DNA from: Bacteroidales bacterium
GTDB lineage: Bacteria > Bacteroidota > Bacteroidia > Bacteroidales > UBA932
Assembly: GCA_024689525.1 (NCBI GenBank)
Contig: JAILDI010000009.1
Location: 1-57,157, forward strand
DNA length: 57,157 nt
Reading direction: 5' to 3'
Positions 1 to 57,157 of this stretch are shown one piece after another. Each line of letters begins with the position of its first letter. Within the stretch, counting starts at the first letter, position 1. Made by a program: the position numbers and the translations under genes. The notes beneath the pieces are model-generated. The model saw only the letters and a program-made list of their open reading frames with translations, made no database searches and was not told where the DNA came from.

Positions 1-11
1 ATTTGATGTTA

Positions 12-43
12 CAAAGGTAAACAACATTTTTGAACTCTGCAAA
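12..43 (-). promoter_or_regulatory. Bacteroidota-type promoter pointing left, out of the window
   Basis: On the minus strand, TTTG (plus-strand CAAA 40-43) is followed after 20 bases by TACCTTTG (plus-strand CAAAGGTA 12-19). This fits the Bacteroidota sigma consensus TTTG-N19-23-TAnnTTTG well. The gene it serves must start just left of base 1. Confidence 0.55.
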
Positions 44-356
44 CAAAATGTGAATTAACATTTGTTTACCTGTGGAGAAAACAGGGGGAAATATATTGAT
101 GCGATATTTTATATAAGCTGAGTTAAATAGTTGGGTTTGGAGCATATAATAATAATATGAACAGCCCGAATACCGCGAAATCCCAAAATAGGGGAGTGTT
201 GATAAGATTTTACCGGATATTTTAATTTAGTTAAAACTTTATAAAGTACTGGGTTTAAGCGAAGTAATAATCAAATATATTCTTCATAATATTTCCTTAT
301 GCCCCAAATTTGCGAGTTATCAACAATCGCCCCGAAATTAACAGTTAATTATACAT

Positions 357-400
357 ATGTATACAAATGTATACAATTAAAGTTTGTAAATTGTATACAA
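357..400. repeat. Phased GTATAC operator-like array
   Basis: ATGTATACAA occurs twice in tandem (357-366, 367-376), one helical turn apart. An inverted copy TTGTATACAA follows at 391-400. Within this, TGTATACAATT (368-378) and AATTGTATACA (389-399) form a perfect 11-bp inverted repeat with a 10-bp spacer. Each half-site is itself palindromic. The layout resembles an operator for a dimeric or tetrameric repressor, or short iterons. No adjacent regulator gene is visible. Confidence 0.5.
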
Positions 401-452
401 AAATATACACCTAAAGTGTTACTTTAAGTTGGCATTTATGTGTATTAATTAG

Positions 453-659
453 TCTGCATCACTAGTAATCTCTAAAGCATATAATGCCGGTGATGAATAC
501 CCGCATCAAATAATAAACAAACCGTTTATTGGAAAGCCTGGAGAATGTTGTACGGAGACATATTTACAAATAGGGCCATTTGATTCTATAAAGGAAACTA
601 ATAATGCTATTTCCTATTTAAAAACGCGATTATTATTACGACGCTCTTTGAAATATTGA
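453..659 (+). pseudogene. Relic of an Eco57I-type restriction-modification DNA methylase
   Basis: A 68-codon open stretch follows an in-frame stop at 450-452 and has no start codon. Its translation contains AGDEYPHQIINKPFIG, then CCTETYLQIGPF and NAISYLKTR. I recognise these as part of the C-terminal specificity region of large adenine methylases of the Eco57I-like restriction family (roughly I/V-L-x-KPFIGEP...C-TETYL-IGPF...SY). In intact homologues the SYLKT motif is followed by a conserved FFRFLV-type segment. Here the sequence becomes LLLRRSLKY and stops, so the fragment is truncated at both ends. It lies upstream of a GIY-YIG/helicase restriction protein of the kind that pairs with such methylases. 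Recognition is from memory of the family, not from a search. Confidence 0.6.
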
Positions 660-662
660 CAA
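641..662 (+). promoter_or_regulatory. boxA-like antitermination motif
   Basis: CGCTCTTTGAAATATTGACA overlaps the 3' end of the methylase relic. It resembles the boxA element (GCTCTTTAACA in E. coli) found in rRNA leaders. No rRNA gene follows within the window, so it may be a scar of a rearrangement, a leader for antiterminated transcription, or chance. Confidence 0.25.
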
Positions 663-721
663 GAAAACTTATCTTCGTAGTTGACTGAGTGAGAGGCGAG
701 TTGAAAGAAATGTGAAGAACG

Positions 722-1282
722 ATGTGGTGTTCTGATTTTCAGCGCGAAGAGAACTATAAGGAGTATCTTCGGCTACTACAAGACAATGACTATTCGGATG
801 TTACGTACGACGAAGAATCGGGCGGCGTTAGTGCTGTGCATAAGCAGCACAAGTTCTCCAAGAATAAAGGTACCGATGGAGTGCGCCAAGGTGATTATGA
901 GTTGAACGTTATCGAAAGCCTAAGGAAACACGGACACAGGGTTGTCCTGGGAGCAGAATCTAACACCCCTGGTATTAAATCATATGACGGATTCCTTGAT
1001 GACATTCCAATGGAAATTAAAACTGTTGAAGGGGATGGAACGTGGTCAATTTGTACAAAGTTGCGTAATGCTGATAAACAGCGCGCAAAATGTGTCGTGT
1101 TGTATTTCCCGTATGAAGAACTCTACTCTCCGTTTAGAATTAGGGAAGGAATTAGACTGTTTCACACCGGAATGGATGTCAATCACGTTCCAGAACTATC
1201 AACCGTTCTAACTGTTGTTCAGAATCACTTGGAAACGGAGGGGGATAAAAAAGCCACCCCGATCGAGGGGTGGTCAATTTAG
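722..1282 (+). CDS. Orphan PD-(D/E)XK-like toxin/nuclease domain (MuF-C/CDI type)
   Basis: This 186-residue protein has no signal peptide or membrane segment. After SGGVSAVHKQHKF (residues 33-45) it carries E60, then SYDGFL with D89, then MEIK with E98 and K100. That is the D-(x)n-E-x-K pattern of PD-(D/E)XK nucleases. Comparable C-terminal domains occur in phage MuF head-morphogenesis proteins and in contact-dependent inhibition toxins of Bacteroidota, where they sit behind a long delivery domain. No delivery domain is present here: an in-frame stop lies at 713-715, so the ORF looks like a detached C-terminal piece. Its last codons (KKATPIEGWSI) read through a strong hairpin at 1254-1273. 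No immunity gene is evident. It could be a decayed toxin, a small restriction nuclease, or a non-functional remnant. Family assignment is moderately sure; activity is unknown. Confidence 0.5.
   Translation: MWCSDFQREENYKEYLRLLQDNDYSDVTYDEESGGVSAVHKQHKFSKNKGTDGVRQGDYELNVIESLRKHGHRVVLGAESNTPGIKSYDGFLDDIPMEIKTVEGDGTWSICTKLRNADKQRAKCVVLYFPYEELYSPFRIREGIRLFHTGMDVNHVPELSTVLTVVQNHLETEGDKKATPIEGWSI
1254..1273. terminator. GC hairpin at the end of the nuclease-like ORF
   Basis: CCACCCC (1254-1260) and GGGGTGG (1267-1273) form a perfect 7-bp stem with a 6-base loop. An A-run lies upstream and CAATTT downstream. It lies inside the last codons of the preceding ORF and could terminate transcription in either direction. 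Confidence 0.5.
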
Positions 1283-1412
1283 GAAGGTTTGAGGAGGGAG
1301 AATGGGGCGAACTCATACACTCTCTCCCCTTCCAATGCAAAGGTAGTAATAATTCCTTAATCTGCAACAAGTTTTCTTGTTATTATTTCATTGCGTCCAT
1401 AACTACTTATGT

Positions 1413-4139
1413 ATGGCAGCAGAAAACTTGTTACGGAAAAGGGTCATCGAAACTCCAACCATCTATGCTTATGTTCATCCTGATGTGCCGTCACACAAAG
1501 GGTGGATAAAAGTAGGATACACAACCCGTGATGTGGAAACCCGAGTGAAGGAGCAGAATCAGACAGGGAACATCAAGTATACAATACTTTTGAAACGTCC
1601 TGCTATGCGCAAGGATGGCTCATCCTTTACCGATAAGCTGGTTCACCGCATCCTTCGCAAAGATCACATCCGCAATCCGGAAGGAGAATGGTTTGTGTGT
1701 GATGTCAAGAAAGTGGAGCAGGCCATTGCCACAGCCGTGGCCGGGAAGGACAAGATGATCGACCGCATCTATGATTTCCCAATGCGTCCGGAGCAGGAGC
1801 GTGCTGTAGTCAAGACATCGGCCTACTTTGATGCTTTCAAGAAAGACCCAACCAACCGTGGCCTAACGCCGCATTTCCTATGGAATGCCAAGATGCGCTT
1901 CGGCAAGACTTTCACCACCTACCAGCTGGCCTTGAAGATGAAGTGGAAGAAGGTCCTGGTCCTTACATTCAAACCGGCTGTAAAGACTGCTTGGGAAGAG
2001 GACCTTCGCACGCATAAGGACTTTGAAGGCTGGCAGTTCTGTCAGAAGCAGGAAGACCGGGAATTCAACTATGTCAACGAGCGCAAGCCTTTTGTATGCT
2101 TCGCCTCATTCCAGGACGTGCTTGGGAAGAATGACGCCGGAGGCATCAAGGCCACTAATAAATGGATACAGACCGTAGATTGGGACTGCATCGTCCTGGA
2201 CGAATACCACTACGGCGCCTGGGGCAAGAATGCCAAGAATTTCTACGACAAGAAAGACCCGGCGCTGAAACGTGCCGAGGAAGTCGGCGAAATCATCACG
2301 GAAGATGCCGATAATGTCAGGGAGCTGGAAGCCCGCGAGATTTACGATGAAGGCCTGATGCCACTCCGCACTGGCGCTTACCTTTATCTGTCCGGGACGC
2401 CATTCCGTGCAATCTCCACCGGTGAATTCATCGAGGAGCAAATATACAACTGGACATACTCCGATGAGCAGGCTGCAAAGGAAGCATGGCAAGGGCCGAA
2501 GAACCCTTACGCCCAGCTGCCAAAGATGGTGATGCTCACATACCAGCTGCCGGACAGCATCCGTGAAATTGCCGCCCAGGGAGAGTTTGATGAGTTCGAC
2601 CTTAACGAGTTCTTCCGCGCAGAAGATGACTACTTCTTGCACGAGGAATACGTCCAGAAGTGGCTGGACCTCATCCGAGGCGCTTACTCCGAGAACATTG
2701 TTACGGAGCTCAAATTGGGCACGGAAAAGCCGCCTATGCCGTTCTCCGATGCCCGACTGCTCAGCTACCTGCAGCATACATACTGGTTTCTGCCCTCAGT
2801 GGCCGCCTGTCGCGCAATGAAGAAACTACTGAAGAGACGTTGCAACCGCTTCTACGATGAATACAAGGTGATTGTGGCCGCCGGCAACGAGGCAGGTATG
2901 GGGGCCCAGGCTGTAGAACCGGTGTACAATGCAATGGAAGATCCGCAGCAGACCAAGACAATTACTCTCTCCTGCGGCAAACTCTCCACAGGCGTTACCG
3001 TGAAACCTTGGACCGGCATACTGATGCTCCGCAACACTACATCGCCGGAGACCTATTTCCAGGCTGCTTTCCGTGTACAGTCACCATGGATCACCAAGGA
3101 TGAATGGGGTGAGGAATTGATTCTCAAGCCTTTCTGCTACGTCTTTGATTTCGCCCCCAACCGGGCACTCCGTCAGGTAGAAGAATATAGCTGCCAGCTC
3201 AATGTCCACGAAACAAACCCGGAGAAGAAAGTGGAGCAGTTCATAAAGTTCTTACCCATTCTGGCTTTTGACGGCTCGTCGATGAAGGAAATTGATCCTG
3301 CCGGTGTGCTGGATATGGCCATGAGCGGAACTACGGCCACGCTGCTTGCCCGCCGCTGGGAGAGCGCCGTATTGGTCAACGTGGATAACGCAACGCTCCA
3401 GCGCCTGATGAACAATCCTGAGGCTATGAAGGCCTTGATGAACATTGAAGGGTTCCGCAATCTGAACTCCGATATTGAGACCATCATCAACAAGTCCGAG
3501 CACGTCAAGAACACCAAGAAAGAAAAAGGCGACAATCTTACCCCGAAACAGAAGAAGGAACTCACCGAGGAAGAGAAAGAATACAAGAGCAAACGCAAAG
3601 AGATCCAGGAGAAACTTATCAAATTCGCCACCCGCATCCCGGTCTTTATGTACCTCACGGACTACCGCGAATACTGCCTGAAAGACGTGATTGAGCAACT
3701 GGAGCCCGAACTCTTCCGCAAAGTTACCGGCCTCACCCTCAAGGATTTCAGTTTACTGGTCAGTCTGGGCGTATTCAATAGTGAATTGATGAACGACGCT
3801 GTATACAAGTTCAAGCGTTACGAAGACTCCAGCCTTGAATACACAGGCATAGACAAGCATACGGGCACACTCATCGGCGGCTGGGACACGGTCATTGACA
3901 CTTCTAAACTGGTTGAACAGACTCCGGAAGAAGAGCCTGAACCCATACCGGAAGAAGCAAATGCAGACCAGTTGCGCTGGGCGCGTCTGCAGGTTGGCGA
4001 TATCGTAATCCATAAGAGCCTCGGCCCCGGCGAAATTATGGCCATTGACGACAAATACATCATCGTAAAGTTTCCGGACCGTGAGTCAAAGTTCCTTTAT
4101 CCGGGGGCTTTTGAGAAGGGGTGGCTAATAATTAAATAG
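1413..4139 (+). CDS. GIY-YIG (T5orf172-like) nuclease fused to a DExH helicase; restriction subunit
   Basis: This 908-residue protein is a restriction endonuclease/translocase. Residues 17-100 form a T5orf172/GIY-YIG-like nuclease domain (IYAYVHPD, then GWIKVGYTTRDVETRVKEQ, then GEWFV). An SF2 helicase core follows: MRFGKT at 161-166 (Walker A-like), DEYH at 263-266 (motif II), SGTPF at 327-331 (motif III) and QAAFRVQ (motif VI). A charged helical segment near residue 700 and a C-terminal tudor/SH3-like domain (VGDIVIHKSLGPGEIMAID) complete it. I chose ATG 1413 because the upstream extension starts with TTG at 1377 and adds an unconserved tail. The usual partner is an Eco57I-like methylase; here only a relic is left at 453-659. 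The reading frame is intact, so either protective methylation comes from elsewhere or the enzyme is silent or inactive. Domain calls are firm; cleavage specificity is unknown. Confidence 0.75.
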   Translation: MAAENLLRKRVIETPTIYAYVHPDVPSHKGWIKVGYTTRDVETRVKEQNQTGNIKYTILLKRPAMRKDGSSFTDKLVHRILRKDHIRNPEGEWFVCDVKKVEQAIATAVAGKDKMIDRIYDFPMRPEQERAVVKTSAYFDAFKKDPTNRGLTPHFLWNAKMRFGKTFTTYQLALKMKWKKVLVLTFKPAVKTAWEEDLRTHKDFEGWQFCQKQEDREFNYVNERKPFVCFASFQDVLGKNDAGGIKATNKWIQTVDWDCIVLDEYHYGAWGKNAKNFYDKKDPALKRAEEVGEIITEDADNVRELEAREIYDEGLMPLRTGAYLYLSGTPFRAISTGEFIEEQIYNWTYSDEQAAKEAWQGPKNPYAQLPKMVMLTYQLPDSIREIAAQGEFDEFDLNEFFRAEDDYFLHEEYVQKWLDLIRGAYSENIVTELKLGTEKPPMPFSDARLLSYLQHTYWFLPSVAACRAMKKLLKRRCNRFYDEYKVIVAAGNEAGMGAQAVEPVYNAMEDPQQTKTITLSCGKLSTGVTVKPWTGILMLRNTTSPETYFQAAFRVQSPWITKDEWGEELILKPFCYVFDFAPNRALRQVEEYSCQLNVHETNPEKKVEQFIKFLPILAFDGSSMKEIDPAGVLDMAMSGTTATLLARRWESAVLVNVDNATLQRLMNNPEAMKALMNIEGFRNLNSDIETIINKSEHVKNTKKEKGDNLTPKQKKELTEEEKEYKSKRKEIQEKLIKFATRIPVFMYLTDYREYCLKDVIEQLEPELFRKVTGLTLKDFSLLVSLGVFNSELMNDAVYKFKRYEDSSLEYTGIDKHTGTLIGGWDTVIDTSKLVEQTPEEEPEPIPEEANADQLRWARLQVGDIVIHKSLGPGEIMAIDDKYIIVKFPDRESKFLYPGAFEKGWLIIK

Positions 4140-4238
4140 TGGAGAAGTTGTGATTATATACGGGGGAACTTCTCCAGAACCCTTTGTGGAATAGCGATAT
4201 GTGGAGAAGTTCCCTTCCATAAAAACACAACTTCTCCA
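4140..4238. repeat. Two nested perfect inverted repeats between convergent genes
   Basis: Four GGAGAAGTT/AACTTCTCC arms lie in 99 bases. The outer pair TGGAGAAGTTGTG (4140-4152) and CACAACTTCTCCA (4226-4238) is a perfect 13-bp inverted repeat. The inner pair GGGAACTTCTCCA (4164-4176) and TGGAGAAGTTCCC (4202-4214) is another. Because the core is shared, arms 1+2 and 3+4 can also pair over about 10 bp, giving two alternative folds. It begins at the base after the restriction gene's stop codon and may act as a bidirectional terminator or be a small mobile palindrome. Confidence 0.6.
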
Positions 4239-4256
4239 TTAGAGGCATCCAAAGGC

Positions 4257-5444
4257 CTATTCTCGTTCGAGGAGGGAGCTGTCGCCGTAGGAGAGGAAGC
4301 GGTAGTTGGAGGCGAGGGCGTGGCGGTAGATGGTTTGCCAGTCGCCGCCGACGAAGGAGGAGACGAGGAGCAAAAGTGTGCTTTCCGGCTGATGGAAATT
4401 GGTTACCATACGGCGGACTATGCGCCATTTGAAGCCGGGGACGATGATGATGCGGGTGCCGATGGAGAGGGTGTCCAGACCATTACGCTCAAGGTAATCC
4501 ACCAGGGCCTGAAGAGCCTCAGAAGTGGAATACGGATACTCTCGCTCGTACGGCGCCCACTGCGGCACGTCCTCCGGTGCTCCATTTTCGATGCAGGAGA
4601 CGCCTGCGTAGTATAGTGATTCCAGGGTGCGGACGGAGGTGGTTCCAACGGCCACTACATCTCTTCCTGCGGCAAGTTCACGAAGAAGATCGATCCCCAC
4701 AAAGAACGGCTCTCTGTGCATTGGGTGCTCGCTCACGAGGGATGTTTTCACTGGCAGGAAAGTGCCTGCGCCGACGTGAAGGCACACCTGCTGCATTTCG
4801 ATGCCGCGGGCGCGGATGTCGTCCAGGACGCGCTCTGTGAAGTGCAGGCCTGCCGTGGGGGCGGCAACGGAGCCGCGGATGTGGGCGTACAGGGTTTGGT
4901 AACGTTCGAGATCGAGAGCCTCGGTGTCACGGTTCAGGTAGGGTGGAATGGGGATGGAGCCCGCTATGTCCAGAACCCGGGAGAAGGGCTCGCCGCCGTC
5001 CCATGAGAAGCGTACGGAACCGGTGGCGCCGTCACGATCCAGGAGTTCCGCCTTGAGGCCAAGCTGATTATCGCCATAAAGGCCGATCTTATCGCCCTTC
5101 CAGCGCTTTGCGTTGCCTATTACGCACTTCCACACGCAACTCTCCGTTGCGGCGAATGCGCTCACATATTCGGCAGGCTGAAGGGGTTCCAGAACAAACA
5201 CCTCGATGTGTGCTCCGGACTCCCGCTGGAAGTGCAGGCGAGCGGGTACGACCTTGGTGTCGTTGAACACCATCAGGGCTCCGACAGGCAGCAGTGAGGG
5301 AAGATCCCGGAACCGGCAATCTTCCACAACCCCGCCGCTATAGTGCAGAAGTTTGGATGCATCCCGTTCCGGGAGCGGATACTTTGCAATCCGTTCGTCC
5401 GGCAGGGGATAATTATAGTCTTCTATATGGATTTCTGGAATCAT
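4257..5444 (-). CDS. queA: S-adenosylmethionine:tRNA ribosyltransferase-isomerase (QueA family)
   Basis: QueA transfers and isomerises the ribosyl part of SAM onto 7-aminomethyl-7-deazaguanine in tRNA, making epoxyqueuosine; it is cytosolic. The 395-residue protein shows the family motifs in order: PLPDERIAKYPLPERDASKLL near the N-terminus, LMVFNDTKVVPARL, PTAGLHFTERVL, VAVGTTSVRTLESL, and near the C-terminus VTNFHQPESTLLLLVSSF and YRFLSYGDSSLL. It is somewhat longer than the ~350-residue canonical enzyme, with extra sequence in the middle, as in a QueA-like group common in Bacteroidota. Its start overlaps the stop of the upstream PPDK-like gene by ATGA (5441-5444), implying translational coupling. 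Confidence 0.85.
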   Translation of the reverse strand: MIPEIHIEDYNYPLPDERIAKYPLPERDASKLLHYSGGVVEDCRFRDLPSLLPVGALMVFNDTKVVPARLHFQRESGAHIEVFVLEPLQPAEYVSAFAATESCVWKCVIGNAKRWKGDKIGLYGDNQLGLKAELLDRDGATGSVRFSWDGGEPFSRVLDIAGSIPIPPYLNRDTEALDLERYQTLYAHIRGSVAAPTAGLHFTERVLDDIRARGIEMQQVCLHVGAGTFLPVKTSLVSEHPMHREPFFVGIDLLRELAAGRDVVAVGTTSVRTLESLYYAGVSCIENGAPEDVPQWAPYEREYPYSTSEALQALVDYLERNGLDTLSIGTRIIIVPGFKWRIVRRMVTNFHQPESTLLLLVSSFVGGDWQTIYRHALASNYRFLSYGDSSLLERE

Positions 5445-8350
5445 AGCTTTACGAAAGCGCGGCTTTCACGGCCATCGACACAGATCTGAAGGGGTTTTTC
5501 CAGGCGAACGAGGCGCAGGAATTCGGTTTCTTCAACGGCAGGAAGGGCGTCGAGAGTGGAGAGGTCCAGGTTGTCGCCCGGCCTTTCCCAAGGGTCGACA
5601 TTGATGTAGCCGGCGTTGAAGGCGGTGAGGTTCTGGAAGAAGTGGGTGCCCTGGCTGGGATCCACGCGGAATCCTGGCAGTGAGGCCTCCACTATGGCGC
5701 GGGCTTCGGAAATATCGCCCCAGGCCACGGGAACGCCCAGAGAGGGGATGCTGGAGCCCCATCGGCCATAACCGATGAGGAGGTATTGGCGCTTTTCTGC
5801 GCGGAGGAGGTTGTTTATCTCCCGCAGCTGGGCGGCCATTTCCACAGTGCGCAGCTTGTCGAAGGCGTCCTGCTTGAGGTACACCACATCGGCAATTTCG
5901 GAGATCCAGCCGGTGCCGAGGGCGCTGCCGGAATTCACTATCGACCCGGATGTGTCGATTTTGTCCCAGTCGACATTGGCGTCTTCCAGGGAATCGGCTG
6001 ATATCGGCCTCACCTGCAGCACGTTGAACAGCCCGCTTTCAAGCTCCGCTGCAAATTCGATTTCCACGCCGCAGTTCATTTCGGCGGCGCATATGTCCAT
6101 TATTTCGCGAAGGATTTCCGCGAGCGGATATGTGTCGTAGCGCAGTATGTGGGCGAAAGTGACGTACTTGGGGCCATCCTGGAAGCAGGAGTCCACGATG
6201 CGCTGATTCTCGTAATCATAGGTCGATGCAACCTTGGCCAGCGACGGGAACTGGTTGCAGTCGTGCACGGGGATGCGCTGGAGGTTCACGGCGTCATCGA
6301 CCGAAGTCTTGAAGCGTTCCGGCTGGAGCGACAGGGCGTACATCACGTCCTGAGTCTCCGACATCACCAGTGCGGGGGTCGATGTCTGGAGGATGTTGTG
6401 CGGGTGGGAAGGGGAGAAGCGGAGCACCTTTTCGCCATCGACCACGGCCTTGCCCAGGCCGTAGGCCAGCTTGACGATGCCTTCCTCCGCCTTCTCATAG
6501 CCGAGAGGGTAGAAATTCACGCTCCTGGCCACGCCGGAAAGGGTGGGGAAGAAGTAGCCGTTCTCCTTCTTGCCGCAGATTTCCTGCAGGATGATGGCCA
6601 TCTTTTCCTCCGACAGCACGTTGCCGGTTGCGGTGATATAGCTGCGGGACGATGCGAAATACACCGACGCATACACGCTCTTGATGGCCTTGGCAAGGAG
6701 GCGCACCTCCTGGTCCAGATTCTCCGTTGCCGGAATCATATATGTGGAATACACGCCGGCGAAGGGCTGGTAGTAGGAGTCCTCCAGCTTGGACGACGAG
6801 CGCACGGCAAGAGGAGAGCGCACCTCGCGGACGAATACCTTGAGGGCGTCCATAAGGTCCTGGGGAAGGGTCGATGAGACGAATTCCGACAGAATTTCAC
6901 TGTCGCCCGCGTCCGAGTTGATGACATACTGAAGGCCGTTCTCCGCGATGAAGCGGTCGAAGTAGCCCGTTGCTATTATCAGTGTGCGGGGTACGGTGAT
7001 TCGCACGTCTTCCCACTTGTCGAAGAACTTGTTTGCGTAAAGCAGTTTGTTCAGGAAGGCCAGGCCGCGGCCCTTTCCGCCGATGGAGCCCTCGCCGATG
7101 CGGGAGAACCAGACGGTGTCGTTATATGTCTTTGTGTCAAAGGCGGCCACTACGCCAAGGGCCTGGGTGATGCGGTATTCGTGGATGGCGGCGGTTGCAC
7201 GGGCTCGGAAATCCTCCGTGTCCTTGAACGAGCCGTTCTTCAGGGAGTTGCCCACTCCGAAGATACCGCGGGCCAGCAGCCAGCGGGAAACGTAGTTCTT
7301 GCCGCGCATCTTTTCCAGCACCTTTTCCGGCAGGGTGGCGATAATCTGTTCCGCGCCCTGAAGGTCGTTGGAGCGGGCGATTTCGCGGCCCCGGGCATCG
7401 GTGGCAACGAAGTCGCCGAAGCCGAATTCCTTGCCGATATAGTCGGTGACGTCGTCCACCAGTGTCTTGGACCGTTTCATCACGAAACCGGCCTTGAGCG
7501 ACTCCGCTACGGCGCGCATGCTCTCCTGGGACGACTGCATGAGGATGGACATCTTGGGGTGCTCGCTGCGGATGAGGTGCACCAGGTCCACGCCGGCGTC
7601 CAGTTTCTCGCTTGAGGAAGGGTCTCCCTTGTGGCGCACGAAGCCGATGTCGGTGATCACGCCAAGGAGGTTTTCCTTATATTTATTATACAGGTCCACT
7701 GCGTCGTCGTAGCATGTGGCCATGAGGATCTTGGGGCGGGCGCGCTTACGGAATATCTGCTGGTCCTCGTTAAGGGCGTCCCTGAGTGCGGCCACGTTCT
7801 GCTGGAGCACCAGTTTGTACAGCAGGGCCAGGTAGGTGGAGTAGTAGCGTACGCTGTCTTCCACCAGCAGGATGCACTGCACGCCGCCTTCCAGGATGTC
7901 CTGGGGGGCGTTCAGGCTGTCTTCCAGCAGTTTGATGATGGCGATGATAAGGTCCGTGGAGCCGTTCCAGCAGAAGGTGTAGTCGATGCAGGATGTGGCT
8001 CCGTGACGCTCCATCTTGCGGTAGATCTCGCGGGAGAATGCGCTCAGGAGAACCACCGGGATATCCGGTTTGATCTGCTTGATGTCGGAGGCGAACTGAA
8101 ATACGTCGCCGCCCACGTTGTACATAGTTATGACAAGGTCCGGGTCGTCCTCTTTCATCATCCGGAGGGCGTCCACGGTGTTATCGGCACGGAGGAAGAC
8201 GGGGGGATTGGAGAGGTTGAGCTCGGAGTATTCCCGGGTCACCAGCGCATCCAGGCGTCCGTCCTCTTCCAGGGAGAAATTGTCGAAATTGTTACAGACC
8301 AGAAGAATCCTTCTGATCCGTTTTGTCATAAGCTGTGTGGAGTCGTTCAT
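5441..8350 (-). CDS. Tandem receiver-like domains fused to a PEP synthase/PPDK ATP-grasp domain
   Basis: This 969-residue cytosolic protein starts with two response-regulator-like domains. The first (about 12-140) keeps the fold pattern but has ITMYN where the phosphoacceptor Asp should be, so it is a pseudo-receiver. The second (about 157-300) has ILLVEDS (E164/D165 pocket), a candidate acceptor D234 in VITDIGF, and K292 in AGFVMKRSK. From about 400 to 810 follows a pyruvate-phosphate-dikinase N-terminal ATP-binding domain: GSIGGKGRGLAFLNKLL, SPLAVRSSSKLEDS, and a terminal FNVLQVRPIS. I see neither the phosphohistidine swivelling domain (TSHxAI-like) nor the PEP/pyruvate TIM barrel, so it cannot be a normal PEP synthase. 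Similar ~970-residue proteins are annotated in Bacteroides as PEP synthase. The true substrate is unknown. The first gene of a coupled pair with queA, it is divergent from metH. Confidence 0.75.
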   Translation of the reverse strand: MNDSTQLMTKRIRRILLVCNNFDNFSLEEDGRLDALVTREYSELNLSNPPVFLRADNTVDALRMMKEDDPDLVITMYNVGGDVFQFASDIKQIKPDIPVVLLSAFSREIYRKMERHGATSCIDYTFCWNGSTDLIIAIIKLLEDSLNAPQDILEGGVQCILLVEDSVRYYSTYLALLYKLVLQQNVAALRDALNEDQQIFRKRARPKILMATCYDDAVDLYNKYKENLLGVITDIGFVRHKGDPSSSEKLDAGVDLVHLIRSEHPKMSILMQSSQESMRAVAESLKAGFVMKRSKTLVDDVTDYIGKEFGFGDFVATDARGREIARSNDLQGAEQIIATLPEKVLEKMRGKNYVSRWLLARGIFGVGNSLKNGSFKDTEDFRARATAAIHEYRITQALGVVAAFDTKTYNDTVWFSRIGEGSIGGKGRGLAFLNKLLYANKFFDKWEDVRITVPRTLIIATGYFDRFIAENGLQYVINSDAGDSEILSEFVSSTLPQDLMDALKVFVREVRSPLAVRSSSKLEDSYYQPFAGVYSTYMIPATENLDQEVRLLAKAIKSVYASVYFASSRSYITATGNVLSEEKMAIILQEICGKKENGYFFPTLSGVARSVNFYPLGYEKAEEGIVKLAYGLGKAVVDGEKVLRFSPSHPHNILQTSTPALVMSETQDVMYALSLQPERFKTSVDDAVNLQRIPVHDCNQFPSLAKVASTYDYENQRIVDSCFQDGPKYVTFAHILRYDTYPLAEILREIMDICAAEMNCGVEIEFAAELESGLFNVLQVRPISADSLEDANVDWDKIDTSGSIVNSGSALGTGWISEIADVVYLKQDAFDKLRTVEMAAQLREINNLLRAEKRQYLLIGYGRWGSSIPSLGVPVAWGDISEARAIVEASLPGFRVDPSQGTHFFQNLTAFNAGYINVDPWERPGDNLDLSTLDALPAVEETEFLRLVRLEKPLQICVDGRESRAFVKL

Positions 8351-8356
8351 AACTTA

Positions 8357-8364
8357 CAAATGTA
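8357..8364 (-). promoter_or_regulatory. -7 box for the receiver-PPDK gene
   Basis: The minus strand reads TACATTTG (plus-strand CAAATGTA), then six bases, then the ATG at 8350. With initiation 5-7 bases after the box, the mRNA would have almost no 5' leader. No clear TTTG -33 element is seen. Confidence 0.5.
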
Positions 8365-8376
8365 CGAATTATTTCG

Positions 8377-8384
8377 TATATTTG
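8377..8384 (+). promoter_or_regulatory. metH: -7 box for metH
   Basis: TATATTTG is followed by seven bases and the metH ATG at 8392. This again predicts a leaderless or nearly leaderless transcript. It lies back-to-back with the minus-strand box at 8357-8364. The 41-bp gap has no room for a cobalamin riboswitch. Confidence 0.55.
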
Positions 8385-8391
8385 TGCGAAT

Positions 8392-11300
8392 ATGCAGATG
8401 GTTAGTGCGTCATATCTTTTGGAGAGGCTCAGTGAGCGGGTGCTCGTTTTGGACGGAGCTATGGGCACTATGCTGCAGAAGAATGGGCTGAGCGGGAACA
8501 GCGAAGGCTTCAATCTTACGGCTCCGGATACCATTCTGGACATCCACAGGGCATATATCGCCGCGGGGGCCGATATCATAGAAAGCAATACGTTCAGTGC
8601 AAACCGTATTTCGCAGAAGGAGTACGGGATGGAGGCGCAGGCGCGCGAAATGGCCCTGGCCGGCGCCCGCCTTGCCCGCCGCGCTGCCGACGAGTGTCTC
8701 ATCCCGGAAATCGGCCAAAATCGTGGACGAGACGGGAGGAGAAGGGTGCTGGTGGCGGGGAGCATGGGGCCCACGTCGAAGTCGCTCACGCTCACTTCAG
8801 ATCTGAACCGCCCTGCATGGCGGCCGTACGGATTTGACGAGATGGCCGATGCCTACGCGGAGCAGGCCGGCGCACTGATAGAGGGGGGAGTGGACTATAT
8901 TCAGCTGGAAACGGCATTCGATGCACTTAACACCAAGGCCGCACTGTATGCAATAAGAGGCATAAGCGCAGATATTCCCGTTGTGGTTTCCGTGTCGGTG
9001 AGCGATGCCAGCGGCAGAAGCCTTACCGGGCAGACGCTGGAGGCGTATTTCACCGCGGTGCGGCATGCGGGGCTCACGGCATTCGGGCTTAACTGCTCGC
9101 TGGGTGCGGCGGCGCTGCTGCCTCTTATAAAAGAAGTTGCGCAGTGGTGCGATGTCCCCATTATCTGCTATCCCAACGCCGGGCTTCCCAATCAGATGGG
9201 AGGGTACGAGCAGACACCTGGGGAAATGGCCGCGGAGGTGCGGCATTTCGACTCGCTTTTGAATATAGTCGGTGGGTGCTGCGGCACTACGCCGGAGCAT
9301 ATATCGGCCCTTCCGGAACTGGCCCCGAGGCCCTTGCCGGAGGTTTGGAACCGCCTCAGGGTGAGCGGGTTGGAGGCATACGTCATCGACACAAAAAAAA
9401 GAAATTTCACGCTGATAGGGGAGAGGACCAATGTGGCCGGCTCCCGCAAGTTTGCCAAGCTCATCGCCGAGGGAAAGTACGACGAGGCTCTGGGCGTTGC
9501 CGCCGGTCAGATTGAGGGCGGGGCTTCCGTCATCGACATAAATATGGACGATGCCATGCTGGACGGGCCTGTGGCGATGGAGACTTTCGTGAGGATGCTT
9601 CAGAACGATCCGGCCGTGGCCAGGGCCGCGCTGATGATCGACTCGTCCAACTGGGACTGCATCCTGGCGGGGCTGAAGAACTCGCAGGGCAAGTGCATCG
9701 TGAACTCCATAAGCCTGAAGGACGGGGAAGAGGCATTCCTGCGCAAGGCGCGCGAAATCCACGCCTTGGGCGCCGCAATGGTGGTTATGGCCTTCGACGA
9801 GGAGGGGCAGGCAACCACGTATCAGCGTAAGATAGACATTTGCGCCCGCAGCTACAGGCTGCTCACTGGCGCAGGCATCCCGCCGGAGGACATTATCTTC
9901 GACGTGAACGTTCTGTCCGTGGGCACCGGTATCGCCGAGCACGCCCGCTACGGCATCGACTTCATAGAGGCGGTGCGATGGATAAAGGCAAACCTGCCGG
10001 GAGTTTACACCTCCGGCGGCGTGTCCAACCTGTCGTTCGCCTTCCGCGGCAACAATACTGTCCGCAGCGCCCTCCATGCCGTGTTCCTGTACCACGCCAT
10101 CAAGGCGGGCCTGGATATGGCAATCGTGAATCCCGGCATGCTGCAGCTCTACGACGACATTCCGCCGTCGCTCCGCACCGCCGCGGAAGACGTTATCCTC
10201 TGCCGCCGGGTCGATGCCACCGACCGGCTGATAGCAGCGGCTGCCGCCACCGACGAAAATGGTGGTTTCATCCATGAAAACGGCCAAAAACGTGGACGAA
10301 CTTGCGAACGGGATTGTAGTGAGGGGCGGACTTCGGAATTGACACTTGAATCACGATTATGCAACGCCATCGTGTGTGGAGGCAGTCCATCATTGCAGGA
10401 CGATGTTCTGGCAGCGCTGGAACAGGCTGGGGGAGAGGCGGTTAAGGTAATCGAGGGGCCTCTGATGGATGGAATGGAGGAGGTTGGCCGGCGTTTCGGA
10501 GAGGGGAGGATGTTCCTGCCGCAGGTGGTGAAATCGGCAAAGGTGATGAAGGACGCCGTGGCCGTGCTGGAACCGTATATGAAGGAGGAGGGGAGTGGCG
10601 TTAAGCGTCCGCTTGTTGTGCTGGCAACGGTTAAGGGCGATGTCCACGACATCGGCAAGAACATATTCGGGATAGTGCTCCGCTGCAACGGATTCGAAGT
10701 GGCGGATCTGGGCGTTATGGTTGATAACGGGACTATTCTGGCCGAGGCAGAACGCTTGAAGGCCGATATAATCGCGGTGAGCGGGCTCATCACTCCGTCG
10801 CTGTTCCAGATGGAGGAACTTTGCCGTGAAATGGCAGCCCGGGGGCTCTCACTGCCGCTTTTCGTTGGGGGAGCAACAACATCGGAGCTGCATACCGCAG
10901 TTAAACTGGCTCCTCTGTACAGCCACGTATTCCATTCGGCCGATGCCTCCGCAGGAGCTGTGAACGCCAAACGCTGGCTCCAGGATCCGGTGGCCTTTGA
11001 AGCCGCCCAGCGCCAGGCGCAGGAAAAGATGCGCCTGATGCACTCTAAGCGCCGGAAACCAGCCCCGGCTCCAGCTGCTCCATATCCTGCAGATTCCTTC
11101 CTCAAAGCCTGCCCCTCAGACATCCCGCTCACCTCGCTACCGCTTAGGGAACTCGTGCCCCTGTTCGACTGGCGTATGTTCTGCGCCGTCTGGGGCGTAA
11201 AAGAGGCTGACAACGAGCTTGTAGGCGAGGCTAAAGCGCTGCTTAACAGCATATTAGAGCATAATTCCCTGGACGTGCGCCTGGCCGCCCGCTTCTTCAT

Positions 11301-11865
11301 GGCAGGAAGGGCAGGGGAGAACGCGATTGACCTGGGGGAGAAAGTGCTGCCTATGCTGCGCCAGGAGGAAGGGGAGTGCCGCAGCCTTGCCGATTATGTG
11401 CCGCAGGAGGGGAGTGCTCCTTTCGGAGTTTTCGCGATTGCAGTGCATGAGCATCAGCATCCAGCCGGCTGCAGTTGCAAAGTTTGCAGCAGCAATCAGT
11501 ATAGCGGCATGATGTTGCATTCAGTTAAAGTAGTACTTGCGGAGGCGGCGTCTACGTGGCTCGACAACAAGCTTGTAGCGCAGGTGCATACTAAGGTGTG
11601 CAAGCCCGCGGCGGGCTATGCATCATGCCCGGATCACAGCCTTAAGCACGACATCCTGCGCATGCTGCCGGAGGGCATCGGCATCGACATGACTGAGAGT
11701 TGTTCGATGATTCCAGAGGCGTCGATTTGCGGCTTCGTGGTCATGCATCCGGAGGCGGGATATCCGGAAATCCGCCACATCGGCCCTGAACAGTTTGAGA
11801 ATTACGCCCGTGAGAGGGGATTCACCCCCGACGAGGCCAGAACATACCTTAACCATTTGCTATGA
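8392..11865 (+). CDS. metH: Cobalamin-dependent methionine synthase MetH
   Basis: MetH methylates homocysteine from 5-methyltetrahydrofolate via methylcobalamin. This 1157-residue copy has all modules. The homocysteine domain has GAMGTML near the start, zinc Cys in NCSLGA, and GGCCGTTPEHI. The pterin domain begins around GERTNVAGSRKF. The B12 cap holds EGPLMDGMEEVG. The B12 domain has DVHDIGKN (axial His at residue 752), SGLITPS and GGATTS. The reactivation domain has KPAAGYASCPDHSLK near the C-terminus. It is odd in having two extra peptide segments, at about residues 103-116 and 626-640, both reading I-(P/H)-E-x-GQ-x-RGR. They are encoded by copies of a palindromic repeat that also lies after metF. 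The first falls in a surface-type segment before VAGSMGPT and the second in the linker between the pterin and B12-cap modules. Its stop overlaps metF by ATGA. Confidence 0.95.
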   Translation: MQMVSASYLLERLSERVLVLDGAMGTMLQKNGLSGNSEGFNLTAPDTILDIHRAYIAAGADIIESNTFSANRISQKEYGMEAQAREMALAGARLARRAADECLIPEIGQNRGRDGRRRVLVAGSMGPTSKSLTLTSDLNRPAWRPYGFDEMADAYAEQAGALIEGGVDYIQLETAFDALNTKAALYAIRGISADIPVVVSVSVSDASGRSLTGQTLEAYFTAVRHAGLTAFGLNCSLGAAALLPLIKEVAQWCDVPIICYPNAGLPNQMGGYEQTPGEMAAEVRHFDSLLNIVGGCCGTTPEHISALPELAPRPLPEVWNRLRVSGLEAYVIDTKKRNFTLIGERTNVAGSRKFAKLIAEGKYDEALGVAAGQIEGGASVIDINMDDAMLDGPVAMETFVRMLQNDPAVARAALMIDSSNWDCILAGLKNSQGKCIVNSISLKDGEEAFLRKAREIHALGAAMVVMAFDEEGQATTYQRKIDICARSYRLLTGAGIPPEDIIFDVNVLSVGTGIAEHARYGIDFIEAVRWIKANLPGVYTSGGVSNLSFAFRGNNTVRSALHAVFLYHAIKAGLDMAIVNPGMLQLYDDIPPSLRTAAEDVILCRRVDATDRLIAAAAATDENGGFIHENGQKRGRTCERDCSEGRTSELTLESRLCNAIVCGGSPSLQDDVLAALEQAGGEAVKVIEGPLMDGMEEVGRRFGEGRMFLPQVVKSAKVMKDAVAVLEPYMKEEGSGVKRPLVVLATVKGDVHDIGKNIFGIVLRCNGFEVADLGVMVDNGTILAEAERLKADIIAVSGLITPSLFQMEELCREMAARGLSLPLFVGGATTSELHTAVKLAPLYSHVFHSADASAGAVNAKRWLQDPVAFEAAQRQAQEKMRLMHSKRRKPAPAPAAPYPADSFLKACPSDIPLTSLPLRELVPLFDWRMFCAVWGVKEADNELVGEAKALLNSILEHNSLDVRLAARFFMAGRAGENAIDLGEKVLPMLRQEEGECRSLADYVPQEGSAPFGVFAIAVHEHQHPAGCSCKVCSSNQYSGMMLHSVKVVLAEAASTWLDNKLVAQVHTKVCKPAAGYASCPDHSLKHDILRMLPEGIGIDMTESCSMIPEASICGFVVMHPEAGYPEIRHIGPEQFENYARERGFTPDEARTYLNHLL
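8698..8737. repeat. Palindromic element copy A, in frame inside metH
   Basis: This ~40-bp copy matches copies B and C over the core CATCC-n-GAAA-CGGCCAAAA-CGTGGACGA. It starts on a codon boundary (codon 103) and encodes LIPEIGQNRGRDG. E. coli MetH has a shorter loop here between ADE and the VAG motif. The stem (TCCACGA/TCGTGGA in copy C) is partly eroded in this copy. Confidence 0.6.
10267..10306. repeat. Palindromic element copy B, in frame inside metH
   Basis: This second in-frame copy starts on a codon boundary (codon 626) in the same phase as copy A and encodes FIHENGQKRGRT. It lies in the flexible linker between the pterin and B12-cap modules, where extra residues are likely tolerated. 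Confidence 0.65.
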
Positions 11866-12770
11866 GAGTCGCAGACCTTTTTTACGCAGAAAAACCGTTT
11901 CCGTCGCTTGAGATAGTGCCCCCGCTGGGCGGAATCACCAAGGACGAGCTTCTGAAGGGCATCGAGCCGCTTATGGAGTTCAGTCCGCGATACATTAATG
12001 TTACAACGCATCGTGATGAATATCAATATGTTCCGCAGCCGGACGGAAGTTTCAGCAGGGTAGTGGTGAACAGCCGTGTATCGCCCGTGGCGGTATGTGC
12101 CAGCATACTTTCTCGCTTCGATGTGGAGGTTGTTCCTCACCTTGTCTGCGGCGGTCAGACTGCCCACGATACAGAGCGTCTTCTGCAGGACTTCCAGTTT
12201 ATGGGAATTGAGAACGTAATGGCCCTTCGCGGGGACTCCGTTTCAGGCGAAAAACGCTTTGTAGCCACTCCGGAAGGCTATTCTCACGCCAGCGAACTTG
12301 TTGCGGCCATAAAGGCGGCCGGCCCGTTCTGCATAGGCGTTGGCGGCTATCCTGAGAAGCATTATGAGGCCGCCAATCTGGCAATCGACATAGCATTCCT
12401 CAAGCAGAAAGTAGATGCCGGGGCCGATTACATCATAACACAAATGTTTTTCGACAACGCCGTATTTTTCCGTTTTGTCGATCTGTGCCGCGCCTCCGGC
12501 ATCACCGTGCCGATCATTCCAGGCCTGAAACCGCTCACAACCAAATCGCAACTTGCTTTGTTGCCGGATGCATTCAGCATCGACATTCCCGTCGAGCTCA
12601 CAGAGCAGATTGCAGCCTGCGGCGACGATGCCGAGGCAATCCGGCGCGCCGGCGTCGACTGGTGCATCCGTCAGACCCGCGAACTGCTGGACAGCGGCGT
12701 TCCCGCCGTGCATTATTATACGATGAGCAAATCCCGCAATGTCGCCGAAGTGTTGCGTGCCTGCTTCTGA
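11862..12770 (+). CDS. metF: 5,10-methylenetetrahydrofolate reductase
   Basis: This cytosolic flavoenzyme reduces methylene-THF to 5-methyl-THF, the methyl donor for MetH. The 302-residue TIM-barrel protein has SLEIVPP near the N-terminus (catalytic Glu), VPHLVCGGQT, MALRGD, GVGGYPEKH, DYIITQMFFDN and VPIIPGLKPL, in the family's order and at the usual length. It overlaps metH by ATGA, so enzyme and methyl-donor supplier are translated together. It is the last gene of this operon. Confidence 0.95.
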   Translation: MRVADLFYAEKPFPSLEIVPPLGGITKDELLKGIEPLMEFSPRYINVTTHRDEYQYVPQPDGSFSRVVVNSRVSPVAVCASILSRFDVEVVPHLVCGGQTAHDTERLLQDFQFMGIENVMALRGDSVSGEKRFVATPEGYSHASELVAAIKAAGPFCIGVGGYPEKHYEAANLAIDIAFLKQKVDAGADYIITQMFFDNAVFFRFVDLCRASGITVPIIPGLKPLTTKSQLALLPDAFSIDIPVELTEQIAACGDDAEAIRRAGVDWCIRQTRELLDSGVPAVHYYTMSKSRNVAEVLRACF

Positions 12771-12795
12771 AGCGTTGCCCTTCGAAAATCACTGA

Positions 12796-12835
12796 CTCAT
12801 CCACGAAAACGGGCAAAATCGTGGACGAAACCGGG
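12796..12835. repeat. Palindromic element copy C, intergenic
   Basis: This is the best-preserved palindrome of the three copies. TCCACGA (12800-12806) and TCGTGGA (12819-12825) flank a 12-base loop, and pairing can be extended outward with one mismatch. By eye it is clearly closer to copies A and B in metH than chance would allow. It lies 25 bp after the metF stop, where it could also serve as a weak terminator. Confidence 0.65.
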
Positions 12836-13102
12836 AATGGGCGTGCACACAGGTCCATCGGCAGGCACCGGTGAGCCCGAAAATGCCCGTATTTGAGCCC
12901 AACCTGCCACTTAACTGGACCGGTGGGATCGCTAAAACAGTGCGGCAGCCTGTAAGAATACATCCTTTGGCGCATTTGTTACACAATTTATATTATGTTA
13001 ACCATTGAATATAACTGCGCTCCCCTGCAACGTTTTAAGACCAGAATGCATCTATAAAGAGTGTTTTTATCGCACACGCGTGCATAATAAGGAAAAAAAG
13101 CT

Positions 13103-13110
13103 TATATTTG
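13103..13110 (+). promoter_or_regulatory. -7 box before the barrel protein gene
   Basis: TATATTTG lies 46 bases before the ATG at 13157. No convincing -33 TTTG was found. Confidence 0.45.
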
Positions 13111-13156
13111 CGTGATAGCTGATACAAAGACACAAATCTATATTCAAGATATCTTT

Positions 13157-14035
13157 ATGAAAAAAACGATCGCAATTCTTCTTGCAGCGGCGGCACTTCT
13201 GGTTTCCGTCAATGCATCTGCCCAGGACAAATGGGTATTTAACCACATTGGAATCGGCGTTTCTGCAGGCCTTGACGGCTTCGGCGCAGATCTCGTCGTT
13301 CCCATCACTCCTTTCTTCCAGCTCCGCGGCGGTTACGCCATGCAGCCCCTCTCCTATGACATCGAGCAGGCAAAATTCAACCCGCATATGAGCAAAGCCA
13401 ACGGCGATGTCTGGAACCTGGATCAGGATATCGTTCCCAGAGCTCAGGCCAACCTGGACGCAGCTCACCTCTTCCTGGATATCTATCCCGGCAAGAAAAC
13501 CGGCTTACACCTCACTGTAGGCGCATATTATGGCATGCATCCGGAGAATGGCGGCCCCTATCGCATCACCACTGCAGAGCCCCTCACCATCGACGAGGAA
13601 GATAAAGGTTCCGTGGGTATTGTGCTGAACGAAGAAGAAGGCAGGAAACTCACCACCGACAAGGAAGGTAATCTCATGCTCGACGTCAGTCTGAACAATC
13701 CCCTGGCAGAGAAATACAACATCCCTACCAACATCTATCCTTACGCAGGTATCGGTTTCGGCCGCAACCTGAGCAGGCATCGCATCGCCTTCACAATGGA
13801 CCTCGGCGCCATCTACACCGGCACCTTCGGCCTCAATGGTTATGACTATTCACGTGAAGCCACCGCCGGTGTCGAGAATGTTCCCATCCACGCAGCCGAT
13901 CTTAACGCACTCAAGGGCCTTAATACCGGAATTCCGGACGAGGTTATCGACAAGGTGCAGGAGTACTATGGCAAGGCTGAGAGCATCCCTGTCACCCCGG
14001 TCCTGAAGTTCAACCTGGTATTCCGTCTTTTCTAA
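13157..14035 (+). CDS. Exported outer-membrane beta-barrel-like protein, unknown role
   Basis: The ATG at 13157 gives a classical signal peptide: MKKT, then a hydrophobic AAAALLVSV stretch, then NASAQ with likely cleavage after ASA. The longer frame from GTG 13112 would bury this signal, so I reject it. The mature ~270 residues alternate hydrophobic and polar residues in short strands (HIGIGVSAGLDGFGADLVV, LHLTVGAYYG, IYPYAGIGFGRNL, FTMDLGAIYTGTFGL) and end in FNLVFRLF. An aromatic last residue is typical of outer-membrane barrels. I recognise no specific family. A lipoprotein gene follows 25 bp downstream and is probably co-transcribed. Confidence 0.6.
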   Translation: MKKTIAILLAAAALLVSVNASAQDKWVFNHIGIGVSAGLDGFGADLVVPITPFFQLRGGYAMQPLSYDIEQAKFNPHMSKANGDVWNLDQDIVPRAQANLDAAHLFLDIYPGKKTGLHLTVGAYYGMHPENGGPYRITTAEPLTIDEEDKGSVGIVLNEEEGRKLTTDKEGNLMLDVSLNNPLAEKYNIPTNIYPYAGIGFGRNLSRHRIAFTMDLGAIYTGTFGLNGYDYSREATAGVENVPIHAADLNALKGLNTGIPDEVIDKVQEYYGKAESIPVTPVLKFNLVFRLF

Positions 14036-14060
14036 GAAATTATTTAATTATCAATAAGTT

Positions 14061-14936
14061 ATGAAGAAAGTATTATTAATTCTTGCAGCTGCTGCAACAG
14101 CAATGATTCTCTTTAGCTGCGAGAAAGGCGCAAAGAAAGAACCCAAAGTCTACGAGACTCCCATTTACGAAAATCTCGCTGCCAAGTACGATGTAGAGCC
14201 CGTAACCGAGGCCCTCAGTGGTATCCGCAGTTTTGAGGTTACCAACGCCGGTGTTTATGTCATTGAAAAGAACGACAAGGTTATTTCCGGCAAATTCGAG
14301 AAAGAAAGCGTGGATAACGGAAAGGCTGTCCTGAACCTCCGTGGATTCGGTAAAGTCACTATCCTTGATGCCAATATCACCAAGGCTGACGCCAATGTAA
14401 CCATTACCTTCGAGCCCGAGGTTGGATCTCCCATCATTGTGGTTGCAGAACCCGTTGCCCCCACAACCTCCGCTTCCTCTGATGCCATGGCGAAGCTCAA
14501 CCGTGCCTGGAAAGTCACTGCTACCGAGCTCGTGATCTCCGATTTCAAGATCTCCAAGACCTTTGAAGGCGGTTGCGACATTCCCGCAATCCTCAAGTAT
14601 CTGGAAGGCAAGATCGATAACTTCAAGGCCGATAAGGACTATACCGGCTACGTCGTAAAGGATCTGTCCATCACCGACAATTCCATCATCGTCCGTTTCA
14701 CCGATGCTGATGCCCTTTCCGCTCCCCTTACCATCGGCGCAAACCTCGATTTCAGCTACAAGGTTACCGGCGAACAGGTTGGCAACCCCATCTTCAATGG
14801 CGAGGCTAACGGCAATATTTCCTTCGACAAGTGGAACGAGCCCGTCGTTTCCATCAAGGCCAAGATCAACGACAAGAACGGCAAGGAGTACAATGGCTCC
14901 GTGAAGTTCTATCTCTCCGAGACTGAGGCTCTCTAG
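14061..14936 (+). CDS. Putative envelope lipoprotein, unknown function
   Basis: This 291-residue protein begins with a lipoprotein signal peptide (MKKVLLILAAAATAMILFSC), with the lipobox Cys at residue 20 followed by EKG. The mature part is a lysine/aspartate-rich beta protein with a repeated turn pattern (NGKAVLNLRGFGKVTIL, NGNISFDKWNEPVVSI). No catalytic motif is seen. It follows the barrel-like gene by 25 bp and ends before a strong terminator, so the two probably form a small envelope operon. Confidence 0.6.
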   Translation: MKKVLLILAAAATAMILFSCEKGAKKEPKVYETPIYENLAAKYDVEPVTEALSGIRSFEVTNAGVYVIEKNDKVISGKFEKESVDNGKAVLNLRGFGKVTILDANITKADANVTITFEPEVGSPIIVVAEPVAPTTSASSDAMAKLNRAWKVTATELVISDFKISKTFEGGCDIPAILKYLEGKIDNFKADKDYTGYVVKDLSITDNSIIVRFTDADALSAPLTIGANLDFSYKVTGEQVGNPIFNGEANGNISFDKWNEPVVSIKAKINDKNGKEYNGSVKFYLSETEAL

Positions 14937-14961
14937 GGTTTGTCCTAAAGTGATTCATCGG

Positions 14962-14996
14962 GAGGCTGCCGCTAAAGCGACGGCCTCTCTTTTTTT
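14962..14996 (+). terminator. Intrinsic terminator after the lipoprotein gene
   Basis: GAGGC (14962-14966) pairs with GCCTC (14983-14987), with inner CGCT/AGCG pairing, followed by a T-rich run to about 14996. It ends the 13157-14936 transcription unit. Confidence 0.8.
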
Positions 14997-15025
14997 GTGC
15001 TTTTGAGCTAAATTTACTATCTTTG
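14994..15025 (+). promoter_or_regulatory. Promoter for the GNAT-rarA unit
   Basis: TTTG (14994-14997), 20 bases, then TATCTTTG (15018-15025) matches the Bacteroidota consensus. The -33 element lies in the T-run of the preceding terminator. The 5' leader to ATG 15057 would be about 25 bases. Confidence 0.7.
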
Positions 15026-15056
15026 AAAGTTGAATTCTAACCTAAACCTATAACTT

Positions 15057-16190
15057 ATGGCTGTGACCGTCAAAGCAGTTCAGAACAAGAAGCAACTGCG
15101 TGCATTCATCGAGTTCCCTCTCCGTCTTTATAAGGGCTGCCCTTACTATGTACCCAATCTGGTAGACGACGACATATCCACGCTGGATATGTCCAAGAAC
15201 CCTATGGGCAAGTACGCCAAGTGCGAGAAGTTCCTCGCATACAATGAGAAAGGAGAAATCGTGGGACGTGTTGCCGCCATCATCAACACAATCGCCAACA
15301 ACGACTGGAAGCACGAGGAAGTGCGCTTCGGCTGGATCGACTTCATCGACGACAAGGAGGTTTCCAAGGCCCTCATCGACGCAGTCATCGACTTCGGCAA
15401 GAAGAACGGGATGACGCAGATCAGCGGTCCCCTTGGCTTCACGGATTTCGACAATGAGGGTTGCGTCGTGGAAGGATTTGACGATATTTCTTCTTTCGCC
15501 CTCAAGTTCAACTATCCCTATTATCCGGAGCATTTCGAGGCTCTGGGTATGACCAAGGCTAACGACTGGATCGAATACCGTATTTTCGTGCCGGAGACCG
15601 TCCCGGAGAAGATTTCCCGTGCGTCGCAGCTGGTTGGCGAACGCTACGGCCTCAAGGTTAAGAAAATTTCCAAGAAAGACGTATACAAGCGCGGCTACGG
15701 CCAGAAGTTCTTCGACCTTATCAACCGCACATACAAGAATCTGTACGACTATACCATCCTTCCTCCGGAAGTGATCAACAAGTATGTCGACACCTATCTG
15801 GGCCTGCTGGACCTCAAGTTCCTCACCCTTGTGGAGGACAAGGAGGGCAAGCTCGTGGCTCTTTCGGTGTGCATGCCGTCTATTGCCCGTGCCGTGAAGA
15901 AGTGTGACGGCAAACTCTTCCCTATCGGCTGGTGGTATCTGGTGAAGTCGATGTTCCTAAAATACGAAGAAGCCGTGGAACTGCTGCTTATCGCGGTGGA
16001 TCCCGAATACCAGAACAAGGGTGTCATCGCCTTGCTGTTCAACGAGATGATCCCTATGATCATAAAGAACGGCTTCAAGTACGGCGAGTCCAACGCCGAA
16101 ATGGAAACCAACAACGCGGTGCAGAACCTCTGGAATATGTACCGCAGGGAATTCAAGCGCCGTCGCAGGGTATTCACCAAGCCAATCTAG
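15057..16190 (+). CDS. GNAT-like N-acetyltransferase family protein
   Basis: This 377-residue soluble protein belongs to a family widely annotated as N-acetyltransferase/GNAT in Bacteroidota. Its C-terminal half holds the likely acetyl-CoA fold: LLLIAVDPEYQNKGVIALLFNEM has the GNAT motif-A pattern (beta strand, then Q/R-x-x-G-x-G/A), followed by NAEMETNNAVQNLWNMY. The N-terminal half (YVPNLVDDD, ISGPLGFTDFDNEG) may form a second domain. No substrate can be inferred. It precedes rarA by only 4 bases and shares its promoter. Confidence 0.6.
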   Translation: MAVTVKAVQNKKQLRAFIEFPLRLYKGCPYYVPNLVDDDISTLDMSKNPMGKYAKCEKFLAYNEKGEIVGRVAAIINTIANNDWKHEEVRFGWIDFIDDKEVSKALIDAVIDFGKKNGMTQISGPLGFTDFDNEGCVVEGFDDISSFALKFNYPYYPEHFEALGMTKANDWIEYRIFVPETVPEKISRASQLVGERYGLKVKKISKKDVYKRGYGQKFFDLINRTYKNLYDYTILPPEVINKYVDTYLGLLDLKFLTLVEDKEGKLVALSVCMPSIARAVKKCDGKLFPIGWWYLVKSMFLKYEEAVELLLIAVDPEYQNKGVIALLFNEMIPMIIKNGFKYGESNAEMETNNAVQNLWNMYRREFKRRRRVFTKPI

Positions 16191-16194
16191 GTCG

Positions 16195-17496
16195 ATGAGT
16201 GCATCTTCCACCATGCTCCCTCCCCTTCCGGAAAGGATGAGGCCGTCGTCCCTGCAGGACTATGCAGGGCAGCGGCATCTTGTGGGCGAAGGCTGCATTC
16301 TGAGGAAGATGATCGAGAGCGGCAATCTGTCGTCCTTCATCCTGTGGGGCCCTCCCGGCGTTGGCAAGACCACCCTGGCACACATCATCGCCCAAACCAT
16401 GGACCGCGAGTTCTTCACTCTGTCGGCCGTTACCGCAGGAGTGAAGGATGTGCGTGAGGTGTTCGACCGTGCCAAGAGCAATTCGCTCTTCGGCGGAAAG
16501 GGTGCGCCCATTCTCTTTATCGACGAGATCCACCGCTTCAACAAGGCGCAGCAGGATGCGCTTCTGGGTGCAGTGGAAACGGGGACAATCGTCCTTGTGG
16601 GAGCCACCACGGAGAACCCCTCTTTCGAGGTGATCACTCCCCTCCTCTCCCGCTGCCAGGTATTTGTCCTGAAACCCCTTGAAAAGGCCGATCTGGAATT
16701 CCTCCTGCACCGTGCCTTGAAGGAGGATATCCTCCTGAAAACCAAGAATATAGAGCTTAAGGAAACCGAGGCGCTCCTGCGCTATAGCGGTGGCGATGCC
16801 CGCAGGCTCCTCAATGTGCTTGAAATAGTGGTCGATGCCCATTCGGCGGACTCCCCTATCGTCATCGACAATGAGTCGGTCGTGGCCTCCATTCAGGAGA
16901 ATATGGCCATCTATGACAAGGACGGTGAGATGCACTACGACATCATATCGGCCTTCATAAAGAGCATCCGCGGCTCGGATCCCAATGCAGCAATCTACTA
17001 TCTGGCCCGTATGATCGACGGCGGTGAGGATCCGCTGTTCATTGCACGGCGCTTGTGCATATCGGCCTCCGAAGATGTTGGCCTGGCAAATCCCAATGCA
17101 CTGCTGCTGGCAAATGCCTGCTTCGAGGTTGTATCCAAGATCGGAATGCCGGAAGGCCGCATTCCCCTGGCGGAAACCACGGTGTATCTGGCCTCATCGC
17201 CCAAGAGCAACGGCTCGTATATGGCAATCGAGAAGGCACTGGCAGAGGTTAAACAGTCCGGCAACCAGCCCGTCCCCCTGGCCATCCGCAACGCCCCCAC
17301 TTCCCTCATGCAGGAACTTGGCTACAGCGACGGCTACAAATACGCCCACGACTTCCCCGGCCACTTCGCCGACATGGAGTTCATGCCGGACGCCCTCCGC
17401 GGCACCGTCTTCTACGAGCCGCAGGAAAACAAGCACGAAAACGCCCTTCGCGCCTACCTCGAAGCCTGTTGGCCGAAATACTACCGCAAACCGTAA
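16195..17496 (+). CDS. rarA: Replication-associated recombination ATPase RarA (MgsA)
   Basis: RarA is a clamp-loader-like AAA+ ATPase acting at stalled replication forks with SSB. The 433-residue protein has LQDYAGQRHLVGEG, Walker A GPPGVGKTT, Walker B ILFIDEIHRFN, sensor 1 GATTENPSFEV, a sensor 2 GGDARRLLN and the C-terminal tetramerisation region (SDPNAAIYYLARMIDGGEDP, ending near GYKYAHDFPGHF). It follows the GNAT gene by 4 bases. The final codons CCG TAA lie in the end of a 107-bp palindromic element, so the stop codon is provided by the repeat. Confidence 0.92.
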   Translation: MSASSTMLPPLPERMRPSSLQDYAGQRHLVGEGCILRKMIESGNLSSFILWGPPGVGKTTLAHIIAQTMDREFFTLSAVTAGVKDVREVFDRAKSNSLFGGKGAPILFIDEIHRFNKAQQDALLGAVETGTIVLVGATTENPSFEVITPLLSRCQVFVLKPLEKADLEFLLHRALKEDILLKTKNIELKETEALLRYSGGDARRLLNVLEIVVDAHSADSPIVIDNESVVASIQENMAIYDKDGEMHYDIISAFIKSIRGSDPNAAIYYLARMIDGGEDPLFIARRLCISASEDVGLANPNALLLANACFEVVSKIGMPEGRIPLAETTVYLASSPKSNGSYMAIEKALAEVKQSGNQPVPLAIRNAPTSLMQELGYSDGYKYAHDFPGHFADMEFMPDALRGTVFYEPQENKHENALRAYLEACWPKYYRKP

Positions 17497-17598
17497 ACTG
17501 GAACTCGCTGATTATTAGCAATTTATAAAAAGTTAATGCGGCAAAATGCCTCATTAACTTTTTATATCTCATTGAGAATCAATCACATCCATTTTACG
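17492..17598. repeat. 107-bp full-length palindromic element, copy 1
   Basis: The element starts CGTAAACTG and ends TTTTACG, giving terminal CGTAAA/TTTACG inverted repeats. The two halves mirror each other imperfectly along the whole length and meet in a long central hairpin. The second copy (28883-28989) has the same length and about 80% identity by eye. The TAA at element positions 3-5 is the rarA stop codon. The right end lies one base from the last base of the tamL stop codon, so the element fills the whole convergent gap. Confidence 0.8.
17527..17563. terminator. Bidirectional terminator at the centre of element copy 1
   Basis: AAAAAGTTAATGCGGCA (17527-17543) pairs with TGCCTCATTAACTTTTT (17547-17563), with a single mismatch and a 3-base loop. 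The A-run and T-run at the two ends let it work as an intrinsic terminator on either strand, suiting the convergent rarA and tamL genes. Confidence 0.75.
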
Positions 17599-19782
17599 CT
17601 AGAAAGGATAGCCGACGCCGAAGTGGATGGCGTAGTTGCCGCGGCGGAGCCATTGGGTGGGGCCGAGCCAGCGGTCGCCCTCGGCGCGGGCGGGGTCGTG
17701 GACCTGCATGCCCATATCGACACGGACCAGGATGAAGTCGAGGTTGACGCGGAGGCCGATGCCCCAGTCCCCCGCTATGCTGGACAGGGCGAAGCGTTCT
17801 TCCTCGGGGGCGCCACCGTTGAGTGCCCAGATGTTGCCGGCGTCGGCAAAGAGGGCTCCTTCCACTTTCCAGAACAGGGGTGCGCGGAACTCCAGGTTGG
17901 CTTCCATCTTGAGGTCGCCCGTCTGGCTGGGAATGACGAAGATATCGTTAATCTGTGCGTGTCCCGGGCCGATGGTGCGTGCCTGCCAACCTCGCATGCT
18001 GGAGGCGCCGCCGCTGTAGAACTGCTTTTCGAATGGAAGCGTGGATGCGTTTCCGTAGGCATAGCCCACACCGGCAAGAAGGCGCATGGCTATTGCGTAT
18101 CGGTCTTTGTTTCCTGTGCGGATGGTGCGTCCCAGCTGGACCTCACCGCGGACGTACTGTGAGTACGGGGTTTGCCAGATGGTGTGCTGCCCCTGGTCGT
18201 TCGTGGGAAGAAGCGGGTTGAGAAGGCTTATGGCGTTGCCGGAAAGGTCGAACATAAGACGGTAGTAGTGATACGAGCCTGCGGGTACCGCCGATACGTC
18301 GGTGGTATAGTAGGCGATTCCGCCGATGCCCATATCGAAGTGGTCGCTATAGGCGTTCATCATAAAGCGGTCCGTGGCGATGCTCTTGGCGAAGTCGCTG
18401 CTGATGTTGAACAGGCGCACCACGTTGGCCTGCAGGGGGTACAACTGGTATGAGAACCGCCGGCCGCGGCCCAGGGTGCCGGTGTATCCGAATGCGCCGG
18501 AGATTATCGTACGGGCGTATTCCGGGCGGTCCTGGTAGCTGAAGGCCAGGGAGACGTCGGTCCTGGGGATGTTGTTGCCGCGGAAGATTCTGTTGGGCAG
18601 GCCTACGAACTTGGGGAAGCGTATGCTGGCCGATGTGCTGATTTCGTTGGATTTGACGTCGCTGTCCAGACGGAACTGATGGTTGCCCTTGACGGAAACG
18701 TTAAGGAGTTCGCCGCCGTGGAAAAGGTTCTTGTGGTAGTAGCTCACCTGTGGCGACAGGCCCAGCAGGCCGGTGGAGTTCACCGAGCCTTCGAAGTTGA
18801 TCTTGAAGCCCTGGAGACCGCTGTTGCGAAGGTTGATGTTGCAGTCCACGTGATCCTCTCCGGAGGGCTGAATGTCGATGTTGATGCCGTTGAACACCGT
18901 GAGGTTGGACAGGCGGTTGTACGTCATGTTCACACGCCTCTCGCTGTACAGCTGGCCGGGTTTGAGGATGTTCAGGTTCTCCAGCACCGAGGACCTGAAA
19001 GGAACGGATTCCGGGTAGCTGATGGTTACGTCGCCGATGGTGTATTTGCGGTGCTCCATTGCTTCCTGGGGCGTTCCGCTTCGGGGGTAGTCCAGGATGG
19101 ACATGGTGAGGATGGCATTGCCGTCCTGCCCCAGTGTATCCGCCTCGAAACTGTAATATGCCTTTGTGAAGCCATAATAGCCTATGTCGCGGAAGAACTG
19201 GGCGCTACGCACCGTCTCGTCTTCAAGGGCCGATTCCGACAGCCACGAGCCCACCTTGACGGTAGAACGGGAGTTGTTTACGTTGAAGTCCCTGGTGAAT
19301 GTGCCGTATGAGGGGACGTTGTAGTTGATTTCGCTAATCTTGTAGCGCTTGCCAAGCGTTACGTTGTAGGTGACATATGCCCTGCGGCCCTTAGTGGTGA
19401 CATCGGCCGTGACATCCGAGCCATACCAGCCGATGTACTCCAGATGGTTGCGCAGGTTGACTACGCTGGCATCCACCTGGGATTCGTCGAACACTACGGG
19501 AGCCTGGCCCAGTTTGCGGAGGAAGTTGGCGAACTTGCTGTCGCTGTTGCCGGCCCAGCCGTAGATGCTGAGGAACGGGTTCCAGCCGAAGATTATCGAC
19601 GAGTTGGGTTTCTGACGCAGATAAGGGCTGAGTTCGGAGTTGTCCACTCCCCTTCTGTCCACCTTGATGGTGTTCTTTGCGAGCCGGTACTCCCCTTCCT
19701 TGAGCGTACGCGTGGTGCTGCACCCCGCCGCCACTAAGGCGAGAAGCAATAATATAAATATGCCTTTGGAGCGCTGCATCAT
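17599..19782 (-). CDS. tamL: TamL-type BamA/TamA-family outer-membrane lipoprotein
   Basis: This 727-residue Omp85-family protein has a lipoprotein signal, MMQRSKGIFILLLLALVAAG, with the lipid Cys next, as in Bacteroidota TamL. POTRA-like repeats fill roughly residues 30-330 (RRAYVTYNVTLGKRYKISEI, HRKYTIGDVTISYPESVPF). A C-terminal 16-strand-type barrel contains the hallmark GGASSMRGWQARTIGPG and ends in HFGVGYPF. I chose the ATGATG at 19782/19779. A longer frame to 19959 would destroy the signal peptide and overlap the divergent methyltransferase gene. TamL is thought to work with TamB in lipid or protein traffic to the outer membrane; no tamB lies in this window. Confidence 0.85.
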   Translation of the reverse strand: MMQRSKGIFILLLLALVAAGCSTTRTLKEGEYRLAKNTIKVDRRGVDNSELSPYLRQKPNSSIIFGWNPFLSIYGWAGNSDSKFANFLRKLGQAPVVFDESQVDASVVNLRNHLEYIGWYGSDVTADVTTKGRRAYVTYNVTLGKRYKISEINYNVPSYGTFTRDFNVNNSRSTVKVGSWLSESALEDETVRSAQFFRDIGYYGFTKAYYSFEADTLGQDGNAILTMSILDYPRSGTPQEAMEHRKYTIGDVTISYPESVPFRSSVLENLNILKPGQLYSERRVNMTYNRLSNLTVFNGINIDIQPSGEDHVDCNINLRNSGLQGFKINFEGSVNSTGLLGLSPQVSYYHKNLFHGGELLNVSVKGNHQFRLDSDVKSNEISTSASIRFPKFVGLPNRIFRGNNIPRTDVSLAFSYQDRPEYARTIISGAFGYTGTLGRGRRFSYQLYPLQANVVRLFNISSDFAKSIATDRFMMNAYSDHFDMGIGGIAYYTTDVSAVPAGSYHYYRLMFDLSGNAISLLNPLLPTNDQGQHTIWQTPYSQYVRGEVQLGRTIRTGNKDRYAIAMRLLAGVGYAYGNASTLPFEKQFYSGGASSMRGWQARTIGPGHAQINDIFVIPSQTGDLKMEANLEFRAPLFWKVEGALFADAGNIWALNGGAPEEERFALSSIAGDWGIGLRVNLDFILVRVDMGMQVHDPARAEGDRWLGPTQWLRRGNYAIHFGVGYPF

Positions 19783-19783
19783 A

Positions 19784-19791
19784 CAAATATA
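19784..19791 (-). promoter_or_regulatory. tamL: -7 box for tamL
   Basis: The minus strand reads TATATTTG, one base, then ATGATG. Transcription starting 5-7 bases after the box would begin at or inside the first codons. So either the mRNA is leaderless from the second ATG, or the real start lies elsewhere. Confidence 0.45.
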
Positions 19792-19803
19792 AGAATTTGT
19801 CTT

Positions 19804-19811
19804 TATATTTG
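19804..19811 (+). promoter_or_regulatory. -7 box for the SpoU methyltransferase-rlmD unit
   Basis: TATATTTG lies 20 bases before ATG 19832, arranged divergently with the tamL box 12 bases away. Only the -7 elements are recognisable. Confidence 0.5.
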
Positions 19812-19831
19812 CAGTGAAAACAGTCATTTTT

Positions 19832-20569
19832 ATGCTTTCAGCCAAAGATATCAAGAGATTGCGGGCCCTGGGGCAGAAGAAGTTCCGGGACGAGGAAGGC
19901 GCGTTCGTGGTGGAGGGAGAGAAACTGGTGCGGGAGGCGAAGGAGTCGGGTTTCCACATTAGGGAATGCTACCGGATGGCCGATATCGGCGAGGCGGCGA
20001 TGGAGCGCATAAGTCAGCTGAGCTCGCCCTCGCCTGTGCTGGCGGTCGTGGAGAAGCCATCGGCCTGGGATGAAATGAAGGTCGATGCGCCCTCGGCGGG
20101 CCTCTACATCGCCCTGGACGGCATCCGCGACCCCGGCAATCTGGGCACGATCCTGCGCTGCGCCGACTGGTTTGGCGTCAGCGGCGTGTTCGCATCGGCC
20201 GATACCGTTGAAATCAGCAACCCCAAGGTGGTGCAGGCCACGATGGGAGCAATCTTCCGAGTGAAGTTCGCCAGGGCCGATATCCCCGCGCTGTGCCGCG
20301 CAACGCGCGCTGCGGGCGGCATCGTATATGGCACCTTTATGGACGGTGCCAATATATATAAGGAAGGGCTTCGCACCGGAGCCGACGGGCCAGTAGTCAT
20401 CGTTATCGGCAATGAGGCCAACGGCATATCGGCGGCAACCGCCGCCGAAGTATCGGCCCGCATAAGCATCCCCGCGTACGGCAACTCCGGAATGGAATCC
20501 CTGAATGCGGCGGTGGCTACTGCAATTACGTTATCTGAATTCAGAAGAAGATGTCAAGAAAACGAGTAG
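19832..20569 (+). CDS. TrmH/SpoU-family RNA 2'-O-methyltransferase
   Basis: This SAM-dependent SPOUT enzyme methylates ribose 2'-OH in rRNA or tRNA. The 245-residue protein has the small N-terminal substrate-binding domain (KDIKRLRALGQKKFRDEEGAFVVEGEKLV) and the knotted domain with motif 1 DPGNLGTILR, motif 2 VIGNEANGI and motif 3 SLNAAVATAI. ATG 19832 (MLSAKDIK) is chosen over the GTG at 19814, since homologues begin at the equivalent of MLSAKDI and the GTG sits only 2 bases from the promoter box. The target nucleoside cannot be told. It overlaps rlmD by 19 bases. Confidence 0.82.
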   Translation: MLSAKDIKRLRALGQKKFRDEEGAFVVEGEKLVREAKESGFHIRECYRMADIGEAAMERISQLSSPSPVLAVVEKPSAWDEMKVDAPSAGLYIALDGIRDPGNLGTILRCADWFGVSGVFASADTVEISNPKVVQATMGAIFRVKFARADIPALCRATRAAGGIVYGTFMDGANIYKEGLRTGADGPVVIVIGNEANGISAATAAEVSARISIPAYGNSGMESLNAAVATAITLSEFRRRCQENE

Positions 20570-21957
20570 ACCTTTTGTTGGAGAATATCCGGATCGAGGC
20601 CGTGGCGGCGGAGGGAAAGGCTCTGGCGCACGTGGACGGGATGGTTGTGTTCGTGGATTTCGCGGTGCCCGGGGATGTTGTGGATATTCAGGTGAGGAAG
20701 AAAAAGAAGAACTATATGGAGGGGCATATCGTGCGTATCGTAACGCCCTCCAGCGACAGGCTGCCTGCGTTCTGCCCTCATTTCGGGGTTTGCGGCGGTT
20801 GCCGGTGGCAGCCTCTCCCCTATCCGATGCAGCTGGCTGCAAAGCGCCAGCAGGTGGAGGACCAGCTGGTGCGCATCGGCCATCTTCAGGTGCCGGAAAT
20901 CAGGCCTACGCTGGCTTCCGACGACACGGAGTATTACCGCAATAAGCTGGAGTACAGCGCATCGGCCCGCAGATGGGTGCTGGACGGTGAGGATCCGGAG
21001 GCCATTCCGCCGGAGGACAGGCCGGGGCTGGGATTCCACGTGGGCAAGTTCTTCGACAAGGTGCTGGACATTAAGGAGTGCCACCTGCAAAGGGAACCTT
21101 CCAATGCTATAAGGCTGTTTATCAAGGACTTCTGTATCCGGAACGGCTATACGTTCTATAACATCAGGGAGAATCGCGGCTTCCTGCGCAATATATTCAT
21201 CCGCACGACGGAGGACGGGCAGGTGATGCTCATCCTTTGTATGGGGCAGGACGATAAGGCCCGCAGGGAGGCGCTGCTGGAGGCGATATCGACCCGATTC
21301 CCGGAGATTACGTCGTTCTACTATGTGGTGAATACGAAGCTGAACGACTCAATCACCGACCAGGAGCCGGTGCTTTACAAGGGCCGCGACGCCATTTTCG
21401 AGAGTATGGAGGGCCTCAGCTTCAAAATCGGCCCCAAGTCGTTCTACCAGACTAATTCCCGTCAGGCGGAGAAGCTGTATGGCGTGGCCCGCGAGTTCTC
21501 CCAACTTAAGGGCGATGAGGTGGTTTACGACCTTTACACAGGCACAGGCACCATCGCGCAGTTCGTGTCCAGGCGTTGCAGGAAGGTTATCGGCATTGAG
21601 TATGTGCCGGAGGCTATTGAGGATGCAAAGGACAATGCACGCCGCAACGGCATCGACAATTGCTCCTTCTTTGCCGGCGATATGAAGGATGTGCTCACGG
21701 CGGGATTCATCGCGGAGCACGGGCGGCCGGACGTGATTATCCTGGATCCGCCGCGCGCGGGAATTCATCCGGACGTTGCCCAGGTGATCCTGGACGCGGA
21801 GCCGCAGCGCATCGTCTATGTGAGCTGCAATCCCGCCTCGCAGGCGCGCGACCTGGCCATATTAAACAAGAAGTACCGCATCACTGCGGTACAACCTGTT
21901 GATATGTTCCCCCACACAATGCACGTGGAGAACGTGTGTGCCCTGGAGCGCTTATAG
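20551..21957 (+). CDS. rlmD: 23S rRNA (uracil-5-)-methyltransferase, RlmD/RumA type
   Basis: This enzyme makes 5-methyluridine in 23S rRNA (U1939 in E. coli). The 468-residue protein has an N-terminal TRAM domain, a 4Fe-4S cluster motif CPHFGVCGGC plus the distal Cys in IKECHL, the SAM site DLYTGTGTIAQF, the catalytic-base region LDPPRAGIHP, and the nucleophile Cys in YVSCNPASQARDL. It overlaps the upstream methyltransferase by 19 bases and the end of the convergent M6 protease gene by 6 bases. Bacteroidota often carry several RumA-like paralogues, so the exact target is less certain than the family. Confidence 0.85.
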   Translation: MSRKRVDLLLENIRIEAVAAEGKALAHVDGMVVFVDFAVPGDVVDIQVRKKKKNYMEGHIVRIVTPSSDRLPAFCPHFGVCGGCRWQPLPYPMQLAAKRQQVEDQLVRIGHLQVPEIRPTLASDDTEYYRNKLEYSASARRWVLDGEDPEAIPPEDRPGLGFHVGKFFDKVLDIKECHLQREPSNAIRLFIKDFCIRNGYTFYNIRENRGFLRNIFIRTTEDGQVMLILCMGQDDKARREALLEAISTRFPEITSFYYVVNTKLNDSITDQEPVLYKGRDAIFESMEGLSFKIGPKSFYQTNSRQAEKLYGVAREFSQLKGDEVVYDLYTGTGTIAQFVSRRCRKVIGIEYVPEAIEDAKDNARRNGIDNCSFFAGDMKDVLTAGFIAEHGRPDVIILDPPRAGIHPDVAQVILDAEPQRIVYVSCNPASQARDLAILNKKYRITAVQPVDMFPHTMHVENVCALERL

Positions 21958-24582
21958 TACTTCCATTTCCAGTTCAATTGTTTCGTCGGAACCGTCACTG
22001 TAGTAGAGGGTTGCGCGAAGCGTGTGATTACCCCTGGTGAGGACGATGCTGTCCGTTCCCACTTCCAGTCCGTCAAGTGTCCAGATGATGTTCGACGGAT
22101 TGCTGTTCGCGGCGGTATTAACCTTAAGCGGAAGCTCAGCTCCTGCTGTGAATTCGAAATCCTTGGGCACACTGATGTAGTTGAATCCCGCAGTTGTGAT
22201 GTAGTCCGTTTCCTCTTCCGGAGGAGTTACGGTACCCGGGTCGCCGTCGGGAACCACCTTAGCAGAAAGCGCGAGGTCGAAATAACCGGAACTGCTGCTA
22301 AGGGCGGACCAGTCGGATGAAGTCAGATTCAGGAGGGCGTAATAAGTGTAGTGGAAAGTACTCGACTGGATGCATCCGAAGGGATATCCGTTCTCCGGAG
22401 TCTTCATACCATAACCTATGTACACGTCCTGGTTCTGAGGAATATGCAGATTCTTGCTTTCCAGCGAAACAGTTAAAGGATTTCCATCAAAAGTAGGACT
22501 CGGAACTTCATATGTCAGAGCCCTTGTGGTACCGAAATCGATAATGATGTAGAGTTTGCTGGCAGAGCAGGTGGGAAGGATAGTGACCTCCTTGATCAGG
22601 TTGCCCACATAGGAAGTGAGTTCCGAAGCCTGGAAGCGTACGGCCATCATCAATTCGTTTGAGACATCTCCGGTTCCAAGGCCTAAGACACTACCGTTGG
22701 GATCAAACTTGTACAAATCGGCAGCTACGGATTCACCCTCCTTGTAGAGGACGAAATTCACAACATTGCCTTTGGTTTTCAGCGTAATCGTCTTGGAATT
22801 GTCCAGATAGCCGTCCAACGTGGCCGATACCTCCACCGTAGTGGCGGTGCAGTCCTGAAGGTCGATTTCATAACGGCCCTGGGCATCCGTCTGGGCGGTA
22901 TACTGGGCTCCAGCCGTAGCTTCCCTTATGGATATGATCCGGACTTTGCCGTGGGAAACGATATTATTCTGACCGGAGGGAACGACACTGATTGTAACCC
23001 CCTGGAGAGGATTGCCGGAAGAGTCGGTAACAGTTCCGCTTACTCCCTTTGTGTTGGAAACGGTTGCGGTGAACGTGGCATTTCCGGATGAGAATGCAAT
23101 GGATGAAAGCTGCACCGATGTCTCGTTGCCGTCCCAATCTATCGGCTGGTATGAGGTATTCCTGGAGCGTCCGGGGAATATGACGTCATTGTCGTCTTTA
23201 TAACCGTAATCGTAGCCGGAAAGATAAAGGGAAGTAGGGTCGCTGGAAGGAATGATGTAGAAGCATGGATGATCACCCCATGCATTGATGGAGTTTGTTC
23301 CCGTCCAGTTGCTCCATAATTCATAAGGAGTATAATAGCCGCCCACTTTCCTGCTTGTGGATTTGTCCACGTGGTAGATGACAAGGCCGGTGGGCAGCGG
23401 TGCGTCCCAGCCATGACCGTCCCTGGCTTCGAAGTAGAAATACTCCCCTTCCGTGTCAGTGGAGGCTTTGTAAGCTAAATTGTTGTTGACGCTGCTCAAC
23501 GAGTACTGGCCGGATTGGGTGACTTCGGTCATGGCCGAACTGTCGATCCATCCCAGTATCATCCTTTCTTCGATGTTGAAATATGGCGGAGTGCGGCCTT
23601 CGTTGTTGTATCCGCCGCCGCACATCGGGGAAAAGTCGAACAGGGCTGATGCCTCTTCATTTTCCTCGTAGTCTGTGTCGTAGAAATCCGGAAGGCCCAT
23701 TGCGTGGCCGAATTCGTGGCAGGCAGTGCCGATTCCGCACATCTTGCCGGCGAGGGCGCCATAATTCACTATTTCATTGGAACAGGCATACCTGTCTATC
23801 CTTTTTCCTCCGAGAGTCAGACTTATGCGTGCGTTGGAAAGCTCCCACTGATGCGGCCAGATGCAGTTTGTGCCGCCACCGTCGGCTTCTCCCTTGCCGG
23901 CATAGTACATGAACACAAGGTCCACCTCGCCGTCATTGTCGTTGTCATATTTGGAAAAGTCGATCTGATCTGCCAGGCCTTCGCATCCTTCCTTTACGGC
24001 AAGATGGGGATTTTTGTCGGAGCCCTGCTGGGTAGTCTCATTCCCGCCGTAATAGGCCTGTGTCTTGGTGAGCGTTACAGGACCGTAGACATCAAAGACA
24101 GGCTCGAACAAGCCACATGAATTTTCGTAGTAGAAGTCCCTGGCCGATCCGGTTGCACCATTGTCGCTATAGCCATTCTGGTTCATCATATTGGTGAAAT
24201 CCTGATTCGCTGTGCTGCTCTTGAAGTGGACATCGCTGAATTCCACCAGGATAACGAGGAAGTGTTTCTGGCCGATGGCAATCGGAGCTTCGCCGGACTG
24301 CGCCCTTGCCGCATTGACAGCTGCGCGGCGCTGTGCACCAAGCCTGCGCCTGGACTGGAGGGTGTACTGCGAGACCGGATAGTAATAACCGTCGTCTCCA
24401 AGTTCGATGACTCTGCCGGAGGCATCGGTCACCCAGTTGAAGAATTCGTCTCCGTGCATGCGGATCTGGATGACGCTGCCGTCGGGGAGTGTATAGGGAA
24501 CCAGTCCCCTGTATGCCGGAACGGCTCCCAGTTGGAGGCTCGCTGCAAGAAGCAGGGCCACGATGATGAGAATCTTTTTCAT
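21952..24582 (-). CDS. Secreted M6-family metalloprotease with C-terminal beta domains
   Basis: This 876-residue exported zinc protease resembles immune inhibitor A. The signal peptide is MKKILIIVALLLAASLQLGA. The peptidase domain spans about 100-420, with HEFGH at 289-293 (zinc ligands and catalytic Glu), then AMGLPDFYD, and a calcium-type DNDNDGEVD loop at 213-221. After it come a carboxypeptidase-regulatory-like beta domain (VSGTVTDSSGNPLQGVTISV, about 545-650) and a further sandwich domain. The C-terminus (ELEMEVL) does not look like a type IX sorting domain. It lies 3 bases after a BACON lipoprotein gene, so the two are co-expressed. A role in breaking down host or dietary protein is an inference. 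Confidence 0.82.
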   Translation of the reverse strand: MKKILIIVALLLAASLQLGAVPAYRGLVPYTLPDGSVIQIRMHGDEFFNWVTDASGRVIELGDDGYYYPVSQYTLQSRRRLGAQRRAAVNAARAQSGEAPIAIGQKHFLVILVEFSDVHFKSSTANQDFTNMMNQNGYSDNGATGSARDFYYENSCGLFEPVFDVYGPVTLTKTQAYYGGNETTQQGSDKNPHLAVKEGCEGLADQIDFSKYDNDNDGEVDLVFMYYAGKGEADGGGTNCIWPHQWELSNARISLTLGGKRIDRYACSNEIVNYGALAGKMCGIGTACHEFGHAMGLPDFYDTDYEENEEASALFDFSPMCGGGYNNEGRTPPYFNIEERMILGWIDSSAMTEVTQSGQYSLSSVNNNLAYKASTDTEGEYFYFEARDGHGWDAPLPTGLVIYHVDKSTSRKVGGYYTPYELWSNWTGTNSINAWGDHPCFYIIPSSDPTSLYLSGYDYGYKDDNDVIFPGRSRNTSYQPIDWDGNETSVQLSSIAFSSGNATFTATVSNTKGVSGTVTDSSGNPLQGVTISVVPSGQNNIVSHGKVRIISIREATAGAQYTAQTDAQGRYEIDLQDCTATTVEVSATLDGYLDNSKTITLKTKGNVVNFVLYKEGESVAADLYKFDPNGSVLGLGTGDVSNELMMAVRFQASELTSYVGNLIKEVTILPTCSASKLYIIIDFGTTRALTYEVPSPTFDGNPLTVSLESKNLHIPQNQDVYIGYGMKTPENGYPFGCIQSSTFHYTYYALLNLTSSDWSALSSSSGYFDLALSAKVVPDGDPGTVTPPEEETDYITTAGFNYISVPKDFEFTAGAELPLKVNTAANSNPSNIIWTLDGLEVGTDSIVLTRGNHTLRATLYYSDGSDETIELEMEVL

Positions 24583-24585
24583 AGT

Positions 24586-25797
24586 CTACTGCTTCTTGAG
24601 GATGAAATATGTATTGGTGGAATTCTTCAGCCAGATCAGTTTGTCGCTCTCCCCTACCACTTTTACCTGGACTGGCTGCGAAAGCGCCTTCTGGCCATCC
24701 TGCCAGGCTGAAAGCGTAAGATTGAGAATGTCTCCCATATTGAGGGAAACCGGAACGCCTTTAAGTTCCAGGACCAGGCTGGTATTCGTAAAGATGAGGC
24801 GGAAACTCCTGCCGCTGGCGTTGGTGAGGCGGCTGGTCTGGCTCTGGCCCTTAATGTAAACATAGTCGGAGCCGATACCGTAGAAGCCGGGAGTGGTGAT
24901 GTCCAGGATGGCTTCCCTTGCCTCCTGTTTGACTGTTACGGTTTCGATGATGTCGCCGTAGCGGAAGGTGATGTGGCCAGTGCGGCTGACGGAGCTCATA
25001 TTTTCATCAGCGCTGAAATATTCGTCGAATTCCAGGAGGGCGCGGGTGCCAAGCACGTGAAGCCACTCGGCATCGGAAGATACGGTATACTCCACGTTTG
25101 TGCGGGTGTGGATCTTGAACTGGCCGCCCTGCGATTCCAGGTTTACGCCTTTGCTCTCCACGATGACGGTTTCTGTTATGATCTGCCGTACAGGAAGCGT
25201 CAGGCTGAGGCCGCCCAGCTTGAATGTTACGCTGCCTTCGCGCTGCTCAGTGTTGCGGTTGTCCTCGTTGGCCGTGAACGTGACGACGTTGCCGGTGGAG
25301 TAACTGTCCGGGCTGACGGTGAACCAGTCACCCCTCTGCTCCACAGTCCAGGCTCCCTTGGAGTTGAACTTGTATTGAACGGGAAGGGTGCTGTAAAGCT
25401 CGATTGCGTCCGTGTCGATAAGGGAACTCACGCTGTTCTGCACGATGGCTATCTTGCGGGTTTCGGTACCGGAGATTACAATCAGCGAGTCCGTGCGGGA
25501 CTCCATGCTGCTATTGGCCTGGACGCGGAATGTGAGGCTGGTTGTGAATTCATTATAGTAGCTCTGTTCACCCAGAGTGCACCAGCTGCCGTCTTTGAGG
25601 GTGGCGTACCAGAGAAGGTCCGATGAGATGTATACGACCTGCTCCTGTGACTCCGGCCCAACTTCGAGCCTTTCCGTATTCTGGTTGACTATGAACAGGG
25701 AAGGCGTCGTGGGCTGATAAATCTGGATTCCCCAGTCGCAGGAGGATACCAAAATCCCGGCTGCGAACAGGATTGCCAGATAAAAATATCTTCTCAT
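24586..25797 (-). CDS. Surface lipoprotein with BACON-like repeats
   Basis: This 403-residue lipoprotein starts MRRYFYLAILFAAGILVSSC, with the lipid Cys at residue 20. At least three Ig-like BACON-type repeats follow, each with the typical pattern of a W in an Ala/Ser-x-W strand, then a run of polar residues and a closing V-x-Q strand (KGAWTVEQRGDWFTVSP...LPVRQ; NVEYTVSSDAEWLHVLG...VTVKQ). BACON domains are adhesive or carbohydrate/mucin-associated modules in gut Bacteroidota. It is first in a two-gene unit with the M6 protease and may anchor or assist it; that link is inferred from operon context only. Confidence 0.75.
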   Translation of the reverse strand: MRRYFYLAILFAAGILVSSCDWGIQIYQPTTPSLFIVNQNTERLEVGPESQEQVVYISSDLLWYATLKDGSWCTLGEQSYYNEFTTSLTFRVQANSSMESRTDSLIVISGTETRKIAIVQNSVSSLIDTDAIELYSTLPVQYKFNSKGAWTVEQRGDWFTVSPDSYSTGNVVTFTANEDNRNTEQREGSVTFKLGGLSLTLPVRQIITETVIVESKGVNLESQGGQFKIHTRTNVEYTVSSDAEWLHVLGTRALLEFDEYFSADENMSSVSRTGHITFRYGDIIETVTVKQEAREAILDITTPGFYGIGSDYVYIKGQSQTSRLTNASGRSFRLIFTNTSLVLELKGVPVSLNMGDILNLTLSAWQDGQKALSQPVQVKVVGESDKLIWLKNSTNTYFILKKQ

Positions 25798-25824
25798 ACG
25801 CGGATTTTTTTTGTGTATACCTTA

Positions 25825-25832
25825 CAAATATA
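25825..25832 (-). promoter_or_regulatory. -7 box for the BACON lipoprotein-M6 protease unit
   Basis: Minus-strand TATATTTG (plus-strand CAAATATA), 27 bases before the ATG at 25797. Confidence 0.5.
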
Positions 25833-25844
25833 CCTATAATTTCT

Positions 25845-25852
25845 TAATTTTG
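25845..25852 (+). promoter_or_regulatory. -7 box for the CaCA exchanger operon
   Basis: TAATTTTG lies 19 bases before ATG 25872, divergent from the box at 25825-25832. Confidence 0.45.
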
Positions 25853-25871
25853 TAATCATAATAGGTATAAT

Positions 25872-26810
25872 ATGTCTTTCTTGGTAATAGTTTGGTTAAT
25901 CGTCGGCCTTGCCCTGATAGTGTTGGGGGCTGATTCTCTGGTAGATGGATCCTCGTCCATCGCACGCCGCCTCCGGGTGAGTGAATTCGTCATCGGCCTC
26001 ACTATCGTGGGTATGGGTACATCGGCCCCGGAAATGGTTGTCAGCTGGCTTGGAGCCATCAGGGGCAATGCCGATATCGCCCTTGGCAACGTGCTGGGCT
26101 CGAACATTTTCAACACGCTCCTCATTCTGGGCCTCACGGCCATCATCCTGCCCATCGGCATAACCGACAGCAACAAGAGGCTGGACATTCCGATGAACAT
26201 CTTCGTCACGGCGATGTTCATTGTTTTCGGCCTCATCGACGGTGTGTTCTCCAGGTTCGACGGCGCCCTTTTCCTGGCCCTTTTTGCCGGGTATATGTGG
26301 CTGAGCTTCAGGAATCAGGGAAAGCATACGGACGATGAACCGGAGGTCGATGGCATCCCGGTATGGCGGGCCGTGCTGATGGTCCTGCTGGGCCTCGGCG
26401 GTCTGATCGTGGGCGGCCGCCTGTTCGTGAACAATGCCACCGTAATTGCCCAGACGCTGGGCGTGAGCGACAAGTTCATCGCCATCACCCTGCTTGCCGG
26501 CGGCACTTCCCTGCCGGAGCTGGCAACCTGCGTTGTTGCCGCTGCCAAGAAGAAGGGTGCGCTGGCCCTCGGCAACATCATCGGCTCCAACCTGTTCAAC
26601 CTGCTTCTCATCGTGGGCGGCTCGGCTCTTATCCATCCGCTCGCCTTCGGCGGGTTCACTATCGTCGACCTGGCTGTGCTGGCGCTCAGCGCAGTGGCGC
26701 TGTTCACATCGGCCTTTGTCGGCAAGAAAGACAAGATCGACCGGTTGGACGGCTCCCTGTTCCTGTTCATCTGGATCATGTATATGGTTTATCTCGTAAT
26801 CAATATCTGA
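25872..26810 (+). CDS. Calcium/sodium antiporter (CaCA family, YrbG-like)
   Basis: This inner-membrane cation exchanger has 312 residues and about ten membrane segments in two inverted repeats. Each repeat holds the signature alpha motif: GLTIVGMGTSAPEMVVS followed by ALGNVLGSNIFNTLLILG, and AITLLAGGTSLPELATC followed by ALGNIIGSNLFNLLLIVG. The acidic residues (APE, LPE) are those that bind the transported cation in the family. It begins a three-gene operon with an MscS channel (1 base apart) and an acyltransferase, suggesting a membrane or ionic-stress theme. Confidence 0.88.
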   Translation: MSFLVIVWLIVGLALIVLGADSLVDGSSSIARRLRVSEFVIGLTIVGMGTSAPEMVVSWLGAIRGNADIALGNVLGSNIFNTLLILGLTAIILPIGITDSNKRLDIPMNIFVTAMFIVFGLIDGVFSRFDGALFLALFAGYMWLSFRNQGKHTDDEPEVDGIPVWRAVLMVLLGLGGLIVGGRLFVNNATVIAQTLGVSDKFIAITLLAGGTSLPELATCVVAAAKKKGALALGNIIGSNLFNLLLIVGGSALIHPLAFGGFTIVDLAVLALSAVALFTSAFVGKKDKIDRLDGSLFLFIWIMYMVYLVINI

Positions 26811-26811
26811 T

Positions 26812-27705
26812 ATGCTTCTCCTACAGACAGATACCACTGCCGTGAAGGCACGCGCCGTCCTTGAGACCATCAAGGAGACTCCAGCGGACGAGTTGCTTAA
26901 GGAACTTGGCGTGCAGGCATTGCATTTCGGCCTCAAGCTCCTGGCCGCCTTGGCGCTGTTCATCATCGGCGCGTGGCTCATCAAGCTGGTGAGGCGTGCG
27001 GTGAAGAAGGTGCTCATCAGGAAGAATTCCGAGCATACAATCATTTCCTTTACGGACAGTTTCACCGCCGTGGGCCTGTGGACTCTGCTGATCGTCCTGA
27101 GTATCGGAGTCCTGGGCATCAACACCACTTCCCTGGCTGCCCTGCTGGCTGCCGGCGGTATGGCCATCGGCATGGCCCTGAGCGGCACTCTGCAGAACTT
27201 TGCAGGCGGGGTTATGCTGCTGGTATTCAAGCCTTTCCGCGCGGGCGATTTCATCGAGGCCCTTGGCTATATGGGCACCGTCAGCGCAATCAATATCGTG
27301 AATACGATGCTTGTCACCACCGACAACCGCGTAATCGTAATCCCCAACGGGGCCCTGTCCAACGCCAACATCAACAACATTAGCGCCAACGCGGTGAGGA
27401 GGGTCGATATCAATGTCGATGTGGCCTACGGGTCGGACCTGGATGCGGTTAAATCGGCCCTTCTGGAGATTGCTTCTTCCTGCCCCGGCGTGCTGGATGC
27501 GAAGACTCCCCTCTGCGCAGATCCGTTTGCCGGCCTCACCTCCCTGAAAGACAGTAGCGTCCAGTTCGTGCTTCGCCTGTGGGTGAAGACCACCGACTAC
27601 TGGCCTGCCTGGTTCTACCTTAACGAAACCGTTTACAGGGAGCTGCCCGCCAAGTATGGCATCCAGTTCCCGTTCCCTCAGATGGACGTTCACCTGATTA
27701 AGTAA
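26812..27705 (+). CDS. Small-conductance mechanosensitive channel (MscS family)
   Basis: This 297-residue inner-membrane channel releases solutes on hypo-osmotic shock. Three membrane segments cover residues 35-125. The pore-lining TM3 has the Gly/Ala-rich pattern (SLAALLAAGGMAIGMALSGTLQNFAGGVMLL), followed by KPFRAGDFIEALGYMGTV and VIVIPNGALSNANINN in the cytoplasmic beta domain. Length and motif order match minimal MscS. It sits between the exchanger and an acyltransferase, 6 bases before the latter. Confidence 0.88.
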   Translation: MLLLQTDTTAVKARAVLETIKETPADELLKELGVQALHFGLKLLAALALFIIGAWLIKLVRRAVKKVLIRKNSEHTIISFTDSFTAVGLWTLLIVLSIGVLGINTTSLAALLAAGGMAIGMALSGTLQNFAGGVMLLVFKPFRAGDFIEALGYMGTVSAINIVNTMLVTTDNRVIVIPNGALSNANINNISANAVRRVDINVDVAYGSDLDAVKSALLEIASSCPGVLDAKTPLCADPFAGLTSLKDSSVQFVLRLWVKTTDYWPAWFYLNETVYRELPAKYGIQFPFPQMDVHLIK

Positions 27706-27711
27706 CATGTT

Positions 27712-28887
27712 ATGGATCTGAAACCTTTTTCCGACATAGCCCCGTATACCGACGAAGAAGCGGCCGCCGCAATGTCGCGGATTGCAAACCACCCCAATGT
27801 TCCCTGGGTATCCAAGTTCATCTTCCCCAACAGGAAGGAAACCTATCTGCGTGATATCCTCCGTGAAATCAAGACCGTTGACGAATTCCAGTCCAAGGTG
27901 ATGTCGGAGGCCATCGAGTGGGTTATCGCCAACACGGTGCACAACTTCTCCTATGACGGCCTGTCCAAGATCCAGGCGCTGGACAGCACCTTCCTGGCGA
28001 TGTCCAATCACAGGGACATCATCCTGGACCCGGCTTTCACGCAGATTATCCTGTACCGCAACAAGATGCCTCTCACTCAGATTGCCGTGGGCGACAATCT
28101 TCTGAAGAGCAAGGCGGTGGAACTGCTAATCCGCTCCAACCGTATGATCAAGGTGATCCGCGGGGTATCGGCCCGTGAACTGTACCTGTCGTCAAAAGTG
28201 CTCTCGGAGTATATCCGTGAAACCATTGTCAGCGGCACCGGTTCGGTGTGGATTGCGCAGCGTCAGGGGCGCACCAAAGACGGCCTGGACGTCACTGAGC
28301 AGGGCCTTCTGAAGATGTTCGACATGAGCGGCGGAGACGATTTCGTTCACAACTTCATGGAACTGAACATAGTTCCCCTTTCCATATCCTACGAGTTCGA
28401 ACCGTGCGATATCCTGAAGGCACGCGAAAAGCTGATCTCACGTACTCAGAAGTACGAAAAGACGGAGAACGAAGACCTCCAGAGCATCCTCGTGGGCATC
28501 AAGCAGTGGAAAGGCAACGTTCACCTGAATATCGGCGATCCCCTTAGCGAAGACGAAATCCGCGAGGCGGCGTCTTATGACAAGAACGAGCGTTACCAGA
28601 AGATCCGCCAGGCCGTTGACCGCCGCATCATCAGCGGCTACCGTCTGTGGAAAACGAACTACATGGCGTACGACATCGTGGAAAACACCACCCGCTTCGC
28701 CGACCGCTACTCCCTTTCCGAGTTGGAAGCGTTCAAATCCTACATCGCCCACCAGCTCGAGTACGCAGAACCCGAACTCAACCGCGACGACCTCCGCGAC
28801 ATTCTCCTCCGCATCTACTCCAACCCCGTCGCCGCCAAACTGGACCTCGCCGCCCGCGACTCCGCCCCTGCGGCCTCCGAAGCGTAA
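27712..28887 (+). CDS. Phospholipid/glycerol acyltransferase (PlsC-like)
   Basis: This 391-residue protein carries the acyltransferase motif I SNHRDIILD (NH-x4-D type) and a later AQRQGRTKDG, which fills the place of the EGTRS/FPEG-like motif III; it ends in a helical region. It probably acylates lysophosphatidate or another lipid at the inner membrane, but no membrane segment is obvious and the substrate is unknown. It is the last gene of the exchanger-MscS operon. Its last codon GCG and the TAA stop are formed by the start of the second 107-bp palindromic element, in the same codon phase as at rarA, so the native C-terminus may have been altered. Confidence 0.75.
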   Translation: MDLKPFSDIAPYTDEEAAAAMSRIANHPNVPWVSKFIFPNRKETYLRDILREIKTVDEFQSKVMSEAIEWVIANTVHNFSYDGLSKIQALDSTFLAMSNHRDIILDPAFTQIILYRNKMPLTQIAVGDNLLKSKAVELLIRSNRMIKVIRGVSARELYLSSKVLSEYIRETIVSGTGSVWIAQRQGRTKDGLDVTEQGLLKMFDMSGGDDFVHNFMELNIVPLSISYEFEPCDILKAREKLISRTQKYEKTENEDLQSILVGIKQWKGNVHLNIGDPLSEDEIREAASYDKNERYQKIRQAVDRRIISGYRLWKTNYMAYDIVENTTRFADRYSLSELEAFKSYIAHQLEYAEPELNRDDLRDILLRIYSNPVAAKLDLAARDSAPAASEA

Positions 28888-28989
28888 ACTGCAACTCGCT
28901 GCGAATCAGCGATTTGTAAAAATTAAATGCGGCATCTTGCCGCATTAAATTTTTGTATCTCATTGTGTATCAATCATATCCACTTTACG
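28883..28989. repeat. 107-bp full-length palindromic element, copy 2
   Basis: It has the same length and ends (CGTAAACTG...CTTTACG) as copy 1 at 17492-17598. The TAA at element positions 3-5 is the acyltransferase stop codon. The central hairpin (28918-28934 with 28938-28954) keeps pairing despite sequence change. The pair G17532-C17558 of copy 1 is T28923-A28949 here, a compensatory double change. Confidence 0.8.
28918..28954. terminator. Terminator hairpin in element copy 2
   Basis: AAAAATTAAATGCGGCA pairs with TGCCGCATTAAATTTTT around a 3-base loop with one mismatch. It would end the exchanger-MscS-acyltransferase transcript. Confidence 0.75.
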
Positions 28990-29271
28990 GTTCTTGTCTG
29001 TCATCTCGAGCTTGCCGAGAGATCTCAAGTTCGAACAGTTAAGTCAGGCCTTAGGCCCTGAGGCCTAACGTCAAAAAATGGCCCTAACCCGTTCGCTTGA
29101 CGTCGAACTCGTCCTTATAGCCACGCCTTACGGCGCGTCTAACGTCCTCAAACAAACTCCGTCATGCTGCTGCGCAGCACCGCTCACTGCACAACCCTCC
29201 CCGCATGCCATTTTTTGCCTATGGCACTCAGGACCATAAGTCCTGCCTGTTTAACTGTTCGAACTCGTGCA
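28990..29271. repeat. Nested, branched inverted-repeat block (possible structured RNA or MITE)
   Basis: An outer perfect 15-bp stem joins AGTTCGAACAGTTAA (29028-29042) to 29251-29265 and continues with CAGG/CCTG. A second perfect 11-bp stem joins CAAAAAATGGC (29072-29082) to 29207-29217. Between or inside them lie hairpins TTAGGCC-CTGA-GGCCTAA (29051-29068), AGGAC-CATAA-GTCCT (29230-29244), GTTCG/CGAAC (29091-29108) and TGCTGC-TGC-GCAGCA (29165-29179). The overall shape is a multi-branched fold. No ORF here is credible, and I recognise no known RNA family. Confidence 0.6.
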
Positions 29272-29277
29272 ATGAGA

Positions 29278-29471
29278 AGACTTTTGGCTGAAAGGAGAAG
29301 ATGTGTGGTGTCCGGGGACGTGTCCACCCCCGGACACGGGCAGGGGGAGGGGCCCGTTGGATACAAGTTCTTGCCTCGGCAAGGACGCAGTAGACAATGG
29401 GAGGGGCCGGAGTGGAGCGAAGCGGAACGGAGTTCCCCGGACACCACACATCTTCTCCCAGACAAAAGTCT
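29278..29471. repeat. Long inverted repeat with perfect 25-bp arms
   Basis: The arms are 29294-29318 (GGAGAAGATGTGTGG...) and 29434-29458, perfect reverse complements over 25 bp. A further 9-bp outer pair follows: AGACTTTTG (29278-29286) with CAAAAGTCT (29463-29471). The 115-bp interior is GC-rich and holds GTGTCC/GGACAC and CTTGCC/GGCAAG hairpins. It looks like a non-autonomous mobile element or a large RNA fold; no transposase is present. Confidence 0.65.
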
Positions 29472-29476
29472 GTGTG

Positions 29477-29555
29477 CCCGAAGGTACATGGGGTGGCACC
29501 TTCGGGAGCAAAAAGGGGCGTTTTTGAGCCTGAAGGTACAATGCAAAGCACCTTC
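29477..29555. repeat. Two similar GAAGGT...ACCTTC hairpins in tandem
   Basis: CCCGAAGGT (29477-29485) pairs with ACCTTCGGG (29498-29506). A second unit has GAAGGT (29532-29537) with ACCTTC (29550-29555). Both units read GAAGGTACA...GCACCTTCGGGA, about 54 bp apart, with a CAAAAA/TTTTTG pair between them. The second unit lies 14 bp beyond the GH13 stop codon. Confidence 0.55.
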
Positions 29556-29568
29556 GGGAACAGGGGTA

Positions 29569-31050
29569 TTAAGAAAGGTGGACGATGGCGTAGTCGTTGG
29601 AGGGGATGGAGAGGGTGAGGGTGCGGGGTTCGAGGGGGCTGTCGAAGAAGGAGAGGGCCTTGCTGGGGATTTGAATCGTTAGTTCAGCTGAGGGGCCGAA
29701 ATTGGCTGCTACTAAGATGGTTTCTGCACCGGTGGAACGGAGGAAGGCATAGTGGCGGGTGGGGTCGAAACCGGGGCCCTGGCAGAAGCACAGATCGTAG
29801 TTCATTCCTTCCGTGATTACGGGTTCCGTGGAGAGTTTGAGCAGTTGGGTGTAGCGTTTCAGGACCTCGCGTTCTTCGGAAGATAGACCGCAGCGGTGAT
29901 TGCCGATCCAGCGGCGGAGGCGCTGCAGGCTGGCCACCTGCCACCAGTCGAAGATGGTGGTGCGTCCGTTAAGGCCGCTGAATGGTTCATTGTCCATTCC
30001 CCTCTCCCCTATTTCCTGGCCGAAATACAGCATGAACGAAGAGTCGTTCAGAAGCAGTGAAACCGCCAAAGCCGCGTATCCGGCCGAAGCGGAACCGGCG
30101 AAGAAATCGGAGGCGATACGCTGCTCGTCGTGGTTCTCAAGGAAGCACAGCATGGAGGGCTGCAAATCCCCGAGGAACTGCCAGTTGCGGGTTATCTCGC
30201 GGGCCGATGCACCGGAGCACATAATCGCGCGCAGAGTGTCGTACAGGCCCGATTTGTCGTACAGTAAATCGAAGCCTACCTGGTTCACGTACATCCCGTA
30301 TTTCTCCTTCTCGTATACCTCGGCGACGAACAGCAGTGAGGGATAGTCCCGCTTCAAGGTGCGTATCGCGAACTCCATGAACTGCGGGGGCACAAGTTCC
30401 ACCATATCGCAACGGAAACCGTCTACGCCAAGGGCGGCCCAGAACTGCAGGATGTGCAGCATCTTATCCCAGGTGGGAGTGCGCCAGTTGCAGTAGTTGA
30501 TCTTCACCGTCTCGTACCAGTCGTCAACGGAAGGCGCCGGTGTAAACGCGTTGCCGGATGCGCGGGCAGGAAACTCGGAATAGCCCTCTACAAACGGCAT
30601 ATAAAGGGCCTCGCCGGGATAGTAGTAGAAGTCGTTGTCCGGGCTCCAGTGCTCGGACAAATCGTCATCGGCCCCCAGTACGGGTTCGCCGGCAGGGGTC
30701 TGAGCGCCGCTATACTCACGAGCAACGTGGTTTGGAACAAAGTCGATGAGCACTTTCAGACCGGCCTCGTGGGTGCGCCGGAGCAGGTCGGAGAACTCCT
30801 CCATACGCTTCGATTCCACCGTGGCCATATAGGGATTCACGTCGTACCAGTCCGTGATGGCATAGGGCGATCCGGCCTCCCCTTTCACCACTTTTTCGGT
30901 GGCCGATGTGGCGTGACGCACGATTCCCGTGTACCAGATATAATCGAAGCCCAGGGACTTCACATAAGCTAGGAACGCGGTGTCCACCGAGGCGAACTTT
31001 CCCTCTCCCCACAGACGGGGAAGCATCTGATAGATAAGATGTTTACTCAT
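29569..31050 (-). CDS. Cytoplasmic GH13 alpha-amylase-family enzyme
   Basis: This 493-residue (beta/alpha)8-barrel glycosidase has no signal peptide, so it acts on intracellular alpha-glucan or maltodextrin. The conserved regions are DFVPNHV (103-109), GFRCDMVEL with nucleophile D215, EVYE with acid/base E244, and FLENHDE with D308. A C-terminal beta domain ends IPSNDYAIVHLS. Specificity (hydrolase or transferase) is not clear. Its start overlaps the lipoprotein gene's end by 8 bases, in an operon behind pfkA, linking glucan breakdown to glycolysis. Confidence 0.85.
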   Translation of the reverse strand: MSKHLIYQMLPRLWGEGKFASVDTAFLAYVKSLGFDYIWYTGIVRHATSATEKVVKGEAGSPYAITDWYDVNPYMATVESKRMEEFSDLLRRTHEAGLKVLIDFVPNHVAREYSGAQTPAGEPVLGADDDLSEHWSPDNDFYYYPGEALYMPFVEGYSEFPARASGNAFTPAPSVDDWYETVKINYCNWRTPTWDKMLHILQFWAALGVDGFRCDMVELVPPQFMEFAIRTLKRDYPSLLFVAEVYEKEKYGMYVNQVGFDLLYDKSGLYDTLRAIMCSGASAREITRNWQFLGDLQPSMLCFLENHDEQRIASDFFAGSASAGYAALAVSLLLNDSSFMLYFGQEIGERGMDNEPFSGLNGRTTIFDWWQVASLQRLRRWIGNHRCGLSSEEREVLKRYTQLLKLSTEPVITEGMNYDLCFCQGPGFDPTRHYAFLRSTGAETILVAANFGPSAELTIQIPSKALSFFDSPLEPRTLTLSIPSNDYAIVHLS

Positions 31051-31600
31051 CGAAATAAACTATGTCGCGGCTCTCCGTTCCGGAGTTGATGACCGTACAG
31101 CCGCAGGTTACCGTAAAGCGGCGGGAGGTCCAGTTCCCGCGGGAATCGGACTCGTAGCCGCTGTAATTGTAAATGTAATAAACGCTGTCCGCCATATCCC
31201 TGAGCGACAGCTCCGCCAGCTGGCTGTCCCCGTCCCGGGCGAGGATATACTCGTACTCCCCGAAATCGTTCCGGTTGATGGCCGATGCCAGCGCTCCCCT
31301 CCTGCTCAGGCTGAACTCGAGTACAGCCCTGAACTCTTCCCTGCTGTCTCTGTCAGTCTCCGTGAACACTGCCGACCGGATCCTCCCGCGGGCATCCCGG
31401 CTTTCAACCTCCCAGGTGCCGCGCTCCAGTTTCCCGTCTTTGGCGAAGTCCCACTGGCCAGATGTGAGGCCTGAGCCTCCGGTCCAGGAAACGGCTCTCA
31501 CCTTGCCGTGGAGCTCGAAGAAGGGCAAATCGCCCCTCTTGCAGGACAAAACCGCAAGAGAGGCGATCAGGATTGCAGCTAAAGACTTGCCGGAAAACAC
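31043..31600 (-). CDS. Small putative lipoprotein, unknown function
   Basis: This 185-residue protein has a lipoprotein signal, MFSGKSLAAILIASLAVLSC, with the lipid Cys at residue 20. The mature part is beta-rich (LHGKVRAVSWTGGSG, SQWDFAKDGKLERGTW-like strands), reminiscent of RHS/YD-type or DUF-type beta sheets seen in Bacteroidota lipoproteins, but I recognise no family. It sits between pfkA (12 bases) and the GH13 gene (8-base overlap), an odd place for an envelope protein. Confidence 0.55.
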   Translation of the reverse strand: MFSGKSLAAILIASLAVLSCKRGDLPFFELHGKVRAVSWTGGSGLTSGQWDFAKDGKLERGTWEVESRDARGRIRSAVFTETDRDSREEFRAVLEFSLSRRGALASAINRNDFGEYEYILARDGDSQLAELSLRDMADSVYYIYNYSGYESDSRGNWTSRRFTVTCGCTVINSGTESRDIVYFDE

Positions 31601-31612
31601 TTTACATAAGGT

Positions 31613-32842
31613 TTACCAGTTAAGGGTCTTTGCAAAGTCGTATTCTTCCGGATTGGAGACGTACTTGCGTGCGGCCTCATAATCCTCCGGAGTGATGTAG
31701 TGGCAAATGTGTGCAAAGTAGTTGCGGGAAGTGCCGCCTTCGATGTCGACCCTGCGGGGAGGAATCTTGCCTTCCGCATTCTGGAGGTCCTTCAGGTACA
31801 GCGGGTGGGCCGTGCCGAAGGCATCGACATATACCATACAGCCGGTTTCGCCCTTGCTGAACAGCTCCCAGACGCCCATTGCAAGCTCTGAGCAGTATGT
31901 GAGGTCATAGGCGATGGGATCCTGGCAGCGGACGTCGTAGCCGATTTCCACGGGACGGGTCTTCACCTTGAGGCCGATGGCCTTGAACTTCTTCTCGAGG
32001 ATGTCGTTGAACAGGACGGCCTTGGAGATCTTGCCCAGCTCCGGATGGCCGTGCTCGTCGTAGGTCATGGATACGCCGGCGTCCTTGATTTCCTGGGGAT
32101 CCAGGTCGTGGAACACGCCTTCCGCCACCACCACGGTGCCGTAAGGGATGCCAAGGATATTGCGCTTGAGGATGGCGGAAAGGGCCAGATTCACGATCTT
32201 GTCCAGGGTGATTTCCGTCTTGTTGAACATCTCAGGGATGATGGTCATGGGGCAATGGGTTGCCTCGCCGATACCCAGTGCAAGGTGGCCTGCGCTGCGT
32301 CCCATTGCGCTGATGATGAGCCAGTTGCCGCTTGTGCGGGCGTCCTCATAGACGGTGCGTGCCAGGTGTGCGCCCTCGTCCTTTGCGCTGTTGAAGCCGA
32401 AGGTGGGGGTGTTCTGCGGCAGGGGCAGGTCGTTGTCGATGGTCTTGGGGACGTGGATGTTGTGGATGGGATACTGCTTTGCCTCCAGGAACTTGGCGAT
32501 GCGGTTGGCCGTGGATGCGGTATCGTCGCCGCCGACGGTTACGAGTAGCTTGATGTTATTGTCCTGGAACAGGGCCAGGTTGAAATTCTCTGCAAAATCC
32601 TTGTCGGTGGGTTTGAAGCGGGACATCTGCAGATAGCTGCCGCCACGGTTGAAGTAGGCGTCCGCCTTGAAGAAGTCGATGTCCTCCGTTCTGGGTGATT
32701 TTGAGAAAAGGCCGCTGTAGCCGCCGTGAAGGCCGATTACGCGATAGCCCTTGGAAAGGAACGTCTTTGCCACGGACATTACGACGGTGTTCATTCCCGG
32801 TGCCGGGCCGCCGCCGCAAAGGATGATGATGGAATCTTTCAT
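31613..32842 (-). CDS. pfkA: Diphosphate-type 6-phosphofructokinase
   Basis: The enzyme phosphorylates fructose 6-phosphate in glycolysis. In this 409-residue protein the nucleotide/PPi loop is GGDDT (104-108), where ATP enzymes have GGDGS. The substrate motif is PKTIDND (132-138), where ATP enzymes have PGTIDND. Asp and Lys at these two places mark PPi-dependent enzymes. AMGRSAGHLALGIG and the C-terminal half fit the family. I chose the ATG at 32842 (MKDSIIILCGGGPAPGMN); the longer frame to 32950 covers the promoter and overlaps ligA. It is first in an operon with a lipoprotein and a GH13 enzyme. Confidence 0.88.
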   Translation of the reverse strand: MKDSIIILCGGGPAPGMNTVVMSVAKTFLSKGYRVIGLHGGYSGLFSKSPRTEDIDFFKADAYFNRGGSYLQMSRFKPTDKDFAENFNLALFQDNNIKLLVTVGGDDTASTANRIAKFLEAKQYPIHNIHVPKTIDNDLPLPQNTPTFGFNSAKDEGAHLARTVYEDARTSGNWLIISAMGRSAGHLALGIGEATHCPMTIIPEMFNKTEITLDKIVNLALSAILKRNILGIPYGTVVVAEGVFHDLDPQEIKDAGVSMTYDEHGHPELGKISKAVLFNDILEKKFKAIGLKVKTRPVEIGYDVRCQDPIAYDLTYCSELAMGVWELFSKGETGCMVYVDAFGTAHPLYLKDLQNAEGKIPPRRVDIEGGTSRNYFAHICHYITPEDYEAARKYVSNPEEYDFAKTLNW

Positions 32843-32874
32843 ATTCTGAATAGTTGTTAGGTTTTTCGAATGCA

Positions 32875-32882
32875 CAAATATA
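32875..32882 (-). promoter_or_regulatory. pfkA: -7 box for the pfkA operon
   Basis: Minus-strand TATATTTG (plus-strand CAAATATA), 32 bases before the pfkA ATG. A second candidate (plus-strand CAAAAATA, 32885-32892) lies just upstream. Confidence 0.5.
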
Positions 32883-32893
32883 CGCAAAAATAA

Positions 32894-34999
<2,106 letters not shown>

Positions 35000-35003
35000 C
35001 GAT

Positions 35004-35999
35004 ATGGGAAAGAGGAAGAGAAGATCATTGTTCAAGGCGATTAAGGTGCGTATCCGCTATCTGTCGATCATAATCAACCGGGTGGTGCGCTTTATCACGC
35101 ACGATATCTGGTTCCTGAACGCCGACGATATGTCCCGCTTCAAGAAGAGGGCGGTGACGGATATCCGCACCGTGCTTCTGATGATGAACACCTTCTCCGA
35201 CCAGAAGATCGGCTTCCAGGTGACGGCCCTCAGCTACCAGAGTATGATGTCGATAGTGCCCTTCCTGGCCATCGCCTTCTACCTCACCGGCGGCCTCGGC
35301 CTGTCGGACCGCCTTGCGGAGTTCCTCTTCACCAACATCGACAATCCCGTTCTCATCGACAATCTCCTGAACGCGGCCGACCATATCCTCCTTACGGCGG
35401 AATCCGGCCTGTTCGGCCTCATAAGCATGCTCTCCTTCCTGTGGATCTTGATCTGGATGATGATGAGCGTGCGCCGAGTGTTCAACAACGTGTGGAAGGT
35501 TCCCAGGGAGCGCAATTTCTGGAAGATGCTGGGAGTGGTGTTTGCGGTCCTGCTGCTCTCCCCCTTCGTGATCGTGCTGTTCTTCTCCGGTTCTGTGGTG
35601 TATTCGCACATCCTGGACCTCATCGTCCCGTCCAAGCTGGCATTCTCCGAAAGCCTGAAGACGGCCCTGTCGTGGATTACATTCGCCGCAACGGCAATAC
35701 TCATACTGGCAGCAATGTACAAGTACATTCCCGGGACCAAGGTGCACTACCGGCACGCCTTCAAAGCTGCGATAGTATCCGGCATCCTGTTCACCGCGGT
35801 CCAGTACCTGTATCTGGAAACCCAGGTTATGGTTGCAAAGCAGAGTGCGGTATACGGCGTCCTGGCCGCGATTCCCCTGTTTATGATCTGGCTGAACATA
35901 GGATGGTCGATAGTCCTTTACGGGGCGGAACTCTCCTATGCATTCCAGAACGTGAAGAATGCACCGGCGCCGGTTAAAAGAAAAGAGGAAAAGGTATGA
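35004..35999 (+). CDS. YihY/BrkB-family inner-membrane protein
   Basis: This 331-residue integral membrane protein has a basic N-terminus (MGKRKRRSLFKAIKVRIRY) and about six membrane segments. The family signature region is QVTALSYQSMMSIVPFLAIAFYL, and YIPGTKVHYRHAFKAAIVSGILFTAVQYLYLETQ is the conserved C-terminal block. The family was once named RNase BN in error and its role is unsettled (possibly a transporter). The ATG at 35004 is preferred over the upstream 34962 start, which overlaps ligA. Its stop overlaps the next gene by ATGA. Confidence 0.85.
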   Translation: MGKRKRRSLFKAIKVRIRYLSIIINRVVRFITHDIWFLNADDMSRFKKRAVTDIRTVLLMMNTFSDQKIGFQVTALSYQSMMSIVPFLAIAFYLTGGLGLSDRLAEFLFTNIDNPVLIDNLLNAADHILLTAESGLFGLISMLSFLWILIWMMMSVRRVFNNVWKVPRERNFWKMLGVVFAVLLLSPFVIVLFFSGSVVYSHILDLIVPSKLAFSESLKTALSWITFAATAILILAAMYKYIPGTKVHYRHAFKAAIVSGILFTAVQYLYLETQVMVAKQSAVYGVLAAIPLFMIWLNIGWSIVLYGAELSYAFQNVKNAPAPVKRKEEKV

Positions 36000-38218
36000 G
36001 CTATTCGGAATTCACACCTGATGACTATAAAGTGATTGAAGAGGCCTTTGCCCACTTGTGGGAATCGGCCCAGAAGCGATGCGCCTCGGAGGAAGAGCTG
36101 GAGGTAGTGCGTAAGGCCTACGAATTCGCCAACGAGGCCCATAAGAACGTCCGTCGCCGCAGCGGGGAGCCCTATATGCTCCATCCCATCGCCGTGGCCC
36201 AGATAGTGGTCGATGACATCGGCCTCGGATACAAGTCGATATCGGCCGCCCTCCTCCACGACGTGGTTGAAGACACCGAATTCAAGGTCGATGATCTCCG
36301 CAAGCTGTTCGGCGACAAGATTGCCACGCTGGTGGAAGGCCTCACCAAGATCAAGAACGTGCTGGACACCGGCGACAAGAACAAGCAGTCGGACTATGCC
36401 GTGAAGAGCCTCCAGGCGGAGAATTTCAAGCGCATCCTCCTTACCCTGAACGACGACCCGCGCGTGGTGCTGATCAAGCTGGCCGACCGCCTTCACAACT
36501 GCCGCACCATCGAGTTCATGCCGGAACACAAGAGGGACAAGATACTGTCGGAAACGATGTTCATCTTCATCCCCCTCGCCCACAGGCTGGGTTTGTACAG
36601 CGTTAAAACGGAGCTGGAGAACATCTGGCTGCGTTTCAAGGAACCGGAGGCTTACAGCGAAGTGGAGCGCCTCATCAACCGTTCCGTGGAAGGCTGCAAG
36701 GCCGACATCGATAATTTCGTAGCCACCATCGAACAGAAACTCACGGAGGCCGGCATAAGCTACCGCATAGTGAAGAGGGTGAAAACCCCGTACTCGGTTT
36801 GGCATAAGATGCAGACCAAGCACGTCTCCTTCGAGGAAGTTTATGACCTGTATGCCATCAGGATTATCTTCGACCCGGCTCAAGGCGAAACCGAGCGCGA
36901 ACAGTGCTGGCACATATACTCCATCCTGGGCGGCCTGTACCGCTTCATACCGGAGCGCACCAGGGACTGGCTGGACATGCCCAAGCCCAACGGCTACGAG
37001 GCCCTGCACTGCACACTCATCGGCGACAAGGGCATCAAGGTGGAAGTCCAGATCCGCACCAGGCGCATGGACGATATTGCCGAAAGGGGTATCGCTGCCC
37101 ACTGGCGCTACAAGCAGGACGGCTATGCCGGAGAGGGCGACAAGGAAATGGACCGATGGCTGCAGAGCATCCAGGAAATCCTCTCCAACCCGGACGTGAA
37201 CGCCCTGGAGCTCCTGGACATCATACACAACGACCTTACAAGTTCCGAGATTACCGTGTTCACCCCCAAGGGAGAGCAGCGCTCCATCCAGAACGGTGCA
37301 ACGGTGCTGGACTTTGCATACCTAATCCACTCCGAAATCGGCAATACAGCCATCGCTGCCAAGGTTAACCAGAAACTTGTGGCGTTAAGCTACAAGGTCA
37401 AGCCCGGCGACCAGATCGAGATTATCACGGCTGCAGAGGAAAGGCCCAAGCACGAATGGATGCAGTTCCTTCAGACAAGGCACGCAAAGACCCTGGTGAT
37501 GGACTATTTCAAGGGCCAGCGGCGCCAGAGCATCGACTTCGGCCGTGGACTGGTGGATGCGGAGATCGCATCCACGGGCTCCAAGAAGGACAACAAGACC
37601 CTTAACCTCCTTATCCAGAACCTTGGCGCGGCCAATGCGGAAGACCTGTATTTCCGCGTGGGAATAGGCTCCGTTTCCCCGGACACCGTGAAGGAACTGC
37701 TGGAAAAGAAGAAGACCGTTTCCAAGTCGTGGCTGAGCAACCTGTTCAACAGGGAAAGCAAGCCTAAGACGGTTGAAATCACCGAGACTACGGCCGACGG
37801 CAAATACATAATCGCCACCTGCTGCAATCCCATCCCCGGCGACGCCGTGGTGGGCTTCCGCTCCCCGGACGGCAGCATTACCATCCACAAGAAATCATGT
37901 CCTGTTGCTGAAGGCATAGCCGCCACCCACGGGGACCGTGTGGTTGTGCCCCACTGGGGCTCTGAAACGGAAAGCCTGTCCTTCCCCGTACGCATCTCGA
38001 TGCAGGGTATCGACCGCAAGGGCCTTGTGAATGAAATCACACATTACCTGTCTGAAGTTATGGGAGTGAATATGCGCCGCATCGACATTGCTGCCGAGGA
38101 AGGCATATTCAAAGGCTTCATCGACTTTTACGTAAACAACACCGAAGTCCTGGAAAAAGTGATCCGGAAGCTCTCCGGAATCGACGGCATACGGAAAATA
38201 ACACGTACCGACCTATGA
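35996..38218 (+). CDS. rel: Bifunctional RelA/SpoT-type (p)ppGpp synthetase/hydrolase
   Basis: This cytosolic long RSH enzyme of 740 residues controls the stringent response. The HD hydrolase domain has MLHPIAVAQIV and ALLHDVVEDTE, with LADRLHNCRTI later. The synthetase domain has RVKTPYSVWHKM, YDLYAIRIIF, and KPNGYEALHCTLI followed by EVQIRTRRMDDIAE. The TGS domain follows (ITVFTPKGEQRSI), then a CC-containing segment (IATCCNPIPGDAVVGF), then a C-terminal ACT domain (SMQGIDRKGLVNEITHYL). Both catalytic domains look intact. It is coupled by ATGA overlaps to both neighbours. Confidence 0.93.
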   Translation: MSYSEFTPDDYKVIEEAFAHLWESAQKRCASEEELEVVRKAYEFANEAHKNVRRRSGEPYMLHPIAVAQIVVDDIGLGYKSISAALLHDVVEDTEFKVDDLRKLFGDKIATLVEGLTKIKNVLDTGDKNKQSDYAVKSLQAENFKRILLTLNDDPRVVLIKLADRLHNCRTIEFMPEHKRDKILSETMFIFIPLAHRLGLYSVKTELENIWLRFKEPEAYSEVERLINRSVEGCKADIDNFVATIEQKLTEAGISYRIVKRVKTPYSVWHKMQTKHVSFEEVYDLYAIRIIFDPAQGETEREQCWHIYSILGGLYRFIPERTRDWLDMPKPNGYEALHCTLIGDKGIKVEVQIRTRRMDDIAERGIAAHWRYKQDGYAGEGDKEMDRWLQSIQEILSNPDVNALELLDIIHNDLTSSEITVFTPKGEQRSIQNGATVLDFAYLIHSEIGNTAIAAKVNQKLVALSYKVKPGDQIEIITAAEERPKHEWMQFLQTRHAKTLVMDYFKGQRRQSIDFGRGLVDAEIASTGSKKDNKTLNLLIQNLGAANAEDLYFRVGIGSVSPDTVKELLEKKKTVSKSWLSNLFNRESKPKTVEITETTADGKYIIATCCNPIPGDAVVGFRSPDGSITIHKKSCPVAEGIAATHGDRVVVPHWGSETESLSFPVRISMQGIDRKGLVNEITHYLSEVMGVNMRRIDIAAEEGIFKGFIDFYVNNTEVLEKVIRKLSGIDGIRKITRTDL

Positions 38219-40017
38219 TGAAAAGAGTACTGCGCCTTTTGATACCGCTGGTACCGGTGGCCCTGGTGCTGGGGGCGATGATGTTCCCCTCCTCCTGCGC
38301 CAATACCACCACTCCCCCCACCGGCGGCCCCAAAGATACCATACCTCCCGTCCTTACCAAGGTGTCTCCCCTGCCCGGGTCGGTGAACGTGCCCGTACAC
38401 AAGACCAAGCTTGTGTTCACCTTCAATGAATACGTGAAGATCAAGGACCCGCAGGCCGTGTTCCTGAGCCCGCCGCTGGAGAAGAAGCCCAAGGCCACGA
38501 TCAAGGGCAAGAGCGTGGTGGTAACCTTCGAGAGCGACCTTGAACCCAACACAACCTACACGCTGGACCTCACCGGTGCAATTGCCGACAATAACGAGGG
38601 AAACATGCACCCTGGATATACGCTGGTATTCTCCACCGGCCCACAGATAGATTCACTGTGCATGAGCGGCATCGTGCAGGACTGCAATACGCTTAAGCCC
38701 GTGAAAGGCGCCACCGTGCTCCTGTACAAGGACCACGCGGACTCGGCAGTGTTCCTCCACAGGCCCGTTGCCGCCGCCCGTACCGACGACTGGGGCTACT
38801 TCAGCATCCGCAATATACAGGATACGCTGTATCGCGTGTACGCAATACGCGACGCCAACAATAACAACATGTATGACCCGGACCAGGAGACGATTGCCTT
38901 CCTGGACTCCCTGTTCCGTCCCAGCGTCACATACAATGACACCCTGTACGAACTTATGAAGTTCGATATGAAGGACACCCTGCACTGCCTCGCCCGAAAG
39001 ACGGATGTGGAACTGAACCTGTTCAGGGAGAAGCCCTCCAAGCAGTTCATCGTGAAGAAGGAACGTGTGGGCCTGCGCACTGCGTACATCACCTTTATGG
39101 CTCCAGGCGCCGTGGTTCATTCCATGAAGTTCAAGGGCCTTCCGGCCAACAGGCTCATATCACAGTTCAACCCGCAGAGGGACTCACTTGAGCTATGGGC
39201 CAACAGCCAGGGCCGTATCCCGGATACGCTGGTGCTGATGATCAACTACGACAAGACGGACAGCCTGGGCAAACTGGTTCCCACGGACGAGCAGGTGCGT
39301 CTGCCCATCGACAAGAAGCTAAAGGCGGAGCTCTCCAAGAGTTCCCAGCGGGACATCAAGCATCAGGATACTATTGCGGTTTATACCACCGTGGCGGAGG
39401 CCACGACCATCGAGCAGTATGGATTCAGCATAGAGTTCAAGTACCCGCTGATAGAGGCTGCCTGGGACTCTCTCATCTTCCGCAGCGTGAATCCACGTCA
39501 GCAGGAAAACCGCGGTACATATACGGTTACGCAGGATTCGACCAACCTCCGGCGGTATACCATTATGCCGAATGAAAAGCTCCTGGTGGGCTATGATTAT
39601 TACCTCAAGCTCCCCTATCGGCTTTTCCGCGATGTGAACGGTTTCTACAACGACAGCACCGAAATGAAGGTCACCCTTCCCAACGACGAGAAACTGAGTT
39701 CGCTCACCCTGGAACTGAGCAACGTGAAGGCAAAATACATCATCGACCTTCTTACTGAAAAGCGGGACAAGGTAATCCGCAGCTTCATTGTGGACTCGGA
39801 CCAGCCCGTGCTGTTCCCCTACCTCAAGGCCGGCAAGTACTGCATTAGGGTTACGGAGGATATTAACCGCAACTCGCTGGTGGATACCGGCAATCTGCTG
39901 GAGCACCGCCAGCCGGAGAAAGTGCGTTTCTACAAGATCGACGACCAGTTCCTCATCGACATACCGGAAAGGACGGAGCTGGTGCAGAAGATAGATATGG
40001 AGGAGATGTTCCGATGA
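38215..40017 (+). CDS. Ig-like-domain lipoprotein (Bacteroidota envelope family)
   Basis: This 600-residue lipoprotein starts MMKRVLRLLIPLVPVALVLG and has its lipid Cys at the SSCAN motif, followed by TTTPPTGGPKDTIPP, a stretch typical of a Bacteroidota family with an N-terminal bacterial Ig-like (Big_5) domain. That domain covers about 40-135 (LVFTFNEYVKIKDPQAVFLSPPLEK). Next comes a carboxypeptidase-regulatory-like beta segment (VKGATVLLYKDH), then a long beta-rich C-terminal half. The function is unknown, probably envelope-related. ATGA overlaps join it to rel and to the barrel gene. Confidence 0.78.
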   Translation: MMKRVLRLLIPLVPVALVLGAMMFPSSCANTTTPPTGGPKDTIPPVLTKVSPLPGSVNVPVHKTKLVFTFNEYVKIKDPQAVFLSPPLEKKPKATIKGKSVVVTFESDLEPNTTYTLDLTGAIADNNEGNMHPGYTLVFSTGPQIDSLCMSGIVQDCNTLKPVKGATVLLYKDHADSAVFLHRPVAAARTDDWGYFSIRNIQDTLYRVYAIRDANNNNMYDPDQETIAFLDSLFRPSVTYNDTLYELMKFDMKDTLHCLARKTDVELNLFREKPSKQFIVKKERVGLRTAYITFMAPGAVVHSMKFKGLPANRLISQFNPQRDSLELWANSQGRIPDTLVLMINYDKTDSLGKLVPTDEQVRLPIDKKLKAELSKSSQRDIKHQDTIAVYTTVAEATTIEQYGFSIEFKYPLIEAAWDSLIFRSVNPRQQENRGTYTVTQDSTNLRRYTIMPNEKLLVGYDYYLKLPYRLFRDVNGFYNDSTEMKVTLPNDEKLSSLTLELSNVKAKYIIDLLTEKRDKVIRSFIVDSDQPVLFPYLKAGKYCIRVTEDINRNSLVDTGNLLEHRQPEKVRFYKIDDQFLIDIPERTELVQKIDMEEMFR

Positions 40018-40904
40018 AAAGGCTGCTGGTCATATTGTCGATGCTGTTCCCGCTGGCCCTCAGCGCGCAGGAGCCGGAGTTCTTCCATCTCCCGGACTCC
40101 ATTACCGTCGAGTATCTGGACACCGTCCAGCTGCAGAAGCAGAATCGGCCCAACAACAACTGGCTCATCGGTGGATTCGGGGGCGCAACCTTCCTGAACG
40201 GCTATTTCAATCCCTCGTGGGCAAGCGAGATTGCGATGCACTACCCCACATACGGCTTTTCCATCATCAAGAACGCCACGATGATGAATATGTTCCCCAA
40301 CGTAGGTCTGGAACTCGGATTCCAGTACACCTGGGAGGGATACAGGTTCAAGCGTTCGAAGGAAACCGGCAACGTCCGATATGTGTCTTCCACCTATGCG
40401 TATGAGGCCGCAATGCGTGTTCCCGAAGTGTTTATGCTCACTCACGGGCACTTCGACATTAACGACCATTTCAAACTGATGATTAAGGTGGGTATGTATG
40501 GCGGATATCGCCAGACCGTGGACCGCAAGGCCTTCTGGGAGCATCCGGAAATCACCTTCAATCCCACCGATGCGGTCAAGGAGAAGTTTGAGAGCGTACG
40601 CAATACTTTCCAGGACGATGAGAACCGCTGGACCGCAGGCCTTGCCGGCGGCCCGGGCATAGCCATAATGTTCGACCCGGTGGAGATTCACATCAACGCC
40701 CTGGTAAAGTGGGGCTGGATAACGTTCTACGACCCGGACTTCACCGGAGAGGGCTACTATTACAGGTATGCCTATCCTCTTGACGCGGCAATCACGCTTG
40801 GCGTCTATTACCAGCTCACTCCGCGCGTGGGACGTTCCCGTTCGGACCTCAGGCGTCTTGCACGCGAGATGGCGGAACAACAGAACAATCAGTTTCAGCG
40901 ATGA
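40014..40904 (+). CDS. Putative outer-membrane beta-barrel protein
   Basis: This 296-residue exported protein has the signal MKRLLVILSMLFPLALSAQ. After a short linker come repeated amphipathic strands (NNNWLIGGFGGATFLNG, VGLELGFQYTWEGYRFK, HFKLMIKVGMYGGYR, VEIHINALVKWGW, AAITLGVYYQLTPRVG), as in PorT-like barrels. No specific function is recognisable. It sits between the Ig-like lipoprotein and ispG with ATGA overlaps at both ends, so it is tightly co-translated. Confidence 0.65.
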   Translation: MKRLLVILSMLFPLALSAQEPEFFHLPDSITVEYLDTVQLQKQNRPNNNWLIGGFGGATFLNGYFNPSWASEIAMHYPTYGFSIIKNATMMNMFPNVGLELGFQYTWEGYRFKRSKETGNVRYVSSTYAYEAAMRVPEVFMLTHGHFDINDHFKLMIKVGMYGGYRQTVDRKAFWEHPEITFNPTDAVKEKFESVRNTFQDDENRWTAGLAGGPGIAIMFDPVEIHINALVKWGWITFYDPDFTGEGYYYRYAYPLDAAITLGVYYQLTPRVGRSRSDLRRLAREMAEQQNNQFQR

Positions 40905-42148
40905 ACACGACCATAGTCAACGTTGGCGGCATCCTTATCGGAGGTGCCAATCCGATTGTCGTCCAGACAATGTGCAACACCCACACCTATGATGTGGAAG
41001 CCACGGTTGCGCAGTGCAAACGTCTTGCTGCTGCAGGCGCACAGCTAATAAGGATCACGGTTCCGGGCCTTCAGGACATCCCCCATCTCAAGGCCATCAA
41101 GACCCAGCTGCGCCGGGAAGGCATCCGCACTCCCCTTGTGGCCGATATCCACTTCTCGTCGGAAACGGCCATCGAGGCCGCCAAGGTGGTGGAAAAGGTG
41201 CGCATCAATCCCGGCAACTTCCATAAGGACCACGAGGAGGCAAGGCGCCAGTTCGGCCGTTTCCTGGAGGTTTGCAAGGAGTATGGGACGGCTATCCGCA
41301 TCGGCCTTAATCACGGTTCGCTTGGAGCCTACATCACCGACCGGTACGGCAATACTCCGGAGGCGATGGCCCTTGCGGCAATGGAATGGGTCGATATGTG
41401 CCTGGACGCGGAGTTCTACAACGTGGTTGTGTCGCTTAAGGCGTCGAATACTGTTGTGATGGTGCAGGCGTACAGGGAACTGGCCAGGCTGATGAAGGAG
41501 CGCGGCGTTATATTCCCTATGCACGTGGGCGTAACAGAGGCCGGAAACGGCGACTCAGGCCGCATCAAGAGTTGCGTGGCCATTTCCACGCTGCTGGCGG
41601 AGGGCATCGGCAATACTATCCGTGTTTCCCTCACTGAGGACCCGGAGAACGAGCTTCCCGTGGCCCGCTATCTGGCCGACCGATATGGTAAACCCCATCC
41701 CGGGAAAAACACGCTTTCGGAGCGGGAGGAAACCATCCTGAAGGCCGCCTGCGACTATGGCGCGCCGCTTCTGAACCACGAGGTGGACGACATCCCCCTG
41801 GAGGACGAGTATCTCAAGGACGAGATAATGCAGGCCTGCCGGCGCCGTTTCTACAAGCCGGAATATATCGCCTGCCCCGGCTGCGGCCGCACGATGTACA
41901 ATCTTCAGGAAGCCTTCGAGGCGGTAAAGAGCCGCACGGGCCACCTCAAGAACGTGGTTATCGCAGTTATGGGCTGCATAGTGAACGGCCCCGGCGAGAT
42001 GGCCGATGCCGACTTCGGCTATGTGGGCGAAGGCGGAGGAAAGGTTACACTTTACAAGGGCAAGGAGCCGGTGAAGCGCCACATACCCGAAGAGGAGGCT
42101 GTGGACGAGCTAGTGAAGCTTATCGAGCAGTCACAGGATATAGCTTAA
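40901..42148 (+). CDS. ispG: 4-hydroxy-3-methylbut-2-en-1-yl diphosphate synthase, short form
   Basis: IspG makes HMBPP in the MEP isoprenoid pathway with a 4Fe-4S cluster. The 415-residue protein has the TIM-barrel half (GGANPIVVQTMCNTHTYD, VADIHFSSETAIEAAKVVEKVRINPGNF, IGLNHGSLGAYITDRYG, HVGVTEAGNGDSGRIKS) and the reductase half with CPGCGRTMYNL and MGCIVNGPGEMADADFGYVG (three cluster Cys). Most Bacteroidota have a ~600-residue plant-like IspG with a large domain between the halves. Here only about 70 residues bridge them, although the flanking motifs are of the Bacteroidota type. It overlaps the convergent birA gene by 18 bases. Confidence 0.92.
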   Translation: MNTTIVNVGGILIGGANPIVVQTMCNTHTYDVEATVAQCKRLAAAGAQLIRITVPGLQDIPHLKAIKTQLRREGIRTPLVADIHFSSETAIEAAKVVEKVRINPGNFHKDHEEARRQFGRFLEVCKEYGTAIRIGLNHGSLGAYITDRYGNTPEAMALAAMEWVDMCLDAEFYNVVVSLKASNTVVMVQAYRELARLMKERGVIFPMHVGVTEAGNGDSGRIKSCVAISTLLAEGIGNTIRVSLTEDPENELPVARYLADRYGKPHPGKNTLSEREETILKAACDYGAPLLNHEVDDIPLEDEYLKDEIMQACRRRFYKPEYIACPGCGRTMYNLQEAFEAVKSRTGHLKNVVIAVMGCIVNGPGEMADADFGYVGEGGGKVTLYKGKEPVKRHIPEEEAVDELVKLIEQSQDIA

Positions 42149-42856
42149 TTCCTTGAACGAGAACAGTTTTGCGGACCCGGCCGTTTCCATTGCGAGACGG
42201 CCGTCGCTTAAAACGTCGCGTATGATGCCGGTGAACTCCTCCCCGCTTGCGACATCCCTGTACCGGCAGGGAATATCCTTCTGGAACAGCCCGTGCAGGT
42301 AACTGAGCCTAAGCTCTTCCGCGCGTGTGAGCGCGTGCACATCGAAATAGGAAAGAAGCTTCTCCAGCGTCTCCTCCGGCTCGAATTCCCTCCCTGTCTG
42401 GAGTTTCATCGACGTGGGGTTCAAAAGCGACTCCGGGAAACATACCTGGTTCAGATTAAGGCCGATGCCGATGACGGAATGGGCGATCCTGCCGCCCTCG
42501 AGGCCGTTCTCGATGAGCATTCCGCAGATCTTGCGCTTGCCGACGTAGATGTCGTTGGGCCATTTCACCTGGGCGGCGACGCCCTCATCGACAAGGAAAT
42601 CCCTTACTGCCGATGCGGCAAGAAAGGTTATCGACATATAATCTTTTACATCCAGATTGTCGGGCTTGAGCAGGATGGAGAAAGTGAGGTTGGACCCCGG
42701 CTCCGACAGCCAGGTATTGCCCCTCTGGCCGCGGCCTGCAGTCTGCCTCCGGGCGGCTATAACTGACAAATTGTCATAGCCTTGAATGTGCCTCAGAAGC
42801 TCGCTGTTGGTTGAATCCAGCTCATCGACCCACTTTATTGCCCAGGCATTTTTCAT
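42131..42856 (-). CDS. birA: Biotin--[acetyl-CoA-carboxylase] ligase
   Basis: This ligase attaches biotin to the carboxylase carrier protein. The 241-residue protein lacks the N-terminal DNA-binding domain of E. coli BirA, so it is a pure ligase. Motifs are DELDSTNSELL, the biotinyl-AMP loop QTAGRGQRGNTW, VKWPNDIYVGKRKICGMLIE and VIGIGLNLNQ, with the C-terminal SH3-like domain after about 190. It lies alone on the minus strand between two plus-strand operons, overlapping ispG's 3' end by 18 bases. Confidence 0.9.
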   Translation of the reverse strand: MKNAWAIKWVDELDSTNSELLRHIQGYDNLSVIAARRQTAGRGQRGNTWLSEPGSNLTFSILLKPDNLDVKDYMSITFLAASAVRDFLVDEGVAAQVKWPNDIYVGKRKICGMLIENGLEGGRIAHSVIGIGLNLNQVCFPESLLNPTSMKLQTGREFEPEETLEKLLSYFDVHALTRAEELRLSYLHGLFQKDIPCRYRDVASGEEFTGIIRDVLSDGRLAMETAGSAKLFSFKELSYIL

Positions 42857-42872
42857 TGGTGTAGAAATTGAT

Positions 42873-42880
42873 TATATTTG
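42873..42880 (+). promoter_or_regulatory. -7 box for the rsfS-ftsH-cdsA-psd-rpe operon
   Basis: TATATTTG, 28 bases before ATG 42909. Confidence 0.5.
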
Positions 42881-42886
42881 TAACTG

Positions 42887-42894
42887 CAAAAATA
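42887..42894 (-). promoter_or_regulatory. birA: -7 box for birA
   Basis: Minus-strand TATTTTTG (plus-strand CAAAAATA), 30 bases before the birA ATG at 42856. It crosses over the rsfS promoter, so the two divergent units share about 20 bp. Confidence 0.4.
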
Positions 42895-42908
42895 CTAAAA
42901 AAACAGGA

Positions 42909-43286
42909 ATGATTACACACGACCTAAGGCTTATCGCCGACGCCATACTGGACAAGAAGGGAGAGAATGTGGTATCCCTCGATCTCAGAGGTCTTGAAGG
43001 TGCAATTACCGACTATTTCGTTATCTGCGACTGCTCGAACACCACCCAGGTTGGTGCGGTTTCGCTTAATGTCGCGGAAAAGATGAAAGAGGAAGGACAC
43101 AAGCTGTACCGCTCTCAGGGAGAAGGGAACAACTTCTGGATTATTCAGGACTACGGAAATATTGTCGTCCATATTTTTCTCAGGGAATACAGGGATTTTT
43201 ACCGTCTGGAGGACCTCTGGTCCGATTTCCCCCGCAAGGAATACAAGGAGCGTCGCAAGAGCGCAGCAAAGAAGGAGGAAGAGTAG
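42909..43286 (+). CDS. rsfS: Ribosome silencing factor RsfS
   Basis: RsfS (Iojap/DUF143) binds ribosomal protein L14 and blocks subunit joining when nutrients are low. The 125-residue protein has the family core VSLDLRGLEGAITDYFVICDCSNTTQVGAVS, then GEGNNFWIIQDYGNIVVHIFLREYRDFYRLEDLW. The ATG at 42909 is chosen because a longer frame to 42786 would run through birA's start and the promoter. It is directly followed (0 bases) by ftsH. Confidence 0.9.
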   Translation: MITHDLRLIADAILDKKGENVVSLDLRGLEGAITDYFVICDCSNTTQVGAVSLNVAEKMKEEGHKLYRSQGEGNNFWIIQDYGNIVVHIFLREYRDFYRLEDLWSDFPRKEYKERRKSAAKKEEE

Positions 43287-45236
43287 ATGGCACCCAACAA
43301 TAACAACAAGAAGAAAAAAGGCAAGACCAAGGTAGTGGCCATAGACCTCTCCTGGGTCTTCTATTCCGTACTCATACTGGGCCTCGGCTGGGCCGTCCTT
43401 GGCAACCGTTCCGCAAAACCGCAGAAGGTGGAGTGGGAGGACGTGAAGGCAATGGCGGATACCGGTGCAGTTGAAAAGATAGTCTTTATCCGCAACGACT
43501 TCAAGGGCGAAGTGACGGTAAGGCCGGACCGTCTGGAAGAGTTCAAGAACTTGTTCCCGGACGGCGCTGTGCCGCGCAGGAGCCCTCAATTCTTCTTCCT
43601 GGTATCGTCCAAGTTCGATCCGGAAGCCTCGTTTGAAGCCCTTAACGAGCCCCTACCCGATGAGGCACAGTTCAAGGTGGTGATGCGCAACGAGGAGCAC
43701 TTCTGGTCGGACGCCCTGCAGTGGATACTCCCCTTCGGCCTGCTGATCCTCTTCTGGATCTGGATGTTCCGCGGCGTAAACCGTGGCGGAATGGGCGCGG
43801 GCCCCGGCGGAATGAATCCGTTCTCCGCCGGCAAGTCCACGGCGCGCCAGACCGAAAAGGGCGACGTGAAGATAACCTTCAAGGACGTTGCCGGCCTCTA
43901 TGGTGCAAAGGAGGAAGTGATGGAGATTGTCGATTTCCTGAAGAACCCCCGGAAATACACCGCCCTTGGCGGCAAGATCCCCAAGGGGGCGCTGCTTGTC
44001 GGCCCTCCCGGAACAGGTAAAACCCTGCTTGCCAAGGCAGTTGCGGGAGAAGCAAATGTACCGTTCTTCTCCATTTCCGGTTCCGACTTCGTGGAAATGT
44101 TCGTGGGCGTAGGCGCATCCCGCGTGAGGGATCTCTTCCGCCAGGCCAAGGAGAAAGCCCCGTGCATCGTGTTCATCGACGAAATCGACGCCGTGGGCCG
44201 CGCCCGTGCAAAGAACGCCGGCTTCACCTCCAACGACGAGCGTGAGAACACCCTTAACCAGCTGCTCACGGAGATGGACGGTTTCGCTACCAACAGCGGC
44301 GTCATCGTGATGGCGGCCACCAACAGGGCCGATATTCTGGACCAGGCGCTGATGAGGGCGGGCCGATTCGACCGCCAGATCCACGTGGAGCTTCCGGAGC
44401 TCAAGGAGCGTGAGGAAATCTTCCAGGTCCACCTTAAAGGCATCAAGACCGCCCCGGACTTCGACCTCTCCTTCATGGCAAAGCACACCCCGGGCTTCTC
44501 CGGTGCCGATATAGCCAATGTATGTAACGAGGCTGCGCTCACAGCTGCCCGCAACAACCACAAGGCCGTGGAGCAGCAGGACTTCCTGGATGCCGTGGAC
44601 CGCATTGTGGGAGGCCTGGAGCGTAAGTCCAACACAATTATGACGGAAGCTGAAAAGCGCACCATAGCGTATCACGAGGCCGGTCACGCCATTGTGGGCT
44701 GGCTCCTCCCCTACGCGGACCCTGTGTTCAAGGTGAGCATTATCCCCCGCGGCAAGGCACTCGGCCTCACCTGGTACCTGCCGGAGGAGCGCAAGAACGT
44801 TTCCCGCACCGTTATGCTGGACAGGATGAGCGCCCTTATCGGCGGCCGCGTTGCGGAGGAAATCGTTAACAACGAGCCTTCCACCGGCGCCCTGAACGAC
44901 CTTGAGCGCATTACCAACATCGCCTATGCTATGGTACAGTACTATGGTATGAGCGACGTAGTTGGCAACCTCTCCTTCTATGATTCATCAGGCGCAAAGG
45001 GCTACAGCATCACCAAGCCGTATTCCGAGAAGACAGCGGAACTGATGGACAAGGAGGTGAAGAAGATCGTGGACGATGTCCACAATCGCACTATGGACCT
45101 CATCCGCTCCCACCAGGCCGAATTCATGCAGATGGGTGCTCTGCTTTTGGAAAAAGAAGTTATCTTTGCAGAAGATATAGAGAAGATACTTGGACCTAAG
45201 GTAAAGCCTCCCACTGAAGTAAGCGAACAAGCATGA
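43287..45236 (+). CDS. ftsH: ATP-dependent zinc metalloprotease FtsH
   Basis: FtsH is a membrane-bound AAA+ protease that degrades misassembled membrane proteins and regulators. The 649-residue protein has two N-terminal membrane segments (about 20-35 and 145-165) around a periplasmic domain. The AAA+ domain has GPPGTGKT from residue 239, the pore loop [26 protein letters not shown] and the second-region [20 protein letters not shown]. The zinc site is HEAGH at 463-467. Its stop overlaps cdsA by ATGA. Confidence 0.95.
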
Positions 45237-46060
45237 AAAACACTTGGGTAAGAACCGTTTCCGGCATTCTCTTCCTGGCCATAATGGTGGCCGGGTTCCT
45301 GGTGCATCCCTTCTTTTTCGCCGCCCTTCACATGTTCATCCTTGTGTGCATGATGGCAGAGTTCTACAAGATGGCGATGGATACCCGTTTCAAGCTTCCG
45401 CGCCTTCTTGGAATTCTTACCGGAGTGAGCCTTTTTGTAATCACATTCCTCGTTATGGGGATGGACCTCAAGCCCCGCCTGTTTGCACTCAACGTCATTC
45501 CTCTGGTAGCGGTGATGGTTTCCATCATGTACTCCAAGGACAAAACCGGCTTCAAGGATCTGGCTTTCCTGTTCATGGGCCTGTTCTACATCGCCCCTCC
45601 CGTAGCCGCGGCAAACGCCCTCGTATTCGGCAAGGACGGCACTTTCAGCGGAATGCTAATCCTGTCGTTCTTCTGCTTAATCTGGGCTTCCGACGTGGGA
45701 GCATACGTGTTCGGCCATCTGTTCGGTGAACACGGCAAAAAGCTCTTCCCCAGCGTTTCCCCCAAAAAATCCTGGGCAGGCTTCTGGGGCGGCCTTGTGC
45801 TGGCCCTGATTACTGCGGTGATTATCCACTATTGCGGACTTTTCAACTTCCCCATCTGGCACTGCCTTGCCCTTGCAGTTGTGCTTGACGTTGCGGGCGT
45901 GTACGGGGATTTGTTCGAGTCGCAGTGGAAACGCATCTTCGGCTATAAAGATTCCGGAAACATTATCCCCGGCCACGGCGGAATGCTGGACCGCTTCGAC
46001 AGCGCCCTCTTCGCAATTCCCTGCGGGCTTGCATACATACTGTTCACAGGCATAGCATAA
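45233..46060 (+). CDS. cdsA: Phosphatidate cytidylyltransferase
   Basis: CdsA makes CDP-diacylglycerol, the precursor of phosphatidylethanolamine and phosphatidylglycerol, in the inner membrane. The 275-residue protein has about seven membrane segments and the CDS signature SPKKSWAGFWGG...VYGDLFESQWKR...GYKDSGNIIPGHGGMLDRFDS. With the next gene, psd, it places two phospholipid steps side by side. It is coupled to ftsH by ATGA. Confidence 0.92.
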   Translation: MKNTWVRTVSGILFLAIMVAGFLVHPFFFAALHMFILVCMMAEFYKMAMDTRFKLPRLLGILTGVSLFVITFLVMGMDLKPRLFALNVIPLVAVMVSIMYSKDKTGFKDLAFLFMGLFYIAPPVAAANALVFGKDGTFSGMLILSFFCLIWASDVGAYVFGHLFGEHGKKLFPSVSPKKSWAGFWGGLVLALITAVIIHYCGLFNFPIWHCLALAVVLDVAGVYGDLFESQWKRIFGYKDSGNIIPGHGGMLDRFDSALFAIPCGLAYILFTGIA

Positions 46061-46061
46061 T

Positions 46062-46739
46062 ATGAAGTGGATTAAGATAGACAACGATTCCTACGGCACC
46101 ATCTTTTTCAGCTGGTGCGTGTGCGCCGTACTCATTTATCTGTCGGCCACGTTCATCAGGAATCTTTGGATCAGTCTGCCCATCATGATCGTGCTGCTCA
46201 CCTTCATGGTGTTCATCACGTATTTCTTCCGCGTGCCCAACCGGGAGGCCCCGGAATCGGACAACGACCGCCTGGTAACCTCGGTGGCCGACGGAAAGGT
46301 GGTGATAGTGGAAAAGGTGTTCGAGCCGGAGTTTATGAACTGCGAGTGCATCCAGATTTCCGTGTATATGGATTTCTTCGACGTGCACTGCAACTTCTGG
46401 CCCATCAACGGTAAGGTTATTTACTACAAGTATCATCCGGGCCGATATATCCTGGCCTTCCATCCCAAGTCGTCGGAGCTCAACGAGCACTCCTCCTCCT
46501 GCCTGGAAAATGCCTACGGAAAGGTGTTTTTCAAGCAGATTGCCGGCACTTTCGCCCGCAGGATAGTGTGCTACTCGGAGCCCGGCAATATGGAGAACAG
46601 GGGCGACCAGTGCGGCGTGATCAAATTCGGCTCCCGCATCGACCTTTTTGTCCCCCTGGACGCTGAAATCCGCGTAAAGGTGGGCGACAAAGTGAGGGCG
46701 GTGGAATCGGTCCTGGCACTTCTTCCGGAAAAGAAATGA
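46062..46739 (+). CDS. psd: Phosphatidylserine decarboxylase proenzyme, short type
   Basis: This enzyme converts phosphatidylserine to phosphatidylethanolamine. The 225-residue protein has two N-terminal membrane segments (FFSWCVCAVLIYLSATFI and SLPIMIVLLTFMVFITYFF) and the conserved NFWPINGKVIYYKYHPG. The self-cleavage site is in CGVIKFGSRIDLF: cleavage at the Gly-Ser bond yields the pyruvoyl group. This is the compact type also found in archaea and Bacteroidota. It is one base after cdsA and overlaps rpe by ATGA. Confidence 0.88.
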   Translation: MKWIKIDNDSYGTIFFSWCVCAVLIYLSATFIRNLWISLPIMIVLLTFMVFITYFFRVPNREAPESDNDRLVTSVADGKVVIVEKVFEPEFMNCECIQISVYMDFFDVHCNFWPINGKVIYYKYHPGRYILAFHPKSSELNEHSSSCLENAYGKVFFKQIAGTFARRIVCYSEPGNMENRGDQCGVIKFGSRIDLFVPLDAEIRVKVGDKVRAVESVLALLPEKK

Positions 46740-47389
46740 AAACCCTTATAGCTCCTTCCCTGCTGGCTGCAGATTTCCTCCGCCTGGACAAAGCCGTGGA
46801 AATCGTGAACGGCAGTGCAGATATCTTCCACATGGACGTGATGGACGGCACTTTCGTGCCCAATCTGTCGTTCGGATTCCCCGTGGTTGAAGCCGTTGCC
46901 TCCGTGGCGCAGAAGCCCCTGGACGTTCACCTTATGATAGTGAACCCCTGGAACTATGTGGAGCGTTTTGCGAAGGTTCCCGGGGTGTCCATGATAAGTT
47001 TCCACTACGAGGCGGCAAAAGAGCGCAGCCCCGAGGTTCTGGACCTCATCCGAAGCCACGGCTGCAAGGCCGGCATCGCCATCAATCCGGACTGCCCCGT
47101 GGAAAGCATCTTTCCCATTCTGGATAAGGTCGATTTCGTGCTTGTAATGAGCGTCTTCGCCGGATTCGGCGGCCAGAAGTTCATTCCGGAGAGCCTGGAG
47201 CGCATTGCCGCGGTAAGGCGCAGGCTCGACTCCATCGGCCTGGCTGATATCCCCGTGGAAGTGGATGGCGGTGTGGGCCCGGCAAATGCCGCCGACATAA
47301 GAAAAGCCGGCGCCCAGATACTGGTTGCCGGCAGTTCGGTTTTCAGGGCTTCTGACCCTGCTTCTGCGGTTGCCGCACTAAGAGCTTAG
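46736..47389 (+). CDS. rpe: Ribulose-phosphate 3-epimerase
   Basis: Rpe interconverts ribulose 5-phosphate and xylulose 5-phosphate in the pentose phosphate pathway. The 217-residue TIM barrel has SLLAADFLRL, HMDVMDGTFVPNLSFG (metal ligands), LDVHLMI, MSVFAGFGGQKF and the phosphate-binding VDGGVGPANAADIRKAGAQILVAGSSVF. It is the last gene of the rsfS operon, and its 3' end overlaps the convergent pepD gene by 4 bases. Confidence 0.94.
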   Translation: MKTLIAPSLLAADFLRLDKAVEIVNGSADIFHMDVMDGTFVPNLSFGFPVVEAVASVAQKPLDVHLMIVNPWNYVERFAKVPGVSMISFHYEAAKERSPEVLDLIRSHGCKAGIAINPDCPVESIFPILDKVDFVLVMSVFAGFGGQKFIPESLERIAAVRRRLDSIGLADIPVEVDGGVGPANAADIRKAGAQILVAGSSVFRASDPASAVAALRA

Positions 47390-48813
47390 CAGAAATTCAG
47401 CACTACGTCCTTCAGATGGGCGACGAATTTGTCCAGGGAAGCGAGTTCCAGCTTCTCTCCGGGAGCGTGTACCCCGCGGAGGGTGGGGCCGAAGGAAATC
47501 ATGTCCAGGTCCGGGAATTTCTCCAGGAACAGGCCGCATTCCAGGCCGGCATGGATGGCTTTCACTTCCGGATCCACTCCGAAGAGCTTCTTGTATGAAG
47601 CCACGGAAACTTCCAGGATGTGGGAGTTGAGATTGGGTTTCCAGCCGGGATATTCTCCGTGGTGCTCCACGTCGAACATGCCAAGGAAGAGGCAGGCCTC
47701 CACCTTTTCCGCTATCGCGTGCAGTTCCGAAACTACGGAGCTGCGCTGGCTGGTTACTACTTTTACCGTGTCGCCCACCGTATGAACGGCGGCAAGATTG
47801 GTGGATGTTTCCACCAGGCCGGGAATGTCCATCGACATCTTCACAACGCCGTGCGGGCACGCGAGAAGCGTCATGACGATGTTGGATGCATCCCCTTCCT
47901 CGATTGGTTTGAGGCTGCTTTCCGTTTCCGTGCACTTCACGCAGATGCCCGGATCGGATGAAGCATACTCCTTGCGGAGGAGCTCGTCGAAGGCCTTTGC
48001 ATCGGCCTTCATGTCTGCGAGTTCGTCGCCGGGAACAGCGATTATGGCCTCCGCCTCGCGGCAGATGGCATTGGGCTTGTTTCCGCCTTCGATGCTCAGC
48101 AGCTGGTAATCGAACTGCATTTCGGTGTAAAGGAAGCGGAGAAGTTCCTTCAGCGCGTTGGCCCTTTCCTTGTTGATGTCGTCTCCGCTATGGCCGCCGA
48201 TGCCACCTGTAACGCCCACCTTGAGCAGCTGATATCCCTTGCGCAGGGCTTCCCTCTTGAAATTGAAGCTGGCCGATGTGTCCATACCGCCGGCGCATCC
48301 CACGAACAGCTGGCCTTCATCCTCAGAATCCAGGTTGATGAGGGTTTTCCCGTCGAAGAAGCCCTTCTCCAAGGCGAAAGCACCGTCCATTCCGGTTTCC
48401 TCCGAAATGGTGAACAGGCATTCCAGTTTGCCGCAGGGCTCCTCGCTTTCGAGGAGAGCCAGGCAGGCGGCTATGCCGATGCCGTCATCGGCCCCCAGGG
48501 TGGTGTTCTTTGCCACCATCCAGCCGTCTTCTATCTCATAGGGGATTTCCTGCGTGAGGAAGTCGAAATCGAAATCCGCATTCTTCTCGCACACCATATC
48601 CTGATGGGCCTGGAGCACGAGAGTGGGAACCTTTTCCTTGCCGGGTGCGGCTTCCTTGATGATAACCACGTTGCCGGTTTTGTCCTTGCGGGCCTCCAGG
48701 CCATGGTCTTTGGCGAACTTGAGCAGCCATTCGGTCATGGGCGCCTCGTGTCCCGATTCCCTGGGAATGCGGGTTATTTCCTTGAAGATGGAAAGTACCT
48801 TTTGTGAGTCCAT
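47386..48813 (-). CDS. pepD: Aminoacyl-histidine dipeptidase (PepD, M20C family)
   Basis: This cytosolic zinc dipeptidase (cytosol nonspecific dipeptidase) has 475 residues. Motifs are VLQAHQDMV (metal His/Asp), TTLGADDGIGIA (bridging Asp), FTISEETGMDGA (catalytic Glu pair), VGVTGGIGGHSGDDI in the lid domain, and IHAGLECGLF plus GPTLRGVHAPGE near the C-terminus. It follows dnaA by 16 bases on the same strand and is probably co-transcribed with it, an unusual partner for the initiator gene. Confidence 0.9.
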   Translation of the reverse strand: MDSQKVLSIFKEITRIPRESGHEAPMTEWLLKFAKDHGLEARKDKTGNVVIIKEAAPGKEKVPTLVLQAHQDMVCEKNADFDFDFLTQEIPYEIEDGWMVAKNTTLGADDGIGIAACLALLESEEPCGKLECLFTISEETGMDGAFALEKGFFDGKTLINLDSEDEGQLFVGCAGGMDTSASFNFKREALRKGYQLLKVGVTGGIGGHSGDDINKERANALKELLRFLYTEMQFDYQLLSIEGGNKPNAICREAEAIIAVPGDELADMKADAKAFDELLRKEYASSDPGICVKCTETESSLKPIEEGDASNIVMTLLACPHGVVKMSMDIPGLVETSTNLAAVHTVGDTVKVVTSQRSSVVSELHAIAEKVEACLFLGMFDVEHHGEYPGWKPNLNSHILEVSVASYKKLFGVDPEVKAIHAGLECGLFLEKFPDLDMISFGPTLRGVHAPGEKLELASLDKFVAHLKDVVLNFC

Positions 48814-48829
48814 AGAGCTGAGGGTATTA

Positions 48830-50257
48830 TTACCGCAGCACGGGGACGAGCATCATGTTTTCAATGTCGCTCACCCACTGGCGGAAGAGTTTGTCTGTGG
48901 CCATGAGGTCCTGGACTGTGCTGCATGCGTGCAGTACGGTGGCGTGGTCCTTGCCGCCGATTTCCATACCGATGGTGGAAAGCGAGCAGTTGCGGATCTG
49001 GGTGCGGCACTCGTACATTGCAATCTGGCGGGCCTGCACGATCTGGCGCTTGCGGGAGTTGGACATCAGGGCGTCGCGGGTGATGTTGAAGTATTCGCAC
49101 ACGGTGGCGACGATGGTGTCGATGGACATGTCGCTCTCCTTCTCCCCTACTATCTTGCCGGTAACGCTTTCCGCGAGTTCCACGGTGATGTCCTTGTGGC
49201 AGAGCGTTGCGTTTGCAACCAGCGAGATGAGCGCGCCTTCCAGTTCACGGAAGTTGGTCTTGATGCGGGTTGCCAGGAAGTTGAGAACTTCCTCGCTCAC
49301 GGCCACGCCCTCCCTGAATGCCCTTGAACGGAGCATTTCAAGACGGGTGGCGAAGTCCGGACGAGTAAGCTCCACAGAGAGACCCCACTTGAATCGCGAC
49401 AGAAGGCGCTCTTCGAAGTTCTGGAGGTCCACCGGAGCGCGGTCCGACGTGAAGATGAGCTGCTTGCCGCTCTGGTGCAGGTGGTTGAATACGTTGAAGA
49501 ACGCATTCTGGGAACCCTGGCCCAGGAGGTCCTGGATATCGTCCACGATGAGGACGTCCATCTTCATGTAATAGGCCATGAAGTCCACCAGGCGGTTGCC
49601 CTTGACGGCATCCATATACTGGGTCTTGAACTCGTTGCCGGTTACATAAAGGACGATGAGATCCTGGAATTTCTCCTTGATCTCTATGCCGATGGCCTGT
49701 GCCAGATGAGTCTTGCCCAGGCCGGGACCGCCAAAGATGAACAGCGGGTTGAAAGGGGTTTTGCCGGGAGAGGCCGATATGGACTCGCCTGCGGTTACAC
49801 CCATCTTGTTGCAATCCCCCTGCACGAGGTTGTTGAAGCAGTAGGCCGGATTGAGGCGGGGATTGATCTGAACCCTCTGGACTCCCGGGAATACGAAGGG
49901 GTTGGGAGTGCCGGAAGGCTGGTACGTGCTGATGGCCACCGTCTTGTTGGTGGGAGGCAGGCTGTGGGATGCGGGATACACCATTGCCTGCTGGGCCTTC
50001 ACGGGACGTACCATATAATTCAGGCGCGCGTCTGCGCCTATTGCGCGCTGGAGAGTCTTCTTGAGAAGATCCAGGAATGCGCCTTCCAGATATTCACGGA
50101 AGAAGTCCGACGGAACCTCCACTGTGAGGGTGGAGTCCACCAGCGAGACGGGGCGGATGGGGCGGAACCAGGTATTGAACTTCTGCTCATCGATGTTGTT
50201 ACCGATGATAGTCAGACAGTTCTGCCATACCGCAATATGCCTCTCTTCCAATGACAT
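48830..50257 (-). CDS. dnaA: Chromosomal replication initiator DnaA
   Basis: DnaA binds 9-bp boxes at oriC and opens the DNA. The 475-residue protein has domain I (about 1-85), a short linker, and the AAA+ domain with Walker A GGPGLGKT at 176-183, Walker B VLIVDD at 235-240 and the arginine-finger region ERLLSRFKWGLSVEL. Domain IV has the box-recognition helix GGKDHATVLHAC; E. coli has GGRDHTTVLHAC, so two positions in the recognition segment differ, one being the Thr equivalent to E. coli T435. The upstream region holds box-like repeats. Confidence 0.95.
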   Translation of the reverse strand: MSLEERHIAVWQNCLTIIGNNIDEQKFNTWFRPIRPVSLVDSTLTVEVPSDFFREYLEGAFLDLLKKTLQRAIGADARLNYMVRPVKAQQAMVYPASHSLPPTNKTVAISTYQPSGTPNPFVFPGVQRVQINPRLNPAYCFNNLVQGDCNKMGVTAGESISASPGKTPFNPLFIFGGPGLGKTHLAQAIGIEIKEKFQDLIVLYVTGNEFKTQYMDAVKGNRLVDFMAYYMKMDVLIVDDIQDLLGQGSQNAFFNVFNHLHQSGKQLIFTSDRAPVDLQNFEERLLSRFKWGLSVELTRPDFATRLEMLRSRAFREGVAVSEEVLNFLATRIKTNFRELEGALISLVANATLCHKDITVELAESVTGKIVGEKESDMSIDTIVATVCEYFNITRDALMSNSRKRQIVQARQIAMYECRTQIRNCSLSTIGMEIGGKDHATVLHACSTVQDLMATDKLFRQWVSDIENMMLVPVLR

Positions 50258-50536
50258 TGAAAAATTACAGGTTCAGATTAGGTGATTTGGAATGCAAAGA
50301 TTGCTCAAAAAAACTTAATAAAAAAACTTTTTTGCTATTGTTTTTTTCAAATATTATTTTTTATTTTTGTAGAGAGAGCCATTTTTTTATGTTTTTTTTA
50401 AATACCTTATTTTCAGGTCGATACGAAAGCGAATCGCGTGCCAGACCCCATGCGGAGAACACCACTATTTAGAATATTTCTAAATTGATGAAATGCGGAA
50501 AAAACAGTTATCAACACGTTTTCAACAGGGAAAAAA
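50258..50536. other. dnaA: Gene-free region upstream of dnaA; candidate origin or dnaA control region
   Basis: It contains an extremely T/A-rich tract (about 50310-50410), a perfect palindrome ATTTAGAA-TAT-TTCTAAAT (50467-50485), and two tandem DnaA-box-like sites TTATCAACA (50508-50516) and TTTTCAACA (50519-50527) spaced 11 bp. The short ORF at 50251-50472 is low-complexity and not supported. The layout fits an unwinding element plus DnaA boxes, or autoregulation of dnaA. Confidence 0.4.
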
Positions 50537-51364
50537 TCAGTTCTTCGGAACGCTGTTAACTGACGACGAACTATCGTAGATTTTTTTGAAATTTTTGAAG
50601 GCGGTGACTATGCATTTCGCAATCTCTTCCCTTCCGTTTTCAGTGCGTAACTTTTCAAGGTCGGTGGGATTGGACATGAAGCCCACTTCGATGAGTACGG
50701 CCGGGGATGCAGTTCTCCACAAAACCCAGAAAGGATCCTGGGAGATTCCCCTGTTGTTGCGGATGGGGCTCTTGGCCGCCATGCTGCGCGCCACCTCATC
50801 GGCAAACATAAGGCTGTGGCCCAGATGGGCGTTCTGGATGAGGGAGAAGAAGATGTAGGATTCAGGGTCGTCCGGATTGAAGCCTTCGTATTTTGCCTCG
50901 TGGTCCTCCTCCAGGAGGATTACGGAGTTCTCACGCTTAACCAGCTCCAGGTTGCCGCCGAAAAGGTCGTTGCCTCGCTGCGACTGGCCCAGGCAGTGGA
51001 CGGAGAAACCGTTTGCGCGCGTGTTGACTGCGGCGTTTACGTGCACCGAAATGAACAGGTCCGAGTTGGCGGCATTGTTGATCTTAGCCCTGTCTTCAAG
51101 GGGAACGAATACGTCTTTGTCTCTTGTGAGCACCACGTTAAGGTCTTCGTACGATTCCTTGAGCATGCGGTTGACGCGCAGGACGATGTCCAGTGCAACG
51201 TCCTTCTCCTGAGTGCGTTTGTCGGCGCTTATGCAGCCGGGGTCGTGGCCGCCGTGGCCGGCATCAAGGGTTACGGTAGACAGAGTGAGGTGATTCTGGG
51301 CTTTCATCTGTGCCGGGCACAGCAGTGCAAGAGTCAGGGCTGATATGGTGAGTAAACGCTTCAT
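50537..51364 (-). CDS. N-acetylmuramoyl-L-alanine amidase (Amidase_3)
   Basis: This exported zinc amidase cleaves the peptide stem from peptidoglycan. The 275-residue protein has signal MKRLLTISALTLALLCPAQMKA. The catalytic domain starts with VTLDAGHGGHDPG (zinc His), then EKDVALDIVLRVN (zinc Glu), DLFISVHVNAA (zinc His), and a C-terminal PAVLIEVGFMSNPTDLEKL (catalytic Glu). It is a bare catalytic domain without an AMIN or LysM module. It is divergent from lptD. Confidence 0.9.
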   Translation of the reverse strand: MKRLLTISALTLALLCPAQMKAQNHLTLSTVTLDAGHGGHDPGCISADKRTQEKDVALDIVLRVNRMLKESYEDLNVVLTRDKDVFVPLEDRAKINNAANSDLFISVHVNAAVNTRANGFSVHCLGQSQRGNDLFGGNLELVKRENSVILLEEDHEAKYEGFNPDDPESYIFFSLIQNAHLGHSLMFADEVARSMAAKSPIRNNRGISQDPFWVLWRTASPAVLIEVGFMSNPTDLEKLRTENGREEIAKCIVTAFKNFKKIYDSSSSVNSVPKN

Positions 51365-51377
51365 TCGCGCGCGTAAT

Positions 51378-51409
51378 TTTGTTTCTTAGTGAAAAAAGTA
51401 GTACTTTTG
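51378..51409 (+). promoter_or_regulatory. lptD: Promoter for lptD
   Basis: TTTG (51378-51381), 20 bases, then TACTTTTG (51402-51409), a full consensus match, 39 bases before ATG 51449. Confidence 0.65.
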
Positions 51410-51416
51410 TTTCTTG

Positions 51417-51424
51417 CAAATATA
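51417..51424 (-). promoter_or_regulatory. -7 box for the amidase gene
   Basis: Minus-strand TATATTTG (plus-strand CAAATATA) 52 bases before the amidase ATG at 51364. The transcript would cross the lptD promoter region. Confidence 0.45.
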
Positions 51425-51448
51425 ATGCTTTTTTGTAAAAAACTGTAA

Positions 51449-54340
51449 ATGAAGTTTGTTCCGGGGAAATATCTCGTGGCTCTGCTGGCAATTTTATTGC
51501 TTGCGATGGACGTGGTTTCCGCCGGAATCGACATTTCCGACGGAGTCCGTCCCAGGGCCGGATTTATGGCCGATACCACGGAAGTCCTGTCGGCGGTCAG
51601 GGACTCATCGGCCCTCCTGGATTCCCTTCTTCTGAAGCACAGGGCAGATTCCATCGCCCGTCGGGACTCACTGGACCTGCTGGACCGCAGTTCCCTCTCC
51701 CGCCCCGCCTTTTCCGGAGCCAAGGACTCGATCATCACCGACTTCTCCAATGGCAGGCGCGTGATCTACTATTACGGCGGCGCCACGGTCACATACGAGG
51801 ATATGACGCTGAAGGCCGACTTCATCGAGTATGATATGGAAACCAATACGGTTTTCGCCAGCGGCCGCAAGAATCCCGCTACCGGGGAGATGGAAGGCCA
51901 GCCGGAGATGACCCAGGGCCAGCAGACCTACAAGATGGAGGAGCTCCGCTACAACTTCAACACCAACAAGGCGCGTATCACCAATATGATAACGCACGAG
52001 GCGGACGGCCTCCTGCAGGGCCAGAAGATCAAGATGATGCCGGACCGCTCCATCAATATGGAAAACGGCATGTACACCGTTTGCGACCTTGAGCATCCCC
52101 ATTATTATCTTAAACTGTCGATGGCAAAGGTCATAACCAAGCCGTCGCAGAAAACGGTGTTCGGCCCCGCCTGGCCTGTTATTGCCGATGTCCCCATCCC
52201 CTTCGGCCTCCCCTTCGGATTCGTGCCGAAGAAGCCCACAAGGGCCACCGGTCTGCTGATGCCCACGTTCGGTGAAGAAACCGCCCGAGGCTTCTATTTC
52301 AGGGACGCCGGTATGTACTTCGTGTTCGGGGATTATTTCGACCTTTCCGTAACCGGAGACTACTATACCCTTGGTTCCTGGGCCCTGGACATTAATTCCC
52401 GTTATAAGGTCAACTACAAGTTTAACGGCCAGTTCTCCCTCACCTACTCCAACGACCAGACGGGTGAAAAGGGAGCCGCCGACTTCTTCCAGACCAAGAA
52501 CTTCGGCCTGCGCTGGTCGCACACCCAGGATGCCAAGCTGCATCCTGGAAGCTCGTTCAGCGCATCGGTCAACTTCTCCAGCCCGTCGAACAGCAAGTAT
52601 AACTCCCGCTCCGTCACCGAGGCCCTGCAGAACCAGGTGTCATCGTCCATCTCCTATGGACACAACTGGAACGGAAAATACAATCTGTCGCTGAACCTTC
52701 TGCACAACCAGAATTCCAGGGACTCCAGCTATACCTTCACCCTGCCCAACATCACCTTCTCCGTGACGCGTTTCTATCCCTTCAAGCAGAAGAACCGCGT
52801 GGGCAAGGAGAAGTTCTACGAGAAGATTTCCTTCGGTTACAGCACATCCCTGCAGAACAAACTCAGCTTCAAGATGAGCGATATGCAGGACTATGTGTAC
52901 GACTCCGCCGGAAACTTTGAGGTGGATCCCGTCACCGGCTTCCGTATGAAGGAATTCGGCGATTCCCTGGGCATCAAGGCGCTGGACAGGATGCAGACGG
53001 GAATGACGCATAACTTCCAGATCGGCCTGCCCAATTTCACGCTGTTCAAGTACATAAACGTTACGCCTTCTGTGTCGTACGGCCAGAACTGGATGTTCTC
53101 GGCTGGAAGCCAGACCCTGGTGGACGTGTATGACTCGTCGGGGAATCCTGTTATGGTAACCGACAAGGACGGCAATCTGGTCCAGGCCCAGCAACTGGAA
53201 ACTGATCCCGGCACGCTTTTCAACCACTTCGGCATAACCCAGACGTATTCCGGAAGTATGAGTATGAGCACCCGTTTGTACGGTATGTTCAACTTTGGCA
53301 AGCACAGGAGATTGCAGGCGCTGCGGCATGTTGTTACGCCGTCCCTGTCGCTGAATTTCAGCCCGGAGAAGGGTACGTCGTTCAATGGCTGGCGCACGCT
53401 GCCGGAATGGTATGATGCCCGGGGTACGTATCACGCGGAGAGCTACTATAATATATATAGTGTAACAGGCAACCGCAACCTCTCCTCCCCTCCCGGACGC
53501 GGAAAAACCGGCGGCCTGAGCTTCTCCCTGGGCAACAACCTGGAAGCCAAGGTGCGGGATCTTCGTGACACCACTGGTACGGGTTCCAAGAAGGTGAAGA
53601 TCCTGGACCAGCTCAATCTGAGCGGCAGCTACAACTTCCTTGCGGACTCGTTGAAACTCTCCAACATCGGCGTTACGATGTCCACGTCCATCTTCGGCAA
53701 GCTGGGCGTGAACGGAAACCTCAATTTCGACCCTTACGCCATCGACGACCACGGCCGCAAGATAAACAAGTACCAGTTCACTACCGGCGGCTTCCCGCTG
53801 CGCCTCACCAACGCCAGCGCTTCACTGTCGTATTCCATAAACGGTAAGGGAACAATCAACGGCAACGACGGACGTTCCTCCGGCTCCGGTGGCGGCGGTG
53901 GTGATGCGAATTCATATCAGAGGATATATTACCATCCCATTACGGGCGAATACATCCCGGGCGGATATGTCTATTATATGAATCCCAATTCGCCCTGGTC
54001 ACTGAACCTGAGCTATTCCTTCAATTACGCCCGCAGCTATCAGTATTCCAATAACCAGCTGATAACCAACAACCGCATCACCCAGACGCTGAATATGTCG
54101 GGTAATATCAAGCTTACGCCGCGCCTGAATATACAGGCCACATCGGGCTTCGACATTATGGCAATGAAACTCACCACCACCCAGATCAGCGCCACGTACG
54201 ACCTTCACTGCTTCAACATCGCCGTCTCCTGGGTGCCCACCGGCCAGTGGCAGTCCTACAGCTTCCGCATCGCGGCCAACGCCTCCGCCCTCGCCGACCT
54301 CCTCCGCTTCAAGAAGAGCTCCAGCTACTGGGACAATTAG
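51449..54340 (+). CDS. lptD: LptD-like LPS-assembly outer-membrane protein
   Basis: This is the outer-membrane part of the LPS export machine. The 963-residue protein has an N-terminal signal (KYLVALLAILLLAMDVVSAG), an OstA/LptA-like jellyroll (about 100-240: RVIYYYGGATVTYEDMTLKADFIEYDMETNTVFA), and the LptD barrel start VPIPFGLPFGFVPKKPTRATGLLMPTFGEE. A very long beta barrel of repeated aromatic strands follows, down to SSSYWDN. A Gly/Ser-rich loop (SGSGGGGGD, near residue 815) lies in a probable extracellular turn. It is larger than E. coli LptD, as usual in Bacteroidota. It is monocistronic, between the amidase promoter and rho. Confidence 0.85.
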   Translation: MKFVPGKYLVALLAILLLAMDVVSAGIDISDGVRPRAGFMADTTEVLSAVRDSSALLDSLLLKHRADSIARRDSLDLLDRSSLSRPAFSGAKDSIITDFSNGRRVIYYYGGATVTYEDMTLKADFIEYDMETNTVFASGRKNPATGEMEGQPEMTQGQQTYKMEELRYNFNTNKARITNMITHEADGLLQGQKIKMMPDRSINMENGMYTVCDLEHPHYYLKLSMAKVITKPSQKTVFGPAWPVIADVPIPFGLPFGFVPKKPTRATGLLMPTFGEETARGFYFRDAGMYFVFGDYFDLSVTGDYYTLGSWALDINSRYKVNYKFNGQFSLTYSNDQTGEKGAADFFQTKNFGLRWSHTQDAKLHPGSSFSASVNFSSPSNSKYNSRSVTEALQNQVSSSISYGHNWNGKYNLSLNLLHNQNSRDSSYTFTLPNITFSVTRFYPFKQKNRVGKEKFYEKISFGYSTSLQNKLSFKMSDMQDYVYDSAGNFEVDPVTGFRMKEFGDSLGIKALDRMQTGMTHNFQIGLPNFTLFKYINVTPSVSYGQNWMFSAGSQTLVDVYDSSGNPVMVTDKDGNLVQAQQLETDPGTLFNHFGITQTYSGSMSMSTRLYGMFNFGKHRRLQALRHVVTPSLSLNFSPEKGTSFNGWRTLPEWYDARGTYHAESYYNIYSVTGNRNLSSPPGRGKTGGLSFSLGNNLEAKVRDLRDTTGTGSKKVKILDQLNLSGSYNFLADSLKLSNIGVTMSTSIFGKLGVNGNLNFDPYAIDDHGRKINKYQFTTGGFPLRLTNASASLSYSINGKGTINGNDGRSSGSGGGGGDANSYQRIYYHPITGEYIPGGYVYYMNPNSPWSLNLSYSFNYARSYQYSNNQLITNNRITQTLNMSGNIKLTPRLNIQATSGFDIMAMKLTTTQISATYDLHCFNIAVSWVPTGQWQSYSFRIAANASALADLLRFKKSSSYWDN

Positions 54341-54341
54341 T

Positions 54342-54372
54342 TTTGTTATTTGAAAAAGATTTCGTAAATTTG
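54342..54372 (+). promoter_or_regulatory. rho: Promoter for rho
   Basis: TTTG (54342-54345), 19 bases, then TAAATTTG (54365-54372) matches the consensus exactly. It begins right after the lptD stop codon. The leader to ATG 54455 would be about 75 bases. Confidence 0.7.
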
Positions 54373-54412
54373 TGCCCGTCAAGCCCTGATGGGCATCTTT
54401 TTGAGAAGGCTT
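54373..54412 (+). terminator. Hairpin with T-run between lptD and rho
   Basis: TGCCC (54373-54377) pairs with GGGCA (54391-54395), followed by TCTTTTT. An alternative AAGCC (54381-54385)/GGCTT (54408-54412) pairing excludes it. The first stem probably lies at or before the rho transcription start, so it would act as the lptD terminator; the second lies in the rho leader. Their mutual exclusion may be chance. Confidence 0.4.
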
Positions 54413-54454
54413 TGATGCTTTCTATTCCTATTGAATAATACATATTTATCTTAT

Positions 54455-56257
54455 ATGCCGCACAGCTTATTTGAACTGAATGCAATGAGCGAGGAACAAC
54501 TCAGAAGCATTGCTGAATCCCTGGATATAAAGGGTAACAAAAAAATGGACAGGGCAACGCTGGGTTTCGCAATCCTGGATCAGGAGGCGCTACTGGAATC
54601 CCAGAAGCCGCAGGCTCCCGCCGCTCCCAAGAAGCGCGGACGCAAGCCCAAGGCAGCGGAAAAGCCTGCAGAGGCTCCTGCAAAACCCGCTGAGAAGCCG
54701 GTGGAGAAGCCCGCAGAAAAACCTGCCGATAAACCCAAGAAAGATAATAAGAAAGAAAAACCGGCGGAGAAGCCAGAGGAAAAACATGAAGAAAAGCCTG
54801 CTGCCGAGGCGCCGGCTCCCAAGAAGCGTGGCCGTAAACCCAAGGCAGCCGCTGCCGCGGAAGAGGCTCCCGCCGCAAAGCCCGCAGAGCAGCCTCAGAG
54901 TTCCTTTATCAAGGACCTTTTCACCGACCTTGCGGAAGACGAGGCCCAGAAAGAGGAGAATTCCCTTGTGCAGCAGAATCAGCCCAAGAAAAAGGATAAA
55001 CACGTCAAGGAGCAGCAGGGCCAACCCCAGCAAAATCAGCAGCAGGGCCAGAAACAGAATCAGAATCAGAATCAGAATCAGCCCCAACAACAACAGCAGC
55101 AGCGTCCTCCCCGTGTGGAATTCGAGGGCTCTGTTGAAGCAACGGGTGTCCTGGAAGTGATGCCGGACGGTTACGGCTTCCTGCGTTCATCGGACTATAA
55201 TTACCTCAATTCTCCGGACGATATCTACGTTTCCCAGCAGCAGATCAAGCAGAATGCGCTCAAGAATGGCGATACCGTTACCGGCGAAATCCGTCCCCCT
55301 CGCGAGGGCGACAAATACTTCCCCCTGGTGAAGATCAAGTTCATCAACGGCCGCACCCCTTCATTCGTAAGGGACCGTGTTCCGTTCGACTTCCTCACTC
55401 CCCTGTTCCCCAACGAGAAATTCAATCTCCTGGGCCACGGGCACGAGAAAGACCCTTCCTGCCGCATTGTGGATATGTTCACCCCCATCGGCAAGGGCCA
55501 GCGCGGACTCATCGTCGCACAGCCTAAGACCGGTAAGACTATGCTCCTCAAGGCTATTGCCAACGCGATTGCCGACAATCACCCGGAGGTGTATGAAATC
55601 ATCCTCCTCATCGACGAGCGTCCTGAAGAGGTTACCGATATGCAGCGCAGCGTAAAGGCTGAGGTTGTGGCATCGACCTTCGACGAACCGGCGGAGCGTC
55701 ACGTCAAAGTTGCCAATATGGTGCTGGACAAGGCCCGCAGGCTTGTGGAATGCGGCCACGACGTGGTTATCCTCCTGGACTCCATCACCCGTCTTGCCCG
55801 TGCATACAACACCGTCCAGCCGGCCTCCGGCAAGGTTCTCACCGGCGGTGTCGATGCCAACGCGCTTCAGAAACCCAAGCGCTTCTTCGGCGCAGCACGT
55901 AAGATCGAAGGCGGCGGCTCGCTCACCATCCTGGCCACGGCCCTCACGGAAACCGGCTCCAAGATGGACGATGTCATCTTCGAGGAATTCAAGGGAACCG
56001 GCAACATGGAGCTCCAGCTGGACCGCAACCTGTCCAACAAGCGCATCTTCCCTTCCGTGAACCTCGTTCTTTCCTCCACCAGGCGCGACGATCTTCTGTA
56101 CGATGCGTACACCATCAACCGCATCTGGATCCTGCGCAAGCTGCTCTCCGATATGAATCCCGTGGAAGCAATGACCTGGATGCAGCAGCATATGGACGAA
56201 TTCAAGACCAACAAGGATCTTATCGACAACATGTCCAAGTTCGGACGATATGATTAA
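54455..56257 (+). CDS. rho: Transcription termination factor Rho with long disordered insert
   Basis: Rho is a hexameric RNA translocase that ends transcription. This 600-residue version has a Rho N-terminal helical domain (1-45), then a ~170-residue low-complexity insert (47-220) of Ala/Pro/Lys/Glu repeats, two AT-hook-like RGRKP motifs (61-65 and 125-129) and a Gln/Asn-rich tract. The RNA-binding cold-shock domain follows ([21 protein letters not shown]), then the ATPase core with PKTGKT at 357-362, [12 protein letters not shown], and the C-terminal [14 protein letters not shown]. The ATG at 54455 is chosen over the TTG at 54431. B. thetaiotaomicron Rho has a comparable insert, reported to drive condensate formation. 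Confidence 0.95.
55055..55078 (+). repeat. rho: Hexanucleotide repeat (CAGAAT)4 in rho
   Basis: Four perfect CAGAAT units encode Gln-Asn repeats in the disordered insert. Slippage by whole units would change the insert length without shifting the frame. Confidence 0.85.
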
Positions 56258-57157
56258 TTCCTATCAGGACACCATAGTTGCTCCGGCCACCACCCCTGGG
56301 ACCGGAGCAATTTCCGTCATACGCCTTAGCGGGCCGCAGTGTTTCAGTATTGCCGATAGCGTAGTGCGCCTTTCCCGCGGCAGTATTTCCGGCAGCGAAG
56401 GCTACACCATCCATTACGGCTCTGTAATCGAGCCTGACGGATCTCTTCTGGACGATGTGCTTGTGAGCGTATTCAAAGCTCCTCACAGCTACACGGGCGA
56501 AGACTCCGTGGAAATCTCCTGCCATGCCTCGTCCTTTATTGTCGATGAAGTAGTGCGCCTTATGCTTGATGCCGGCGCACGCTTCGCAGAGCCTGGCGAA
56601 TTTACTAAGAGGGCCTACCTTAACGGCAAAATGGATTTAGCCCAGGCGGAGGCGGTTGCCGATGTAATCTCATCCACTACTTCAGCCTCTCACCGTATTT
56701 CAATGCAGCAGCTACGTGGCGGATTTTCAAGCGAATTATCGGCCTTACGTGAAGAATTGCTTAAAATGGCATCCCTTCTTGAACTGGAGCTTGACTTCAG
56801 CGAGGAAGAGGTGGAATTTGCTTCACGTGATTCTTTAATTACGCTTCTTGACAGAACCAAGGCGCACGTGGACAAACTGGCCAGTTCCTTTCGCTTCGGG
56901 AATATAATAAAGAATGGTGTTCCAGTTGCTATTGCGGGTGCAGTGAATGCCGGAAAGAGTACTCTTCTGAATGCCCTTTTGGGTGACGACCGGGCAATAG
57001 TATCTTCGGTGGAAGGCACGACGCGTGACACCATAGAAGAGACGATGAACCTTGGCGGAATTCTCTTCCGTTTCATCGATACGGCCGGAATCCGGGCCAC
57101 TTCGGAGGAGGTGGAAAAGCTTGGAATCGACCGCACTTTCCGAAAGATTTCGGAGGC
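56250..57157 (+). CDS. mnmE: tRNA modification GTPase MnmE (3' end beyond window)
   Basis: MnmE works with MnmG to make the cmnm5U34 modification of tRNA. The first 302 codons are present. The N-terminal formyl-THF-binding domain begins [47 protein letters not shown] opens the helical domain. The G domain has G1 [10 protein letters not shown]2 EGTTRDT and G3 DTAG. The ATG at 56250 lies inside rho's last codons (8-base overlap with its stop at 56255-56257), so the two are coupled. The frame is open to the window edge. Confidence 0.93.

Follow-up and report, generated by a model that had tools for sequence, protein, structure and literature searches.

REPIN-like palindromes at gene 3' ends, associated with a divergent RAYT family in a genus of gut Bacteroidales

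ERIC, Correia/NEMIS and RUP elements are intergenic palindromes or MITEs of ~100-130 bp, and the types with known helpers go with DDE-type transposases and TA duplications. The repeats described here have a Y1 transposase as their partner and show no duplication. They are closer to the REPIN/RAYT systems of P. fluorescens SBW25 and E. coli, which they resemble in their two inverted arms, diverse spacer (a 'highly diverse spacer' in PMC8049555) and extragenic location, and in an adjoining Y1/HUH transposase with a Y---NP context to which the repeat type is matched (PMC3116915, PMC8049555 and PMC8266576). The same three sources discuss a clover-leaf fold, and RAYT-repeat coevolution has already been reported (PMC3116915 and PMC6006769). 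REPs are given more than 100 copies (PMC2817692), GTAG REP termini supply stop codons, REPs adjoin 3' ends with a convergent and tandem bias (PMC3733652), and E. coli REPs lie within 15 nt of stop codons (PMC12306157). TIRtrons (TIRYT genes; PMC3733652) likewise pair RAYT-type genes with flanking inverted repeats that have no relation to GTAG REPs, and some of these repeats have dispersed copies in moderate abundance; in our case what flanks the gene is a complete 107/108-bp palindrome and not a single TIR arm, with a fixed length and an internal terminator-like core. Finally, TnpA-REP subclass 2.6 shares with our system its occurrence in Bacteroidetes and 'atypical secondary structures' that flank the gene and recur in the genome, but by its description in PMC6006769 it is set apart by a length of 179 aa and an NH[LIV]H motif, against ~310 aa, DHVH and YVGNNP here. 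Subclasses without REPs (2.1 and 2.3) have a large C-terminal domain in that same paper.

The window, by which we mean the whole 57,157-nt stretch of Bacteroidales DNA analysed, holds two copies, at 17492-17598 and 28883-28989. Each is exactly 107 bp, and they align without gaps at 82% identity, so the coordinates and length of the original prediction were exact and its ~80% identity nearly so. Palindromy does run over the full length, as had been proposed, with 71% of positions palindromic in copy 1 and 64% in copy 2; the arms of copy 1 (17492-17543 and 17547-17598) are 73% complementary. The top strand folds as RNA at -34.5 kcal/mol (z -8.0) for copy 1 and -30.7 kcal/mol (z -5.2) for copy 2, with 0 of 200 shuffles equally low for each. 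The TAA of the CGTAAA end, at 17494-17496 and 28885-28887, was confirmed as the stop of ORFs 16195-17496 and 27712-28887, entered in the same phase in both (NCG-TAA). The features are as follows.

16195-17496, + strand: rarA/mgsA, host gene of copy 1 (Pfam MgsA_C, AAA)
17492-17598, no strand: element copy 1, a REPIN-like palindrome of 107 bp taking up the space between rarA and an Omp85-family gene that runs towards rarA
17492-17503, + strand: left outer box of copy 1, CGTAAACTGGAA, containing the rarA stop TAA 17494-17496
17524-17566, no strand: central terminator-like hairpin of copy 1, A-tract / stem / T-tract (fold and core columns)
17587-17598, - strand: right outer box of copy 1, reading CGTAAAATGGAT on the - strand
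17599-19959, - strand: Omp85-family gene converging on copy 1, its stop at 17599-17601 abutting the element (Pfam on part 17602-19782)
27712-28887, + strand: host gene of copy 2, an 'acyltransferase' in the original prediction (ORF)
28883-28989, no strand: element copy 2, 107 bp, downstream of ORF 27712-28887
28883-28894, + strand: left outer box of copy 2, CGTAAACTGCAA, whose TAA 28885-28887 is the stop of ORF 27712-28887
28926-28946, no strand: central hairpin of copy 2, terminator-like on both strands (simple terminator scan)
28978-28989, - strand: right outer box of copy 2, reading CGTAAAGTGGAT on the - strand

The name rarA agrees with Pfam (RarA/MgsA), while the supposed acyltransferase has no Pfam match at 1e-3. 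As for the proposed bidirectional terminator, a simple terminator scan lists the copy 2 hairpin on both strands and the copy 1 hairpin on neither; the latter comprises 19 pairs with one internal mismatch. At gathering scores, Rfam finds 0 families in the whole window. ORF 20551-21957, which we take to encode an RlmD-like protein, has its nearest relatives at 80% in Bacteroidales and Candidatus Cryptobacteroides assemblies, and in blastn of both copies against 80 RlmD loci the window itself is the sole match. Searches with the copies returned four partial plasmid matches (best E 0.3), taken as chance, and no phage match at E <= 1. Two further structures lie in the window. One is an imperfect 105-bp palindrome between converging genes (4137-4241), with 40-nt arms that are 83% complementary, repeats of TGGAGAAGTT and unrelated boxes; it is not detected as a member of the element family. 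The other, a perfect 25-bp inverted repeat (29294-29318 and 29434-29458) with 115 bp between its arms, lies in the long intergenic region that follows copy 2.

The original prediction was to be abandoned if no other copies existed, but they do exist. Among 400 genomes of the nearest genus (Cryptobacteroides-like Bacteroidales), copy 2 as query matches 15 at E <= 0.01, and a pattern of two outer boxes 70-100 nt apart matches 50, with up to 22 places in one genome. The places listed (the first ones per genome) measure 106-110 bp, and a control for the two-box pattern gave 0 among the rows listed. By the strict pattern most positive genomes carry 1-5 copies and the richest 22. The collected loci yielded 103 distinct elements in a scan that requires both arms, and the same scan on 961,357 bases of base-shuffled loci yielded 0. 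Lengths of the 107 elements in genome-assigned loci are 108 bp (59), 107 bp (44), 106 bp (3) and 110 bp (1), locus L132 being excluded from the per-genome counts of lengths and core identities. In one genome, G006, 246.5 kb of filling stretches hold 3 elements, some of them already known. In another, G268, contig C14 carries a pair of identical elements separated by 3.3 kb (locus L133, 2715-2822 and 6063-6170), with partly duplicated neighbours; ORFs of 136 and 307 aa share a stretch there, pointing to duplication or recombination involving the elements.

The anatomy was read from alignment A2, 47 copies hand-picked and hand-oriented from the elements then available. Each arm consists of a 12-nt outer box (CGTRAAATGNAA in A2), a CTGA-N3-TCAG motif and an inner box (TTAC-NN-AAAA); the core follows, and then the mirror image. 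The core differs completely between species with its pairing kept, and 12 of its 12 pairs change on both sides. Selection on structure had been proposed from a single such pair, which is A2 column pair 41/68 (G-C in copy 1, T-A in copy 2); the wider alignment bears this out, with a covariation score for core and outer stems of 0.534 against 0.157 in shuffles (0 of 500 reaching it) and 0.086-0.133 for slid partners. The R at position 4 of one end is complemented at the other in 45 of 47 copies. The CTGA-N3-TCAG side motifs, however, pair no better than shuffles (72.1% against 72.4%) and do not covary; hence they are conserved as sequence, and recognition of side hairpins is unsupported. A clover-leaf RNA as the selected form was rejected on the same test. 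By a sequence criterion, 64 of 107 elements have at least 4 T within 7 nt after the stem on both strands. The elements have the two inverted arms and variable spacer of a REPIN, but their foot is CGT-N6-NAA in most cases and not the GT[AG]G of a REP arm. Given that the GTAG/GTGG foot and side-hairpin covariation are both missing, we regard them as a variant and not as canonical REPINs. The elements of genome G082 (L092, L108 and L223-L225) differ in that the core is no clean palindrome (GAACACCCGAAA versus CAAGGTCAGCTA); the five copies read are nearly alike and may have arisen in a recent burst of a variant that lacks a strong terminator stem.

The association with a RAYT comes from genomes of the window's relatives. 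Two elements of G006 bracket a RAYT gene, and at the same place G268 has neither the gene nor the elements. The borders of this difference do not coincide with the elements, and a RAYT moving with both elements as one block was set aside. A close homologue, P0015, is labelled 'REP element-mobilizing transposase RayT' by its source. At E <= 1e-15, homologues occur in 241 of the 400 genus genomes and in 3 of 295 genomes of an order-wide draw, one of these being G239. An element lies within 600 bp of the RAYT at 50 of 70 loci, compared with 2 of 51 control loci around the rarA and acyl genes. The 70 comprise 30 loci first given (27 flanked) and 40 further listed places in element-positive genomes, a part of those that exist (23 flanked); a few of the 20 unflanked loci are cut by contig ends. 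Elements 5' of the gene lie 61-198 nt upstream in 34 of 34 cases, while those 3' of it lie at a median of 13 nt. With such flanking and with same-box copies dispersed elsewhere, the arrangement is that of a REPtron, a gene flanked by its own repeats. A RAYT homologue is present in 47 of 50 element-positive genomes (the exceptions are G053, G285 and G357), compared with 194 of 350 element-negative ones.

Across 68 homologues, H60, H62 and Y120 are invariant and N124 and P125 are at least 90% conserved, which gives an HUH motif and a single catalytic Tyr in the Y---NP context, a class-2 context according to PMC6006769. The predicted model has TnpA-REP as its best match among solved structures, in keeping with a Y1/HUH fold; the comparison barely covers the protein beyond residue 226, where helices are predicted. 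NCBIfam REP_Tyr_transpos is the best match of 4/4 RAYTs tried, but at 20.9-36.3 bits, below its 80-bit equivalog cut-off, and we therefore claim a divergent subclass of the fold family and not that equivalog. At least one flank is shared by 23 of the 25 closest RAYT pairs, so the RAYTs look mostly vertically inherited.

Elements beside other RAYTs follow the same plan with other outer boxes (CGTCGAATGGAA, CGTTTTTGCTAA, CGTGTTTCGTAA, CGTGGCACTTAA and GCTGGCACATAA). Over six bases, box agreement is 0.81 for two elements of one RAYT (20 loci) and 0.47 between different RAYTs, and RAYT identity correlates with box similarity (r 0.319, 0 of 2000 permutations as high). With box types assigned by eye, 16 genomes were taken as having a CGTNGAATGG-like RAYT box and 18 as having other boxes among the RAYTs seen. 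The corresponding CGTNGAAYGG pattern occurs in 14 of the 16 and in 0 of the 18; read from coordinates, it occurs away from the defining RAYT in 11 of 16, the copies of G008, G171 and G015 being only those beside that gene. The CGTTTTNG pattern was found in 3 of 3 predicted genomes, in G148 and in G300, and in 0 of the other 29. Of the two named, G148 has a further RAYT adjoining a copy with this pattern, and G300 has one CGTTTT copy that the box-RAYT match does not explain.

The present system departs from REPIN/RAYT systems in several respects: the GTAG/GTGG foot is missing, the 12-nt outer box varies at its six central bases according to the RAYT, the side motifs do not covary, the spacer is a covarying terminator-like hairpin, copies are fewer, and the RAYT has ~310 aa with a long C-terminal part predicted to be mostly helical. 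Points of difference from known REPs are the missing GTAG foot, the terminator-like core, the exchangeable outer code and the long RAYT nearly confined to one genus. Among the literature matches listed, a search whose scope excludes most subscription journals and bioRxiv, no title or abstract describes the family.

The two sites of the window are mostly empty in relatives. Of 26 element-bearing genomes, only G205 has an element at rarA (locus L244, counted among the 26, is cut off before the 3' end), and of 25 only G239 has one at the second site, two partial or paralogous acyl loci (L206 and L207) being excluded. G205, ~96% identical to the window in both proteins, has the rarA-site element and none at the second site. 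Genes without the element have normal ends. The original prediction was to fail if gene ends were the same in distant relatives that carry unrelated terminators; this is largely what we find, most relatives having no element. In G239 the gene's own stop precedes the orthologous copy 2, while in the window there is no own stop at that place; the use of the element's stop has therefore changed within the clade, in either direction. As the empty rarA site is in some relatives a tail-to-tail gene overlap, the exact junction is ambiguous, and no target duplication is claimed there. Every box type has C or G before CGT in 78-92% of ends, mostly preceded by G or A, and the two flanks show no excess identity; the base preference may belong to the cleavage site. 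An outer box that chooses its target by pairing with the flank is unsupported, the flanking bases being alike across box types.

Core stems are more alike within genomes (0.642) than between them (0.348; 0 of 1000 permutations), compared with 0.446 and 0.384 for variable arm positions. Between the window and the orthologous site of G239, the arms are 0.79 and 0.86 identical and the surrounding DNA 85%, but the core stem only 0.4-0.5; between the window and G205 at rarA, the values are 0.64 for arms and 0.5 for core. The three G006-G268 pairs differ: the core is replaced in one (0.4-0.5) and of intermediate identity in another (0.6-0.7), and the third pair is almost the same over its whole length. 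At some sites, then, the core is replaced faster than its surroundings with its pairing kept. The turnover would reflect exchange among copies, as judged from these five pairs, a small number.

The data show directly the fixed 107/108-bp anatomy, the family, the RAYT association, the box-RAYT match, the location at 3' ends, the empty orthologous sites and the covarying core. The original prediction was a domesticated MITE, kept for supplying stops and terminators to host genes. That elements sit at gene 3' ends is well founded: with genes called by a home-made codon-based program, elements are faced by 127 gene 3' ends (median distance 17 nt) and by 47 5' ends (median 130 nt). Both window copies supply the TAA, the core hairpin is under selection, and 15 of the 127 facing genes end at the box TRA (positions 3-5) and 5 at the next TAA (10-12). 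The tally that had been proposed nevertheless comes to only 20 of 127 through these conserved stops, or 27 anywhere inside an element; the other 107 end elsewhere than at the conserved stops, boxes such as CGTCGAATGG and CGTTTTTGC have no stop at that place, and the G239 ortholog of copy 2 sits behind the gene's own stop (TAATCAG). In addition, site occupancy differs between close species, and tandem gene pairs enclose 38 of 103 copies; one arm of such a copy has no 3' end opposite it, yet these copies passed the scan requiring both arms. The notion of a domesticated stop-and-terminate cassette is therefore unlikely, and stop-codon supply is a frequent by-product of the elements, not their purpose. 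What does survive of the prediction is a dispersed, mobile-looking miniature element, which is better described as the REPIN-like element of a RAYT than as a MITE.

A classical MITE, belonging to an insertion sequence that has terminal inverted repeats and a DDE transposase, would have conserved inverted ends, fixed length, dispersed copies and empty sites, all of which are seen here. It is scarcely credible, given that the gene between paired elements is a Y1/HUH RAYT and that target-site duplications are absent: among 57 copies (box score >= 17, palindromy >= 0.38; L016, L047 and L078 excluded as chance), 2-nt flanks are identical in 5, 3-nt flanks in 0 and 4-nt flanks in 1. In the same set, G or C stands immediately before CGT in 107 of 114 ends. 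If the elements were instead immobile and inherited by descent, as bidirectional terminators specific to the lineage or as chromosomal sites for a binding protein, with gene conversion keeping them uniform, this would suit the likeness of cores within genomes and the convergent bias. Of the 103 elements, 41 have convergent neighbours, 38 tandem and 12 divergent ones, 9 are at contig edges and 3 overlap called genes. Occupied gaps number 39 of the 73 convergent, 38 of the 359 tandem and 12 of the 55 divergent ones, figures meaningful only between classes because the loci were chosen around elements. Empty orthologous sites and a box type that tracks the RAYT would not be expected of immobile sites, and we consider them very unlikely. 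Sites of the attC type from integrons were set aside because the copies are dispersed at unrelated genes and paired with RAYTs.

We conclude, with a probability of roughly 0.85, that the palindromes are non-autonomous REPIN-like elements of a Y1/HUH RAYT family, nearly confined to this Bacteroidales genus in the genomes sampled, with movement and termination as their putative activities. Against this reading stand the missing GTAG/GTGG foot, the side motifs that do not covary, the 20 of 70 RAYT loci without an element within 600 bp, the 3 of 50 positive genomes without a RAYT match, the RAYT matches in 194 of 350 element-negative genomes (partly with other boxes), and copy numbers of 1-5 in most genomes, at most 22, under those of REPs. 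The RAYT would bind both arms on single-stranded DNA, nick the element and copy it into new intergenic places; insertions would survive mainly just behind stop codons, because the element would bring a bidirectional intrinsic terminator and so stop transcription whichever way it is inserted. Where a gene has lost or is without a stop of its own, the TRA or TAA present in that version of the outer box would serve instead. In the window's own genome, one would expect a RAYT with CGTAAACTG/CGTAAAATG elements on its flanks whose core resembles TTAATGCGGCA. More tentatively, this may be a REPIN type that lives by its own two-way terminator and is built of two exchangeable modules, a six-base outer code read by the RAYT and a core swapped genome-wide, perhaps through RAYT strand exchange, so that orthologous elements keep their arms and take on the current core of their species.

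Taken together, these elements are probably tiny hitch-hiking repeats of gut bacteria that would carry their own gene-end stop signal. If this is true, there is a simple reason why repeats gather at gene ends, namely that they bring a terminator along. With so many RAYT/box pairs, this one genus offers ready material for studying how a RAYT recognises its repeat, and the fast turnover of cores at fixed sites would be a measurable trace of exchange between copies. For annotation, the elements would account for some unusual C-termini and terminators in this genus, which is represented here by metagenome assemblies.
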